This document shows positions 1-64,000 of a stretch of 64,000 bases of DNA, piece by piece. How positions within the stretch are numbered: the stretch's first letter is position 1; the number at the start of each line of letters is the position of its first letter. Source of the DNA: Chrysophaeum taylorii (Eukaryota; Sar; Pelagophyceae; Pelagomonadales; Pelagomonadaceae); NCBI GenBank assembly GCA_029834535.1, contig JAQMWT010000166.1, positions 1 through 64,000 on the forward strand. The letters run 5' to 3'. Made by a program: the position numbers and the translations under genes. The notes beneath the pieces are model-generated. The model did no database searches and was not told where the DNA came from. It saw only the letters and a list, made by a program, of their open reading frames with translations.

Positions 1-99
1 TTTGTTTTGAGTTGTACATGAACATAAGTAGAGCAAAAATTGCGGACAAACTCAAGGGCGTTACAAATTGCCGGGTTAGTGCTACGACAAAAAAGTACA

Positions 100-2508
100 C
101 TAACAAAAATTTAGAAATGAGACAAAATTTAAACAATGATACAAACAAAGCTGATCCCCATTCAGAGAGCACAGATACGTAACCACCGTCACATGCCCAG
201 GCTTCACCAGGTTGAAAATTTTTTTCGAATGATGGTTGTTTGATAAGGTGGTGTGGATGAGGGTGCTTTTATGAATCGTACAATCCACACAGAACTTATC
301 GTAGGGTACGTCAGATGGGTGATGTCCCGGACTGGCAATAACCTGAACAGCTTATAGCTTGAGAATCACTAGAATGGTGGATGTTGTAAAAATTGGTAGC
401 TCGTTGTTGTGCATCTCGAAATGCGAGGGTGCCCCTGCCATGGACTTTTTATCGAAGGGTGCATGCTTCTCATGGCTGTCTTGGCGTTATGAGAGGAATT
501 TGTCTTTCTTTAGTAGGCAGATGATATATCTGCGGATGAGGTGTTAGAGAAGAAGTCACGCTTGCACTGAATCGAGATGGAAGATGGTAAGTTCAGAAGA
601 AGCATATATCACAACATGAGAGTTTTTTATTGAGATGTAGAACATTGTAATGGAACTCTGGTGTAATATTAAGGATGTATCTGTTGGGAATATATTTGTG
701 AAGGTTGACCTATAGTTTTTGGTTAGAGAAGCATGATCAGGGTCAAACGATGGTGATAGCGTTAATTTACGCAAGTCATAGACAAGCTGACACAAATGTT
801 TATAAATTATGATATGTTCCAGCTGGAATAGCATTAGCGATTATATCACAGCATAGGTCCGGGACAAAGACAAAGAAAATTGATTTGGTGCGCTGTGAAG
901 TTATTGGCGCGTGCCAATTCGCGAGTTGAGTAGTGTCGAATGCAATCGAGTCGTGGATCGTACACGAGCATATTAGCAAATCCACGAATGGTAGAGTGAT
1001 AGTGATATAGAATGAACTTTGGCACCCATCTTCCTATCGCTTGATGTAATAAAGCCCAGATATCTGCTTTGGGACAAATGCATGTCACTTAAAGCAAACA
1101 TTTTATCGATAAATTCGAGACGATTTTCCTGAGGGTAGAAGACAAAAGAATCGTGAAATACAGGAGAAGTATAGGCACCAGTGCTTGTACTAGACGACGC
1201 GTGTCTTGATTTTCTTATTATTATGTATGCTTGGCAAAGCCAAAGAAAACCAGTAACAGGTTCGAGAGAAGCAGTCTTATCGATTCCGGCATCGTGTTAG
1301 GAAGGCATAGGTTTCGCCAAAAGCATTTATATGTGCCTGGTATTTAGAAGAGGAGTTAGAACTGTTATGTCTCCACCTGTGTGTCTTCCACCGGTGATGT
1401 AAATGATGGAGGAAGTAGAGGATTTATTTAAAATAACCTAGGAGATGGTTGGTTAGATTCGATAGTTGTAATACGAAAGGACACAGGTAATGTGATAGAT
1501 TTAGGGGATAAGCGTCCCATAATATTATAGAGGAGCACAAAAGCTTTGAGTTCAATAGAGATCTCATGCAAGCAAGTGGTTTTCTTGAATTAGTCAAGAA
1601 TCCCAGGCGAAAGTTAGAAATGCCCTCCATTTCATCTTGACTGGGATGTTCGACTGTTTTATTAGAGTGCAGACGAAGGAACAGCATAGTTAAGGTTTCA
1701 AGCTCAGTCACAGTTAAGCGCACGGATCCTGTACGACTAAAATGTTGTAGGTTTTAGGTGTGGACACGAATGGTATGTCGGGAAAGACCTGCGTCCAAGG
1801 TTCGTCGACTATTAACTTGCGACTGATGGAATTAGCGTGGTCTGCAATGTCCAGAAAGGAAGTGACTCGTTTGTTAGGCCATGAAAGCAGATCAAGATGG
1901 CCGGTGTTATATTTGCGTGCAACGAGGATCCATCTTTCTCTGGCTTGATAATCTCCACACAGATAGCATGGAAATCGGTCACATATATCCACCGTATAGT
2001 GCATCGTTGAGAAGATGAGATTAGCAACTCGTATATGGTCTTCATACGATGCGGAGTGTGGTGGTGTCATTTCCATGAAAAGAACAAGCGGCTTTAAAAG
2101 CTCAAGTACACTTAGAGCACTTGGAAACAAGGAATCATCCATATCACGCTCGAAGGTGGAAATGGATTTTCCATTGATTATGTTGCGATTTGTGCATGGT
2201 GATGTCAGTTCCACTATATCGGTGTAATATCGTGCACGTTCAGCGTCCGATGCTCGATGGATATCCGTCAGAAACTTAGGTAGGGATGGGAAAACTTCGA
2301 TGGAATTACCAAAACGTCTTCGTAGCATGTGCGTGATATTGTCGTCGCTCTCAACAAGAACTTTAACGTTGATGTTGATTTGCAAGTCATTAGAAGCGCA
2401 AGCCAAGAATGCAGGAGTGGACATCCCAGAGCAAAGTAGAGTTACAGTAGGTGTTTGTGAGCTAGGAGACGTAGTTACTGTGTGAAGCAAACGTGTGGTA
2501 GCCTTTCG
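100..2508 (-). pseudogene. Methyltransferase-like domain and pre-integrase region of copy A, broken
   Basis: The frame continues directly after the UGA. The stretch 2490-1714 carries motif I (LLCSGMSTPAFLA), the PC motif (SPCTNRN), the E of motif VI (FMEMTP) and the QxRxR motif (QARER). A frameshift near 1735 and more after 1424 scatter the rest. The IX/X block (STRELARANNF, then IIANAIPAGT) is still readable on two frames between 1000 and 800. From 290 to 100 lies CTIHK, the last part of a pre-integrase zinc finger, followed by the start of integrase in another frame. See copy B for the intact form. Confidence 0.78.
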
Positions 2509-5158
2509 TCATACGGGAGGTGGGAAATGCTTGCGTATGTAAGGCAGCTGCGAATGCATTGACTCCAAGATGGTTTTAAGCCATGGGACGTAAATTACGC
2601 GTTCCATGAGGGTGGAATATAGCTTAAGCATTTCGCGTTGTTCATTAAAAGCACATAGTCTGAACTGTAGTGAGCGAAGTTCCATTTTACACGCTTTTTT
2701 GCTTGTTGTAGCGAATAAATTGGTAGAGTAGGCAACAGGTTATTAAGTCTAAACAAAGTAATCTTGACATTATCATCAATTTTACTCTGGATAGATGATT
2801 GTCCTTTAAATTCAACTCCATAAAGATGTATACCAAGTTTATCTTCTCCCCATTGAGTCATACTGATGATGTGCAGATCGGGATCGTTATGGTCGTTTTG
2901 CTTGGGTAGGAAAAGCGCAACGTCTAGCTTTACATATCCCACATTTAGATGCTTTGGGAGAGCGGGAATGACAGTCCTTATAATCGTAGCATGTGTGATA
3001 CTCTGCGTATCCGTAGCAGTCTGGATAGCAGGTGATAAGGACTCGGGTAGCTTTGCGATGTGGATAGGATCAGCATAACGTTTAAAGTTAATTACATGTT
3101 GAGAGGCACATGTGTCAGCATATCCTGGCGTAGTCATTAGCGGGAAATTGTACTCGTTGTACAATTTAAGCATTGTTGCATAACAGGCATGTGTTGCGCT
3201 TTGACCAAACACGGACTGTGTCATGAAACTTTGCGTTTGTTCGGAAGGCACAACGACGAGTGTAAAACCAGTGTTTAATTTTGGTAGCAACACAGGGGGA
3301 TCTGTGCCATCTTCATTATCTTCGTTGGGTAGATTATTGGGGAACTCAGAGTGCGAGGAAGTTTCCCGAGCTTGACGACGAACGATAGCATCCTGAGCTT
3401 TAGCGATTATGTGCTGCAATAGCGGCTGAGGGGTGTTATCGATTCCATCATCTTTAATGGACAGAAAAGTGTGGAACATTTTCTCTGTATCAGCAGCCCC
3501 CCTCTGCTCCGCATCACTGGGGGACGCTTCAGGAGCAGATGTTTCAGTTTGATACTTTTCTTCTGAAACATGAGATTCCTTATCGGCTTCTAAGAGGCTC
3601 ACAATGGTATTGGACATAGTATCAACTCGAGATAAGTAGAGATGAACTTGGGTGGCTTCGTCAGGATCTAAGGACTGTGTCGAAGCTTGATAAGCGGCTG
3701 TCCAGAGGGTACTCGGTAAGCTTTTCATTTCCCCCTGTACCATTTTAGAGTCGGTAGAGGGGTTGGGATTCGCTTCCTGTAATTTACCAAACAGGTGGCG
3801 AAGACGATCAACTTGATAAGTATTTGAAGGTGGACGATAGCACGACGTGTCACGAGGTAAAATTGTCGATGCTTTATCTTTTGCATTACGAAGCTTACGA
3901 GCGTTGAAGCCAGACTGTCCAGCTACAGTAGCTAACAACGAGTAAGCGTTGTTTAGAGAGTCGTGGGATTGATGAATAGTATCCATCAATAATACCTTAG
4001 GTGGCTTGGTAGCGGTAGTACCAGGGATGTAAGGGATCCAGGAAGCGGGTTTATCCAAGCGTCGGTTATAGGAAAACTTTGTTTCATTGTATATCTTTAA
4101 CAAGAACTCCAATAACGGACGAACGTCGTTAGGATCAACTAGCTTTAACAATGCAGGATCGTGAATCGAGTTGTTCCCAGAGCGTGTCTCGTAGAGTTTA
4201 CACCATTCCAATAAAGATTGAGAATAGCGCTCGTGATCCGAGGGATTAGCATATAAACGGTAGATCTCCTCGTGAGCTTTAAGAGTGATTATGGAGTCAT
4301 CAAATTGGATTGATGCTTCATTATTATTTAATTGCTTTGCCTGAGATTGGAAAGCAAGGAGTTGTTCGACAAATACATGGGCATACCAATTAACATTTAA
4401 GGACGTTTGATTAAACTGAGATTTAAGCTCAGTAACATCTGTACAAGACACTGTCTCATAGTAATGGTAAGCTAAAAGCATTACTGCACGTAGTTTATTA
4501 GGATGTGCAGTAAGTGCATATATCTTCTTTAATTGAGGCCACATAGCGAGTGCGGGTTTGTCTTGTGATTCCAGATTAAAAAATGTGTACAAGAAACCAG
4601 CATAAGTTTCGCAGTGTTTGATCCAGTCGGTATTAGAGAGACCTGTAAAGGATATGTTAGTTAGAGATGATCATACACAATTGATTAAGGGAATCGGGTA
4701 TCTAATAAAGTGAGGACACGTTTAACATCCTCATTTAATTCGGGACGAACGAGATTGTATGACTCTTGGTAGTAAAGTCGTTCGAGATTATTACGGACAT
4801 CAACTGTTAGTTGATGTGATGAGTTGACGTGCCAAGTTTTAAGATGATCAGGCAGGGCATCTTCATCAGGTAAGTTTAAATCGTTTACTTGTTCAGCTTT
4901 CCATTGAGCGAAGATGATATCAACTTCATGTTCAAGAAGTTGGTTATACTCCGGAGCATTCCGGGTGTAAGCTTCATATGAATCGAAGCAAAATAACGCG
5001 TCCAGGTATGGACTTGTCATATGCCTGCGAAGCACCTCAATTTGCAAGCTCACCTTGGTTGAGTTGTCTTGGAAACGCAATCCTGCGTTAATTTTATCAA
5101 CGAGGATTTGTTCTTGTTTGTAGATATCCGTAGTGGATATTTGTTTTTGTTTTGACAT
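2509..5158 (-). pseudogene. gag-pro: Gag-protease polyprotein of copy A, frameshifted
   Basis: Starts at an ATG (5158) with the family N-terminus MSKQKQISTTDIYKQEQ. A 1-bp loss near 4670 breaks the frame. The frame resumes from about 4592 through Gag into the retropepsin-like part (GYADTCASQHVIN near 3110, a DTGAS-type aspartate motif with Cys for Gly) and the copia-style segment LHIISMTQWGEDKLGI. A 2-bp gain near 2695 breaks it again before the terminal UGA. Relative to copy B, about 93 nt (31 codons) are missing near 3830, an in-frame deletion. No CCHC zinc knuckle is visible in Gag. Protease is the best match but the motif is not canonical. Confidence 0.8.
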
Positions 5159-6036
5159 GGTTGTGACCTATTAAGGAATAGGTTATAGGATTGATAGACA
5201 TATTCGACACATAAGAATGAAGGGTTTCTCGAGTGCGGGTTATATGTACAGTACGCTATTTTAAGCGTGGGCTTATTTACAAGACCAAACAAATCAACAT
5301 GCTATTTAAAAACAGGATGACTTGAGACTGAAGAATGGATTAATTCTCGGGCAGTCAGTCTTTTGTTGGGAATAGAAGGAAAAACCCGTACAAGTTTCCG
5401 CGGCTTGTATAGGAAAAATTTTAATTTTATTGGCTATGCGAGTGCATATGACCAGTGACCGACCCAACTCGGTCACAAACCAAATTAACTGGTGGACATA
5501 TACCGTCACATAACAAATATGTACAGTAGACCACCGCCAAACACATTGTCGCATTGTACTCGTGATCAGGCGCAAATTGATCACTCCATTTATACGTACA
5601 ACACAATTGGGCTGACACACCTACGCATCTGGGTCCATAACCTGGAGAGATTTGACCCTCACCGGGTACATGGTAGAGACTGCGTGCAGTCTTAGGCGTG
5701 TACAGACCATTCCGATTGTCACATGCTACTACACAAGGTAGGGATTTAAGCCCTAACTCCTTAAGGACATTAGGTCCCATAGAAGCGTTTACACTGACAA
5801 CGAGGAATGAAGCCTCTGTTAATTAAACAGAAAACCCCGTATCTGACGGTACGCACCTGGAGGCCAACTCCATGTTGGAAAAGAGCTTCAGACTGGGTTC
5901 TTCATAGTCATGAATAAGTAATTGCGGAAGGGTAAGGAAGGTAAGAGGGAAAGTCGTATTACGGAGAGAAAACCCTCTTGTAGAGATAGGCGTGAAATGT
6001 TCCAGTGTCGCACACATAATAGTGTAGCTCTCTGGA
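5159..6036 (-). repeat. LTR plus leader shared by copies A and B
   Basis: About 880 bp lying between the gag ATG of copy A and the truncated end of copy B. It matches 10488-11375, 58944-59827 (inverted) and part of 42867-43267. The upstream edge, on the minus strand, reads TCCAGAGAGCTACAC in every copy, so it does not show the usual TG start. The exact LTR/leader border and primer-binding site could not be fixed by eye. Because it is the 5' LTR of A and the 3' LTR of B, the two elements form a tandem that probably arose by unequal recombination. Confidence 0.75.
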
Positions 6037-7742
6037 GTTCCAGCCGGAATAGCATTAGCGATTATGTCACAGCATAGGTCCGGGGACAAAGACAAAAGAA
6101 AGTTGATTTGGTACGCTGTGAAATTATTGGCGCGTGCCAATTCACGAGTTGAGTAATGTCGAATGCGATCGAGTCGTGGATCGTACAAGATCATGTTAGC
6201 AAACCCACGAATAGTAGGAGTGGGAGTGTATATAGAATGAACTTTGGCACCCATCTTCCTATCACTTGATGTAATAAAGCCAAGGTATCGGCTTTGAGAC
6301 AAATGCATGTCACTTAGAGCAAAACTTTTATCGATAAATTCGAGACGATTTTCCTGAGGGTAGAAAACGAAAGAGTCGTGAAGCACAGGTGAAGTATATG
6401 AAACCAGTGTTTGTACTAGACGACGCGTGTCTTGAGTTTCACTATTATGATGGTATGCTTGACAAAGCCAAAGAAAACCGGTAACAGGATCGAGAGAAGC
6501 AGTCTTATTGATTCCGGTGTCATGTGTTAGGAAGGTATAGGTTTCACCGAATGCATTTATATGTGCCTGGTATTTAGAAGAGGAGTGAGAAACTGTGATG
6601 TCTCCACCTGTGTGTCTTCCACCGGTGATATAAATGATGGAGGAAATATAAGATTTATTTAAGAATAACCTGTGAGATGGTTGGTTAGATTCGATAGTTG
6701 TAATACGAAAGGACACAGGTAATGTGATGGATTTTGGGAATAAGCGTCCCATAATATTATAGAGGAGCACAAAAGCTTTGAGTTCAATAGGAGATCTCAT
6801 ACAAGCAAGGGGCTTTCTGGAATTAGTTAAGAATCCTAAGCGGAAGTTAGAAATGCCCTCCATGTCATCTTGACTTGGATGTTCGACTGTTTTGTTTGAG
6901 TGTAGACGAAGAAACAACATGGTTAAAGTTTCGAGCTCAGTAACTGTTAAGCGAACGGATCCTGTGCCACTGAAGCTATTATAAGTTTTGGGTTTAGACA
7001 CGAATGGCATGTCAGGAAAGACCTGCGTCCAAGGTTCGTCGACTATTGGCTTGCGACTGATGGAGTTAGCGTGATCTGCAATATCCAGGAAGGAAGTGAC
7101 TCGTTTGTTACGCCAGGAAAGTAAATCTAGATGGCCGGTGTTATATTTGCGTGCAACGAGGATCCATCTTTCTCTGGCTTGATAATCTACAAACAGGTAG
7201 CATGGAAATCGGCCACATATATCCACCGTATAGTGCATCGTAGAGAAGATGAGATTAGCAACTCGTATATGGTCTTCATACGATGCGGAGTGTGGTGGCG
7301 TCATTTCCATAAAAAGAACAAGCGGCTTTAAAAGCTCAAGTACACTTAGAGCACTTGGAAACAAGGAGTCGTCCATATCACGCTCGAAAGTTGAAATGGA
7401 TCGCCCGTTGATTATGTTGCGATTTGTGCATGGTGATGTCAATTCCACTATATTGGTGTAATATCGTGCACGTTCAGCGTCCGATGCTCGATGGATATCT
7501 GTCAGAAACTTAGGTAGGGATGGGAAAACTTCGATGGAATTACCAAAACGTCTTCGTAGCATGTGCGTGATATTGTCGTCGCTCTCAACAAGAACTTTAA
7601 CGTTGATGTTGATTTGCAAGTCATTAGAAGCGCAAGCCAAGAATGCAGGAGTGGACATCCCAGAGCAAAGTAGAGTTACAGTAGGTGTTCGTGGGCTAGG
7701 AGATGAAGTTACTGTATGAAGCAAACGTGTGGTAACCTTGCG
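5823..7742 (-). CDS. DNA cytosine-5 methyltransferase-like domain of copia copy B (uninterrupted)
   Basis: Numbering from the TTG at 7724, the ordered C5-methyltransferase motifs are: degenerate motif I (LLCSGMSTPAFLA, 18-30); an acidic motif II (VLVESDD, 44-50); motif IV with the catalytic-type Cys (SPCTN, C99); motif VI with Glu (FMEMTP, E140, where classical enzymes have ENV); motif VIII QARER (182-186, a perfect QxRxR); motif IX (STRELARANNF, 525-535); and motif X (IIANAIPAG, 554-562, compare GNAVPP). The spacer between VIII and IX, where target-recognition regions lie, is long (about 335 residues). No own start codon is obvious; expression presumably comes by UGA readthrough. The last 70 residues come from the LTR. 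Activity is unproven because motif I lacks the usual FxGxG. Confidence 0.72.
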   Translation of the reverse strand, partial: RKVTTRLLHTVTSSPSPRTPTVTLLCSGMSTPAFLACASNDLQININVKVLVESDDNITHMLRRRFGNSIEVFPSLPKFLTDIHRASDAERARYYTNIVELTSPCTNRNIINGRSISTFERDMDDSLFPSALSVLELLKPLVLFMEMTPPHSASYEDHIRVANLIFSTMHYTVDICGRFPCYLFVDYQARERWILVARKYNTGHLDLLSWRNKRVTSFLDIADHANSISRKPIVDEPWTQVFPDMPFVSKPKTYNSFSGTGSVRLTVTELETLTMLFLRLHSNKTVEHPSQDDMEGISNFRLGFLTNSRKPLACMRSPIELKAFVLLYNIMGRLFPKSITLPVSFRITTIESNQPSHRLFLNKSYISSIIYITGGRHTGGDITVSHSSSKYQAHINAFGETYTFLTHDTGINKTASLDPVTGFLWLCQAYHHNSETQDTRRLVQTLVSYTSPVLHDSFVFYPQENRLEFIDKSFALSDMHLSQSRYLGFITSSDRKMGAKVHSIYTPTPTIRGFANMILYDPRLDRIRHYSTRELARANNFTAYQINFLLSLSPDLCCDIIANAIPAGTPESYTIMCATLEHFTPISTRGFSLRNTTFPLTFLTLPQLLIHDYEEPSLKLFSNMELASRCVPSDTGFSV

Positions 7743-7745
7743 TCA
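7743..7745 (-). other. Conserved in-frame UGA between gag-protease and methyltransferase: candidate readthrough codon
   Basis: On the minus strand the context is CCC GTA TGA CGC AAG GTT. The frame continues without another stop into the methyltransferase. The same codon, followed by CG, lies at 2511-2509 (A), 50464-50462 (C), 54941-54939 (D) and 62555-62557 (E), always in frame with what follows. Other disabling changes differ between copies, so a shared stop looks functional. A C after UGA is a leaky context in many eukaryotes. Readthrough itself is an inference. Confidence 0.65.
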
Positions 7746-10487
7746 TACGGGAGGTGGGAAATGCTTGCGTATGTAAGGCAGCTGCGAATGCATTGACTCC
7801 AAGATGGTTTTGAGCCATGGTACGTAAATTACGCGTTCAAGAAGGTTGGAATATAGCTTAAGCATTTCGCGTTGTTCGTTAAAAGCACTTAGTCTGAACT
7901 GTAATGAGCGAAGTTCCATTTTCCGAACCTTTGCTTGTTGTAGCGAATAAATTGTGAGAGTAGGCAAAAAATTATTTAGTCTAAACAAAGTGATCTTGAC
8001 GTTGTCGTCAATTTTACTCTGGATAGACGATTGTCCTTTAAATTCAACCCCATAAAGATGTATACCAAGTTTATCTTCTCCCCATTGAGTCATGCTGGTG
8101 ATGTGCAGATCGGGATCGTTATGGTCGTTTTGCTTGGGTAAGAAAAGCGCAACGTCTAGCTTTACATATCCCACGTTCGAATGCTTTGGGAGAGCGGGAA
8201 TGACGGTTCTTATAATCATGGCATGTGTGATACTCTGAGTATCCGTAGCAGTCTGGATAGCGGGTGACAAGGACTCGGATAGTTTAACGATATGTATTGG
8301 ATCAGCGTAACGTTTAAAGTTAATTACATGTTGAGAGGCACACGTGTCAGCATATCCTGGCGTAGTCATTAGCGGCAAATTGTACTCATTGTACAGTTTA
8401 AGTATTGTTGCGTAACAGGCATGTGTTGAGCTTTGACCAGACACGTACTGTGTCATGAAACTTTGCGTTTGTTCGGAAGGCACAGCGATGAGTGTAAAAC
8501 CATTGTTTAATTTCGGTAACAACACAGGGGGATCTGTACCATCCTCATTATCTTTGTTGGGTTGATTGTTGGGGAGCTCAGAGTGCGAGGAAGTTTCCCG
8601 AGCTTGACGACGAACAATAGCATTCTGGGCTTTAGCGTTTATGTGCTGCAGTAGCGGCTGAGGAATGTTATCGATTTTATCATCTTTGATGGACAGAAAA
8701 GTATGAAGCATTTTCTCTGTTTCAGCAGTTCCCCTCTGCTCCGCATCACTGGGGGACGCTTCAGGAGCAGAAGTTTCAGCTTGATACTTTTCTTCTATAA
8801 CATGAGATTCTTTATCGGCTTCTAAGAGGTTCGATATAGTAATGGACATGGTATCAACTCGAGATAAGTATAGATGAACTTGAGTAGCTTCGTCAGGATC
8901 TAAAGATTGTGTCGAAGCTTGAGAGGCGGTTGTCCAAAGGGTACTAAGTAAGCTCTTCATTTCCTCCTGTACCATTTTAGAATCGGTGGAAGGATTGGGA
9001 TTCGCTTCCTGTAATTTACCAAACAGGTGGCGAAGACGATCAACTTGATAAGTAGCCCGGTCCACAAGAGACATGTTAGAGCGTGAGTTGCGGTTAGAGG
9101 AGTGTGAGTAGACAGGACGGTCGAAACTGGTGCCTTTAACGTTATAATTTGAAGGTGGACGATAGTAAGACGTATCACGAGGTGAAACTGTCGATGCTTT
9201 ATCTTTTGCATTACGAAGCTTACGAGCGTTAAAGCCAGACTGTCCAGCCACAGCAGCCAACAATGAGCTAGCATTGTTTAGAGAGTCGTGGGATTGATGA
9301 ATAGTATCCATCAATAAAACCTTAGGTGGTTTGGTAGCGGTAGTACCAGGGATGTATGGAATCCATGATGCGGGTTTATCCAAGCGTCGGCTAGATGAAA
9401 ATTTGTTTCATTATATATCTTTAACAAGAACACCAATAACGGACGAACGTCGTTAGGATCAACTAACTAGCTTTAAAACTCCAGGATCGTGAGTCGAGTT
9501 GTTCCCAGAGCGTGTCTCGTAGAGTTTACACCATTCTAATAAAGACTGAGAGTAGCGCTCGTGATCAGAGGGATTAGCATAGAGACGATGGATCTCCTCG
9601 TGAGCTTTGAGTGTGATCATGGAATCATTAAATTGGATTGATGCTTCGTCATAATTTAATTGCTTTGCCGGAGTTTGGAAAGCAAGGAGTTGTTCGACAA
9701 ATACATGAGCATACCAATTAACATTTAAGGACATTCTATTAAACTGAGATTTAAGCTCCGTGACATCTGTACATGACACTGTCTCATAGTAATGGTAAGC
9801 TAAAAGCATTACTGCACGTAGTTTATTAGGATGTGCAGTAAGTGCATAAATCTTCTTTAATTGAGGCCACATGGCGAGGGCAGGGCGTTCTTGCGATTCT
9901 AGATTGAAGAATGTGTACAAGAAACCGGCGTAAGTTTCGCAATGTTTGATCCAATCGGCATTAGAGAGACCTGTAAAGGATATGTTAGTTAGAGATGAAT
10001 CATACACAATTGATTTAGGGAATCGGGTATCTAATAAAGTGAGAACACGCTTAGCATCCTCATTTAATTCGGGACGAACAAGATTGTATGACTCTTGAAA
10101 GAACAGTCGTTCGAGATTATTACGAACATCGACTGACAGTTGATGTGAAGAATTAACGTGCCAAGTTTTAAGATGATCAGGCAAGGCATCTTCATTAGGT
10201 AATTGTAATTCGTTAGCCTTTTCAGCTTTCCACTGAGCGAAAATGATATCAACTTCGTGTTCGAAAAGTTGGTTATACTCCGGATCATTCCGGGTGTAAG
10301 CGTCATACGAATCAAAGCAGAACAACGCGTCCACGTATGGACTTGTCATATGTCTGCGAAGCATTTCAATTTGGAGGCTTACTTTGGTTGAGTTGTCTTG
10401 GAAGCGCAATCCAGTTGTGAGTTTATTAACAAGGAGTTGTTCCTGTTTGTAAATATCCGTGGTGGATATTGGTCTTGGTTTTGACAT
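7743..10487 (-). pseudogene. gag-pro: Gag-protease of copy B, nearly intact with frameshifts around 9470-9400
   Basis: ATG at 10487; open for 342 residues to 9459, where a 4-bp duplication (ACTA) shifts the frame. A small deletion near 9405 follows, and the frame is then open from 9383 to the family UGA at 7745-7743. The second part includes the retropepsin-like ADTCAS motif (near 8330) and the copia-type LHITSMTQWGEDKLGI segment. Gag is rich in charged residues and lacks any Cys/His knuckle. Its function as nucleocapsid is inferred from position. Confidence 0.82.
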
Positions 10488-11375
10488 AGTCGTGGCCTAT
10501 GGAAAATAGGTTATAGGGAAGGATAAAACAGGTTGACATGTTTGAATGAAGGGTTTCTAACATGTAGAGGAGTATGTACAGTTCGCTATTTTAAGCGTGG
10601 GCTTATTTACAAGACCAAACAAAGCAACATGCCATTTAAACATGATGATTTGAGACTGAAGAATGGATTAATTCTCGAGGAGTCAGTCTTTCGTTGGGGA
10701 ATGGAAGGAAAAGCCCGTACAAGTTTCCGCGGCTTGTGTAGGAAAAATTTTAATTTTATTGGCTATGCGAGTGCATATGACCAGTGGCCGACCCAACTCG
10801 GTCACAAACCAGATTAAATGGGGGTCAAATACCGTCACACAACAGATATGTACAGTAGACTACCGCCAAACACATTGTCGCGTTGTACTCGTAATCAGGC
10901 ATAAACTGATCACTCCATTATACGCACAACACAGTTGGGCTGACACACCTACGCATCTGGGCCCATAACCTGGAGAGAGTTGACCCTCGCCGGGTACATG
11001 GTAGAGACTGCGTGCAGTCTTAGGCGTGTACAGACCATTCCGCTTGTCACATGCTACTACACAAGGTAGGGATTTAGGCCCTAACTCCTTAAGGACATTA
11101 AGTCCCATAGAAGCGTTTACACTGACAACGAGGAACAAAGCCTCTCTTTATTAAACAGAAAACACCGTACCTGACGGTACGCACCTGGAGACCTACTCCA
11201 TGTTGGAAGAGAGCTTCAGACTGTTTTCTTCATAGTCATGAATAAGTAATTGCGGAAGGGGTAAGGAAGGAAAAAGGGAAAGCCGTATTACGGAGAGAAA
11301 ACCCTCTTGCGGAGATAGGTGTGAAAGGAGTGAGAAGTTCCAGCGTCGTACACACAATAGTGTAGCTCTCTGGAG
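10488..11375 (-). repeat. 5' LTR plus leader of copy B
   Basis: About 890 bp closely matching 5159-6036. The outer border (11375) has the same TCCAGAGAGC sequence on the minus strand and is followed immediately by gypsy sequence. The inner end holds a weak version of the short hairpin seen just upstream of gag in copies A and E. Confidence 0.78.
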
Positions 11376-11383
11376 AGGTACCA

Positions 11384-13604
11384 TCACAGGCGTGATCTGA
11401 CTAACATGAACACGTCGTTCTTCGGGCGGAGAGTCGAGAGCTCAATCCTATAGGTGACCGGGGAAAGGCGTTCCTTGATAATAAACGGTCCTCGCCATTC
11501 CGGTCGAAGTTTGTTCTGAAGGAAAGGAATGTAGAGCAAAACGTGCGATCCTTCCTTGTATTCAACATCGACATGATCGGCATTGTAGGCTAATCGTTGT
11601 TTCTTCAAAGCTTTATCACGAGCCTCGCGGACGATCTTCGTATAATACTTCAATCGTTCACGAGTTTCGGCGACGGCATCAGAGCGCGTCTTCGGCAACA
11701 ATCGCGTATCAAAGTCCATAAGCGTGTAGTCAATAGGCAGCATCGGCTGACGGTTCAGGCGCAGCATAAAGGAAGAAATCTGCGTGCCTGGAATAAACTT
11801 GCGGTTATAACAAAACGCAATATAATGAGCAAAGTCGGGCCAATCCGCGATGTTCCGGCCCTGAAGGCAAGCACGGAGGAAGGCCTTGATAAATCGGTTT
11901 ACACGCTCAGCCGGGTTCGACTGGGCATGATAAGGAATCGCAGTTTGGTATCGGGTGTTAAAGAGATGGCAAAACTCGCGCATCAACTTGTTCACGAACT
12001 CTTTACCGTTGTCGGTACGAATCATCTGGGGCAAGTAGCCCTAGAGGAGGATGTTAATGACAGAAGACTAGAGAACGGACTCAGCAGTCTTATCGTTCAA
12101 AACATCCAGAATCAAGAAATGCGAGAACGGATCAAAAAACACGAGAAGATACGTCTCGGGACCAGCGCTGGGCAAGGGTCCGAATAAATCCATGCAAAGA
12201 ACAGCGCCATCACCATCGTAGACGGGCTGTTGCAAGAGTCCAGCTCGTTTCGGCTCAGGCCTGCGAGCTTTCTGGCAAACTAAACATTCAGCAATGAAGA
12301 CTCCAACTTCGTTCGACATGTGGGGCCACCAAAATCGTTCTTGGATAGCCTGGACGGTACTGTGACGTCCCATATGACCACCGTTAACCGGAGGGTCATG
12401 GTAGAGTCGAATAATGCGCTTGTGCGACGTAGCAGATGCAACAATCATCGGGTGCAAATTAGCAGAAATGCGGTAAAGAGCGTCTTTAACGACTTCGAAT
12501 CGTTCGTTCGCTCGGGAACGTCGCGGCGTCTGACCTTGGGCCATTCGGTAGCGAATATCCTCGCAAGTAGCATCAGATTCTTGCTCGCGTGCGATCTCAG
12601 CGAGCGTCATATTATCGGGTATCTTATCGATATAATCTTTGTAAGCGGCCGCGTCCTTGAAGATCTGCGGCTCATCGCGCGCACGGTTCTTCCGACGTTG
12701 TCTCGTAGCGTGAGACGTAGCCAGTTTCATCGGATCCTTTTCAGGGTCTTCGTCTTCGTCTTCCGGCAGTTCGGTCGTAACAAACGACATTATGAAGTGG
12801 CAGCCGGAAGCGGGAATTCCTCGGTCATCAACAGGTCGGGGAAGCTCTTGGAACACCAAATAAGCGTGGTTCAAAGGTTCTCCAAACTCGTCAGTCTCGA
12901 TGACATGATCTATCGGACTGCGGGAGAGACAGTCAGGGATACTCATCCCCGGTGACTTTCCCGGGTTGTAACCAAGTTCAGGGTCAAAATTGGCGAGGCG
13001 CATCGCCCAACGAGCAAGCTGCCCAGACGAGTGCGTCGCCTTACGTAAAAACGTCAAATTTCGGTGATCGGTCTCCAAAACAGTCCGGTGTCCTTCGATG
13101 TATGCTCGAAAGTGCTCTAGAGAAAGTATAACTGCCAGCAGCTCCAACCGACGGGGCTCATAATTGCGCATCTCCTTCGGCACAGCTCGGCTCCAGTATT
13201 CAATCACTCGTTCTTCTCGAGTCACTCTTCCGGCATCGTCCTTGACTTCGACAATCTGGAAGAGATATGCTCCAAGTCCATCCTTGGAAGCATCGGATCG
13301 GATCTGAAAAGGCAGATCATAGTCGGGGTGGTAGACTCCTCTGGAATCGAACAAAGCTTCAATAATCGCATCCCAAGCTTTCTGACACTCGGGTGTCCAC
13401 TCGAACTTTACGCCTTCGAGGCATAATCGTCTCAGCGGTTCCACGATCTTCGAGTAACCCTTCACATATCGCCGGCAGTAATTACTCATGCCGATGAAAG
13501 AGCGTATCTGGGTCTTCGGGGAAGTATTCGGTAAAGTACCTGGAATCGGCATCTTCTGCAGTGCTTCCAGCGTCTTCGGATTCGGCTTCAAGCCTTCTGA
13601 GGAC
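11384..13604 (-). pseudogene. pol: Truncated Ty3/gypsy pol (RT connection, RNase H, integrase) with two in-frame stops
   Basis: From 13604 leftwards: C-terminal RT/connection (LKPNPKTLEALQKMPIPG, IRSFIGMSNYCRRYVKG), RNase H (DASKDGLGAYLF, ETDHRNLTFLRKA), the HHCC integrase finger (LYHDPPVNGGHMGRH ... CLVCQKAR), and the integrase core with catalytic-type Asp (MDLFGPLP), Asp (RTDNGKEF) and Glu (NPAERVNR). The integrase C-terminus ends at 11384. Two TAG codons about 27 bp apart (12068 and 12041) interrupt the core in the same frame. Gag, protease and the N-terminal RT are missing; the right end meets the inverted repeat at 13602. It is dead but not very old. Confidence 0.9.
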
Positions 13605-13771
13605 CAGGCACGGAAGTTGGTTGTGGTTGTGTGGCGAGAGAACGGCCATCCTCGTCCAGTGACTCCATCAAGGGCACGGACGCGAGCGGCGAGCCAGGAT
13701 TCGAAGGCACGCCAGGTAGGCCTAAATTCTCCTTACGCCACAGGACCACAAACAACTTCCGTGCCTGGTCC
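13602..13771. repeat. Inverted repeat (about 36-bp arms) at the truncated gypsy end
   Basis: The arm at 13602-13637 (GACCAGGCACGGAAGTTG...) reappears inverted at 13736-13771 with about three mismatches, separated by some 98 bp. The left arm encodes the last gypsy RT residues before similarity stops; the right arm is the same RT segment flipped. This looks like a fold-back duplication made at a break or during aberrant reverse transcription. Confidence 0.8.
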
Positions 13772-15397
13772 ACACAACTTGAGGATCGGCTGTTGCTTTA
13801 TGATTTAGATATTATCGAAACACAGAAATCAGGGTGTCACATGTCACGGAAAAGGAAGATGATGTCATTAAGAAAACTGACATCATCATGACGGAGTATG
13901 GTGCCCCTGATAAGGGGGGGTCCTAGAAGAGGGGTAAGCCTTAGGAGGCGGGAGTTGCCGCCACACCACCTTCAGTCTGAAGATGGCATTGAAGAGCGTG
14001 GCGAGCACGGTATGGAAGCATGTCTACTATTCATGGATTGCGCCAAGGCTTTCGACAGGGTCCAGCGGGAACTACTCTGGCAAGTGCTATCGAAATTCGG
14101 CATTCCTGCGAAACTCGTACGCTTCATTATAGCTCCCCACCGTATACAAGTGCGGTTCTCCGTCTCCGGCGCTGCCGCCTCGATCGACTCCATCATCGGC
14201 GATAAGCAGGGCGATGTCCTAGGCCCGGTTCTTTTTCATGGCGACGTCGTAAAGGTCGCAAACCAGCGTGCGTTTTCAAGAAGAAGCACGATGCTGTACT
14301 CACTGGACGTCGCTACAACGCAAAACGCGGCACTGAGGAAGTCGCACTCGAAGAGTCAGCGTACGCAGATGATGTGGCGTTCCCGTTTCCCGATCGTCGT
14401 GCTATGAAGGAGGCGCCCCGTCTCATCTGGCATTTTACCAGGTGGGGTATAGAAGTCCATACGGGTGACCATCAAGCAGGGAAAGAGTCGAAATCCGAGT
14501 TACTGCATGTCGCCAAGCCTGGCATTCTCTACAATGACCCGACAACCTACGACGGCGCCAGCCTCTCCGGCTTAGACGTAGGTGATGGCCGCCATATCCT
14601 CGTGGTGGAGAAATTCAAAGACCTGGGGTCAAAACTCTTTCGCAACTGCAGTGAATCTGGGGACTGTGACAGTCAAATCCTTAAGATTCCTCAAGAAGCG
14701 AAAATGAAATGGGAAATCAGGCTGATCCGGAGAAGCCACCCACATTTACTGCTAAAAGGACATTGACTCTCGTCAGAAGAAGGCGGCAGCGGCTTTTGGT
14801 GCGCTCCGTCACAATCATTTTGCCTCGAGATACGCCTCTGCCCGAGCCAAACGAGCTGTCTTCGTCGGTCTCATCCTCTCCATCCTCCTCCACGGTGCCG
14901 AATCATGGTGCCTATCCGAGGTTGTCTACAGTCGTCTACGATGCTTTCACTCACAGTGCGCACGTGCGATGTGCCGCGTTACACGTCGCCGGACCTGGCA
15001 ACATCATATCTGAACTTCAACCCTCCTCCAGCGCCTCGGCCTGGAGACTATCGTCATCTACATCTCGCGTCGACAACTTCGCTGGGCAGGCCACGTTGCC
15101 CACGTGCCCTGGAATCGCCTCCCTCGTAAGATGCTCACCTCCTGGTGCGTCTCCAAACGTCCCCGCGGCTCCCCACAGTTCACGTCCAGTCGTGGTCTCA
15201 AACAGGCAATCCGCAAATTCAACATTCTGACTGCGACCTGGTACGCACTCGCTCAAAAGCGTGACAACCGGCGACAACAAACCAACTCGTCCTCAATCCC
15301 CCTTTCTACCCCCCCCGTCTCATCGCCCAGTGACTCTGATCTCACGCGCCGCGGCGCTGGGATTTGCCAACGCCCCATGAACTGGGCTGGCCTCTAG
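13772..15397 (+). mobile_element. Decayed non-LTR (LINE) retrotransposon, RT C-terminal half
   Basis: No feature is seen before about 13930. From there RT motifs run on shifting plus frames: CLLFMDCAKAFDRVQREL (14025 on), RFSVSGAAASIDSIIGDKQG (14153 on), the YADD active site at 14362-14373 followed by VAFPFPDR, a thumb-like LVVEKFKDLGSKLF (14600 on), the LINE-typical AFGALRHNHF and LILSILLHGAESW (14790-14910), and a C-terminus with GSPQFTSSRGLKQAI and WYALAQKRD, ending at a stop at 15397. At least three frameshifts. No endonuclease domain, poly(A) tail or target duplication was found. Confidence 0.82.
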
Positions 15398-15858
15398 TTA
15401 ATTATTTAGTTATTGGCAGAATAGTCCAAGCGTCGGTGGTGTTGATGTTTCTGCTGCTGCGATGCGGCACGTCAGTCCCCAGGCCCGGCAATCCCATTGT
15501 TGCCAGTAAGCAGTCCGGGAAGGGCACACAACATGGTGCGCCTGTTCGCGCGTGCGCTTTCAGACACGCGGTTGCGCAATAAAAAAAATGTGACTGACCG
15601 ATCACACGCTGCAGATAACAGTCGTCGTGTTCGCCACGCGGCAGCGAGTGGCACCAGCGCCGGCTGGAGTTGACGGCTGCTAGATACGTTCGCGCACCGT
15701 CGATATAGTTGGGCTCATCAGGCGTTTTCAAACCTTACCCGCAGCGCTAATCCATCACGCCGAAATCAAACGGTCCTTAATTCCAGGCAACGGACGCATC
15801 ACAGTGGATCACAATCACGACGCCGCCGCCTCTGGTTTCTTCGGCTCCGACAGGAGGA
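15398..15858. other. Intergenic stretch, nothing recognised
   Basis: About 460 bp between the LINE relic and the Cys-rich pseudogene. No convincing reading frame, RNA gene or repeat is visible. It may include the 3' untranslated part of the LINE. Confidence 0.5.
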
Positions 15859-17733
15859 ATGGGAAGCTCTCAAATAAGCCAAAACACGGGCGCTGTGGCG
15901 AACGGCATGTGCGTGAACAACTGCGGACGTAACGTGGTTGCTGGTTCGAACTATTCTTGCAATGGTTGTTGCGCTATGGGCCTCGCGCACGATAGCGCGT
16001 GCTCATCAAATCTGCTCCCGCCGCCGACAACTCACGTGCCTGTCGCAACCATCATTCCTGGCCCGCTACCAGCGACACCACAGCCGCCTGCCGTCGCTCA
16101 AGGCTCCCATGATGCGGCCGAGGTCATCGCCTTTGTCCACGAGGACGGCGGCGTCATCCCCAACACTACCAGCGTCAGCCCGGGCGGGTTAAGCGCCAGC
16201 GCCAGTCCTGACCTCAGTGAGCGTGGTTGTGGCCGTCGCGCGAACCTGGGTACCGCACCTGTACCGCCGCCAGCGTCCAACGCGAGATCCGTGTCAAGCA
16301 CGCGCCCAGGTTGTCGAGCTCGCGGCATCGGAAGTGGCAACCACGACAGCACGTGCCGTGGCGGGCTCAACGCCAGTCCTGACCTCTGTGAGCGTGGTTG
16401 TGGGCGCCGCGCGAACCCCGGTTTCCGCACCTGTGCCGCCGCCAGCGTCCAACGAGTGTTCCGCGTCGAGCGAAACCAAGTACGTCCCCAGGTTGTAAAG
16501 CTTGCGGCCTCGTCACGGGCGGGCACGACAGCATGTGTCGTGGTGGTGGTGGTGGTGGTGGGGCCGAGCTTTGTGAGTGCGGTTGTGGTCGCCGTGCGAA
16601 TCCTGGCTTCGGCACCTGTGCCATCATCGCCGGAGTCTTTATTTTTGAACGTTTGCAACCGCGTTAATCTATCTAGGTTGTCGAGGTTGCGGCCTCGGGT
16701 TGGGCGGGCGCGACAGCTCTTGCCGTGGCGGCAGTGAGCTTTGCGAGCGCGGTTGTGGGCGCCCAGCGAATCCTGGGTTCAAAAGCTGTGGGGGGAGAGT
16801 CATATCATGATCACGTCTCGTCTTTAGTCGCGCGACGATGCTCGTCGCGAGGTTGTCGCTGCTCGTCGTCAGGTTGTCGCGCTCGTGGCGTCAGGAGTAA
16901 GACAGTTCGTGCATATCACAAGGATCGGGATCTCAAGGAGGAAAGGGATCGAGGTGCAGGTACGGCTCGTTGGTCGCCAAGGCTGGGTTTGAGACGTGCT
17001 GCCGGGCGTGCGGCGCGTCGAGAGGAAGCGGTGGACGCTCGATAGAAGTCAAGGGGCAGTGCAGGGGCCTCGAGTTGTGCAAGTTCGACTGGCTCTGCAT
17101 CGCGAGCACGCCGGGCGCTGGGTGGGTGTCGAAGCCACGGTCGTGTTGCGCGTCGTGCGCGAGCTGTCGCGGGCGAGGCGATTGCGGCTACGTCGAGCTT
17201 CAGCACGCGTGCGCGCTGCCCAAATGCACAGCATGGGTCATCCGATTCAAAAGCCTCGAGGGGTTGGAGCTCAGCGCGTGGTGTTTTCGACTTGTTGCTC
17301 GGGGTGCGCCAAGTCCAAGGCGCACGCGCCCGAATGCACGCAATTCAAGCAGACGCGGCTCTACCGCGCGAAGAGCGAGGAGAACGCGGAATTGATCCGG
17401 GCCTCGGGCGAGATGCGCCGGGGGCCGGACGGGGCCTACGGTGGGGGTATTTATTTTTGCGAAGACCGCTCGCATTGCGCAACCTAGGCCCCCAAGCCGT
17501 GGAAGCTCATTACGTGCAACGTGCGTCGTCTGGGGAATACGAAGACATTCAACGCGACGGGAAACTACGCTTACACGCCGCTCCTTGACGAGGGGTTCCA
17601 CTCGATCTACGCGCCCATCGGCCCAAATAAAGACTCCGAGCCCGAGTACGTCGTCTACAGCCTCAACCAGGTCGAACATCGTAAAAGTCGAGGATTGGCA
17701 GGGCTGATGACATACATCCACCGCATTTTTTGA
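15859..17733 (+). pseudogene. Decayed Cys-rich-repeat protein with a C-terminal PARP-like ADP-ribosyltransferase domain
   Basis: The first ATG with the repeat pattern is at 15859. Cys-rich units follow on different frames: CGRNVV...CNGCCAMGLAHDSAC (15920), CGRRANLG...GCRARGIGSGNHDSTC (16220), CERGCGRRANPGF (16385), GCKACGLVTGGHDSMC then CECGCGRRANPGFGTC (16490-16620), and CERGCGRPANPGF (16745). The end (17296-17733) reads LYRAKSEENAELIRASGEM ... GAYGGGIYFCED, like the helix and GxGIYFA segment of PARP-type folds, then KPWKLITCNVRRLG and PEYVVYSLNQVE. A TAG at 17486-17488 and several frameshifts disable it; introns could explain some frame changes. The repeat resembles Cys/His units I associate with algal and dinoflagellate proteins. 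Confidence 0.55.
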
Positions 17734-17805
17734 AGAGCCACCACCACGGGGGGTGGACCACATGATGCGTGGGAGGAAACAATACAATATTCAATCGAAG
17801 CTCAA

Positions 17806-18846
17806 TCAAAGATCGTGGTCGAGGGGGGAATAGAGTTCGGCGAGGAGGCGGTAGACGTAGGATGGTTGGTGGGCACCGGTGTTGGTGAGGTAGAGGTCGA
17901 TGAGGTCGGGGGGGACGAGATCCAAGGTGGGATTAAGGACCTGAGGGGGGGGGGTGTCGTGTTTGACGCTGGAGGGGAGGAGGGCGTATGGAAGGACGTC
18001 CTGGGGGGAGTGGAGGTCGGCGAGGTCGAGGGGGTCGTGGGGGTACTGGGGGCAGAGGCGATAGAGGGGCGCGAGGCCGATGACGGGGACCTTGTGTTGT
18101 TTTGCGGCGAGGGCGAGCAAGTAGCCGGGAGAAGGGGTCAGGAGCGCACCGTTGGCGAGGACGGCGTGCGCCGGCAAGACGATTTTGTGGACGCGGGACA
18201 TTAGGGCGTAGACGGCGGCCTCGGGGACGACGGTGGCGTTCGGGAGGCGTGCCGCGAGGCGGTGTCCCGCCATCGAAGGGGCGGTCTCTGCGACGAGGGT
18301 TTCGAATCGAGCCCTGGAAGCTTTAAAGAAGGCGACGACGTCGTCGGAGTTTCCCGAGGTAAATACTATGTCGTTCGCGTGCAGATGCTCCCGGGACATC
18401 GCAGCGATGGGGTCGACCGAAGTGGCGATTTCGTCGTATAATTCGGAGATCTGCTCGATGACGTTCTGGCGAAGTTCGGGAACTTGCGCGTCGAGAGCGT
18501 CGTCGTCTTCCCTACCTCGCAGAACGTCGTGAAGCGATGGCGTCGTCGTTGCCCCCACATCGTTCCGCCGGAGCTGGGCGTAGTCCTCTCGCACGATCAG
18601 CAAGACGCGCCGCACGACGTTCCCGACGGTGAGCTCGACACGCTGCGCATCGATCAGCACTCGACCGATCCAGCGGATGCGTTCGAGGAGCTCGCGTGCC
18701 GTCTTCCACCGACACGTCCCAACCACACTCCGGAGGAGACCGAGGGTTTCGAGGGCACACTGCTGCCCGCGCACCGACCGCGACGACACCCCGCTCACCA
18801 CCTTCTTGAGCTGCGCCTCGACCTGCGGAGGCCACTTGACATCCAT
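17806..18846 (-). CDS. EIF2B2: Translation initiation factor eIF2B subunit beta
   Basis: 346 residues from the ATG at 18846, close to the usual family length of about 350. Family signatures: the N-terminal helical part (TARELLERIRWIGRVL), the central NDIVFTSGNSDDVVAFF, and a Rossmann-like C-terminal half with LMSRVHKIVLPAHAVLANG, HKVPVIGLAPLYRLCPQYP and the end VPPDLIDLYLTNTGAHQPS followed by YVYRLLAELYSP. It is a regulatory subunit of the GDP/GTP exchange factor for eIF2 in the cytosol. One uninterrupted frame, very GC-rich. The alternative upstream start is a TTG and less likely. Confidence 0.95.
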   Translation of the reverse strand: MDVKWPPQVEAQLKKVVSGVSSRSVRGQQCALETLGLLRSVVGTCRWKTARELLERIRWIGRVLIDAQRVELTVGNVVRRVLLIVREDYAQLRRNDVGATTTPSLHDVLRGREDDDALDAQVPELRQNVIEQISELYDEIATSVDPIAAMSREHLHANDIVFTSGNSDDVVAFFKASRARFETLVAETAPSMAGHRLAARLPNATVVPEAAVYALMSRVHKIVLPAHAVLANGALLTPSPGYLLALAAKQHKVPVIGLAPLYRLCPQYPHDPLDLADLHSPQDVLPYALLPSSVKHDTPPPQVLNPTLDLVPPDLIDLYLTNTGAHQPSYVYRLLAELYSPLDHDL

Positions 18847-19253
18847 TGTGTGTTTTCCCAAAGGGCAAAAGCAGGGTTATTTGAGGGTTAGCGTTACACA
18901 TCTGGGGAGGTGCTTCGGATCGCACTATCCGCAACGGTCCGCAAAAAAAGAGGTCGGTTCGTTCCAAAATCATTCAAAAAGGTCTCCTGTTGCCGCTTTT
19001 CTAGCCACCTCACCAAGGTGTGGTCATTCAGCGCACTTAAGAATCAGTCCAGTGTGGACTGCATCCTGGACGTCAGTCAGTCAGTCAGTCAGTCAGTCAC
19101 GGAGCACACGGTTGTTTGTTTCTAAGGGAGGATGTGCAAGCGGGACGACCAGACTTTGCTAACATCGCACAGCACACACAAGCGGAGTTGGCGGAGCTCA
19201 CACGAAGAGACCGCGCGCGCGCGCTTAACAAAAAAGAGCGCGCGCCACAGATT
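18847..19253. repeat. Intergenic region with a (GTCA)n microsatellite
   Basis: Holds the upstream region of the eIF2B beta gene and the 3' side of the glycine-rich relic. At about 19072-19098 there are roughly seven GTCA units. Near 19205-19220 there is a short CG run. No gene is seen. Confidence 0.7.
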
Positions 19254-20689
19254 TCAGATGCTGCGGTCCTCGGGGACGGTCGGAGCACCGCCCCCGCATG
19301 CACCGCCACCCCCGTAGCCGCCACCACCGTACTCGCGCGCGGAAGTTGCCGCTTGCTGTTGTTCTTCTCCTTCGTCGTCGGAGTGACGTTGACCAAAGCG
19401 GCGCCTTTCGGGGTCCTTGATGAGTTGAGCTAGAGTGCGACGCTTGGGTCGCGAGAGGCAGGCACGGTACGGGGGCCGCAGCAGCAGTAGATACAGCCGA
19501 AACAAACTAGGTAGACCGTATCGAGACCAAGGGCTTTCTTTCCTTTGCCTTGGAAGGCGCTCGACGACGATATTGTCGGCTTCCGTAGTGTCGAGGCGGT
19601 AGTAGCCGTCGCCCACGAGTCCTTCTTTACCAAAGACAAAACCACGGATTACTGTCTGTTGACGACGCCGCGCTCGGTCGATTTTGGCGCTGCAGGCATA
19701 AAGAACGGGAGCGAGGCGAACGTGGAGGGCGCGGCGCCGTACACGTGACGACCGTTAAATCCCCGGGATCATCGTCAATTCCCGAGGCACGACGAGCTCG
19801 ACGGTCCTCCGTCGCGGCGGTCGCCCCGCCGAGCTCCAAGAGCTGTTGCTCGAGCCGCCTCGACGGCCACACCGAGCTCCAAGAGCTGTTGCTCGAGCCG
19901 CCTCGACGGCCACGACGGTTCCCAGAATTCTGGCGGTGGCTCGCCGCGCTACATGCCGCCTCGCACCTCGAAGGGCTCGCCGAAGTGCGCCAGCCAGAGC
20001 GCCTTGGAGCGGCGCGTACAGACGTTACGTTTGGTGGTCGCGCGGCTCCGGTCGTTTACCGTATCGTCGTGATCAACCACGCGTCCGGCGAGGCGGGTCG
20101 TTTTGCGCGCGTAGGCGTGAGCGTTCTGCTGCGAGCGCCGTGTGCCAGACGACGTCGATTGCATATGTCGGCACCAAGAACTCGTCGGGGCATGATTTTA
20201 GCAGCTCGAGGAACTGGCGGTACTGGGTTATAGCGGCGCGCAGGAATCGACGGCCGCTCACCTGCCACAAAAAAGTACGCTGGCGCACGGCCGAGGCGGC
20301 GACGTCGAACCCTGCGACGTCTCCTCCTCGGTATTATCGTCGTCGAAGAACGGAACGTCGGGGTACTTCCTCGCCCAGGCCAATCGCGTCGCTCTCTCGA
20401 CTCGACTCTTGTCGCTCCTCTCCTGCGCCCTGAAGGCCATCTTTGGCGCGTCCACGACGACGTCTCCAAGCTCGAGGCACGCGGCGCGGTACGCGAGCGG
20501 GGCGAGCTTGTGGCAGTGCCACAGGAATGCGACGTCCAGCGCCTCTGCCCCGACGGCGTCGTTTCCGAGCTCCACCACCGGCGCGAGCCACAGCTCGTAG
20601 CGTCGCACGGCGCGAGGTATCGAAACCCCGGCCGCGTGGACGCGCCGCAGAAACGCGAGATGCTCCTCGATGCAACGCACCGTCACCAT
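19254..20689 (-). pseudogene. Glycine-rich domain-containing protein (DUF1399/GRDP-like), broken
   Basis: ATG at 20689. The first part has the family signature with VRRYELWLAPVVELG and DVAFLWHCHKLAPLAYR (20590-20490), then in another frame FLVPTYAIDVVWHTALAAE (about 20180-20120), and in a third VVDHDDTVND with LWLAHFGEPFEVRGGM (about 20090-19950) followed by a TAG. The 3' part (19616-19254) ends in a Gly-rich tail EYGGGGYGGGGACGGG. At least two frameshifts, a stop and a 43-bp duplication make this a likely pseudogene; introns are an alternative. In plants, proteins of this family are linked to growth and stress responses, but the role here is unknown. Confidence 0.68.
19831..19916. repeat. 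43-bp direct tandem duplication
   Basis: The sequence beginning GAGCTCCAAGAGCTGTTG at 19831 repeats at 19874. Since 43 is not a multiple of 3, it shifts the frame of the glycine-rich relic in which it lies. Confidence 0.85.
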
Positions 20690-20879
20690 CAATCATGAAC
20701 TTGCGCAAGACAATAGGGTCCTCGAGGGTCCAATAATAATGATGATATCGCGCAGCACGCGAGCGACGCGCGTCGCCAACCAAGAACGAGGCCATTGGAG
20801 TAGGCACATGGGTCGGGCGGCGCGGGAATTGGTTGCGTCGAAGCCGGGTCTTTTTGGCCTTTTCGCTGTTCTACGGTGC

Positions 20880-21690
20880 CCCCCTCGTCGACCGCACGCA
20901 AACGCTGCCCGCGCGCCCGGAATCGGCAAAACCGCCGACGGCCGGACGGCCGTCGAGATCAAAGTCGTCAAGGGCCGAGGAGCTCGCGCTCCAGGCGGGA
21001 CCTTTTGAAGCAGACCGACGAAGTCGTGGTCATGTGGTCCGGCGGCATCGACAGCACCTGCGCGCTAGCGCGCCTTCTTTCGAGTGCGGGCGACAAAAGA
21101 CTCGTCGTCGCGCTCGGTCGAAGGGTAAGTACCCTATCTTTCACGACCGCGTCGTCGTCGTCTCGAAGCTCCCGACCGTTAGAGCGGCGCGGAGCACGGT
21201 CGCCGAGGCGGCGACCCGTGGTGGTCCTTTGGCGCAGCTGTTCGGCAGCGACCTCGCCTTTCTAGAAAATCCGCCGTTTCGCCTCGACGCCTCGGAGGGT
21301 TTTGAGGCTTGGATCGCCCCGCAGCGCGCCCTTCTATATGTCTACCGTCTTCAACGCCCGGTGTTGGTTCAACTTTTCCCTCGAGTTCGTTCCAAACGGC
21401 CGCGCTCCGCGGTCTCCTCGCCGCCGACGTCGCCACATGGCAAGGGACTCTTAGCGGCGGGAGAGGGGAGGAGACCTACGCCGGGATTGCTCTCGGTCGC
21501 GTGGGCACTTTTTTCAAGCGCGGAGCTGCGTCCCCGCCAATCATCACGTAGCAAAAATGCTCGCTCGTCGACCTCGGAAGGTGGGCCTCCTCCGACAAGG
21601 AGCTCCTCAAGGCTATCATCCGGGACTTTACTACGAGGGACGAGGCCTACAACCCCGCGACCAAGGGAAAAGGCGGGTCACGAGCGCGAT
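20880..21690 (+). pseudogene. PP-loop (N-type ATP pyrophosphatase) family relic
   Basis: The stretch LKQTDEVVVMWSGGIDST contains the SGGxDS ATP-binding P-loop (21038-21058) followed by CALARLLSSAGDKRLVVAL, typical of asparagine-synthetase-like and related adenylating enzymes. The frame then jumps: KYPIFHDRVVVVSKL and GPLAQLFGSDLAF (21230-21255) are in the next frame, and DLGRWASSDKELLKAIIRDF (21570-21630) in another. A GTAAGT sits at the first jump (21124), so an intron is possible, but KYPIF spans it. The substrate cannot be told. Confidence 0.55.
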
Positions 21691-22229
21691 GTCAGGTCGC
21701 CGAGGAGGTCGTCGGCGTTCTCGCCGGTCTTCAAGTCGACCACCGGTGCCGTCGTGACGTCGCCGCCCAAGTACTTCCAGCCGTCGTCGGTGCGCTTAAA
21801 GTACGAGAGTTCCTGGAAGTCGGCGCGGCGGCCCGAGGTCTTGAGCTTGAGCTTCGCGACGAATCTAACCTTGGCCGAATCGCCGTCCACGGTCTCGTCG
21901 AGGATCGTTGCGCCCAGAAATCTGTACTCTCCGTAGGGCTGCTGCGCCAGACTCGCGCGCCAGGTGGTGCGGTCCTCCGAATACTGCGAGTTGAGCTCGT
22001 GGGTCGTGTCCATAAGATATGCGTGCGCTCCTTTAGCGTATGCTCGGTACCTCGATCGGACGATGGCCCCCGGAGTTGCCTTTCGCCGCGCGCCGAGGTC
22101 GCGGACGAGGCGTTCGCAGCACCGATCCGATTCGAGCCCCGACCCACAGATGCACGGTGGCGCGGGTCCGAACCCCCTTTTCGGCCCGCAGACGACCACA
22201 TCTCGGACGAGGAGAGCCATCACGAACAT
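21678..22229 (-). CDS. YchJ/UPF0225-like protein with SEC-C type zinc motif and NTF2-like fold
   Basis: 183 residues from the ATG at 22229. The N-terminus has PPCICGSGLESDRCCERLV (the CxCGSGxxxxxCC zinc-binding SEC-C pattern). Then ATPGAIVRSRYRAYAKGAH and YLMDTTH, the hallmark of the YchJ family, and an NTF2-like beta sheet with VRFVAKLKLK, ELSYFKRTDDGWKYLGGD. Family members are common in bacteria and algae; the biochemical role is unknown. It is divergent from the BRCT-J gene, with 86 bp between starts, and its 3' end overlaps the PP-loop relic. It could derive from bacteria or the plastid ancestor. Confidence 0.85.
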   Translation of the reverse strand: MFVMALLVRDVVVCGPKRGFGPAPPCICGSGLESDRCCERLVRDLGARRKATPGAIVRSRYRAYAKGAHAYLMDTTHELNSQYSEDRTTWRASLAQQPYGEYRFLGATILDETVDGDSAKVRFVAKLKLKTSGRRADFQELSYFKRTDDGWKYLGGDVTTAPVVDLKTGENADDLLGDLTSRS

Positions 22230-22315
22230 CCTTCGGAAAGAAAGAAAACCCTACAGAACCCCCCCCCCCTTTGTACTACTGCAAAAAAAATGCCTTGATC
22301 ATCGAAAAAAGAAGG
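22230..22315. promoter_or_regulatory. Shared divergent promoter region (86 bp)
   Basis: The only DNA between the YchJ-like gene and the BRCT-UIM-J gene, so it probably serves both. It contains a run of about ten C (22259-22269) and an A-rich stretch. No TATA box stands out. Confidence 0.5.
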
Positions 22316-23689
22316 ATGAGTAGCAGCACCAGCAGCAGCAGCGCCGTCGAGAAGCCTCTTGTTGGCGCGTCGATCTTTGTGGTCGGGCAAGACGACGGCA
22401 TCAAGCCGACGATCGAGGCTCTGGGGGCACGAATCTGCGGGAAGGTCGAGGACGCGACCCACGCCTTGTACTTGGGGGGTCGCGAGGTGGTCGAGGAACT
22501 GCAGACGTGCCGGCGGCTGAATGTCCCCGTGGTGGAGCCGTCGTGGCTCGAAAGGATGTCGGGGCTCGGACCGGAGGAGCACTGGAGCGAAGTAGAGGTC
22601 GGGTCGCACGTGCCGGTCGTTATGGCGGAAGTTCCGTGCGAGAGGCGACGCAGGGACGCCGAGTCGGCGCTCGAGGGCAGTATTTGCGAGACCATGTCGT
22701 ATCTGACGCGCGAGAATCCGGCGTCGGTGGAAGAGGAGGAACTTCGGCGAGCGATCGAGCTCTCGATGCTCGAGTTCGCCCTCGTGTTCCGGAAAGAGAC
22801 GCCCGCGCGAAGAAGAGCGTCGCCTTTCGTCGTGTTGGGGGTAGAGGAGTCGGCGACGCCAACGGAAATTAAGGCCGCCTACCGGAAGCGCGCCCTCGAG
22901 ACCCACCCCGACAAGGGCGGCAAGCCGGGGGACTTCGAGAGGGTTGCGTGGGCCTACCGATCGCTCCTCCGGCCGACGTCGACGTCTCCGGAGACGACGA
23001 TTTTGGCCATCAAAACGACGGTCGACCGCGACGCCGAGCTGAAGGACCACCGGAGCCTCGTGGACGCTTTATTCCAGAACGACCAGGACCGCGACGCGAA
23101 ACTTTCCAACCAGCGCGCGGCGTTGGGCGTTTTGAGTCTGGTCGCGGTCGAGGCGGGGGCGTCGACCAAGAACGAGACTAACCGCGTGCTTACGAACACT
23201 TGTTTCTACCTGAGTCTGGCGACTTCCTATTTGTCGGGGATAGGGGCTTTGGACGACGCGACCCGATCCCCCGACCCCAACGACCCTTCGGCCGACGACG
23301 CCCTCCGCAGCGAGACTGCGCTCCGCCTCAAGCGCTTGGTCGAGTCGGCCGTGCTCGCGGCGCATCCCGAGTGGGCCGCGAAAGGACAGGTCGGCGACGA
23401 CGTCCAGGCCTTTTCGGATTTTTTGGTCTTCACCCTCGACTCGAACACGATTGTCGGCGATCTCGCGGTCGCTGTCTTTGACACCGTCTCCGGCTTCGTC
23501 GACATCTATAAGGGCAAGAACTACGACCGCGGCTCCCCCGACGAGCTCACCTCCAACCTCCTCACCATCAAGTTCCTCCCCGGGCACTACCAGCCCCTCA
23601 TCCCCGTCGCCGACGACCGCCCCGACCTCCACCACCTCCTCCACATCCTCGACGCCAACAGCGTCCTCTACGTCATCACCGACGGCTGA
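22316..23689 (+). CDS. BRCT - ubiquitin-interacting motif - J domain - OTU-like protease fusion
   Basis: 457 residues from the ATG at 22316, chosen because a Ser-rich start leads straight into the first domain; the frame is open further upstream without similarity. Domains: BRCT-like fold (12-93; FVVGQDDGIKPTIEALGARI, VPVVEPSWLERM); a textbook UIM (137-155; EEEELRRAIELSM, with A146 and S150); a J domain (168-219; VVLGVEESATPTEIKAAYRK, HPD at 197-199, then KGG); and a C-terminal domain with TNTCFYLSLATSYL (Cys 296) and IKFLPGHYQPLI (His 424), matching the Cys and His boxes of OTU-like deubiquitinases. Together these suggest a ubiquitin-directed protease or chaperone adaptor with protein-binding modules, possibly in DNA-damage signalling. 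The protease assignment is the least certain. It converges on the ABC1 gene 22 bp away. Confidence 0.75.
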   Translation: MSSSTSSSSAVEKPLVGASIFVVGQDDGIKPTIEALGARICGKVEDATHALYLGGREVVEELQTCRRLNVPVVEPSWLERMSGLGPEEHWSEVEVGSHVPVVMAEVPCERRRRDAESALEGSICETMSYLTRENPASVEEEELRRAIELSMLEFALVFRKETPARRRASPFVVLGVEESATPTEIKAAYRKRALETHPDKGGKPGDFERVAWAYRSLLRPTSTSPETTILAIKTTVDRDAELKDHRSLVDALFQNDQDRDAKLSNQRAALGVLSLVAVEAGASTKNETNRVLTNTCFYLSLATSYLSGIGALDDATRSPDPNDPSADDALRSETALRLKRLVESAVLAAHPEWAAKGQVGDDVQAFSDFLVFTLDSNTIVGDLAVAVFDTVSGFVDIYKGKNYDRGSPDELTSNLLTIKFLPGHYQPLIPVADDRPDLHHLLHILDANSVLYVITDG

Positions 23690-23711
23690 TACGTGATCCT
23701 CGCATCCCTAC

Positions 23712-25046
23712 CTAGAGCCGGAAGGCGTCCAAGTCGGGTGCCAGCTGGGAGATGAATCGGTCGAGGTAGAGGGCTTGCTTGACGAGGAGGCCGAATTCGC
23801 TCGGGAGCTCGAGCTCGAACTCCTCCGCGAGGTCGACCACGTCGACGAGGACGGTCGCGTCCGCGCGCCGCCGCCGGGCGTCATCAAAGACGAGGGTTTC
23901 GAGGCGCGCGGCGAGGGACTGGAGGTCAACCCCCGGCTTCGCCGCGACCCCGAGGTCGCAGAGCGCTCCGGCGAGGCCGAGAGCGTCCCTGTCGCGGTAG
24001 GCGTCCGCCATCCTCGAGACCGCGTCGTACGTTCGTCTCGAAAACCGTCCGACAATCCCAAAGTCCAAAAGCCCCAAGCGGCCGTCCTTCATCAACAAGC
24101 AGTTTCCCGCATGAAGATCCGCGTGGAAGAAGGGTCCCCTGACAACAGACAGGGACCAGATGCGCACGAGGGTTTCGACGTCCGAGGGTTTCGCTCTCGA
24201 CGACGACGACGACGACGACGCTAGAGGGTCGCCCTCGAGGCGCGTCATGGTCAAGACAGTGTCCGAGGAGAGCTCGTGCACGGGCTCGGGCACGGCCGCG
24301 AGGCCCCCGAGCCCGTTCGCATCGATGAAGTCCTGAAATTCAACCAGCCGTCTACGCTCTACCCCAAAGTCGAGCTCCGCGGCGACGCTCGCCCTCACGT
24401 CCCGGGCGATGCGTGCGAGGTTGATTCGTCGCAGCTCGGGCGCGAAGGCCTCGGCGTACTGGGCCGCAATCGTCACAAACGCAGTGTCGCACCGCAGCGC
24501 CTCGGCGACCCCGGGTTTGCGGACCTTCAAGACCACCGACCGACCGTCCTTCAACCGCGCGGCGTGCACCTGCGCGACGCTCGCCGTCGCGAGCGGGGAG
24601 GGATCCACCCACTCAAACCCGCTCGTGTCGATCTCGAGGGCCTCGAACGGCACGGCCGGCGCCGCATCAAAACATTTCTCGAATTCTCGCGAAAGCTCTT
24701 CCGACGCGACAGACGGCGACGACGCGATCAGCTGCCCGACCTTTACGTACGTCGGGCCCAGCCGCTCGAAGAGGCTTCGCACCGCCGCCGCGCTTGACGG
24801 GGGCCGCGACAGCACCGTCTCCAAAACCGCCCGCTGGGCCGACACCGTGCGTCTCGCGACGGCCCCGAGACCACCAGCGCCGCGCATCTCCTCCGCCGCC
24901 TCCCTCGACAACCGCTGCAACGTTCCGAAAGACGGCACCTCCAACCTCGCCGTGTACGGGCCTGGAACATCCAATTGCAGCAACGGCTTCTCCTGGAGTC
25001 CCCACACTGCGGCGGCCGCGCTGGCGGCCCACGTCACCCACATCAT
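23712..25046 (-). CDS. ABC1/UbiB-family atypical kinase (ADCK-like)
   Basis: 444 residues from the first of two ATGs (25046 and 25043). Family motifs in order: KVGQ (102-105), the Ala-rich nucleotide loop LATASVAQVH (152-161), Lys 174 in VVLKVRKPG, the ExD motif (E224, D226 in AELDFG), FFHADLHAGN (catalytic-type D310, N315) and LLDFG (326-330). A hydrophobic Ala-rich N-terminus (MMWVTWAASAAAAVWG) could be a membrane anchor or organelle-targeting leader. Such proteins act in quinone/isoprenoid-lipid metabolism of mitochondria and plastids. A Ser7 run (277-283) comes from a simple repeat. The frame is intact. Confidence 0.95.
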   Translation of the reverse strand: MMWVTWAASAAAAVWGLQEKPLLQLDVPGPYTARLEVPSFGTLQRLSREAAEEMRGAGGLGAVARRTVSAQRAVLETVLSRPPSSAAAVRSLFERLGPTYVKVGQLIASSPSVASEELSREFEKCFDAAPAVPFEALEIDTSGFEWVDPSPLATASVAQVHAARLKDGRSVVLKVRKPGVAEALRCDTAFVTIAAQYAEAFAPELRRINLARIARDVRASVAAELDFGVERRRLVEFQDFIDANGLGGLAAVPEPVHELSSDTVLTMTRLEGDPLASSSSSSSRAKPSDVETLVRIWSLSVVRGPFFHADLHAGNCLLMKDGRLGLLDFGIVGRFSRRTYDAVSRMADAYRDRDALGLAGALCDLGVAAKPGVDLQSLAARLETLVFDDARRRRADATVLVDVVDLAEEFELELPSEFGLLVKQALYLDRFISQLAPDLDAFRL

Positions 25047-26040
25047 AATAGTTTCTTCTTGTTTCTTTTGTGACTAGTCTATCGACGGATCTTCCTTCTG
25101 CGCCGTCACCACTACGGCATGTTGGAATTGAATTGATAATCGTCGGAAGCCAGTCCTGTTTACTCCGAGCTGGAGGAACCGGCGGACGCGGTTTCTGATC
25201 AACCGCACCCGACGGTGGTCACCGAACCGGTATGGTGGTTCGCAGCTGCTGCGGCGGACGCCTCTAATTCAAGCGCGCATTTCGCCTTCGCGCATTGCCC
25301 ATGTGCGTCGCTTGTTGCTACTTGCTCCTCTGCGGGTTGCTCATCGTGCCGTTTCGATGGCCCGGTGGTTCTTCTTCTGCTCGATGTGCGACGGATTGCG
25401 GGCAGGTTGCGAGTCGCTCGTGGTGGAACGACGTTTGCGGTATTGGGAGCTTAAAAGAGTGATTTGTCCAAAAGGATAAATCGTATTGATAAGACGCGCA
25501 AGTCGGATGGTACTCGCTCTTCATCACACTTTTGGAGAAACAAAAATGCCGACATAATAATTTCGTTAAACGAAAAAAGTATAGCGTCGCCTCAAACCTT
25601 TGGTTTGAGGCAGGAGCCATCGATTTAAAAATCGCACGACGACCACTTCGTGCGTGACAGACAACATGGTGCTGTTCAGATCTCTGCTGCTTGGTTATGG
25701 CGGCTCGTGCGGAAGCATGGCAGATGGTCATCAAGCTCTTGTTTCGCCGTCGATGTCGTCCGAGAACAAACCGGAGGAGTTGGGACGTTTTTGGCATCTC
25801 GGCGAGAAGAAAGCTGGGGTCTTTCCCTACCAGGAAAAAAAAAACACCAGCCGCTTGCTTTATCATGATGATGCTTGTGAAGTAGCACACTAATAACTCG
25901 TAGCTCCAGCATCGAACGCAAACAACGCCATGGTGGTGTCATTTTTGTCGAGATAGAGCACACGCGTTACGATTTTCGGCTGGAACGTCACGTAACTCCC
26001 GACAAATGACGAAGTTGGCACTGCTGCTGCAAATGAGAGA
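25047..26040. other. Gene-poor spacer
   Basis: About 1 kb between the ABC1 kinase and a LINE relic. Open stretches on both strands, the longest about 190 codons on minus at 25890-25318, show no recognisable family and cross the hairpin cluster at 25561-25653, so I do not call a gene. The sequence is less GC-rich than the neighbouring genes, with an A-run at 25833-25843. Confidence 0.5.
25561..25653. repeat. Cluster of four consecutive hairpins
   Basis: Within 93 bp: TTTCGTT-A-AACGAAA (25561-25575); GCCTCAAACC-TTT-GGTTTGAGGC, a perfect 10-bp stem with a 3-nt loop (25589-25611); CGATTT-AA-AAATCG (25621-25634); and GCACGA-8 nt-TCGTGC (25634-25653). All stems are perfect and the last two abut. 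Possible explanations: a structured RNA or 3' end, a hairpin-type mobile repeat, or a recombination site. No gene is clearly associated. Confidence 0.7.
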
Positions 26041-26750
26041 ATTGCCTAAAAACATGGGTCCTGCTCGTGTACTTCGTCGAGGCTTTCGACGGGGCCTACT
26101 AAAGCAAGTTCTCTCGAAGGAAGTCCGGCGTTCCGCTAATCATCCAAATTCGCGCGCTTAAGCGGGTCTCTGTTTCCGGCGCTGCCGCTTCCATCAACTC
26201 AAGAGAGTTGCGCGTTAATCATTTTTTTTTTTTTGTTTTATACACCACGACAATGCGAAAGTCAGCAGAAGGTGCCGCGCGCGTTATCGAGACGATGCAT
26301 TACAACGCGATCGCTGGTCGTCGCTACGACGACGCAAAACGGGGCGCTGTGGGTGTCGTAATCGAGAAGAGAGAGAGAGAGCCAGTCCGCCAGCGTATGC
26401 CGAATCATACGTGGCTGGCGCTTCTGTTTGCCGACCGTCGAACAGCATGTGTGGAGATCTCACATCGAGTACGTTGCCAGACGGTCCGTGGAAATCCGCG
26501 CGACGAGAGTCAAAAACCCGTGATGCGTTTCGCTGCTGCCTATCCTGGAGTTCTCTGCAACGACCGGACGACATACGACGGCGCCGAGCTTCCCGATGTC
26601 ATAGTATTCCGGTCGTGTCGACGTTTTTTGAGGTGTTTGATACTGTCTCGCGCGACTCTAATAGTGACTACGAGAACCTCCGCGCTACGCGTCGCCGCGT
26701 CACCCCAGACGCCAGACCCGACGCGTTAAAGCTCCGACCCTCCTCCCCTT
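26041..26750 (+). mobile_element. LINE relic related to the one at 13.9-15.4 kb
   Basis: Fragments parallel the 13.9 kb element: VEAFDGAY and VSVSGAAASIN (26080-26200) match the AFD and SGAAASID segments, LLFADRR (26425) the post-YADD part, and YPGVLCNDRTTYDGAEL (26536-26590) matches PGILYNDPTTYDGASL. A FFEVFDTVSRDSNSDYENL stretch aligns with the KFKDLGSKLF region. A 13-T run at about 26222-26234 interrupts it. It is heavily decayed and in several frames. Confidence 0.62.
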
Positions 26751-27125
26751 GAGGAGCCTATCGACGCCTACGCAGCTACGATGCGCAGGCCGCGTCTTCC
26801 CTGGAACCGTGTTTCCTTTGGAAGCACGCTGCTCTCCTCCAAGACAAGACACTTTAGGGCTTTCGAGCGTGGACGAACGAACGAACTCCCCCCCAAAAAA
26901 AAAATTATCGCGTGGCGACAAGCGCGATCAACGAACGCTCTCCTTTCGGCGGCGGCGGCGGCGGCGGCGCCCGGAACGAACGCTCCAAGATCATCCTGGT
27001 CTCATACGGCGCTCATCAATCACATCAGGGGTGATCTCAGCTCAGGCTACGCGAAGAAGAAGAAGACGAAGAAGAACTCCGCGCGCGGTGGTTGGTGGCT
27101 ACGACTCTAGGCATCATCATCACTC
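26751..27125. other. Spacer with simple repeats
   Basis: No gene. It holds a GGC-repeat run (26949-26970) and GAA/AGAAG-rich sequence (27054-27078), then the 3' side of the IQ/WW gene. Confidence 0.5.
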
Positions 27126-29144
27126 CTACTCATAGTAGTATTCATCGTAATAGGACTCGCCCGTCGCAGTGTTGTACCAGTACCAGCGCCCCTCCTCGTC
27201 CTGCGACTGGACCCAGTTCGGGTCGTCAGACGTCGTCGTATAATTCGTCGTTTGCTCCAACAACGTTGGTTCTCGCTCGCCCCAGGTCGGGTCGTCCGAC
27301 GTCGTCGTTTGCTCCAACAACGTCGGCTCTTGCGTGTGGCCCCAGGTCGACGTCGGCGGCTCCTCGCACGGCACGATGGCCCCCCCTTGGGTTTGGGGGG
27401 GTGTCTCGTAGGTCGACTCGCCCGTCTCCGGGTTGTAGTAGTACGGCGTGCCGACGTCGTCGGCGTACTGTTCCCACGTAATCGTCGTCGCCGCCGCCGC
27501 GGGAATATCCGCCTCCTCATCTCGTGCTTGTTCGGTCGCCACGAGGACGGCATCCGACGACGACGGGGGGTTTCCCGCGGTTTCGAGCTCGGTCGCGAGG
27601 TCGCGGACGACGCGGCAGAACGCGTCGAAGCGCGGTTCTCGGAACTCGCGGAGGTCGTCGAGGCCGCCGAGGAAGTCCCGTGTTTTTTGGATGGAGGCGA
27701 GCGCCTGCTCGCCCAAGACTCCGAGGAGATGTTCGGCGGCGGCGAACGCGGCTCGTCTCGCGCGCTCGGCGTCGGCCGCCGCGTCTTCGGGATCGATGAC
27801 GACGGCGCCGGTCGCGAGCACGAGCATGCCGTCGCGTCGCTTGTAGCCCGTGGGTGGCGGCGGCGCGGGGTTGCCCGCGTAGAAGAAGACGCCGTCCTCG
27901 TAGGTCTCGACGCAGTCGCGGGCGCTCGCAAAGAGCTCGCGACGGCGATCGACGAGTCGTACCCCGACGATCCCGCGCGCGGTCGGGCCCCTCGCGCACC
28001 GCGCCTGGATCCGAGCCGCCGCCCAGGCGCGCACCCTTGCGCGCGCCCGCTCGGCCCGCGCTTGGCGGATTCGCGCGACGCGCCGCGCGAACTCCCCGAG
28101 CCGCCGCGCGGCTCTGGCCTCGGCCGCGCGGCGGCGGTCGCGCGCCGCTTCGAGGACGGCGACGCGGTCCCGAACGAGCCCACCGCGCGCGAGCCGCTGG
28201 ATCGCGGTCGCCGCGTCGCGCCGGGCTCGAGAATGCCGCCTTCTCCGCGCGGCCTCGCGCGCGGCCGCGCCGCGAGCCAACCTCTCGACTATCAGCGCGG
28301 CCTCCGAGCGACGAGCCAAATCCCGCAGCGCCCGCAGCCTCCGACGAGCGACGCGCGCCCGCCACCGCGCCTGGACGCGCGTCGCGGCCTCGATGTCGCG
28401 GCGGAACCGCCGGAATTGCCGGACGCGCGTGCGCGCCGAGACGCCGCGCCACAGCGCCGAAATTCGGGTCGCGGCCGATATTCCGGCCCGGGCCTGCCGC
28501 GCGGCCGCGGCCTCGAGGCGCGCAGCGCGCCCGCGCCACGCCGCCTGCAAGCCGAGGGCCCCCTTTTCCCTTCGCGCCTCCCGCCGCGCGCCCGCGATGT
28601 CGCGGCCGAGCTTTCCGCGCGCGACGCGCTGCGCCGTTTCCGCGGCCGTTGCCCGAGCCCGGAACTCCTCGACCTCGCGAAGTGCCCACGCCGCGCGTCG
28701 CCACGCCCGCATCGCGCTGCGCAGAGGCCGCTTGGCAAGCCGCGACGAGACGAGCTTCTCGGCGCCTCTGCGTCGTACGAGTCGAGCGGCGGAAATCGAG
28801 CGCCCGACGCGAAGCGCGTACGACCGCCACGCCGCGAACCCCGACCGCCGGAACCCCGCCGCGCCGCGCTCCCACATCGCCTCCAGCCGGCCCAACGCGA
28901 CGCGACGTGCGTACTCGAGCGCGGCGCTGCGAGTTTTTGGGACGACGACCACCACCATGCCCTTCCTCAAGTCGGCCCGCAGCGCCTCCGCGACCGCCAT
29001 CTCGGCGGCCCGCGACGCGGCGAGCTCGCGCCGCAGTCGCGCAACCTCGCTCCTGGGTTCCACCTTCCTCGGCCTCCGCCGGACCGGTGGTCGCCGCAGC
29101 TCGGCCTCGAGCCGGGCAGCCATAGGATTCGTTGTAGGATACAT
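27126..29144 (-). CDS. IQ-motif repeat protein with two C-terminal WW domains
   Basis: 672 residues from the ATG at 29144. A short coiled region (30-60) is followed by an Arg/Ala-rich helical body with about six IQ-like calmodulin-binding repeats, for example LQAAWRGRAARLE, RISALWRGVSARTRV, RVQARWRARVARRRLRAL, IQRLARGGLVRDRV and IQARCARGPTARGI. Near the C-terminus are a WW domain (WEQYADDVGTPYYYNPETGE), two copies of an acidic linker (EPTLLEQTT), and a second WW-like domain (NWVQSQDEEGRWYWYNTATGE) with a Tyr-rich tail. It probably acts as a calmodulin-binding scaffold that binds proline-rich partners. It is divergent from the TPR-like gene with 105 bp between starts. Confidence 0.85.
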   Translation of the reverse strand: MYPTTNPMAARLEAELRRPPVRRRPRKVEPRSEVARLRRELAASRAAEMAVAEALRADLRKGMVVVVVPKTRSAALEYARRVALGRLEAMWERGAAGFRRSGFAAWRSYALRVGRSISAARLVRRRGAEKLVSSRLAKRPLRSAMRAWRRAAWALREVEEFRARATAAETAQRVARGKLGRDIAGARREARREKGALGLQAAWRGRAARLEAAAARQARAGISAATRISALWRGVSARTRVRQFRRFRRDIEAATRVQARWRARVARRRLRALRDLARRSEAALIVERLARGAAAREAARRRRHSRARRDAATAIQRLARGGLVRDRVAVLEAARDRRRAAEARAARRLGEFARRVARIRQARAERARARVRAWAAARIQARCARGPTARGIVGVRLVDRRRELFASARDCVETYEDGVFFYAGNPAPPPPTGYKRRDGMLVLATGAVVIDPEDAAADAERARRAAFAAAEHLLGVLGEQALASIQKTRDFLGGLDDLREFREPRFDAFCRVVRDLATELETAGNPPSSSDAVLVATEQARDEEADIPAAAATTITWEQYADDVGTPYYYNPETGESTYETPPQTQGGAIVPCEEPPTSTWGHTQEPTLLEQTTTSDDPTWGEREPTLLEQTTNYTTTSDDPNWVQSQDEEGRWYWYNTATGESYYDEYYYE

Positions 29145-29186
29145 AGCCGCTCCTGTCTAACTAACCCTTCTTATAAAGGTTGTATA

Positions 29187-29217
<31 letters not shown>

Positions 29218-29249
29218 ATGGACGACGACGACGACGACATCGACATAAG
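29145..29249. promoter_or_regulatory. Divergent promoter with (TC)n and (GAC)n microsatellites
   Basis: 105 bp between the start codons of the IQ/WW and TPR-like genes. It contains about 14 TC units (29190-29217) and a GAC/ACG run (29221-29238). Pyrimidine tracts like this often sit in algal core promoters or 5' leaders; function is inferred from position. Confidence 0.5.
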
Positions 29250-30155
29250 ATGAGCCGCCTGGGCGAGCTGCCCGACGCCGTCGCCCGCGGTATTTTCAAG
29301 TGGCTGCTCCAGCTCGCCCACACCTACGATGCGCGCGGGCGGCGTCTCGCGCGAGAGTCGGAGACGATCTCCGACTACCGGCTCATGCGACTGGGGTGGG
29401 GCGAGGCCTGGGAGGCGTCGGCCGAGGTGGGCATGATGGCCGCGTGGTCGCGGGGCTGGCGTTGCCGCGTCGGCGAGCTCCTCGCGGCCTTCGCCCGAGA
29501 TCTTCGCGCGACCGACGACTACGTCGCCGCGCTCTGCTGCGCCGTTTGCGCGCTGAGAAGCGCCGAGCTCGAGCCGAGGAGTCGCGCGCTCCTCCTCAGC
29601 GAGGTCGCCGCCTGCCGCCTCCGCGCAAGGAACAGAAGCAAGCTCCACGAGCCGGCGCGCCTCGCACTCCACGACGCGGTCTGCGCCGTCGCAATCGCCC
29701 CCTGCGCCCAGGCGCTCGGCGCGAGAGGCCGCGCGCTGCAGACGTTTGGTCGATATTCAGAAGCTTTGGTTGACTTGGAGCAAGCCAACGACCCGGCTGC
29801 CGCCGCCGAGGCGCGCCGCGGCGCTGCCCAAGCGACAACCTTGCACCTAGTCCTCGTCGGCCTCGCCCCCTACAACTCGCGATCCACCGTCGCTATCAGA
29901 TCGGACTCCCCCCTCGCGACCTTGCTCGACGCCTGGCCGGACGACGACCCCGTCCTCTTCGACACCCACGACGCCCGCACAGCCGCGAGCATCGTCGAAG
30001 CCTTTGTGGACTCGGATCTCGACTTTCCCGCGCTCGTCTCCGACCACCCCCACCCAAAGTCGAGAGTACTCGACCTCGACCTCACGCCTCCCGGTGCCAA
30101 CGTCCACACCGGCGCCACTCTCTTTTTCACCGCCCCAACCAGACTCCGCCCCTGA
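29250..30155 (+). CDS. Uncharacterised protein with TPR-like helical repeats
   Basis: 301 residues from the ATG at 29250. The frame is also open far upstream, but only as the antisense of the IQ/WW gene. The N-terminus reads RLGELPDAVARGIFKWL, somewhat like an F-box start, but I cannot confirm that. Helical pairs around 95-175 (YVAALCCAVCALRSAEL, ALGARGRALQTFGRYSEAL) look like degenerate tetratricopeptide repeats. The last 90 residues (PYNSRSTVAIRSDSPLATLL, ASIVEAFVDSDLDFPALVS) are not recognised. No membrane segment. Confidence 0.65.
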   Translation: MSRLGELPDAVARGIFKWLLQLAHTYDARGRRLARESETISDYRLMRLGWGEAWEASAEVGMMAAWSRGWRCRVGELLAAFARDLRATDDYVAALCCAVCALRSAELEPRSRALLLSEVAACRLRARNRSKLHEPARLALHDAVCAVAIAPCAQALGARGRALQTFGRYSEALVDLEQANDPAAAAEARRGAAQATTLHLVLVGLAPYNSRSTVAIRSDSPLATLLDAWPDDDPVLFDTHDARTAASIVEAFVDSDLDFPALVSDHPHPKSRVLDLDLTPPGANVHTGATLFFTAPTRLRP

Positions 30156-31159
30156 CATCATCACCGCCGGGAAAACACCCCTTTTCGCCACCGACGTCTA
30201 CCCATTATTTTCCTACGCAGGGCTCTCTTTCTAAGAAGAAGAAGAAGAAGAAGAAGAAGCAAAACCGCAGCGGCAGACGAGTTGGGTTGAAAATCTCAGT
30301 GACCGATGAAGATTTTTTTCACTCGGAGGGCCGGCGCTATGCTACCTTGGGGAAAGGATCTCAGAGCGAGATCCCATCGAGGTAGCTCCAAAGGACCCTC
30401 CGTCTTGTTGGCACAGCAAAAATAAAGTTGCGTAGGTCGACGCCGCGGCCACTTTTTTTTTTCTCCCGGCATCATCATCATCATCATCATCATACGGTCT
30501 GCCAGAAATTGCGGGACGACGAATACGAGCCTCGGGAGGTCAGTCGCCGGGGTCCCCGACCTCGCGCGCACCACTCTTCGCGACTTCCAAAAGTGCGATC
30601 AGTTCCTCGATGGGGTCGCAGCCGTCGCAATGCCTAAGAAGAAGAAACGAAATTACCGATGCCAGCGAGCTACCGCAACTTCGCAGTTGCCCGCCAGCAC
30701 TATTCGAGGGCAACAGCTTTGCGGCCTTCCTCCTCGATGCAATACGGTTGGCCCTAGAGAGCTGCCTGCGGACGCGTGACGCCTTATTTGTGTGAAACAG
30801 CCCATCAAAACTCGGGGCTCGAAGGAGGTGGTGAGAATCCCGGTAGGCTGATAATGCACGGTGCTTGTTGTTTAGAAGTGCGCCGATGGTTGCAAGGGGC
30901 GCAATTTTGCGAGCAACGATATCGACAACTTTTCCACCCTATTTACAAAGCAGACGGTGATGTGCGTCTTGACACGTGGCCGTACAGGCAGCCGCAGCCG
31001 CGAGTAATAAGCTTAGAAACACGCATGAGTCGATGCTGCGTCCTCTAATAATGGGCTCTGCGCTCGACGACTCTGCTGCGGGAGATAGGACGGCTACCCG
31101 AGGACCGACCTCTTGGTAGAAGACAAACATTGCGCGTGTAGACGCGCGTGTAGACGCAG
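30156..31159. other. Spacer with trinucleotide repeats, no clear gene
   Basis: About 1 kb without a recognisable gene. It contains (GAA)n at about 30233-30260 and (CAT)n at about 30469-30493. Short open frames on plus (30428-30637, 30610-30795, 30776-31048) have no known similarity and look accidental. Confidence 0.5.
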
Positions 31160-31340
31160 TTGTGGCATTGTCGGTAGTGGAGTCGTCGACTGAGAAAACG
31201 ATGTCCTCTGGCTTGCCGACTCGGCTGAAAGCCGCGTCGAGCCGGCCGTGGGTGAAGACGGGCTTGGGCAAGAGAACGTCGACCGTGCGGAGCGTCTGGC
31301 GATGGTTCTTGTTGATTGTTATGGTGAAGAAGGGCCGCAA
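31160..31340 (-). pseudogene. PIF1-helicase C-terminal relic
   Basis: RPFFTITINKNHRQTL ... VDVLLPKPVFTHGRLDAAFSRV matches the last conserved helicase block of PIF1 proteins (FAMTINKSQGQTL, PVFSHGQLYVALSR), the form found at the end of Helitron Rep/helicase proteins. It has the opposite orientation to the Helitron copy starting 100 bp to the right, so it belongs to another, older insertion. Confidence 0.7.
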
Positions 31341-31439
31341 GGGGAACTGGCGCCGGCGCAGCTCGAAGGAGAGCTCGCCCTAGTTCCTAGTGAAAGCGCC
31401 AGGATCACGAGGGTTTTTTTCTCGCTGTCGTTGACCCAA

Positions 31440-32108
31440 TCCTAACTACTAATCGACAGATGTTTGTCTGTTTGTTTGTTTGTCTGTCTGTCTGTCTGTC
31501 TGTTTGTCCCTCGATTTAGGGTAAGGATCAGGTAGGCGCGAGAGTAAGGATCAGGTAGGCGCGAGAGCCAGACGATCACCAAGAGCCAGGTCCAGACGCC
31601 CCGCGAGGTCGGCGTCCTCTTTCCCAAGCCCGTCTTCTGCCACGTCCAGCTCTACGTGGCTCTCTGTCGATCGGCATCCCCAAGGATATACTCATCTGGG
31701 TCGACGACTCCACCCTACCCCACACGTGCTGCGCAATACCGATAAGCCCCCTCCCGGCGTCTACACGCGCACTGTAGGTGAACTTACTGGGACCACGTGT
31801 ACTTACTGGGGTTGGAGATTGGGACTAGGTGAGCTGAGTGACCAGGTGAACTTACTGGGACCAAGTGAACTTACTAGGGTTTTTAGAGTGAACGCAAAGG
31901 CTAGCGGCGTGTACGGATCAAAGCAGCTTAGATTGGCGGAGGTGAGAGGGACGGGCTCGAAGGAGAGTGGGGTGAGTGGATGTGAGCACGAGTGGGCTTA
32001 CGCCGAACTTACTGGGGTTAGAGATTGGGACTAGGTGAACTTACTGGGACCAGGTGAACTTACTGGGGTTAGAGATTGGGACTAGGTGAACTTACTGGCC
32101 TGCACTTG
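31440..32108 (+). mobile_element. Non-autonomous Helitron copy 1 with PIF1 remnant and terminal minisatellite
   Basis: Starts TCCTAACTACTAATCGAC at 31440 and ends GGCCTGCACTTG at 32108. It is flanked by A on the left and T on the right, as expected for Helitron insertion between A and T without target duplication. The 56943-57970 copy has identical termini. Inside are a TTTG/TCTG repeat (31463-31507), a 23-bp tandem duplication (31519-31565), a plus-strand PIF1 remnant (TITKSQVQTPREVGVLFPKP, VFCHVQLYVALCRSA; 31570-31700), and then the minisatellite. The 3' end is CTTG, not the canonical CTRR. Confidence 0.75.
31783..32100 (+). repeat. GGTGAACTTACTGG minisatellite
   Basis: About eight degenerate units of GGTGAACTTACTGG, spaced by GGACCA or GGGTTAGAGATTGGGACTA, with a 110-bp unique spacer containing GCTAGCGGCGTGTACGGATC. 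The same array, inverted, is at 56950-57250 inside the other Helitron copy. Confidence 0.85.
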
Positions 32109-32268
32109 TTATATATAATTGATTGATGAGTTCGCGCCTACCTGAGCCTAAACCCTGATTTGTGATTAGATTAGAGGTCTCGGAATGGCGCGAGAAATGC
32201 CACACTGCTTACGGGAGATGTGGCGGAAAGAGCACAAAGCAAAGTAAAGCAAAGTAAAGAAAAAAAGG

Positions 32269-33972
32269 TTAGATAAAGTCCTGGAGCTCACGAAGCTCGG
32301 CGTCTTGGAGTTTGACGCGGCGCGAGACGCGGGCGGCGTCGTGGGCGCGGTCGGGCTGGGCGTGGAGCCATTTGGCGAGGAGGAGGTCCTTGTCCCTGCG
32401 TTGCTTGAGTCTTAAAGCGTAGGCTTGGGGAGTGAGCTTCCCCTCCGCGACCTCGGCCTCGAGGAGTTGCTTGGTCGTGGTGAGAGCGAGGCGGCGCGCG
32501 GAGAGGGCTAGGTCCGTCGCCTTGGAGAGCGCGGCAATCTCGGCGTCGAGGACCTTGTCGCTGACGAGGAGAGCGGGCGCGTGCGGGTCGTCGCGCTCGA
32601 GCTTTGGCGGCTCGGGGAGAGAAGAAGGAGGAGAAGGTTGGGAGGGCGCGACGATTTCGAGATCGCGACGCGCGACTACATCTTCGTACTTGGCGTCGCG
32701 AAGGGGCTCGCGGAGGTTGAGTTTGAGGTCGAGGCGACCAGCTTTAACGGCTGGCGGACCGTCGTCGAGGCGCCGGAGGCGCACCGTTTCCGTCAAACAA
32801 GGCTCGGTCAGGAGGGCGTCGAGGTTGATCCGGGCCTTGGCCGCTAAGGTCTCGCGTCGCGCGAAGAGGTTTCCCAACCCAGGAGCTCCCCACGCGTAGA
32901 TCTCGACGACGAGTTTAGCCCGACCAAACTTCGCGACCGCGCGCCTGGCCGCCTCGATACCTTTCTTTTTCGCGGGGTCCGTCAGCTTGCAAACTTTGGA
33001 CGCGGTCGCGAGGTTGCCGAGGTCGACCTCGAACCTCGCCTCTAGGTTCAGGCCAGAGGCGTCGACGTCGAAGGGCTGGGATTCGCCGCGGTTCAAGCCT
33101 GCGAGGTCCCAACGCACCCTCGCCTTGGTTGGCGGGTTCGCGTTCTTGTCGAGACCCAGTCGAGCGCCGACCCGCGCGACCAACATCCCCTCGGGCACCG
33201 CGGCGTCGCGGACGCGCGAGCGACTCGCGACGTCCTTGAAACGCCACTTTGGCGCGAGTCCGACGCGCGGAGACTGCAGCATCGACTTGAGCTCGCGCGC
33301 CCTCCGCGTCGCCGCCTCGGCGCTGTCGCGGTCGCCCTCGGAGACGAGCCGTCTGGCGTCCCGCGCGCACTCCTTCAAAGCGCCTTCCACAGCCTTCAAG
33401 AACTCCTCCCACTCGGCCTCCGCCTGCTTTTTCACCGTCGCCTCGACCCGTTCCCGCGCGGCGACCGACCCCTCCAGAGCCTTGGCGCGCCGCAGACACT
33501 CCATGGCTCCCGCGACATCTCCCTCTCGCTTCAGCGCGACCGCCCGCTGTTTCAGGCTTTCAGCGTCTCTCGGTTCCGGCGGCGGAGCTTTGGGTGCTGG
33601 TGGGGGCTTCCGCCGCAGACGCTCCATGGCTCCCGCGACATCTCCCTCTCGCTTCAGCGCGACCGCCCGCTCTTTCAGGCTTTCAGCGTCTCTCGGTTCC
33701 GGCGGCGGAGCTTTGGGTGCTGGTGGGGGCTTCCGCCGCTTTGGCTCCAACGGCAGCTCGACGGCCTCCTTTGCCTCGGTGAGGGGAATAGCCACCTCTG
33801 CCAACGCCTCCATCGCCGGCATCTCGAGCTCCTCGTCCTCTCTGCTCGATCCCTTCCCCTCGAGTTCGTCGTACGCCGCGAGGAGCTCCTCGTCCTCCTC
33901 GTCGACCTCCACAGCATCCTCATCCATCGATCCCTTGGCGAGCGCCTCGATGGCCTCCATAGACAAAGCCAT
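32269..33972 (-). CDS. CC2D1/Lgd-like protein with DM14-type repeats and a C2 domain
   Basis: 567 residues from the ATG at 33972. An acidic N-terminus (17-50, EVDEEDEELLAAY, reminiscent of CHMP-related regions) is followed by two helical repeats SLKERAVALKREGDVAGAME (99-118 and 140-160), like DM14 repeats. Then comes a coiled coil and a C2-type beta domain (about 300-460) with FEVDLGNLATASKVCK, RRAVAKFGRAKLVVEIYAWG, and the end GRLDLKLNLREPL, which matches the GGKLEVKLRLREP strand of CC2D1/Lgd. In animals, Lgd/CC2D1 proteins work with ESCRT-III in endosomal sorting. A 41-residue segment is tandemly duplicated. The C-terminal 90 residues are helical. Confidence 0.8.
   Translation of the reverse strand: MALSMEAIEALAKGSMDEDAVEVDEEDEELLAAYDELEGKGSSREDEELEMPAMEALAEVAIPLTEAKEAVELPLEPKRRKPPPAPKAPPPEPRDAESLKERAVALKREGDVAGAMERLRRKPPPAPKAPPPEPRDAESLKQRAVALKREGDVAGAMECLRRAKALEGSVAARERVEATVKKQAEAEWEEFLKAVEGALKECARDARRLVSEGDRDSAEAATRRARELKSMLQSPRVGLAPKWRFKDVASRSRVRDAAVPEGMLVARVGARLGLDKNANPPTKARVRWDLAGLNRGESQPFDVDASGLNLEARFEVDLGNLATASKVCKLTDPAKKKGIEAARRAVAKFGRAKLVVEIYAWGAPGLGNLFARRETLAAKARINLDALLTEPCLTETVRLRRLDDGPPAVKAGRLDLKLNLREPLRDAKYEDVVARRDLEIVAPSQPSPPSSLPEPPKLERDDPHAPALLVSDKVLDAEIAALSKATDLALSARRLALTTTKQLLEAEVAEGKLTPQAYALRLKQRRDKDLLLAKWLHAQPDRAHDAARVSRRVKLQDAELRELQDFI
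33495..33740. repeat. 123-bp in-frame tandem duplication inside the CC2D1-like gene
   Basis: The segment starting CCATGGCTCCCGCGACATC at 33501 repeats at 33624 with only a few mismatches. 123 bp equals 41 codons, so the frame is kept and one Pro-rich linker plus one DM14-like repeat are duplicated. The near identity suggests recent origin. Confidence 0.88.
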
Positions 33973-34314
<342 letters not shown>

Positions 34315-34397
34315 CTAACATGAGTGCAGGAAGAGGAAGGCCGAGAGGGGTATGATGAGGGCGCCGAGGACCACAAGCAGCACAAAATGAAGCCTTT

Positions 34398-34428
<31 letters not shown>

Positions 34429-35491
34429 ATGTTCGTGGTGCGACGACTTGATCGTCGGAGCGGGGGCGGACAACCCGCGGTCGATAGCGGGGGGAAGGTC
34501 GACGACCGCGACAGGTTGTTTGTCAACAACCCGAGTCCTCACAATACCGGGAAAGATGCGGGCGGGGTCCAGGGTTAAGGGGTCCGGTCCCGGCCAGTTG
34601 ACAAGCTCGTGCTTGAGGGGCCCGTGGTTGCCGTGGTCCCGGCGCCAGCCAAGCTCGTCCTCGAGGGTCGAGCGCCACGACTCGCGATGGCGGTAGCCCG
34701 GCGAGGACCGGGGCGCCTCGCGGTCCATTCCGGCGCCCGTAACGTCGCGCCAGTTCGGGCCAATCACATCATCCAGGAGCTCGCCCTGCTGCGAGAAGAT
34801 GACCTTGGTGGCGGTCTTTGGGTCGACGAGGGGCTTGACGGCAGCGAAGACCATCTTAAATATCCTCGGCGCGCCGTAGACGACGATATGTCCGCAGCAC
34901 TCGCAGAAGCAGCAAACGAGCATCGCGCAGGTCTCCTTGGTGACGGCCCAGGAGGGATTATTCGCGAGCGAGAAGTCCTCCAAGTGCATGAAAATGACAT
35001 ACTTTTCGACGGGCGCGGCGAGTCGCCGGAGCGCGTGCTCCAAGTTAAACGCGAGAAAACGCAAGTTGGCGTCTGGGTTCTTCGTGTTCTGTACCGAGTT
35101 GTCGAAGATGACGACGGGCCGGCCCCAGCGGTCGAGTTCTTTCGCTACGCGAATCTTGCCAGTCCTCGCCTCCTCTTCAAGTTCGCGGTAGTCGTGGACG
35201 AACGGACGCCGGGTCGCGCGCCATTCGAGCGCCTGCTTCAGGAGCCGCGCAGCCTTCTGGACGTCGTTTTCCCTTGCGGTCAGGAACCGCCGCAGGACGT
35301 CGGGGTCGTCCACGTATTCGGCGAATTCTGTCGTCGTGGTACAAACCATAGCTCGGAGCTCGCGCCGCTTCGCCTCGAGCTCGTCGGACTCCTCCTGGAG
35401 CCGCACCACGTGCCACCGCGGCTTTACTATTCCTGAATAATCCGCGGCGGCAAGGCGCTTTTCTTCTTCGGGACGAGGAGGTGGCGGCGCT

Positions 35492-35543
<52 letters not shown>

Positions 35544-35589
35544 GGACCATGCATGCCTTTTTGCGCCGCGGACGACACAGAGGCCTCAT
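34315..35589 (-). CDS. Sec14/CRAL-TRIO lipid-binding protein with C-terminal membrane anchor
   Basis: 424 residues from the ATG at 35589; a second ATG at 35550 sits just before the poly-Q. Layout: basic start, poly-Gln (17-32, encoded by a CTG/CAG run at about 35493-35540), a Pro/Glu-rich linker, CRAL-TRIO N-terminal helices (DPDVLRRFLTARENDVQKA, about 95-115), and the lipid-binding domain (about 145-300; WGRPVVIFDNSVQN, YVIFMHLEDFSLANN, HIVVYGAPRIFKMVFAAVKP, TKVIFSQQGELLDDVI). A Thr run precedes a single C-terminal hydrophobic segment (LHFVLLVVLGALIIPLSAFL). It is probably a tail-anchored phosphoinositide or lipid transfer protein facing the cytosol. Confidence 0.93.
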
Positions 35590-35620
35590 ACTACTACAAT
35601 GACGTCATTTCAGAAACTAG

Positions 35621-36385
35621 CTAGAGGCCCGCCCCCACAAATTCAAGGGAGGCAAGGACCGCGGCCGCAACGACACAAGGGGGCTCCTCGTGGGCGAGAT
35701 TGGTGGTCGCCTCCCAAAACTCCACCTGGGGAGGCTGGACGAAGGGGTCGGTTCCGACAAAGATTTCCCAGGTCCCGAAATGTGGGGACCCAACGTGGGC
35801 GTCGTACCCCGCCTTTCCCACGAACTGCTCCTGGAAATGGAAGGCGCCCGTCTCGAGGCTTCTGCCGTACGAATACCGGACGTTCTTCTCTTCGCGGCGC
35901 GTCCCCTTCTCGTTTATCTGGATGGCTTCCATGAAATCGTCCAGCCGATTTTCCTTGATGTCCAACCGCACGTTGAGACAGTAGCGCTGGATACCCGCGG
36001 CCATGCGCTCGCTCAGCCCTCGCGCGTCGTCGCCGAGGTCGCCCTCGACGAGCCGCGCGTACGCACTCGCGTAGGCTTCGGGCAGCGACCTTCCAGCTCG
36101 CTGCCAGGCGAGCGCGAGGCAGAGTTCGACGTCCCCCCACGCGTGCGCGCCCTGCTTGAGCTCGAGGAGCCACTCGAGGCGACGCTCCTTCGTGTCGAGC
36201 GACCGCCTAAGCACAAACGCCTGGTCGTGGGCCTCACCGATCGCGCTGCCCCAGTTCCACTCGGCGCTCCCCCACTTGCTCATCTCAACCCGTCGACTAT
36301 CTCTTCCTGACCTCGGGGTAGCCAGGAAGGCCCCGCCTGAGGGCTTGGCTTCCGCGAATGCTGCGACTACTAAACAGTAGAGCAT
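35621..36385 (-). CDS. Protein with ABM-type monooxygenase domain and possible plastid-targeting leader
   Basis: 254 residues from the ATG at 36385. The leader MLYCLVVAAFAEAKPSGG, followed by AFLATPR, resembles a signal peptide plus a Phe-containing site as in secondary plastids. A middle region of unknown function (EWNWGSAIGEAHDQAFVLRR, ELCLALAWQRAG) follows. The C-terminal 100 residues match the antibiotic-biosynthesis monooxygenase (ABM) ferredoxin-like fold: RYCLNVRLDIKENRLDDFM, FHFQEQFVGKAGYDAHVGSP and HFGTWEIFVGTDPF. A small quinol- or heme-type monooxygenase is possible, but many ABM proteins have other roles. The neighbouring Sec14 start is 31 bp away, transcribed in the same direction. 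Confidence 0.75.
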   Translation of the reverse strand: MLYCLVVAAFAEAKPSGGAFLATPRSGRDSRRVEMSKWGSAEWNWGSAIGEAHDQAFVLRRSLDTKERRLEWLLELKQGAHAWGDVELCLALAWQRAGRSLPEAYASAYARLVEGDLGDDARGLSERMAAGIQRYCLNVRLDIKENRLDDFMEAIQINEKGTRREEKNVRYSYGRSLETGAFHFQEQFVGKAGYDAHVGSPHFGTWEIFVGTDPFVQPPQVEFWEATTNLAHEEPPCVVAAAVLASLEFVGAGL

Positions 36386-38259
36386 CGGCAGTACTGGGAC
36401 CAACACTGACGCCTCTTACGCCTCTTACTTGATGTTGCGGCGGCGTTGATCAGAGCCGCACGAAACTGCCCACATGCATCACAATAAGACCGTCGTCCTC
36501 AAGGAGAAGAAGCGCGTGCCTGCGCTCCTCGCGGCCTTGGTGAGCTGAGCTGAGCTGAGCTGAGCCCCCATACCTTACGTTCTCCTTACCGCTGTCGTCA
36601 TCAGGTCGCGACATGGCCCCTGCCACCGCCGCGGTGCCGCCGCCGACGCACGGCCGCCACGAGAGCAGTCCAGAAGCAACTTCAGTTCTGATATTCATTG
36701 TGTGGTCCTACCGCGATTCTAATTCCCTCGACACCTCAACCCCGGCGCGCGTCGCTCGCTGCCTTCCTTCCTTCGGTGGTGGTAACCTCTTGGATGGAGT
36801 GTATTATAATAGCCTTTAGAAGAGGAAGGGATCCACAAGATCCACGATGGCTGCGTGCGGGATGCACCGTGTCTTTATTGCGCTCTGGGTGCAGGCCTCT
36901 TGCACACGAGACTGCGTCGCGAGGGACAATGCGGTTTTGTGCTTTGGAAGGGCGTCTCCACGCCTCGCGCGAAGGCTCATCTTCCCGCATCATCACCATA
37001 TGGTCAAGTACTTACATACCTCCGTACTACAGATGCGCGCAGCGGCCGCGCACTTTGTTGACGTGTAGTGGCCCGGCTCTCTTATTGCCACACGTTTTGA
37101 GAAAAGAGTTCGTATGTATCGGAATGAAGACTTAGCGTCGTCTACCATGCCTAACCGTGGCCATAGGCGACTTGTGGCAGTATGGTCGACGGTGCAGCCT
37201 TCTGAATCTCTAGGTGTGGGTAGCGCTCGTGAACACTGTCGCGATTCTTTTCGAAGAGATGCCAAAAAGTTGCATGGCTGCGTAGTGACAAATGACCAAC
37301 ATTCTTTTTGCTCGCCTCCACACAACGAGGTGTTGACAGTAATTTAAACACGCTGCCACACGAAGATGGCGTTAACAGTGATAAGTCGGAGTGGGTCAGC
37401 GTCGATGCACGAGGGGCGTATCCTGGATGTGCCGACGTACAATCACGAGGCGGCTGCGCTGCGCGTGCGGCATACTGTGGTCGAGAAGCACGCCGTGGTG
37501 ATGACCGAGCTCGCGTTCCAGGGTGCCAAATTGGAAGCCGGCTGGTTGGGTCTCCGAGGGGCTTGGGATCCACGTGCACGTGGTCGCGCGGCCCGAGTGC
37601 GGCGGGATTCAACGCGTGATGCTACCAGAGCGCTGCCGGGAACGAGATCGTGTCGCAATCGGCGGACAACCAGACGATTTGGTAATAATTTCGATGTCGG
37701 CGAGATCCCGCGGCGCGAGACGCTGGCGCTGGTGCTGTTCTAGAGACGCGCGATGCACCACCGGCAGGTTTTCGCCCTCGAAGGCTTACATTGCGAGACG
37801 TGGTTCGAGTGTCTCGTTTCGCAGAGCGATCGTCGCGCGCCACAATTATGCCGCAAGCGCCCGATGCCGACGACCGGCGCGACGCTTCTGAAGTTTGGGG
37901 CGCAGGCGCTGCGGGGCCCACTGCGTCCCGACCGGGTGCCAGGAGAAAGTGCCGCAGGGCGTGAGAAGAAACGCCTCCTTCCACCTCTCGGGCCTCTTCG
38001 AAACCGACGAAGAGTACCAGCGGAAGCTCGGAAGCAAGTCGGACTACTATGTCGAAACGAAACCTCCGGCAAGCTAGCCGCCTCGATGTCCACGGGGAGA
38101 TCACCCCGACACCCACCGATGACGATGGCGACGACCACCGCCGCCGCCCAAACAGGGGGCGCTTCGTGAGATACCACGCGCGCGTCGACCCCCTCCGCGT
38201 CTCGAAATCGTGGGCCGTCGACCAAAACCGCGCGCCCCATTCCTCTACGAAGATCATCA
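36386..38259. other. Long spacer with coding-like but unrecognised sequence
   Basis: 1.9 kb. (TGAGC)5 lies at about 36540-36564. From 37366 to 38077 the plus strand has coding-like composition in alternating frames (for example VPTYNHEAAALRVRHTVVEK near 37424 and FETDEEYQRKLGSKSDYYVE near 38005), which suggests a decayed gene, but no family is recognised. Nothing else is supported. Confidence 0.4.
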
Positions 38260-38886
38260 CTAAACACAACGACGCTCAAAAACCAGAAGAGCTGGACGGT
38301 TCTGTGGGTCGTCCCTGTTGGAAGCGACGGCGGCGAGAACGTCCTCGAAGGTGCGTTTCGGCGGGCCTTGGAGATCGGCGCCAAAGACAAACCGGAAGAA
38401 GCGAGGTCTCCCGACGCCACCACCAAGCAACTGCCACGTCGGCATCTCCATCTGCGGCCGCACGGCGCTCGTGGCCCTCAGGACGTCGCCGACGCGGACC
38501 CCAGCGCGCATGGCGTTTGAGTCGTCGCCGACGGCAGCCACTACGACGCTTCCGTCTTCGCTTTCTTCCAGAACAAGACCGCATGGCACTGGGACCTCGA
38601 TTCGCACCAGCTCGGATTCCCCTTCGAGCTGCGGCTTGAACTCGACCTCCTCATCCACCACGCTCCAGTCGGGCTTGGCCATCGGCAGCACGATCCGAAA
38701 CGTCGTTGGGCTCGTTGTTGGGCTTGTCGATGATGATGCCTCTTCGGCGAGCGACATCTCGGCCTCCGAGGCCTCGCGTCGCAGTTGCGAGGCCTGGGCG
38801 AGCAGCGCCTCGACATCGTTTGACGCCCGCAGCTCGTTCATCCGAGGCACGCGCCTCGACACCAGCACATAGAACAACCACAACAT
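38260..38886 (-). CDS. PDZ-domain protein (algal, thylakoid-style)
   Basis: 208 residues from the ATG at 38886. A short hydrophobic start (MLWLFYVLVSRRVPR) is followed by a coiled segment (NDVEALLAQASQLRREASEA) and a strand-rich domain with the PDZ core GLVLEESEDGSVVVAAVGDD and AMRAGVRVGDVLRATSAV, then GGGVGRPRFFRFVFG and TFEDVLAAVASNR with LLVFERR. This arrangement is frequent in small plastid proteins of algae and plants. Ligand and role unknown. It could serve assembly or protein quality control at thylakoids, inferred from relatives only. Confidence 0.82.
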   Translation of the reverse strand: MLWLFYVLVSRRVPRMNELRASNDVEALLAQASQLRREASEAEMSLAEEASSSTSPTTSPTTFRIVLPMAKPDWSVVDEEVEFKPQLEGESELVRIEVPVPCGLVLEESEDGSVVVAAVGDDSNAMRAGVRVGDVLRATSAVRPQMEMPTWQLLGGGVGRPRFFRFVFGADLQGPPKRTFEDVLAAVASNRDDPQNRPALLVFERRCV

Positions 38887-38929
38887 CTGCGTATCTTCCT
38901 ACTTTTTAATACTTACCCAGAGTCGTCCA

Positions 38930-39942
38930 GGGTTTGTGTGGCCGAGACGGCGCTGTGGAGATTCCCGATGCCGCAGGAGTCGTGGATGTTGGCGATCTCG
39001 TCGAGCGCGGGGGTGACCTTCGAAAAGCCACACACGCTAGCAATCGAGCCCAAGACCAACGCGCCAAAGCGGCCTTTGTGGGAAATTGGCGATGGCGCCG
39101 ATCGCGACCCCTTCCACCAACGTCTGGACGACGTTCACGGGGCTTAGCTTGCCGCCTTGAGAAAAGTAGGGGCGACATCCTAAAGGTGACCGCGACCGGC
39201 AGCTTGATTATCGCGTTTGTTATCGCTCTCTGGACCTCGAGGGTGCTCGGAGTGAGGCTGCCCGACACGAAGCTCGGCAAGCTTGCCCAAGGATTCTCGA
39301 CGCGGCAAAGCCCGCGCCGAACATGTGCATAGTTATCGTCCCGCCGGCGTCGCGGACGTCGAGCCACTTGCCGAGGACGATGCGCTCGTGAGCGCAATAG
39401 AAAAGAGCCTCAAATACAATCGACACCCACGCCGAAAGACATCAGGATCACAGCGACGCAGAAGTTGGTGTTCAGCAACGCACTATCGTCGACCTCTGCT
39501 CGCTTCTCGTACCAATGTTCGAAGAGTGGTTCCGCCAAGAGAGCGACCTTCCAACCCCAGACTCGTCAAAAAAAACGACAGCCCCGCGGACCGCAAACCG
39601 CAGAAACGCCATCCACTCCCCAAACCCGACCACCATCATCAGTTCCACGCCAACGAGAAGATTGTAGTTCGCAACATCCTGCGGGGTCCATCCATCTTGC
39701 ACATAACCTTGAACTTTCACCACCAATGGAAAGGCCACCACGAGGGCCGCAAACGTCTTTGTCCCCTTCACCGGGACCAGCCGCATCGGTTTGGAATCTC
39801 GAGTCCCCGGGCGCGCCTCATCCATACGCTGTAGGCTCCAAAGATCGATAACATATCTGCAACGCACCCAAGAAGAACGCCGAAAATCAGCCTTCCGTGA
39901 TAATAATGTTGTGATGGGCTCACGAAAAAAGACCTTTGGCAC
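38930..39942 (-). pseudogene. Rh-type ammonium transporter, broken
   Basis: Rh signatures read in order on the minus strand but in different frames: YNLLVGVELMMVVGFGEWMAFLR (split here as NLLVGVELMM and GFGEWMAFLR, about 39665-39600), ILMSFGVGVDCI then a stop, KWLDVRDAGGTITMHMFGAG (39366-39307), VVQTLVEGVAIGAIANF (about 39130-39080), and NIHDSCGIGNLHSAV (about 38995-38951). These match the DVHVMxFxGFGFLM, DxGGSxTIHxFGAYFG and HDTCGVHNLHG blocks. Stops and frameshifts separate them; introns are possible for some. No intact channel is encoded. Confidence 0.68.
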
Positions 39943-40478
39943 GCTCGAAGTCTTCTCGCGCGCAGCATTGGCTGGAAATGCTCCGCTTGTCGGACGGATA
40001 CACTCCTGGGCAGGGGCGACGTGATATGTTTTTTCCGAGTCGTCGTCGTCGTCGTCGTCGTCGTTTCAGTCGACGACCTCGAGAAAAAAATGCGCGCGTT
40101 GGTGTGATTTGGCACCGGCTCCTGGGCTCTGCCAGGAGAATCGCCGTCACGCCTCCCTCAATCAGCTCACTCTGTACGTGGCTTTCCCAGTCGCAGCACA
40201 AGTTCCCATTCACCTTCGACAGACAAACTATTGCCAGTTCGATGTCGTAACTTCCGTCTGTCGATCGAATACGGCGGGAGTTTCTCGTCACGAATGTTCA
40301 AAGCCTACTACTACCAATCTCTGCTGATACTTGCGGCGACGATGCCCAAACCAGACCAGCGACGTGATGACACCTCCGAGTTCCATGAAACTTTCGAACT
40401 GGGTTTACTTATTCATAGGCCAGACACTTCGCTCGCGATGGCACAATCCTATGCTCCTAAATTCGGCGCGCTTTCAAC

Positions 40479-40512
<34 letters not shown>

Positions 40513-40868
40513 ACAAGAACAGGACTGTGGTTCGCGCGATAGAGGATGCCCGCCTCGATTCATGTGATAGTGCCACCAGTGCCGACTGGAATGTTGAACC
40601 GACAGGTAAGGTAGGGTAGGTAGGTAAGCTGTGCGCGGAGAAGCCTCTCCATTCACAACGTCCCTTCAGAAGGCCGCCCGCCCCGCCGGTGGAAGTCGCG
40701 ATGAATGCGCACGCGTCTCTAGAGATGACAATACACGCGGGTTGCCTACAGCACGCAGCCGAGAATGCCCCGACCGGCCGAACAAGCGTCGCGGCGACAT
40801 TCACGACATGATGATGATGGATGCCGGGATCGCTCACGAAAGAGAAATGTCCCTCCCCTTGGAGGGAG
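39943..40868. other. Spacer with CAA and GTC repeats
   Basis: No supported gene. It might hold the lost 5' end of the Rh-type relic. Simple repeats: (GTC)n at 40038-40068, (CAA/ACA)n at 40477-40516, and (GGTA)n-like sequence at 40607-40627. Confidence 0.45.
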
Positions 40869-42455
40869 TCAAAAGGCCCCCAAGTCAGCCGCGAGGCTCA
40901 AGGAGGCAGCCAGCGTGATGACGAGGGTTGCGACGAAGAAGGCGCGCGCCAGGTTGACCGAGGGCGGGATCCAGGGGAGCGTGTATGGTGTCCGGACTGC
41001 CGTGTCTCGGCGCTGGCGGAGCAAGCTCTCCGGGGAGGTGACGACGACGGTCGCGGTATACTGGGGAACGGTGGGTCGGTGTCGGAGAGGGCGAGCTGTC
41101 GGAGGCCCTCTCTCGCAGCAGAGGCAGTTGGTCGTCGACTCGGAAAAAGGTTGTTGTTGCGATGGTTGTTGCGCCTGCTGCTGCTGCTGCTCTGGCGTAA
41201 CGAGAACGCTCGCTCTCGAGGGGCAGCCCCAGGTCCGGAGACAGAGTTTGAGGGACTCGATCTGAAAGTAGGCCGGGACGGTGAGGCCGAGGACGAAGCC
41301 CAGCAAGCCGGCAATGGAGAGGATTCTGTCGAGGCGTTGGAAGACTAAAGCGCAAAGCAAGGGAGGCACGGCCGCGAGAAGGCGCGCGGGGACGCGGGGG
41401 ATGCCGGCGGTGGCGATGTTGTTGCCCATGGTGACGGCGACGAGGGGATAGACCGAAAAGACGTTGATCGCTGGAAACAGTAAGACCACGAGGCGAACGA
41501 GGCATCCCGCCGCCACGCGCGCGAAGCTCGCGTTTTGGGGGCAAGCGTCCCAGAGCGTGTGGCCGCAGGCGGTGAAGGTGGTCCAGTTGAGGGAGGCGAG
41601 AGGGTTGACGGTGTCGCGGAAGGTGAGGGCGCCCATGATGCCGAGGGCGAGATAAAAAACGGCCGAAACGAGGAGCGCCGCGTAAGTGACTGCCGTGGCC
41701 GCCCGTTTGTCCGCCAATGGCTGGACCGCGTCCGGGAGGCAGTATTGAACGGTGATGGCCAAAATCGAAGGCCCAAAGCCCGAGGCAGCGCGGCGCCATC
41801 CTCTGAAGAGCGCGGGCGGGGGTTCTCTGGGGGAATTCGCGAGTCTCGCGCCCATCGTCGTCAGCATCAGCACCAGAGCGATGATGCGGTACAAGGTAAG
41901 CCAGCTCTGGAGCACCGACTGGTCGCCCAGGTCGGCGAGGGCGAGGGCCGAGACCACGCCGCCAAAGACCAGCGTCCACGCCGAGTACGCCGGCAAGCAC
42001 GTATCGTCGCGGTAGACGTCGCACCCGAAGGACATCGATGCCGCCGTCGAGCCAAAGACGCTCGCGTAGGACCACAGAGCCCCACCGCAATAGAACAGCA
42101 GCGTCAGCTGAACCACGATCTTTCCGGGAATGCCGCCAAAGACTCTCCCCATTGTCGCGAAGTCGTACTTGCGGTTCGCTACGCGGTGCCTCGGCGGCCA
42201 GGCCCCCACGCGGAGTCCCTCGGCCCTCGCCATCGCCTCGAGGACGTAGGTCACGCTCACGCTCGTCATCGCCGCGCCAATCACCACGCAGAGCGACGTG
42301 GTTCCCAGACCCGCCGCGTGGAATGCATACGGCAAGCCGAAGCACCCGGTCCCGATGATGTAGTTGAGGACTACGGCGAACCCGTTCAGGCTTCCGTAGG
42401 TCCTCACCTTCTCCTCCTCCTCCTCGATGAGCGGCGAACTCGGCAGCTGTTGCAT
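40869..42455 (-). CDS. Amino acid/auxin permease (AAAP) family transporter
   Basis: 528 residues from the ATG at 42455. The N-terminal block GFAVVLNYIIGTGCFGLPYAF is the family signature (first helix). About eleven hydrophobic segments follow, including IVVQLTLLFYCGGALWSYASV, PSILAITVQYCLPDAVQPLA, TYAALLVSAVFYLALGIMGAL and LVRLVVLLFPAINVFSVYPL (each quoted in part). A Gln-rich hydrophilic loop near the C-terminus (QQQQQAQQPSQQQ) and a last helix (AFFVATLVITLAASLSLAAD) complete it. It is probably a vacuolar or plasma-membrane proton-coupled amino-acid transporter; the substrate is unknown. Intact frame. Confidence 0.92.
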   Translation of the reverse strand: MQQLPSSPLIEEEEEKVRTYGSLNGFAVVLNYIIGTGCFGLPYAFHAAGLGTTSLCVVIGAAMTSVSVTYVLEAMARAEGLRVGAWPPRHRVANRKYDFATMGRVFGGIPGKIVVQLTLLFYCGGALWSYASVFGSTAASMSFGCDVYRDDTCLPAYSAWTLVFGGVVSALALADLGDQSVLQSWLTLYRIIALVLMLTTMGARLANSPREPPPALFRGWRRAASGFGPSILAITVQYCLPDAVQPLADKRAATAVTYAALLVSAVFYLALGIMGALTFRDTVNPLASLNWTTFTACGHTLWDACPQNASFARVAAGCLVRLVVLLFPAINVFSVYPLVAVTMGNNIATAGIPRVPARLLAAVPPLLCALVFQRLDRILSIAGLLGFVLGLTVPAYFQIESLKLCLRTWGCPSRASVLVTPEQQQQQAQQPSQQQPFSESTTNCLCCERGPPTARPLRHRPTVPQYTATVVVTSPESLLRQRRDTAVRTPYTLPWIPPSVNLARAFFVATLVITLAASLSLAADLGAF

Positions 42456-42866
42456 TGAAGCGACCTTTGACAAGTCTGGGGCGTTGTGTACGAATAAACT
42501 CTCTAATCAGAGCGAACAACATTACACTAATGTTCTCGTGCCAAGAATCCTAACAACTCAAACCTAACTTTTTTTTAACATTCACCTTCTTCTGTCTTGA
42601 ACCAAAGACTTACTTATTCTAGAGGGGAGAAAGAAAAATAATGATGACCCTCCTCCTACCAGGTAGGTGGTGGTGGTTATGGCGGCACAGAAAAAAAAAA
42701 CCTTCCCGACCCCCGGGTGACAAAGGAAGGGGGTACTCACCGACTCGCCCTAGACCTCACTGAACGAGGTAAACACGGACTCGGGGTCGGGTATGCTCGC
42801 CACACACCTTGCTCACGCTCACCAAGCCTCTCAACAAGATGGAGAGATGGTATATGATAGCAAGAA
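42456..42866. other. Spacer between the gene island and copia copy C
   Basis: About 400 bp of lower GC content. It contains the upstream region of the AAAP gene, GGT-rich sequence (42660-42680) and a short A run (42691-42700). Nothing else seen. Confidence 0.5.
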
Positions 42867-43267
42867 CTGGAGAGATTTGACCCTCTCCGGGTACATGGTA
42901 GAGACTGCGTGCAGTCTTCGGCGTGTACAGACCATTCCGCTTGTCACATGCTACTACACAAGGTAGGGATTTAGGCCCTAACTCCTTAAAGACATAAGGT
43001 CCCATAGAAGCGCTTACACTGACAACGGGGAACGAAGTCTCTGTTAATTAAACAGAAAACCCCGTACGCGACGGTACGCACCTGGAGGCCTACCCCATGT
43101 TGGAAATGAGCTTCAGACTGGGTTCTTCATAGTCGTGAAAGAAAAGGGGCGGAAGGGTAAGGAAAAGGAAGAAAGAGGGAAAGCCGTATTACGGAGAGAA
43201 AACCCTCGTGTAGAGATAGGTGTGAAAATGTTCCAGTGTCGCACACATAATAGTGTAGCTCTTTGGA
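42867..43267 (-). repeat. Partial 3' LTR of copy C
   Basis: About 400 bp matching 5630-6036 and 10967-11375. It starts at the common TCCAAAGAGCTACAC edge (43267) and ends abruptly near 42867, in the middle of the LTR seen elsewhere. To the left is unrelated sequence. Confidence 0.8.
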
Positions 43268-44248
43268 CCCCCTCAACGTGTGGAAACAGTTTATGCATTT
43301 CAGACGTTCTTGAGGCGTAACTTGCGCAATATACATAACAACAGTGGACAATGGAACAAACAACAACAGAACAGGATAAATTAATTGTGATGTCGAGCGT
43401 GTTGTAATGTTACGCAAAGAAGCTGTATCAGTATCCACGTCAGATGTATGGTCCAATTCATCTTCGCTATTATCATCCAGTTCCTTTAACTCTGGAGAAG
43501 ATGAATTTTGAACATCAGACGGTGGGTCGTTAGTAGTGTTAGTATTGTGCGTAGTCATTGCATCACTCAAGGTAACCAAGGGTGATATGACAGATGAAAG
43601 GAAAGACATAGCAGAGTCGGGTGTAAGAGCGTGTAGATCCAATGCAGGAATAACACGATCATTTGCATCAGACATAGCTGCATGGAGATGATGAGCTGCT
43701 GCGTCGATTTGAACTTGCTGAGCCTCATTATACGTATCTGGAGGGAGCTGTCCAATAGATGAGATAAGTGACCGAGAAATGATATGGGCAAATACAGCAG
43801 AGGACGGGATTATGATGTCCTGATGCATCTGAAGACTTGGCAAGATGTTGTCTAATAGAGACACATGCTTGATGTTCTCAATCACTTGGGTGTTTAAATT
43901 TTCGTAAGTCTCTTGCATCTGTGTGAGAGATGTTAATGCAAGCGATAGTTGTTGATCTTGCGCCATCAATTGCTGTTCGGTATTAGTGAGACGCAAGGAT
44001 AAAGACCGAACCTCTTCTTTTAATTGATGTAAAGATTCAGTCATATTATCGTTAGTTTTATCTAGCGTGGGTTCAGCGGGTGGATTGTCGATCGGCGCTG
44101 GTGAAACATCTTCAGAAGAAGTATCATCTGAAAAGACCTCACTTATGTCCGAAGGGTAGCCAACCTGGATTAGCATATTGTTAAAGGCAGCTTGCTGTAC
44201 AGGTGATAGTTGACGAAAATAATTAAGCATTGGCGGTAACGTCTCCAA
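43127..44248 (-). CDS. ORF3 downstream of pol: coiled-coil protein with one membrane segment
   Basis: Uninterrupted from a TTG at 44248 (first ATG in frame at 44230); 373 residues to 43127, the last 45 read from the LTR. Predicted coiled coil at about 65-130 (Leu/Gln-rich heptads such as LHQLKEEVRSLSLRLTNTEQ), a middle helical part, an acidic Ser-rich stretch (240-280), and one hydrophobic segment LIYPVLLLFVPLSTVVMYIA (289-308), followed by a basic/Cys tail. A basic Ser/Pro-rich extension lies just upstream in another frame (44436-44290). Position after RNase H and the single membrane segment resemble the third ORF of some plant copia elements (Sirevirus type). No similarity to a known envelope is seen. 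Confidence 0.65.
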   Translation of the reverse strand: METLPPMLNYFRQLSPVQQAAFNNMLIQVGYPSDISEVFSDDTSSEDVSPAPIDNPPAEPTLDKTNDNMTESLHQLKEEVRSLSLRLTNTEQQLMAQDQQLSLALTSLTQMQETYENLNTQVIENIKHVSLLDNILPSLQMHQDIIIPSSAVFAHIISRSLISSIGQLPPDTYNEAQQVQIDAAAHHLHAAMSDANDRVIPALDLHALTPDSAMSFLSSVISPLVTLSDAMTTHNTNTTNDPPSDVQNSSSPELKELDDNSEDELDHTSDVDTDTASLRNITTRSTSQLIYPVLLLFVPLSTVVMYIAQVTPQERLKCINCFHTLRGSKELHYYVCDTGTFSHLSLHEGFLSVIRLSLFLPFPYPSAPFLSRL

Positions 44249-44535
44249 GGAGATTGCGTTAAATTGATTTGGTGTTTCCGATTAGGGGAACTAGTCGGTG
44301 CAACGCTTGGAGTTAGAGCATTAAAAGGTGGAGACAGTGACAGTATACCACCACCGCGACCATGGTTCAAGGTAGAGTGGCGTCGGCTCGCAGCATCTTT
44401 GTTTTTAGTGGGGTTCATCATGAGAGGAATCTCCACATCACATTTTTTTGTAGCATTTCACATTTTAGCAAGCCAGTATCCCTTTGCATAGCAGGGTTAG
44501 TTTAAAGTCATTTCGGACATAATGGAGGGTAATGA

Positions 44536-46812
44536 TTAACCACCTTGTTGAGCTATGGGTTGTTGTTGTAAGCCGAGTAACGTGCGAAATCTGCTGAAGA
44601 GCGGAGCTCCAAAGGGTTTGGTAAATCCATCGGCGATATTATGGGTACCGGAAACATGATGTAGGCGGATTCGTTTTAACTGTACGTAGTCGCGTATACG
44701 GAACCAGCGTGTGCTGATAGCTTTAGCCTTAGTCGCGCTGTCGGGGTTATTTGATAGATGAATAGCAGAGGCCGAATCTCCAAGTATGGGACTGTTACGT
44801 ATGAACGACATGTCCGATGGGAGGGGATTGTCTTGAGCATCATAATCTAGTAGCAAATCTTTCCCTGAAGGTTGGCGAAGATAGAAGTGAGGGTTTATAA
44901 CGAATGCCATTTCCGTTAGCAATTTGCGTAACCAAATCACATCATCGGCACACATATTGAGGGCGATAAGTTCACTCTCATGCGTAGAAGTAGCTGTTAT
45001 AGGCTGTAGCTTAGACTTCCAAGTGATGAGAGAACCAAACAAAAAGATGGCGTAGCCTGTTGTATATTTGCGGTCTTGTTCATAAGAAGGTGCATTATCG
45101 GCATCAACGAATGCGACCAGTGGATCAAAATTACCTGAATTAACTTGTTCTTTAGTGTAGTCCAACATGGTGGCCATGTCAGTACGATTACCGATAAGAA
45201 GTCGAAGATGGTCCATTAGAGCGGAAGAACCAGAGTAGTACCAGAGGCGAAGATTACGATTTTCGGGCTTGCGCAAGTAGCGGAGCGTTCCTGTTAGTAC
45301 TTGAACATGCAGAAATGCTGGATTATGCATTCCTCGAGAGCAACGACTAAGGCTTTGGGATAAATCAGGGCGACAAGCTAATTGGACAAAAGTAAGTTTA
45401 CCAAGTAAGGTAGAGAAAGTCTGAAGAATAAACTTGTCCATATCAGAAGATGGCTCTCCAGTTTTATACGTGGTTGATGGTGACATCGGTGTAGAAGTGG
45501 GACGTAATTGCATTAAAATGGGGTACTCTTCGAACAATGCGTCAAGTTTAGCCTGACAATCCAGTGATATAGAGCCATCTGTTGTACGCGTTATGCGCAT
45601 GCCTAGGAGAGTATGGACTTCCTCGAAGGTGTCGACTGAGTATTCCTTTTTCAGGGCTTGCTGGAACTCACGACGTAGAGTTTCCGAAGTACAAGTAATG
45701 ACGACGTCGTCTACTGAGAGCGTGCAAATTAGAAATGTAGCGTCAGCTTGGACTTTAGCGTAAATGCATGTGTCTGTTCGAAATCGTGTGTAACCTAATG
45801 AATCAAAGAAGCTGTTTATGGTTTGATTCCAAAGGGCAGGGCTCTGACGCAATCCATAGAGAGATTTAAGTAGCTTTGGGAGACGGCGGCCTTGGTATTT
45901 AGTATCTTCGGGATCGAGAAGGTAAATGCCTTGTGGCAGTTTAACGTAGACATGCGAATCGATGGGAGCTTGAACAAAAGCGTTAGGGACGTCGACATGA
46001 TAGACGGGAAGTCGCAGATGAGCTGCTAGCGCCAAAACACAACGGATGCCGGTAAGCTGTGCCATAGGGCTGAATGTGTTGAAGAAATCGGTGCCCAGAG
46101 AGGCTAAGAATCCTCGTAGTACCAGGCGTGCTTTATGTTTAATGTACTGACCAGCAGCGTTGGTTTTTATACGTAGGACGAGACGGGTGTCAATAGGCTT
46201 TGAGTTGACCATTGGCAGCGCTAGTTTAAAGCAGCCAAACTTAACAATGTCAAAAATCTCTTTGGAGATGGCAGCAACATAAGCTTTGCGATCAGCGTCT
46301 GAGAGACCTTTGAGGCAGTTCAACTCATATTCATCAATTTTGATATCTTTGGCTTGAATCTTGTATTCGTCCGAACCAACCGTGCTGGGGTCATGAGTCG
46401 TCGTCAGATGAGTAGTTGCGTAAGAAGCGACATTATCGGGCAGATGAGCGTGATCGGGATCTTCGATGAGTTGAACGACTAGTAGAGGAGCATCACCAAG
46501 GTGGGCTTCAATGTAATGCGATTGCACGGTGATATAGTCTTCGATGGCGGAGAGATGAGGCTCGGAAGCACCATAAGAAGCGTCATTATGATCCAAAATG
46601 GAGTGGGGCGTGAACAAAGCATAAGCATATTGAGCGGGAGGAACTTGAAAGGCGTGAGCATGTTCAGAAACTAAATGAACGAGAGCTTGAGGAAGGTGAA
46701 AGTCGGCAAGGTTGACGTCGTCGTAGAAGTGGACATGAGGAGCATCAGGCGATGGGTGGCTATGGCTCCTATGACACATAACTGAAGAGGACTGTGAAAT
46801 CGCTTGGTGCAC
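44536..46812 (-). CDS. pol: Copia reverse transcriptase and RNase H of copy C
   Basis: 758 open residues. RT: KARLVLRGFLASLGTDFFN, FSPMAQLTGIRCVLALAAHL, YHVDVPNAFVQAPIDSHVYV, KLLKSLYGLRQSPALWNQ, and an active site SVDDVVI where YVDD is usual. The RNase H domain: AFVDADNAPSYEQDRKYTTG, KSKLQPITATSTHESELIAL, ILGDSASAIHLSNNPDSATK, IRLHHVSGTHNIADGFTKPF. These are Ty1/copia blocks in the right order. The N-terminal 100 residues are a Pro/His-rich linker. It joins integrase through a frameshift near 46850. The domain is otherwise intact, which suggests recent activity of the family. Confidence 0.92.
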   Translation of the reverse strand: MHQAISQSSSVMCHRSHSHPSPDAPHVHFYDDVNLADFHLPQALVHLVSEHAHAFQVPPAQYAYALFTPHSILDHNDASYGASEPHLSAIEDYITVQSHYIEAHLGDAPLLVVQLIEDPDHAHLPDNVASYATTHLTTTHDPSTVGSDEYKIQAKDIKIDEYELNCLKGLSDADRKAYVAAISKEIFDIVKFGCFKLALPMVNSKPIDTRLVLRIKTNAAGQYIKHKARLVLRGFLASLGTDFFNTFSPMAQLTGIRCVLALAAHLRLPVYHVDVPNAFVQAPIDSHVYVKLPQGIYLLDPEDTKYQGRRLPKLLKSLYGLRQSPALWNQTINSFFDSLGYTRFRTDTCIYAKVQADATFLICTLSVDDVVITCTSETLRREFQQALKKEYSVDTFEEVHTLLGMRITRTTDGSISLDCQAKLDALFEEYPILMQLRPTSTPMSPSTTYKTGEPSSDMDKFILQTFSTLLGKLTFVQLACRPDLSQSLSRCSRGMHNPAFLHVQVLTGTLRYLRKPENRNLRLWYYSGSSALMDHLRLLIGNRTDMATMLDYTKEQVNSGNFDPLVAFVDADNAPSYEQDRKYTTGYAIFLFGSLITWKSKLQPITATSTHESELIALNMCADDVIWLRKLLTEMAFVINPHFYLRQPSGKDLLLDYDAQDNPLPSDMSFIRNSPILGDSASAIHLSNNPDSATKAKAISTRWFRIRDYVQLKRIRLHHVSGTHNIADGFTKPFGAPLFSRFRTLLGLQQQPIAQQGG

Positions 46813-48150
46813 ATGGTGATGAAGGGATGGTGTAAATTCCCCTCTGGAGGTATAGCCGTCCAGTGGATGCCATGAGCGATATGAAGGGAGTGGAGGGTGG
46901 GGTCGCAGAATGTTATGTACTGCTTGGAGAGGTCATACTTGAAGTCGGCAAGCGCACCACCGGCTTGTTTATAAGCGGCAACAGTAGGCGAAGCAATACG
47001 AGTAAGAACATCCTTGAGATTGGTTTTGCGACGAGGCTGAGGGTGATGAGGACCACGGGTGAGACAGAGGACATCTTGGGAATAGAGAGACCGATAAGAT
47101 GGTAAAAGTGGGAGAGTGTCGGGAGACACTTCAGATGTAGGTGTGGTGGCGGAAGTAGCGGGTGCAGGAGCAGCTGGACTTGCGGGAGCGGGAGAGGGGG
47201 CGTGGAGATGAGAAGAAGGAGTCCCCCTCTCATGGTCAGGGTTGGTAGGCATAGCATTCCCCCTCTGCGTCGCATCATTGGGGGTGCTGTGGACAGAGAA
47301 GGGAATGTCGGGTGAAGGTGCGGGAGGTGGATGTTGTTCATAATCAGGAGGAGATTTAGAAATAAGATGGGGGAAAGTCAGTTTAGAGGAAACACGGACT
47401 TGACCGTTTTCAGGATTAAGGACAACATCGGCTAAATGATTAACATGGGGTGTTATTAAAGGGTTTATAACGTTAGCACCGCATAAGTAGATGTAGGGAC
47501 GGCATCGGGGTTCATATTTATGAAATTCGTTAGGTTCCAAATGCAAATAACAAACAGAACCAAAAGGTTTGAGGTAGTCTTGTTGGGGAACATTACATTG
47601 GTCTAACAAAACTTGTTGGGGGCTTAGGACTTTATTATAAATACGTTCGAGGGAAACGTTAGGGAGGAGATTATATGATTGGATAGCATGTATAACAGCC
47701 CACGGGTAGTGTGGTGCCGGATCTGTTAGGGGGTGACCTTTATAGGATACATTAAGCATATGCCTGAGTCGTGTAGACGCGGCAGTGGCTATGTGACCAA
47801 CAGCGGCTTCGACTTCATGATTAAAGACATGTAAGTAAGGGGGGGACGCGGACATATTAATACCATGTTCCACACGGAAGGGGGTTGTAACATGCTGAGA
47901 TAAGTAGGGTTTAAAGGAGTCACAATATATTTGTTTTAGTTGTACATGAACATAAGTAGAGCAAAAATTACGGACAAACTCAAGGGCGTTACAAAATTCG
48001 CTGGAGTTAGTGCTACGACAAAAGTACACTAACAGAAATTTAGAAATGAGACACTTGAAGACAATGATATGTCGAAAGGATCCCCATTCCGAGAGCACAG
48101 AGACGTAACCACCGTCACATGCCCAAGCTTCACCAGGTTGAAAAATTTTT
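46813..48150 (-). pseudogene. Copia integrase core of copy C
   Basis: Catalytic-type residues are present: the first Asp in PGEAWACDGGYVSVLSEWG (about 48130), the second in KQIYCDSFKPYLSQHV (about 47930), and Glu in PPYLHVFNHEVEAAV (about 47835). Further copia blocks: GINMSASPPY, SPQQVLLDQCNVPQQDYLKP, FGSVCYLHLEP. The frame is shifted relative to the pre-integrase part upstream (near 48190) and again before RT (near 46850), so it is broken in this copy. The C-terminal part is Pro/Ser/Ala-rich linker. Confidence 0.85.
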
Positions 48151-50461
48151 CGAATGATGGTTGCTTGATAAGGTGGTGTGGATGAGGAAAGCGTTTTTTA
48201 TGAATCGTACAATCCACACAGAACTTACGGTAGGGTACGTCAGATGGGTGGTGTCCAGGACTGGCAATAACCTGAACAGCTTTTATGGCTTGAGAATCAC
48301 TGGAATGGTGAATGTTGTGAAAATTGGTAGCTCGTTGTTGCGCATCTCGAAATGCAAGGGTGCCCCTGGCATGGACTTTCTTATCGAAGGGCGCATGCTT
48401 CTCATGGAGCTGTCTTGGCGTTATAAGGGGTATTTGTTTTTCTTTAGTAGGAGATGATATATCTGCGGATAAGATGTTAGAGAGGAAAGCATGAGCTACT
48501 GAATCAGTATGAAAAGAGGTAAGTTCGTGGTTTGAAGTGATAGTATCACAACATAAGAGTTTTTTATTGGAGATGTAGAACATAGTAATGGAACTCTGGT
48601 GTAATGTTAAAGATGTATCTGTTGGGAATATATTTGTGAAGAAGGTTGACCTATAGTTTTTGGTTAGAGGAGCGTGATCAGGGTCAAACGATGGTGATAG
48701 TGTTAATGTACGCAAGTCGTAAACAAGCTGACATAAGTGTTTATAAATTGTATGATATGTTCCAGCTGGAATAGCATTTGCGATGATATCACAGCATAGG
48801 TCCGGGGACAAAGACAAAAGAAAATTGATTTGGTGCGCTGTGAAATTATTGGCGCGTGCCAATTCGCGAGTTGAGTAGTGTCGCATGCGATCGAGTCGTG
48901 GGTCGTACACCAGCATATTTGCAAATCCACGAATGGTAGGAGTGGGAGTATATATTGAGTGAACTTTGGCACCCATCTTCCTATCGCTTGATGTTATAAA
49001 GCCCAAGTATCTGCTTTGGGACAAATGCATGTCACTTAAAGCAAATATTTTGTCGATAAATTCAAGACGATTTTCCTGAGGGTAGAAGACAAAAGAATCG
49101 TGAAATACAAGAGAAGTATATGAAACCAGTGCTTGTACTAGACGACGTGTGTCTTGATTTTCATTATGATGGTATGCTTGGCAAAGCCAAAGAAAACCGG
49201 TAACTGGTTCGAGAGAAGCAGTCTTATTGATTCCGGCATCGTGTGTTAAAAGGGCGTAGGTTTTGCCAAAAGCATTTATGTGTGCCTGGTATTTAGAAGA
49301 AGAGTTAGAAACTATTATGTCTCCGCCTGTGTGTCTTCCACCAGTGATGTGAATGATGGATGAAGTAGAGGATTTATTTAAGAATAACCTGTGAGATGGT
49401 TGGTTAGATTCGATAGTTGTAATACGAAAGGACACAGGTAATGTGATGGATTTAGGGAATAATCGTCCCATAATATTATAGAGAAGCACGAAAGCTTTGA
49501 GTTCAATAGGGGATCTCATGCAAGCTAGTGGTTTTCTTGAATTAGTCAAGAATCCCAGGCGAAAGTTAGAAATGCCCTCCATTTCATCTTAACTGGGATG
49601 TTCGACTGTGTTATTAGAGTGCAGACGAAGGAACAGCATAGTTATGGTTTCAAGCTCAGTCACAGTTAAGCGCACGGATCCTGTACAACTGAAAATATTG
49701 TAGGTTTTAGGTATGGACACGAATGGTATGTCAGGAAAGACCTGCGTCCAAGGTTCGTCGACTATTAACTTGCGACTGATAGAATTAGCGTGGTCTGCAA
49801 TGTCCAGGAAGGAAGTGACTCGTTTATTAGGCCATGAAAGCGGATCAAGAGGGCCGGTGTTTGATTTGCGTGCGACGAGGATCCATCTTTCTCTGGCTTG
49901 ATAATCTCCACATAAATAGCATGGAAATCGGTCACATATGTCCACCGTATAGTGCATCGTTGAGAAGATGAGATTGGCAACTCGTATATGATCTTCGTAT
50001 GATGCGGAGTGTGGTGGGGACATTTCCATGAAGAGAACGAGCGGCTTTAAAAGCTCAAGTACACTTAGAGCACTTGGGAACAAAGAATCATCCATATCGC
50101 GCTCGAAGGTGGAAATGGATCTCCCATTGATTATGTTGCGATTTGTGCATGGTGATGTCAATTCCACTATGTCAGTGTAATATCGTGCACGTTCAACGTC
50201 CGATACTCGATGGAGATATGTCAAAAACTTAGGTAAGGATGGGAAAACTTCGATGGAATTACCAAAACGTCTTCGTAGCATGTGCTTGATATTGTCGTCG
50301 CTCTCAACAAGAACTTTAACGTTGATGTTGATTTGCAAGTCATTAGAAGCGCAAGCCAAGAATGCAGGAGTGGACATCCCAGAACAAAGTATTGTTACTG
50401 TAGGTATTCGTGGGCTGGGAGATGAAATTACTGTGTGGAGCAAACGTGTTGTAACCTTGCG
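48151..50461 (-). pseudogene. Methyltransferase-like domain and pre-integrase region of copy C (one nonsense codon)
   Basis: Open from the UGA to a TAA at 49588-49586 (CAA to TAA compared with copy B), then open again to 48029. It retains SPCTNRN, FMEMSP, QARER, STRELARANNF and IIANAIPAGT, the same motif set as copy B. After motif X comes a linker and the pre-integrase finger (SPGHHPSDVPYRKFCVDC then TIHK, about 48250-48190), with an HH...CxxC arrangement. This shows where the methyltransferase lies: between protease and pre-integrase. Confidence 0.78.
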
Positions 50462-52364
50462 TCATACAGGAGGTGGGAAATGCTTGCGTATGTAAGGCAG
50501 CTGCGAATGCATTGACTCCAAGATGGTTTTAAGCCATGGGACGTAAATTACTCGTTCCATGAGGGTGGAATATAGTTTGAGCATTTCGCGTTGTTCATTA
50601 AAAGCACATAGTCTGAACTGTAGTGAGCGAAGTTCCATTTTACGCGCTTTTGCTTGTTGTAGCGAGTAAATTGGTAGAGTTGGCAACAGGTTACTGAGTC
50701 TAAACAAAGTAATCTTGACATTATCATCAATTTTACTCTGGATAGATGATTGTCCTTTAAATTCAACTCCATAAAGGTGTATACCAAGTTTATCTTCTCC
50801 CCATTGAGTCATACTGATGATGTGCAGATCGGGATCGTTATGGTCGTTTTGCTTGGGTAGAAAAAGTGCAACGTCTAGCTTTACATATCCCACATTTGGA
50901 TGCTTTGGGAGAGCGGGAATGACGGTCCTTATAATCATAGCATGTGTGATTCTCTGCGTATCCGTAGCAGTCTGGATAGCAGGTGATAAAGACTCGGGTA
51001 GCTTTACGATGTGGATAGGATCAGCATAACGTTTAAAGTTAATTACATGTTGAGAAGCACATGTGTCAGCATATCCTGGCGTAGTCATTAGCGGCAAATT
51101 GTACTCGTTGTACAGTTTAAGCATTGTTGCATAACAGGCATGTGTTGAGCTTTGACCAAACACGTACTGTGTCATGAAACTTTGCGTTTGTTCGGAAGGC
51201 ACAACGACGAGTGTAAAACCAGTGTTTAATTTTGGTAGCAACACAGGGGGATCTGTACCATCTTCACTATCTTCCTTGGGTAGATTATTGGGGAGCTCAG
51301 AGTGTGAGGAAGTTTCCCGAGCTTGACGACGAACGATAGCATTCTGAGCTTTAGCATTTATGTGCTGCAATAGCGGCTGAGGGATGTTATCGATTTCATC
51401 ATCTTTAATGGAAAGTGTGGAACATTTTCTCTGTATCAGCAGTCCCCCTCTGCTCCGCATCACTGGGGGACGCTTCACGAGCAGATGTTTCAGTTTGATA
51501 CTTTTCTTCTGGAACATGAGATTCCTTATCGGCTTCTAAGAGGTTCACAATAGTATTGGACATAGTATCAACTCGAGATAAGTAGAGATGAACTTGGGTG
51601 GCTTCGTCAGGATCTAAGGACTGTGTCTAAGCTTGAGAAACGGCTGTCCAGAGGGTACTCAGTAAGCTTTTCATTTCCTCCTGTACCATTTTAGAGTCGG
51701 TAGTGGGGTTGGGATTCGCTTCCTGCAATTTACCAAACAGGTGGCGAAGACGATCAACTTGATAAGTAGCCCGGTCCATAAGAGATATATTAGAGCGTGC
51801 ATTACGGTTAGAGGAAGATGAGTAGACAGGACGATCGAAGCTGGTACCTTTGGTGTTATAATTTGAGGGTGGACGATAGTACGATGTGTCACGAGGTGAA
51901 ATTGTCGATGCTTTGTCTTTTGCATTACGAAGCTTACGAGCGTTGAAGCCAGACTACAAAGGTTCAGTAGCTAACAACGAGTAAGCGTTGTTTAGAGAAT
52001 CGTGGGATTGATGAATAGTGTCCATCAATAATACCTTAGGTGGCTTGGTAGCGGTAGTACCAGGGATGTAAGGGATCCGAGAAGCGGGTTTATCCAAGCG
52101 TCGGTTAGAAGAAAACTTTGTCTCATTATATATCTTTAACAAGAAATCCAATAGTGGACGAACGTCGTTAGGATCAACTAGCTTTAACAATTCGGGATCG
52201 TGACTCGAGTTGCTACTAGAGCGTGTCTCGTAGAGTTTACACCATTCCAATAAAGATTGAGAATAGCGCTCGTGATCCGAGGGATTAGCATATAGACGGT
52301 AGATCTCCTCGTGAGCTTTAAGAGTGATTATGGAGTTATTAAATTGGAATGATGCTTCATCATA
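50462..52364 (-). pseudogene. Gag-protease of copy C, truncated
   Basis: Retains the second half of Gag (MDTIHQSHDSLNNAYSLL region at 52030-51960), then a TAG at 51629-51627, further damage near 51950 and 51420, and the protease-like part with GYADTCASQHVIN (about 51075) to the UGA at 50462. The upstream part is replaced at 52364 by methyltransferase sequence of copy D. Confidence 0.78.
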
Positions 52365-54938
52365 TTGTGAAAATTGGTAGCACGTCGCTGAGCATCTCGA
52401 AATGCGAGGGTGCCTCTGGCATGGACTTTTCTGTCGAAAGAAGCATGTTTCTCATGTAACTGTCTTGGAGTTATGAGAGGAATATGTTTCAATTTTGTAG
52501 GAGATGATGCATCTGCGGATGAGATGTTAGATAGGAAGACGTAACCCACTGAGTCGAGATGAAATAGTGGAAGTTCGTGGTTAGAGGCGATGTTATCACA
52601 ACATTGAAAGATTTTATTAGAGATGTATAACATTGTGATGGAACTCTGGTGTAGTATTAAAGATGTGTCGGTGGGAAATAAGTTTGTGAAAACGGTTGAC
52701 CTATAGTTTTTGGTTAGAGAAGCGTGATCAGGGTCAAAGGATGGTGATAATGTTAATTTACGCAAATCATAGACAATCTGACACAAATGTGTATAAATTA
52801 CGCGATAGGTTCCAGCCGGAATAGCATTAGCGATTATGTCACAGCATAGGTCCGGGGACAAAGACAGAAGAAAATTAATTTGGTACGCTGTGAAGTTATT
52901 GGCGCGTGCCAATTCGCGAGTTGAATAATGTCGAATGCGATAAAGCCGTTGATCGCAAAGGATCATGTTAGCAAATCCACGAATAGTGGGAGTTGGGGTG
53001 TATATAGAATGAACTTTGGCGCCCATCTTTCTATCGCTAGATGTGATGAAGCCAAGGTACCTGCTATGAGAAAGATGCATGTCACTTAAAGCAAAAATTT
53101 TATCGATGAACTCGAGATGATTTTTCTTTGGATAAAAGATGAAAGAACCGTGAAGCACGGGTGAGGTGTAGGAAACCAATGTTTGTACGAGACGACGGGT
53201 GTCTTGAGTTTCATTATGATGGTGATAAGCTTGGCATAACCAAAGAAAACCAGTAGCGGGATTGAGAGACGCAGTCTTATCAATTCCTGTATCATGTGTT
53301 TGTAAGATGTAGGTTTCCCCAAATGCATTTATGTGTGCCTGATATTTAGAAGAGGAGTTAGAAACTATGATGTCTCCACCTATGTGTCTTCCACCAGTGA
53401 TGTAAATAATGGAGGAAATAGAGAATTTATTTAAGAATAACCTGTGAGATGGTTGGTTAGATTCGATAGTTGCAACACGAAAGTACACAGGTAATGTGGT
53501 AGAATTTGGGGAAAAGCGTCCCATAATATTATAGAGGATAACAAAAGCCTTGAGTTCAATAGGAAAAGTCATACGTCATACATGAGAGGGGCTTTCTTGA
53601 ATTCGTTAAGAATCCTAGGCGAAAGTTAGAAATGCCCTCCATTTCAATCTTGACTTGGATGTTCGACTGTTTTATTTGAATGCAAACGGAGAAATTTTAC
53701 TTTACCCTGCGATCGCTAACCGTTGGTTGCGATGGAGGACGGCGCCTAACACGCCTGCTCCCTGCGGCGGCCCCGGCCGTCCCGGAGTGAGACGGTGCCT
53801 GCTCGCCTCCCGGGCTCGCCGGTTAGCACCTGGAAAGTCCGGGGATGGGGTTCGCTCGGTTGGGCAGAACGCGACGGACAGGTCGATTGTTCGTGGACCA
53901 ACACGTCCGCGGCCTGCGACGCTTTTGCAAGACCTCGCACAAGACCGCGCGCAGTGGCGGTCCACCATCAACAAGTCCGTCCTCGTCCCTCGCCTCTGGC
54001 CCCAACTGCGTGATTTTCCTCTGTGATTCCGTACCGGCTCCTGCCGGTCCGGCCTGGCTCCCATGCTCGGGAGAGGTCTGAAGTTAGTTAAGTTAGTGCA
54101 AACGGAGAAACAGCATGGTTAATGTCTCTAGCTCAGTTACCGTTAGGCGAACGGATCCTGTGCGACTGAAGCTGCTGTAAGTTTTGGGCATGGAAACGAA
54201 TGGTATATCCGAGAAGACCTGCGTCCAAGGTTCGTCGATAATTAACTTGCGACTGATGGAGTTAACGTGATCCGCAATGTCCAGGAAGGAAGTGACTCGC
54301 TTATTAGGCCAGGAGGGCAAATCTAAAGGACCGGTATTATATTTGCTAGCAACAAGGATCCATCTTTCTCTGGCTAGATAATCTCCACACAAGGAACATG
54401 GAAAGCGATCACTTATATCCACCGTATAATTCATTGTAGATAAGATAAGATTAGCAACTCGTATATGATCTTCATACGATGCAGAGTGTGGTGGCGTCAT
54501 CTCCATAAAAAGAATGAGGGGCTTTAAAAGTTCAAGTACACTTGGAGCACTTGGAAATAAGGAGTCGTCCATATCGCGCTCGAAAGTTGATATAGATCTC
54601 CCGTTGATTATGTTACGATTGGTGCATGGAGATGTCAATTCCACTATATCAGTATAATATCTTGCACGTTCAGTGTCCGATGCTCGATGTAGATATGTAA
54701 GGAACTTTGGTAGTGACGGGAAAACTTCGATGGAATTACCACACCGTCGTCGTAGCATATGCATAAGATTTTCGTCGCTCACAACAAGAACTTTAACGTT
54801 GATGTTGATTTGCAAGTCATTGGAAGCACAAGCCAAGAAGGCAGGAGTGGACATCCCGGAGCAAAGTAGAGTTACAGTAGGTGCTCGTGAACTAGAAGAT
54901 GTTGTTACCGTATGGAGCAGGCGTGTATTAACCTTGCG
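52364..54938 (-). pseudogene. Methyltransferase-like domain of copy D, interrupted by a LINE fragment
   Basis: The first part (54938-54097) has CSGMSTPAFLA, SPCTNRN and FMEMTP, but motif VIII reads YLARER, so its Gln is lost. The second part (53680-52364) contains the spacer, TIRGFANMILCD, STRELARANNF and IIANAIPAGT, then the linker leading to the pre-integrase region. Apart from the insertion and a small change near 53570 it is largely open, which fits a fairly recent loss. Confidence 0.75.
53695..54096 (+). mobile_element. 5'-truncated LINE-like insertion with 14-bp target duplication
   Basis: 402 bp of GC-rich DNA inserted in copy D, flanked by the direct repeat TGCAAACGGAGAAA (53681-53694 and 54097-54110). 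The plus strand has DLAQDRAQWRSTINKSVL before a stop (about 53931-54026), like the (A/V)xDRxxWR ending of many LINE proteins, and the sequence ends in GTTAGTTAAGTTAG. This fits target-primed insertion of a 3' fragment. It is not closely related to the LINE at 13.9 kb. A SINE is an alternative. Confidence 0.75.
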
Positions 54939-56942
54939 TCATACAGGAGGTGAGAAATGCTTGCGCACATAAGGCAACTGTGAATGCATTGACCCCAAGA
55001 TGGTTTTGAGCCACGGGACGTAAATTACACGTTCGAGAAGGTTGGAATATAGTTTAAGCATCTCACGTTGTTCGTTAAAAGCACTTAATCTGAACTGTAA
55101 GGAGCGTAGTTCCATTTTTCGAGCTTTAGCTTGTTGTAACGAATAAATTGGGAGAGTGGGTAATAAGCTGTTTAATCTAAACAAAGTAATCTTGACATTG
55201 TCGTCAATCTTACTCTGGGTAGATGATTGTCCTTTAAACTCAACCCCATAAAGCTGTATACCAAGTTTATCTTCTCCCCATTGAGTCAAGCTGGTGATGT
55301 GCAAATCAGGATCATTATGTTCGTTTTGTTTGGGTGGGGAAAGCGCAACGTCTAGCTTTACATATCCAACGTTAGGATGCTTTGGAAGAGCGTGGATGAC
55401 GGTTCTTATTATCATGGCATGAGTGATACTTTGAGTATCAGTAGCCGTCTGGATAGCGGGTGACAAGGATTCGGGTAGTTTAACGATATGTATTGGATCG
55501 GCATAATGTTTAAAGTTAACCACATGTTGAGAAGCACACGTATCAGCATACCCCGGCGTAGTCATTAATGGTAAGTTGTACTCATTGTTCAATTTAAGCA
55601 TTGTTGCGCAACAAGCATGTGTAGAACTTTGACCAAACACATACTGTGTCATGAAACTTTGCGTTTGTTCGGAAGGTACCACGGCAAGTGTAAAACCACT
55701 GTTTAATTTCGGAAGCAACACAGGGGGATCTGTACCATCCCCATTCTCCTCGTTAGGTAGGTTATTTGGGAGCTCGGAGTGCAAAGAAGTTTCCCGAGCT
55801 TGACGACGAACGATAGCATTCTGTGCTTTAGCATTTATGTTCTGCAGTAGCGGTTGAGGAATATTATCGATTTCATCATCTTTGATAGATAGAAAAGTAT
55901 GAAACATCTTTTCTGTTTCAGCAGTCCCCCTCTGCTCCGCATCACTGGGGGACGCTGCAGGAGCAGAAATTTCAACTTGATCCTTTTCTTCTATGACGTG
56001 AGATTCTTTATCGGTCTCTAAAAGGTTCGAGATGGTGTTGGACATAGTATCCACTCGTGATAAGTATAGATGAACTTGAGTAGCTTCTTCAGGATCGAGA
56101 GACTGTGTAGAAGCTTGGGAAGCGGTTGTCCAAAGGGTACTCAGTAAGCTCTTCATTTCTTCCTGTACCATTTTAGAGTCGGTAGAGGGATTGGGATTCG
56201 CTTCCTGTCATTTACCAAACAGGTGGTGAAGACGGTCAACTTGACAAGCAGCCCTATCCATTAGTGACATATTGGAGCGTGAGTTGCGGTTAGTGGATTG
56301 TGATTAGACAGGACGGTCGAAACTGGTGCCTTTAACATTATAATTTGAGGGTGGACGATAGTAGGACGTGTCTCGAGGTGAAATTGTCGATGTTTTGTCT
56401 TTTGCGTTACGAAGCTTACGAGCATTAAAACCAGACTGTCCAGCGACAGTAGCTAACAATGAGTAAGCGTTGTTTGGAGAATCGTGAGATTGATGAATAG
56501 TATCCATCAGTAATACCTTAGGTGACTTGGTAGCGGTAGTACCAGGGATATATGGAATCCATGATGCGGGGTTTATCCAAGCGTCGGTTAGATGAAAACT
56601 TTGTCTCATTGTATATCTTTAACAGAACTCCAATAACGGACGAACATCATTGGGATCAACTAGCTTTAAAAGTTCAGGATCGTGAGTCGAGTTGTTTCCC
56701 GAGCGTGTTTCGTAAAGTTTACACCAGTCTAATAGGGACGGAGAGTAGCGCTCGTGATCAGCAGGATTAGCGTAAAGACGATAAAGCTCTTCGTGAGCTT
56801 TAAGTACAATTATAGAATCATTAAATTGGATTGAAGCTTCTTCAGCGTTTAGTTGATTTGCCTGAGTTTGGAAAGCAAGGAGTTGTTCGACAAATACATG
56901 AGCATACCAATTAACATTTAAGGACATTCGATTAAACTGAGA

Positions 56943-57970
56943 CAAGTGCAGGCCAGTAAGTTCACCTAGTCCCAATCTCTAACCCCAGTAAGTTCACCTG
57001 GTCCCAGTAAGTTCACCTGGTCAGTAAGTTCACCTAGTCCAGTAAGTTCGGCGTAAACCCACTCGTGCTCACACCACTCCTTCGAGCTCGTCGCTCTCGC
57101 CTCCGCCAATCGAAGCTGCTTTGATCCGCACACGCCGCTAGCCTTTGAGTTTACTCTAAAAACCCCAGTAAGTTCACCTGGTCACTATATTCACCTAGTC
57201 CCAATCTCAAACCCCAGCAAGCTCACCTGGTCCCAGTAAGTTCACCTACAGTGCGCGCGTAGACGCCGGGAGGGGGCTTATCGGTATTGCGGAGCACGTG
57301 TGGAGTAGGGTGGAGTCGTCGACCAAGAAGAGGATATCCTCGGGGTTGCCGATCGACAGAGAGCCACGTCGAGCTGGACGTGGCACAAGACGGGCTTCGC
57401 CAAGAGGACGCCGACCTCGCGGGGCGTCTGGCCCTGGCTCTTGGTGATCGTTTGGCGTAGGCGGGCCTTAAGGGATACAGGTTGGAGGAGCCTCGGTGAC
57501 AACGACACGATCGATCATGTATCTGGTACCGTTGCAGTGGCCGTGCGACGGGTCGAGGTTTCGAAGACCTTAAGCTCGCGCTCAAAGTCAGCATCCCGTT
57601 GGTTGTCAGGGAGTTGAAAACTCTACTGTAAAGAGCGAGGCGTCGTCTTCCGACCCAGCCTAGTCGGCCGAAAAGAACTCCGACGCCTCGTCTCCGGGAA
57701 AAAAAGGCCGCGGTCATGCGCGCGTTGTCAGCATCGACAACATCGTTTCGACGGGGCGTGAGAATGGCGCGCTGAAAGAGCCGCCGCGGGTCGTGGAAAC
57801 AGTCTGCGAGGTCGCCGTAGACGGCTTGGAGGATCAATGCCTGCCTGGCTCGCGGGCCTACCTTATCCTTACCCTAAATCGAGGGACAGACAGACAAACA
57901 CCCCCCCCTCTTAGCAGTCGACATTTAAAGACAGACAGACAAACAAACATCTGTCGATTAGTAGTTAGGA
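56943..57970 (-). mobile_element. Helitron copy 2 inserted in gag of copia copy D
   Basis: 1028 bp, termini identical to copy 1 (on minus: TCCTAACTAC at 57970, GCACTTG at 56943). The empty site is known from the other gag copies: on minus CTTAAA|TCTCAG, interrupted exactly between A and T with no target duplication. This is the Helitron rule. It contains a longer PIF1-helicase stretch than copy 1 and the same GGTGAACTTACTGG array (56950-57250). Confidence 0.85.
57223..57837 (-). pseudogene. PIF1-type helicase remnant in Helitron copy 2
   Basis: The first part (57837 on) reads LQAVYGDLADCF and RRLFQRAILTPRRNDVVDAD, the PIF1 block with RAILTPRNxxVD; then VFNSLTTNGM; then in another frame QTITKSQGQTPREVGVLLA and KPVLCHVQLDVALCRSA (57430-57320), the last helicase block. 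Upstream Rep and ATP-binding motifs are missing, so it cannot drive transposition. Confidence 0.78.
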
Positions 57971-58708
57971 TTTAAGTTCAGTGTCATCTGTACAAGACAC
58001 AGTTTCATAATAATGGTAAGCTAAAAGTGTTAATGCACGCGTTTTGTTAGGGTGTGCAGTAAGCGCGTAAATTTTCTTTAACTGCGGCCGCATGGCGAGG
58101 GCAGGGTGTTCTTGAGACTCCAGGTTGAAGAACGTGTACAGGAAACCGGCGTAGGTTTCGCAGTGTTTAACCCAATCGGCATTAGAGAGACCTGAGAAGG
58201 ACATGTTGGTTAGAGATGAATCATACACAATTGATTTAGGAAGTTGGGTATCTAAGAGAGTAAGGGCACGCTTAACATCCTCGTTTAATTCGGGTCGAAC
58301 AAGATTATATGACTCTTGATAGAAAAGTCGTTCGAGATCATTACGTGCATCGACTGATAGTTGATGTGTAGAATTAACGTGCCAAGTCTTGAGATGTGCA
58401 GGCAAGGCATCTTCGTTAGGTAGCTGTAATTCATTAGTCTTCTCAGCTTTCCATTGAGCGAAAATGATATCAACTTCGTGTTCGAGAAGTTGGTCATATT
58501 CTGGGGCATTTCGCGTATACGCGTTGTACGAATCGTACAAGAACAACGCGTCCGCGTATGGGCTTGTCATATGCCTGCGAAGCATTTCAATTTGCAAGCT
58601 GACCTTCGTCGAATTGTCTTGGAAACGCAACCCACTGTTGAGCTTATCAACAAGGATTTGTTCCTGCTTATAGATATCCGTAGTGGATATTGGTTTTGGT
58701 TTTGACAT

Positions 58709-58943
58709 GATTGTGACCTATTAAAATACGTTATAGGAGTGATAATACAATTTGACATGTTCGAATGACGGGTTCTAACATGCGGAGGGATATGTACAGT
58801 TCGCTATTTTGAGCGTGAACTTATATACAAGACCAAACAAATCACTATGCCATCTAAGCATGATGCTTTGAGACTGAAGAATGGATTAGTTCTCGAGCAG
58901 TCAGTCTTTTTGTTGGGGAATAGAAGAAAAAAACCGTACAAGT
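58709..58943 (-). repeat. Leader and inner LTR of copy D, cut at the junction with copy E
   Basis: Matches 5159-5395 and 10488-10720. It ends at CCGTACAAGT (58943), where copy E's LTR edge (CCAGAGAGC) begins in the opposite direction. The rest of D's LTR would be expected beyond copy E if E inserted here. Confidence 0.75.
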
Positions 58944-59827
58944 CCAGAGAGCTACACTATTATGTGTGGGACACTAGAACATTTCACACCTATCTCTACA
59001 CGAAGGTTTTCTCTCCGTAATACGGCTTTCCCTCGTTCCTCCTTTCTTTTTCTTACCCTTCCGCAATTGTATTTTCATGACTATGAAGAGCCCAGTCTGA
59101 AGCTCTTTTCCAACGTGGAGTAGGCCTCCAGGTGCGTACCGTCAGGTACGGGGTTTTCTGTTTAATTAACAGAGGCTTCGTTCCTCGTTGTCAGTGTAAA
59201 CGCTTCTATGGGACCTAATGTCCTTAAGGAGTTAGGGCTTAAATCCCTACCTTGTGTAGTAGCATGTGGCAAGCGGTATGGTCTGTACACGCCTAAGACT
59301 GCACGCAGTCTACCATGTACCCGGAGAGGGTCAAATCTTTCCAGGTTATGGGCCCAGATGCGTAGGTGTGTCAGCCCAACTGTGTTGTACGTATAAATGG
59401 AGTGATCAATTTACGCCTGATCACGAGTACAATGCGACAATGTGTTTGGCGGTGGTCTACTGTACATATTTGTTATGTGACGGTATATGCCCGCCAGTTA
59501 AATTGGTATGTGACCGAGTTGGGTCGGTCACTGGTCATATGCACTCGCATAGCTAATAAAATTAAAAATTTTTCCTATACAAGCCGCGGAAACTTGTACG
59601 GGTTTTTCCTTCCATTCCCCAACAAAAGACTGACTGCTCGAGAATTAATCCATTCTTCAGTCTCAAGTCATCTTGTTTAAATAGCATGCTGATTTGTTTG
59701 GTCTTGTAAATAAGCCCACGTTTAAAATAGCGTACTGTACATAGAACCCGCACTGGAGAAGCCCTTCATTCTTATGTGTCGAATATGTCTATCAATCGTA
59801 TAACCTATTCCTTAATAGGTCACAATC
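58944..59827 (+). repeat. 5' LTR plus leader of copy E
   Basis: About 880 bp. The left edge is CCAGAGAGCTACAC. An AATAAA occurs at about 59556, a candidate polyadenylation signal. Just upstream of gag there is a perfect hairpin ACCTATT-CCTT-AATAGGT (59803-59820), also present in copy A. Confidence 0.8.
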
Positions 59828-62557
59828 ATGTCAAAACAAAAGCCAATATCCACTACGGATATCTACAAACAATAACAACTCCTCGTTGATAAAATTAACG
59901 CAGGATTGCGTTTCCAAGACAACTCAACCAAGGTGAGCTTGCAAATTGAGGTGCTTCGCAGGCATATGACAAGTCCATACGTGGACGCGTTATTCTGCTT
60001 CGATTCATATGAAGCTTACACCCGGAATGCTCCGGAGTATAACCAACTTCTTGAACAAGAAGTTGATATCATCTTCGCTCAATGGAAAGCGGAACAAGTA
60101 AACGATTTAAACTTACCTGATGAAGATGCCCTGCCTGATCATTTTAAAACTTGGCACGTCAATTCATCACATCAACTAACTGATGTCCGAAATAATCTCG
60201 AACGACTTTATTACCAAGAGTCCTATAATCTCGTTCGTCCCGAATTAAATGAGGATGTTAAACGTGCCCTCACTTTATTATATACCCGACTCCCTAAATC
60301 AATTGTGTATGATTCATCTCTAACTAACATATCCTTTACAGGTCTCTCTAATACCGACTGGATCAAACACTGCGAAACTTATGCTGGTTTCTTGTACACA
60401 CTTTTTAATCTGGAATCACAAGACAAACCCGCACTCGCTATGGGGCCTCAATTAAAGAGGATGTGTGCACTTACTGCACATCCTAATAAACTACGTGCAG
60501 TAATGCTTTTAGCTTACCATTACTATGAGACAGTGTCTTGTACAGATGTTACTGAGCTTAAATCTCAGTTTAATCGAATGTCTTTAAATGTTAATTGGTA
60601 TGCCCATGTATTCGTCGAACAACTTCTTGCTTTCCAATCTCAGGCAAAGCAATTAAATAATGATGAAGCATCAATCCAATTGAATAACTCCATAATCACT
60701 CTTAAAGCTCACGAGGAGATCTACCGTCTTTACGCTAATCCCTCGGATCACGAGCGCTATTCTCAATCTTTATTGGAATGGTGTAAACTCTACGAGACAC
60801 GCTCTGGGAACAACTCGATTCATGACCCTGAATTGTTAAAGCTAGTTGATCCTAACGACGTTCGTCCGGTATTGGAATTCTTGTTAAAGATATACAATGA
60901 AACAAAGTTTTCCTCTAACCGGCGCTTGGATAAACCCGCTTCCTGGATCCCTTACATCCCTGGTACTACCGCTACCAAGCCACCTAAAGTATTATTGATG
61001 GATACTATTCATCAATCCCACGACTCTTTAAACAACGCTTACTCGTTGTTAGCTACTGTTGTTGGACAGTCTGGCTTCAACGCTCGTAAGCTTTGTAATG
61101 CAAAAGATAAAGCATCGACAATTTCACCTCGTGACACGTCGAACTATCGTCCACCTTCAAATTATAACGTCAAAGGTACCAGCTTCGATCGTCCTGTCTA
61201 CTCACCCTCCTCCAACCCTAATGCACGCTCCAATATGTCTCTTATGGACCGGGCTACTTATCAAGTTGATCGTCTTCGCCACCTGTTTGGCAAATTACAG
61301 GAAGCGAATCCCAACCCCACTACCGACTCTAAAATGTTACAGGAGGAATGAAAAGCTTACTGAGTACCCTCTGGACAGCCGCTTCTCAAGCTTCGACACA
61401 GTCCTTAGATCCTGACGAAGCCACCCAAGTTCATCTCTACTTATCTCGAGTTGATACTATGTCCAATACTATTGCGAACCTCTTAGAAGCCGATAAGGAA
61501 TTTCATGTTTCAGAAGAAAAGTATCAAACTGAAACATCTGCTCCCGAAGCGTCCCCCAGTGATGCGGAGCAGAGGGGGCTGCTGATACAGAGAAAATGTT
61601 CCACACTTTCCATTAAAGATGATGAAATCGACAACATCCCTCAGCCGCTATTGCAGCACATAAATGCTCAAGCTCAGAATGCTATCGTTCGTCGTCAAGC
61701 TCGGGAAACTTCCTCACACTCTGAGCTCCCCAATAATCTACCCAAGGAAGATAGTAAAGATGGTACAGATCCCCCTGTGTTGCTACCAAAATTAAACACT
61801 GGTTTTATACTCATCGTTGAGCCTTCTGAACAAACGCAAAGTTTCATGGCACAGTACGTGTTTGGTCAAAGCTCAACACATGCCTGTTATGCAACAATGC
61901 TTAAACTGTACAACGAGTACGATTTGCCGCTAATGACTACGACAAGATATGCTGACACATGTGCTTCTCAACATGTAATTAACTTTAAACGTTATGCTGA
62001 TCCTATCCACATCGTAAAGCTACCCGAGTCCTATCATCTGCTATCCAGACTGCTACGGATACGCAGAGAATCACACATGCTATGATTATAAGGACCGTCA
62101 TTCCCGCTCTCCAAAAGCATCCAAATGTGGGATATGTAAAGCTAGACGTTGCGCTATTCCTACCCAAGCAAAACGACCATAACGATCCCGATCTGCACAT
62201 CATCAGTATGACTCAATGGGGAGAAGATAATCTTGGTATACATCTTTATGGAGTTGAATTTAAAGGACAATCATCTATCCAGAGTAAAATTGATGATAAT
62301 GTCAAATTACTTTGTTTAGACTCAGTAACCTGTTGCCAACTCTACCAATTTATTCGCTACAACAAGCAAAGGCGCGTAAAATGGAACTTCGCTCACTACA
62401 GTTCAGACTATGTGCTTTTAATGAACAACGCGAAATGCTTAAACTATATTCCACCCTCATGGAACGGGTAATTTACGTCCCATGGCTTAAAACCATCCTG
62501 GAGTCAATGCATTCGCAGCTGCCTTACATACGCAAGCATTTCTCACCTCCCGTATGA
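59828..62557 (+). pseudogene. Gag-protease of copy E
   Basis: ATG at 59828, but codon 16 is TAA (59873-59875; GAA in copies A, B and D). Open from there to 61348, where a 1-bp loss shifts the frame; lesions also near 62030, 62080 and 62305. The protease-like segment reads ADTCASQHVINF (about 61951). It ends at the family UGA (62555-62557). Confidence 0.82.
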
Positions 62558-64000
62558 CGCAAGGTTACCACACGATTGCTTAACACAGTAACTTCGTCTC
62601 CTAGCCCACGAACACCTACTGTAACTTTCCTTTGCTCTGGGATGTCCACTCCTGCATTCTTGGCTTGCGCTTCTAATGACTTGCAAATCAACATCAACGT
62701 TAAAGTTCTTGTTGAGAGCGACGACAATATCAAGCACATGCTACGAAGACGTTTTGGTAATTCCATCGAAGTTTTCCCATCCTTACCTAAGTTTTTGACA
62801 TATCTCCATCGAGCATCGGACGTTGAACGTGCACGATATTACACTGACATAGTGGAATTGACATCACCATGCACAAATCGCAACATAATCAATGGGAGAT
62901 CCATTTCCACCTTCGAGCGTGATATGGATGATTCCTTGTTTCCAAGTGCTCTAAGTGTACTTGAGCTTTTAAAGCCGCTCGTTCTTTTCATGGAAATGAC
63001 ACCACCACACTCCGCATCGTATGAAGATCATATACGAGTTGCTAATCTCATCTTCTCAACGATGCACTATACGGTGGATATATGTGACCGATTTCCATGC
63101 TATTTATGTGGAGATTATCAAGCCAGAGAAAGATGGATCCTCGTCGCACGCAAATATAACACCGGCCCTCTTGATCTGCTTTCATGGCCTAATAAACGAG
63201 TCACTTCTTTTCTGGATATTGCAGACCACGCTAACTCCATCAGCCGCAAGTTAATAGTCGACGAACCTTGGACGCAGGTCTTTCCTGACATACCATTTGT
63301 GTCCACACCTAAAACCTACAATATTTTTAGTCGCACTGGATCCGTGCGCTTAACTGTGACTGAGCTTGGAACCTTAACTATGCTGTTCCTTCGTCTGCAC
63401 TCTAATAAAACAGTCGAACATCCCAGTCAAGATGAAACGGAGGGCATTTCTAACTTTCGCCTGGGATTCTTGACTAATTCAAGAAAACCACTTGCTTGCA
63501 TGAGATCCCCTATTGAACTCAAAGCTTTCGTGCTCCTCTATAATATTATGGGACGCTTATTCCCTAAATCCATCACATTGCCTGTGTCCTTTCGTATTAC
63601 AACTATCGAATCTAACCAACCACCTCATAGGTTATTATAAAAAAAATCCTCTACTTCCTCCGTCATTTACATCACCGGTGGAAGACATACAGGCGGGGAC
63701 ATAACAATTTCTAACTCCTCTTCTAAATACCAGGCACATATAAATGCTTTTGGCGAAACCTATATCTTCCTATCACATGATGCCGGAATCGATAAGACTG
63801 CTTCTCTCGAACCTGTTACTGGTTTTCATTGGCTTTGCCAAGCATACCATAATAATAATGAAAATCAAGACACGCGTCGTTTAGTACAAGCACTGGTCAC
63901 CTATACTTCTCCTGTATTTCACGATTCTTTTGTCTTCTACCCTCAGGAAAATCGTCTCGAATTTATCGATAAAATGTTTGCTTCATGTGACATGCATCTG
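62558..64000 (+). pseudogene. Methyltransferase-like domain of copy E (cut by the window edge)
   Basis: Open in frame after the UGA to 63640. It retains CSGMSTPAFLA (62637 on), SPCTNRN (62866 on), FMEMTP and QARER (63119 on). A small change near 63630 creates a stop; the homologous reading continues in another frame to the edge (ITGGRHTGG and LEPVTGF regions). Motifs IX and X lie beyond the window. Confidence 0.75.

What the first reader, a model, noticed from the sequence alone, without database searches (positions are those of the whole stretch)
5823..7742. Copia retrotransposon family encodes a DNA cytosine-5 methyltransferase between protease and integrase
Seen: after the gag-protease frame all five copies carry a roughly 560-residue domain with, in order, CSGMST, VLVESDD, SPCTN, FMEMTP, QARER, STRELARANNF and IANAIPAG, at spacings fitting C5-methyltransferase motifs I, II, IV, VI, VIII, IX and X. 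Copy B keeps it open from end to end. Known: C5 enzymes use the Cys of PC, the Glu of ENV and the QxRxR Arg; as I recall, some algal LTR elements have captured such enzymes. Inference: the element methylates its own cDNA or host DNA, perhaps to hide from or exploit host silencing. The motif I and VI variants and the long spacer before motif IX suggest a divergent or distinct subfamily.
Basis: partly seen in the sequence, partly recalled or inferred. Interest (0 to 1): 0.95.

Follow-up and report, generated by a model that had tools for sequence, protein, structure and literature searches.

The report
Copia retrotransposon carrying a cytosine methyltransferase
A family of jumping genes in this eukaryote carries its own cytosine-methylation-type enzyme, placed just after a stop codon that looks made to be read through, so the element may mark its own DNA copies.

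Summary
Window 6036-7742 (-) encodes a divergent C5-cytosine methyltransferase (MTase) in a Copia element. The window protein alone has no significant profile or PDB match, but is 33% identical over 216 columns to a transcriptome protein, P0008, that passes the PF00145 cut-off; a model of P0008 retrieves C5-MTases in all 50 listed PDB rows. Catalytic PC, E and QxRxR are intact in 29 of 33 genomic copies; dN/dS is about 0.1, near that of protease and integrase. The reported ORF's last ~70 residues are LTR; copy B lacks IN and RT. At least three Copia families here carry an MTase before IN. New: in two families an in-frame UGA precedes the MTase, in F2 mostly UGA-CUA, a leaky context, so readthrough is likely. 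Against self-methylation: C>T is no commoner at CpG than elsewhere. MTases in LINE, DIRS and Gypsy elements are published (PMC5890265), so this is a new variant of a known kind. Methylation of its own cDNA is the best explanation, untested.

The parts
6036..7742 (-). C5-cytosine methyltransferase domain of copy B, about 569 codons (motif I 7667-7650, PC ends 7428, E146 7307-7305, QxRxR 7181-7167, motif IX about 6152-6120, motif X 6062-6039)
7743..7745 (-). In-frame UGA between Gag-Pro and MTase, followed by C; TGA in 32 of 33 F1 copies and at the same place in F2
7743..9407 (-). C-terminal Gag and protease ORF of copy B (DTCAS motif, by eye), same frame as the MTase
9459..10496 (-). Gag ORF of copy B; 38% identical to F2 gag
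10970..11374 (-). 5' LTR of copy B (about 405 bp)
10951..10970 (-). Primer binding site GGTTATGGGCCCAG..., next to the LTR; half-tRNA-iMet type (recalled)
5642..6036 (-). LTR directly joined to the end of the copy B MTase and shared with copy A
48731..50461 (-). MTase of copy C (one in-frame TAA)
44536..46932 (-). ORF of copy C with Copia RT (RVT_2, E 1.1e-42)
42867..43267 (-). 3' LTR of copy C
1717..2508 (-). N-terminal MTase part of copy A (rest broken)
52781..54938 (-). MTase of copy D, split by a ~400 bp insertion (53695-54094)
62558..64000 (+). MTase of copy E, cut by the window end

Best explanation
A long-established lineage of Copia retrotransposons encodes a C5-cytosine methyltransferase as the first domain of its Pol part. 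Ribosomes mostly stop at a UGA after Gag-Pro; a minority read through and make Gag-Pro-MTase-IN-RT-RNase H, so a little MTase is packaged with RT and integrase into the particle. There it most likely methylates cytosines of the new cDNA before or at integration, so the copy arrives already marked. Shown: the domain, its homology, selection on it, its place, and the conserved UGA. Inferred: readthrough, packaging, activity, cDNA as substrate, and benefit.
Against: No activity data. The window protein has no Pfam or NCBIfam match at E <= 1 and no PDB match better than E .082 by itself, and its own model was poor (mean pLDDT 37.9) and resembled dehydrogenase Rossmann folds. Among F1 copies C>T is no commoner at CpG (.0182) than at CpT (.0211) or CpA (.0176); G>A is a little commoner at CpG (.0138) than at ApG (.0114), TpG (.0096) and GpG (.0062); both strands together give .0159 at CpG against .0146 elsewhere (from the counts). 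Motif I and VI depart from consensus. Readthrough was not measured, and a reassigned UGA in this host was not excluded.
Confidence: 0.55

Rival explanations
1. The enzyme acts on RNA: the genomic RNA or the half-tRNA primer in the particle, like DNMT2, not on DNA.
For: The PBS fits an internal tRNA-iMet primer (recalled). Almost no CpG-specific mutation excess. In PMC5890265 the tested SymbioLINE DNMT did not methylate DNA in yeast and an RNA role was suggested (passages).
Against: The listed fold rows mix DNA enzymes (HhaI, HaeIII, DNMT1) with DNMT2, so no preference is shown. The long region between motifs VIII and IX is as constrained as the core, as a target-recognition part would be.
Confidence: 0.12
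2. The enzyme works in trans on the host genome or on invading DNA viruses, for defence or to reshape host methylation.
For: Many copies: 74, 79 and 107 match rows for F1, F3 and F2; the defence idea is proposed in PMC6338049 (passages).
Against: A place just after a conserved in-frame stop ties it to Pol and so probably to the particle. It is constrained together with protease and integrase.
Confidence: 0.12
3. The domain has lost catalysis and serves as a DNA-binding, structural or targeting part.
For: Divergent motifs I and VI; no direct profile match.
Against: C105 in 33 of 33, E146 in 32 of 33, R190 and R192 in 33 of 33 copies; P104, C105, E146, Q188, R190 and R192 also shared by P0007, P0008 and an F2 row.
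Confidence: 0.12
4. Not a methyltransferase: chance motifs on another Rossmann fold, such as a dehydrogenase.
For: The first, low-confidence model resembled SDR dehydrogenases.
Against: Homology chain to PF00145 and C5-MTase fold of the relative.
Confidence: 0.02

Closest known systems
KnitGypsy-Dnmt3 (Klebsormidium nitens), PMC5890265
   Same: LTR element with a C5-MTase in the Pol polyprotein, several copies, purifying selection
   Different: Gypsy, not Copia; MTase classed as Dnmt3; no readthrough stop mentioned in the parts read
SymbioDIRS-Dnmt3 and SymbioLINE-Dnmt (Symbiodinium), PMC5890265
   Same: C5-MTases fixed in retrotransposon coding regions in high copy number; SymbioLINE enzymes are likewise outside the named DNMT families
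   Different: DIRS and LINE elements; that paper says Symbiodinium Copia lacks any DNMT
Sentence in PMC12344493 (2025), section 5: DNMT3 'embedded within ... LTR Copia and DIRS'
   Same: Names Copia
   Different: Cites the 2018 paper, which describes Gypsy; section 5 gives no Copia element of this kind
DIRS elements with Dam-like adenine methylase (mentioned in PMC5890265 and PMC6338049)
   Same: Retroelement with its own DNA methylase
   Different: Structurally unrelated adenine enzyme and another element class

Membership tests
C5-cytosine methyltransferase (PF00145) | Motifs I, IV (PC), VI (E), VIII (QxRxR), IX, X in order | tested here: met
   motif I (CSGMST) and VI (EMT for ENV) are variants; motif consensus recalled
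C5-cytosine methyltransferase (PF00145) | Catalytic residues conserved among copies | tested here: met
   29 of 33 F1 copies keep all six of P, C, E, Q, R, R
C5-cytosine methyltransferase (PF00145) | Direct match of the window protein to the Pfam profile | tested here: not met
   none at E <= 1; relative P0008 41.8 bits, P0007 20.2 bits against cut-off 22
C5-cytosine methyltransferase (PF00145) | C5-MTase fold | tested here: inconclusive
   relative P0008: yes; window domain itself: model too poor
C5-cytosine methyltransferase (PF00145) | 5-methylcytosine made | not testable with these tools
   no assay
Ty1/Copia LTR retrotransposon | RVT_2 reverse transcriptase | tested here: met
   copy C, E 1.1e-42; F2 and F3
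Ty1/Copia LTR retrotransposon | Integrase upstream of RT | tested here: met
   L039: rve 784-866 (17.2 bits, below cut-off 32.6), SH3_retrovirus 968-1007 (20.4, cut-off 27), RVT_2 1431-1529 in one ORF; L040 alike for rve and RVT_2. The rve matches are weak.
Ty1/Copia LTR retrotransposon | LTRs and adjoining primer site | tested here: met
Ty1/Copia LTR retrotransposon | Copy B itself carries IN and RT | tested here: not met
   MTase joins an LTR directly
DNMT-bearing retrotransposons of PMC5890265 | DNMT inside the element's coding region | tested here: met
DNMT-bearing retrotransposons of PMC5890265 | Belongs to the LINE, DIRS or Gypsy families described there | tested here: not met
   RVT_2, IN before RT
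DNMT3 subfamily | Clusters with eukaryotic DNMT3 in a tree | not tested
   no reference DNMT set was gathered
Stop-readthrough gag-pol expression | Conserved in-frame stop in a leaky context between gag(-pro) and pol | tested here: met
   (leakiness of UGA CUA is from human cells)
Stop-readthrough gag-pol expression | Measured readthrough | not testable with these tools
   no assay

The most novel reading that the evidence does not exclude
The methyltransferase is not a recent passenger but a fixed replication enzyme of an old Copia lineage: dosed by UGA readthrough, packaged beside RT and integrase, and acting on the nascent cDNA, the RNA-DNA hybrid or the tRNA primer during reverse transcription. 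It would have been kept at the same place through the split of three families whose RTs are as little as 32% identical.
Probability: 0.3. Interest if true: 0.82.

Novelty: new variant of a known kind. Interest (0 to 1): 0.62.

Why it matters
Retroelements are usually the targets of cytosine methylation. A second LTR superfamily, after Gypsy, that keeps its own C5-MTase under constraint close to that on its protease and integrase suggests the enzyme helps replication itself. The conserved UGA in front of it gives a testable account of dose and packaging; I saw none such in the parts of the LINE, DIRS and Gypsy report that I read.

Tried and rejected
Window protein against Pfam and NCBIfam: nothing at E <= 1; against the PDB by sequence: 19 rows up to E 10, best .082, a ribosomal protein; profile of six rows against the PDB: two leptin rows, E .055 and .28; P0008 against the PDB: none at E <= .1. 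First AlphaFold2 model: poor, SDR-like, not used as evidence. Profile comparison with the host's own Dnmt2-like L001 and with L002: E .17 and .058, not significant, though L002 lines up at motifs I, II, IV and VI. F3 vs F1/F2 MTase: not found by BLAST; hhalign E 1.8e-4, probability only 48.9%, against E .035-.87 for three reversed decoys and .42-.71 for three unrelated proteins, so a common origin of the F1/F2 and F3 MTases is likely but not proved. Relatives in IMG/VR viral contigs: none confirmed. Protein search with the F3 query: none at E <= .001 among the 8000 candidates scored. A first dN/dS run (32 copies) used a reference with broken flanks and gave .315 and .452 outside the MTase; it was replaced. 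RNA structure after the UGA: single folds of -20.0 and -17.8 kcal/mol without controls, and no clear dip in third-position variation, so no 3' signal is claimed. Host identity: not obtained.

Print: in the listings of searches (several cut to 8-20 of up to 275 papers) and in the passages opened I saw no description of a Copia family with a C5-MTase apart from the sentence in PMC12344493. Opened: PMC5890265 (parts 1-2 of 7 and passages), PMC12344493 (section 5 and passages), and passages only of PMC9998398, PMC6338049, PMC12477816, PMC9033089, PMC10449503, PMC3145265 and PMC4359377. Iyer 2011, reference 3 of PMC5890265 for rare DNMT-RT links, was not read.

Full report
What is there. The window is contig C166:1-64000 of a 70.8 Mb genome in 697 contigs, eukaryotic by its content. 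A GC-rich middle (about 14-42 kb) holds host-type genes: of nine ORFs scanned, four gave DnaJ, CRAL_TRIO, ABC1-kinase and IF-2B domains, one was a Gypsy pol fragment and four gave nothing. It is flanked by AT-richer retroelement clusters. Five related element copies lie at about 1-6 kb (A), 6-11.4 kb (B), 42.9-52.4 kb (C) and 52.4-58.9 kb (D), all on the minus strand, and from 58.9 kb (E) on the plus strand. LTRs of about 400 bp lie at 10970-11374, 5642-6036, 42867-43267 and 58942-59344. A GGTTATGGGCCC primer site adjoins three of these four; from memory this is the half-tRNA-iMet type of Drosophila copia. Copy C carries a Copia RT (RVT_2, E 1.1e-42).

Correction of the finding. The reported ORF 5823-7742 is the MTase (6036-7742) plus about 70 residues read from an LTR. 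So copy B is LTR-gag-pro-MTase-LTR, without integrase and RT. L010, on another contig, has the MTase end joined to LTR-PBS-gag at nearly the same place. Many other copies read on past the MTase; in L021 one ORF of at least 1079 residues runs into a weak integrase match (rve 17.4 bits, SH3_retrovirus 21.4 bits, both below cut-off).

How many and how old. In the host genome P0001 gives 74 match rows, 48 without a stop inside; only 69 of 2411 candidates were scored, so this is a lower bound, and a few copies give several rows. This is family F1. A second family, F2, found as a piece upstream of F1 in L021, gives 107 rows. A third, F3, gives 79 rows. PF00145 itself gives 57 rows in the genome; of the eight I looked at, two are host-type genes (L001, L002) and six are F3. 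In the F3 element L040 the ORF after the MTase's N-terminal part carries RVT_2 (133.3 bits) and a weak rve match; motif IX- and X-like stretches are visible there by eye only. F1 and F2 are 38% identical in gag, 29% in pro, 47% in MTase, 54% in IN and 52% in RT. F1 and F3 are 32% in RT and 25% in IN; their MTases are not linked by BLAST but by hhalign (E 1.8e-4, probability 48.9%; decoys and unrelated proteins .035 or worse). So the MTase has travelled with the rest of Pol at least since F1 and F2 parted, and possibly since F3. Whether Copia families without an MTase exist in this genome was not tested: the 150 RVT_2 rows seen (of 1670 candidates) were not sorted by family.

Selection. Over 33 F1 copies (30 loci plus window copies A, C and D), pooled dN/dS is .175 in gag/pro 1-350.083 in protease.111.102 and .082 in the three parts of the MTase.189 in the linker and first part of IN and .080 in the IN core; pairs with too few sites were dropped, leaving 324 to 528 of 528 pairs (Nei-Gojobori counts, so values mix selection on the active lineage with neutral decay). 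Cys105, Arg190 and Arg192 are kept in 33 of 33 copies, Glu146 in 32, Gln188 in 31; 29 of 33 keep all six catalytic positions. The region between motifs VIII and IX (about 340 residues; 216-499 measured) is as constrained as the core, as expected of a large target-recognition part.

The stop codon. In F1 the MTase frame directly follows the Gag-Pro frame, separated by one in-frame stop: TGA in 32 of 33 copies, TAA in one, and C as the next base in 33 of 33 (rows). In F2, of 22 junctions examined, 19 aligned and 18 have TGA at the same place, 13 of them followed by CTA; L041, which did not align, also reads TGA CTA. The one exception that aligned, L053, lacks the stop. UGA CUA is the consensus for high basal readthrough in human cells (PMC4359377, passages). 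A stop kept in place between families whose proteins are 29-54% identical is best explained by readthrough that makes MTase-IN-RT-RH as the minor product. A downstream RNA signal was not shown. In F3 copies the protease and MTase can lie in one ORF without a stop (L006, L007). UGA reassignment in the host was not tested.

Does it methylate its own DNA? Published precedent: DIRS-encoded DNMT3s of Symbiodinium methylate CG de novo in yeast, while the SymbioLINE enzyme tested did not (PMC5890265, passages). Here I could test only a footprint. CpG o/e is .92-1.03 in F1, F2 and F3 stretches.71 in one LTR, 1.29 in 26 kb of host sequence and 1.22 in a 1.7 kb MTase-free Gypsy fragment; TpG is in excess in the elements (1.16-1.27 against .84 and 1.11). 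That points the right way, but the one MTase-free control is short. Among F1 copies C>T is .0182 at CpG.0211 at CpT.0176 at CpA and .0141 at CpC; G>A is .0138 at CpG.0114 at ApG.0096 at TpG and .0062 at GpG. Both strands together this is .0159 at CpG and .0146 elsewhere: hardly any CpG-specific excess. So either methylation is not CpG-directed, leaves little mutation, the copies are young, or DNA is not the substrate.

Comparison and novelty. C5-MTases in LINE, DIRS and Gypsy elements are published (PMC5890265); that paper states that Symbiodinium Copia lacks any DNMT domain. PMC12344493 (2025, section 5 read) mentions DNMT3 in 'LTR Copia and DIRS', citing the 2018 work, which describes Gypsy. 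Apart from that sentence, the listings of searches and the passages opened showed no Copia family with a C5-MTase. I therefore rate it a new variant of a known kind: a new element superfamily, a divergent enzyme, a fixed place between PR and IN in several families, and a conserved readthrough-type stop before it. DNMT subfamily placement and host name are open.

Noticed in passing
window 7743-7745 (-); L039, L042-L061: Conserved in-frame UGA (F1: UGA-C; F2 mostly UGA-CUA) between Gag-Pro and MTase-Pol in two families, a likely readthrough site.
   Followed up: yes
window 5642-6060 and L010:3150-3760: In two loci the MTase end is joined directly to LTR-PBS-gag at nearly the same position, as if a tandem or deletion form lacking IN and RT had spread.
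   Followed up: partly
L021:1-1500: A piece of the F2 MTase runs in frame into the end of the F1 Gag-Pro ORF, just upstream of an F1 MTase: a recombinant element.
   Followed up: partly
G000:C4, C120, C514 and others (L003-L008, L040): A third Copia family (F3) whose MTase matches PF00145 directly (36-46 bits) and whose protease and MTase share an ORF in L006 and L007.
   Followed up: partly
window 12068-13732 (-): Gypsy-type pol fragment (RNase H and Integrase_H2C2) beside the Copia cluster.
   Followed up: no
window 31567-32109 and 56942-57474: A shared repeat of about 500 bp, part of the ~1 kb insertion in copy D.
   Followed up: no
L002:1006-3537 (+): Host gene with a PF00145 domain in a 2086-residue open frame, perhaps DNMT5-like (label from memory).
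   Followed up: no
window elements, L039-L041: Element sense strands are G-poor (G .17-.20, C .25-.33) and 43-52% GC, beside a host stretch of 61.5% GC.
   Followed up: partly
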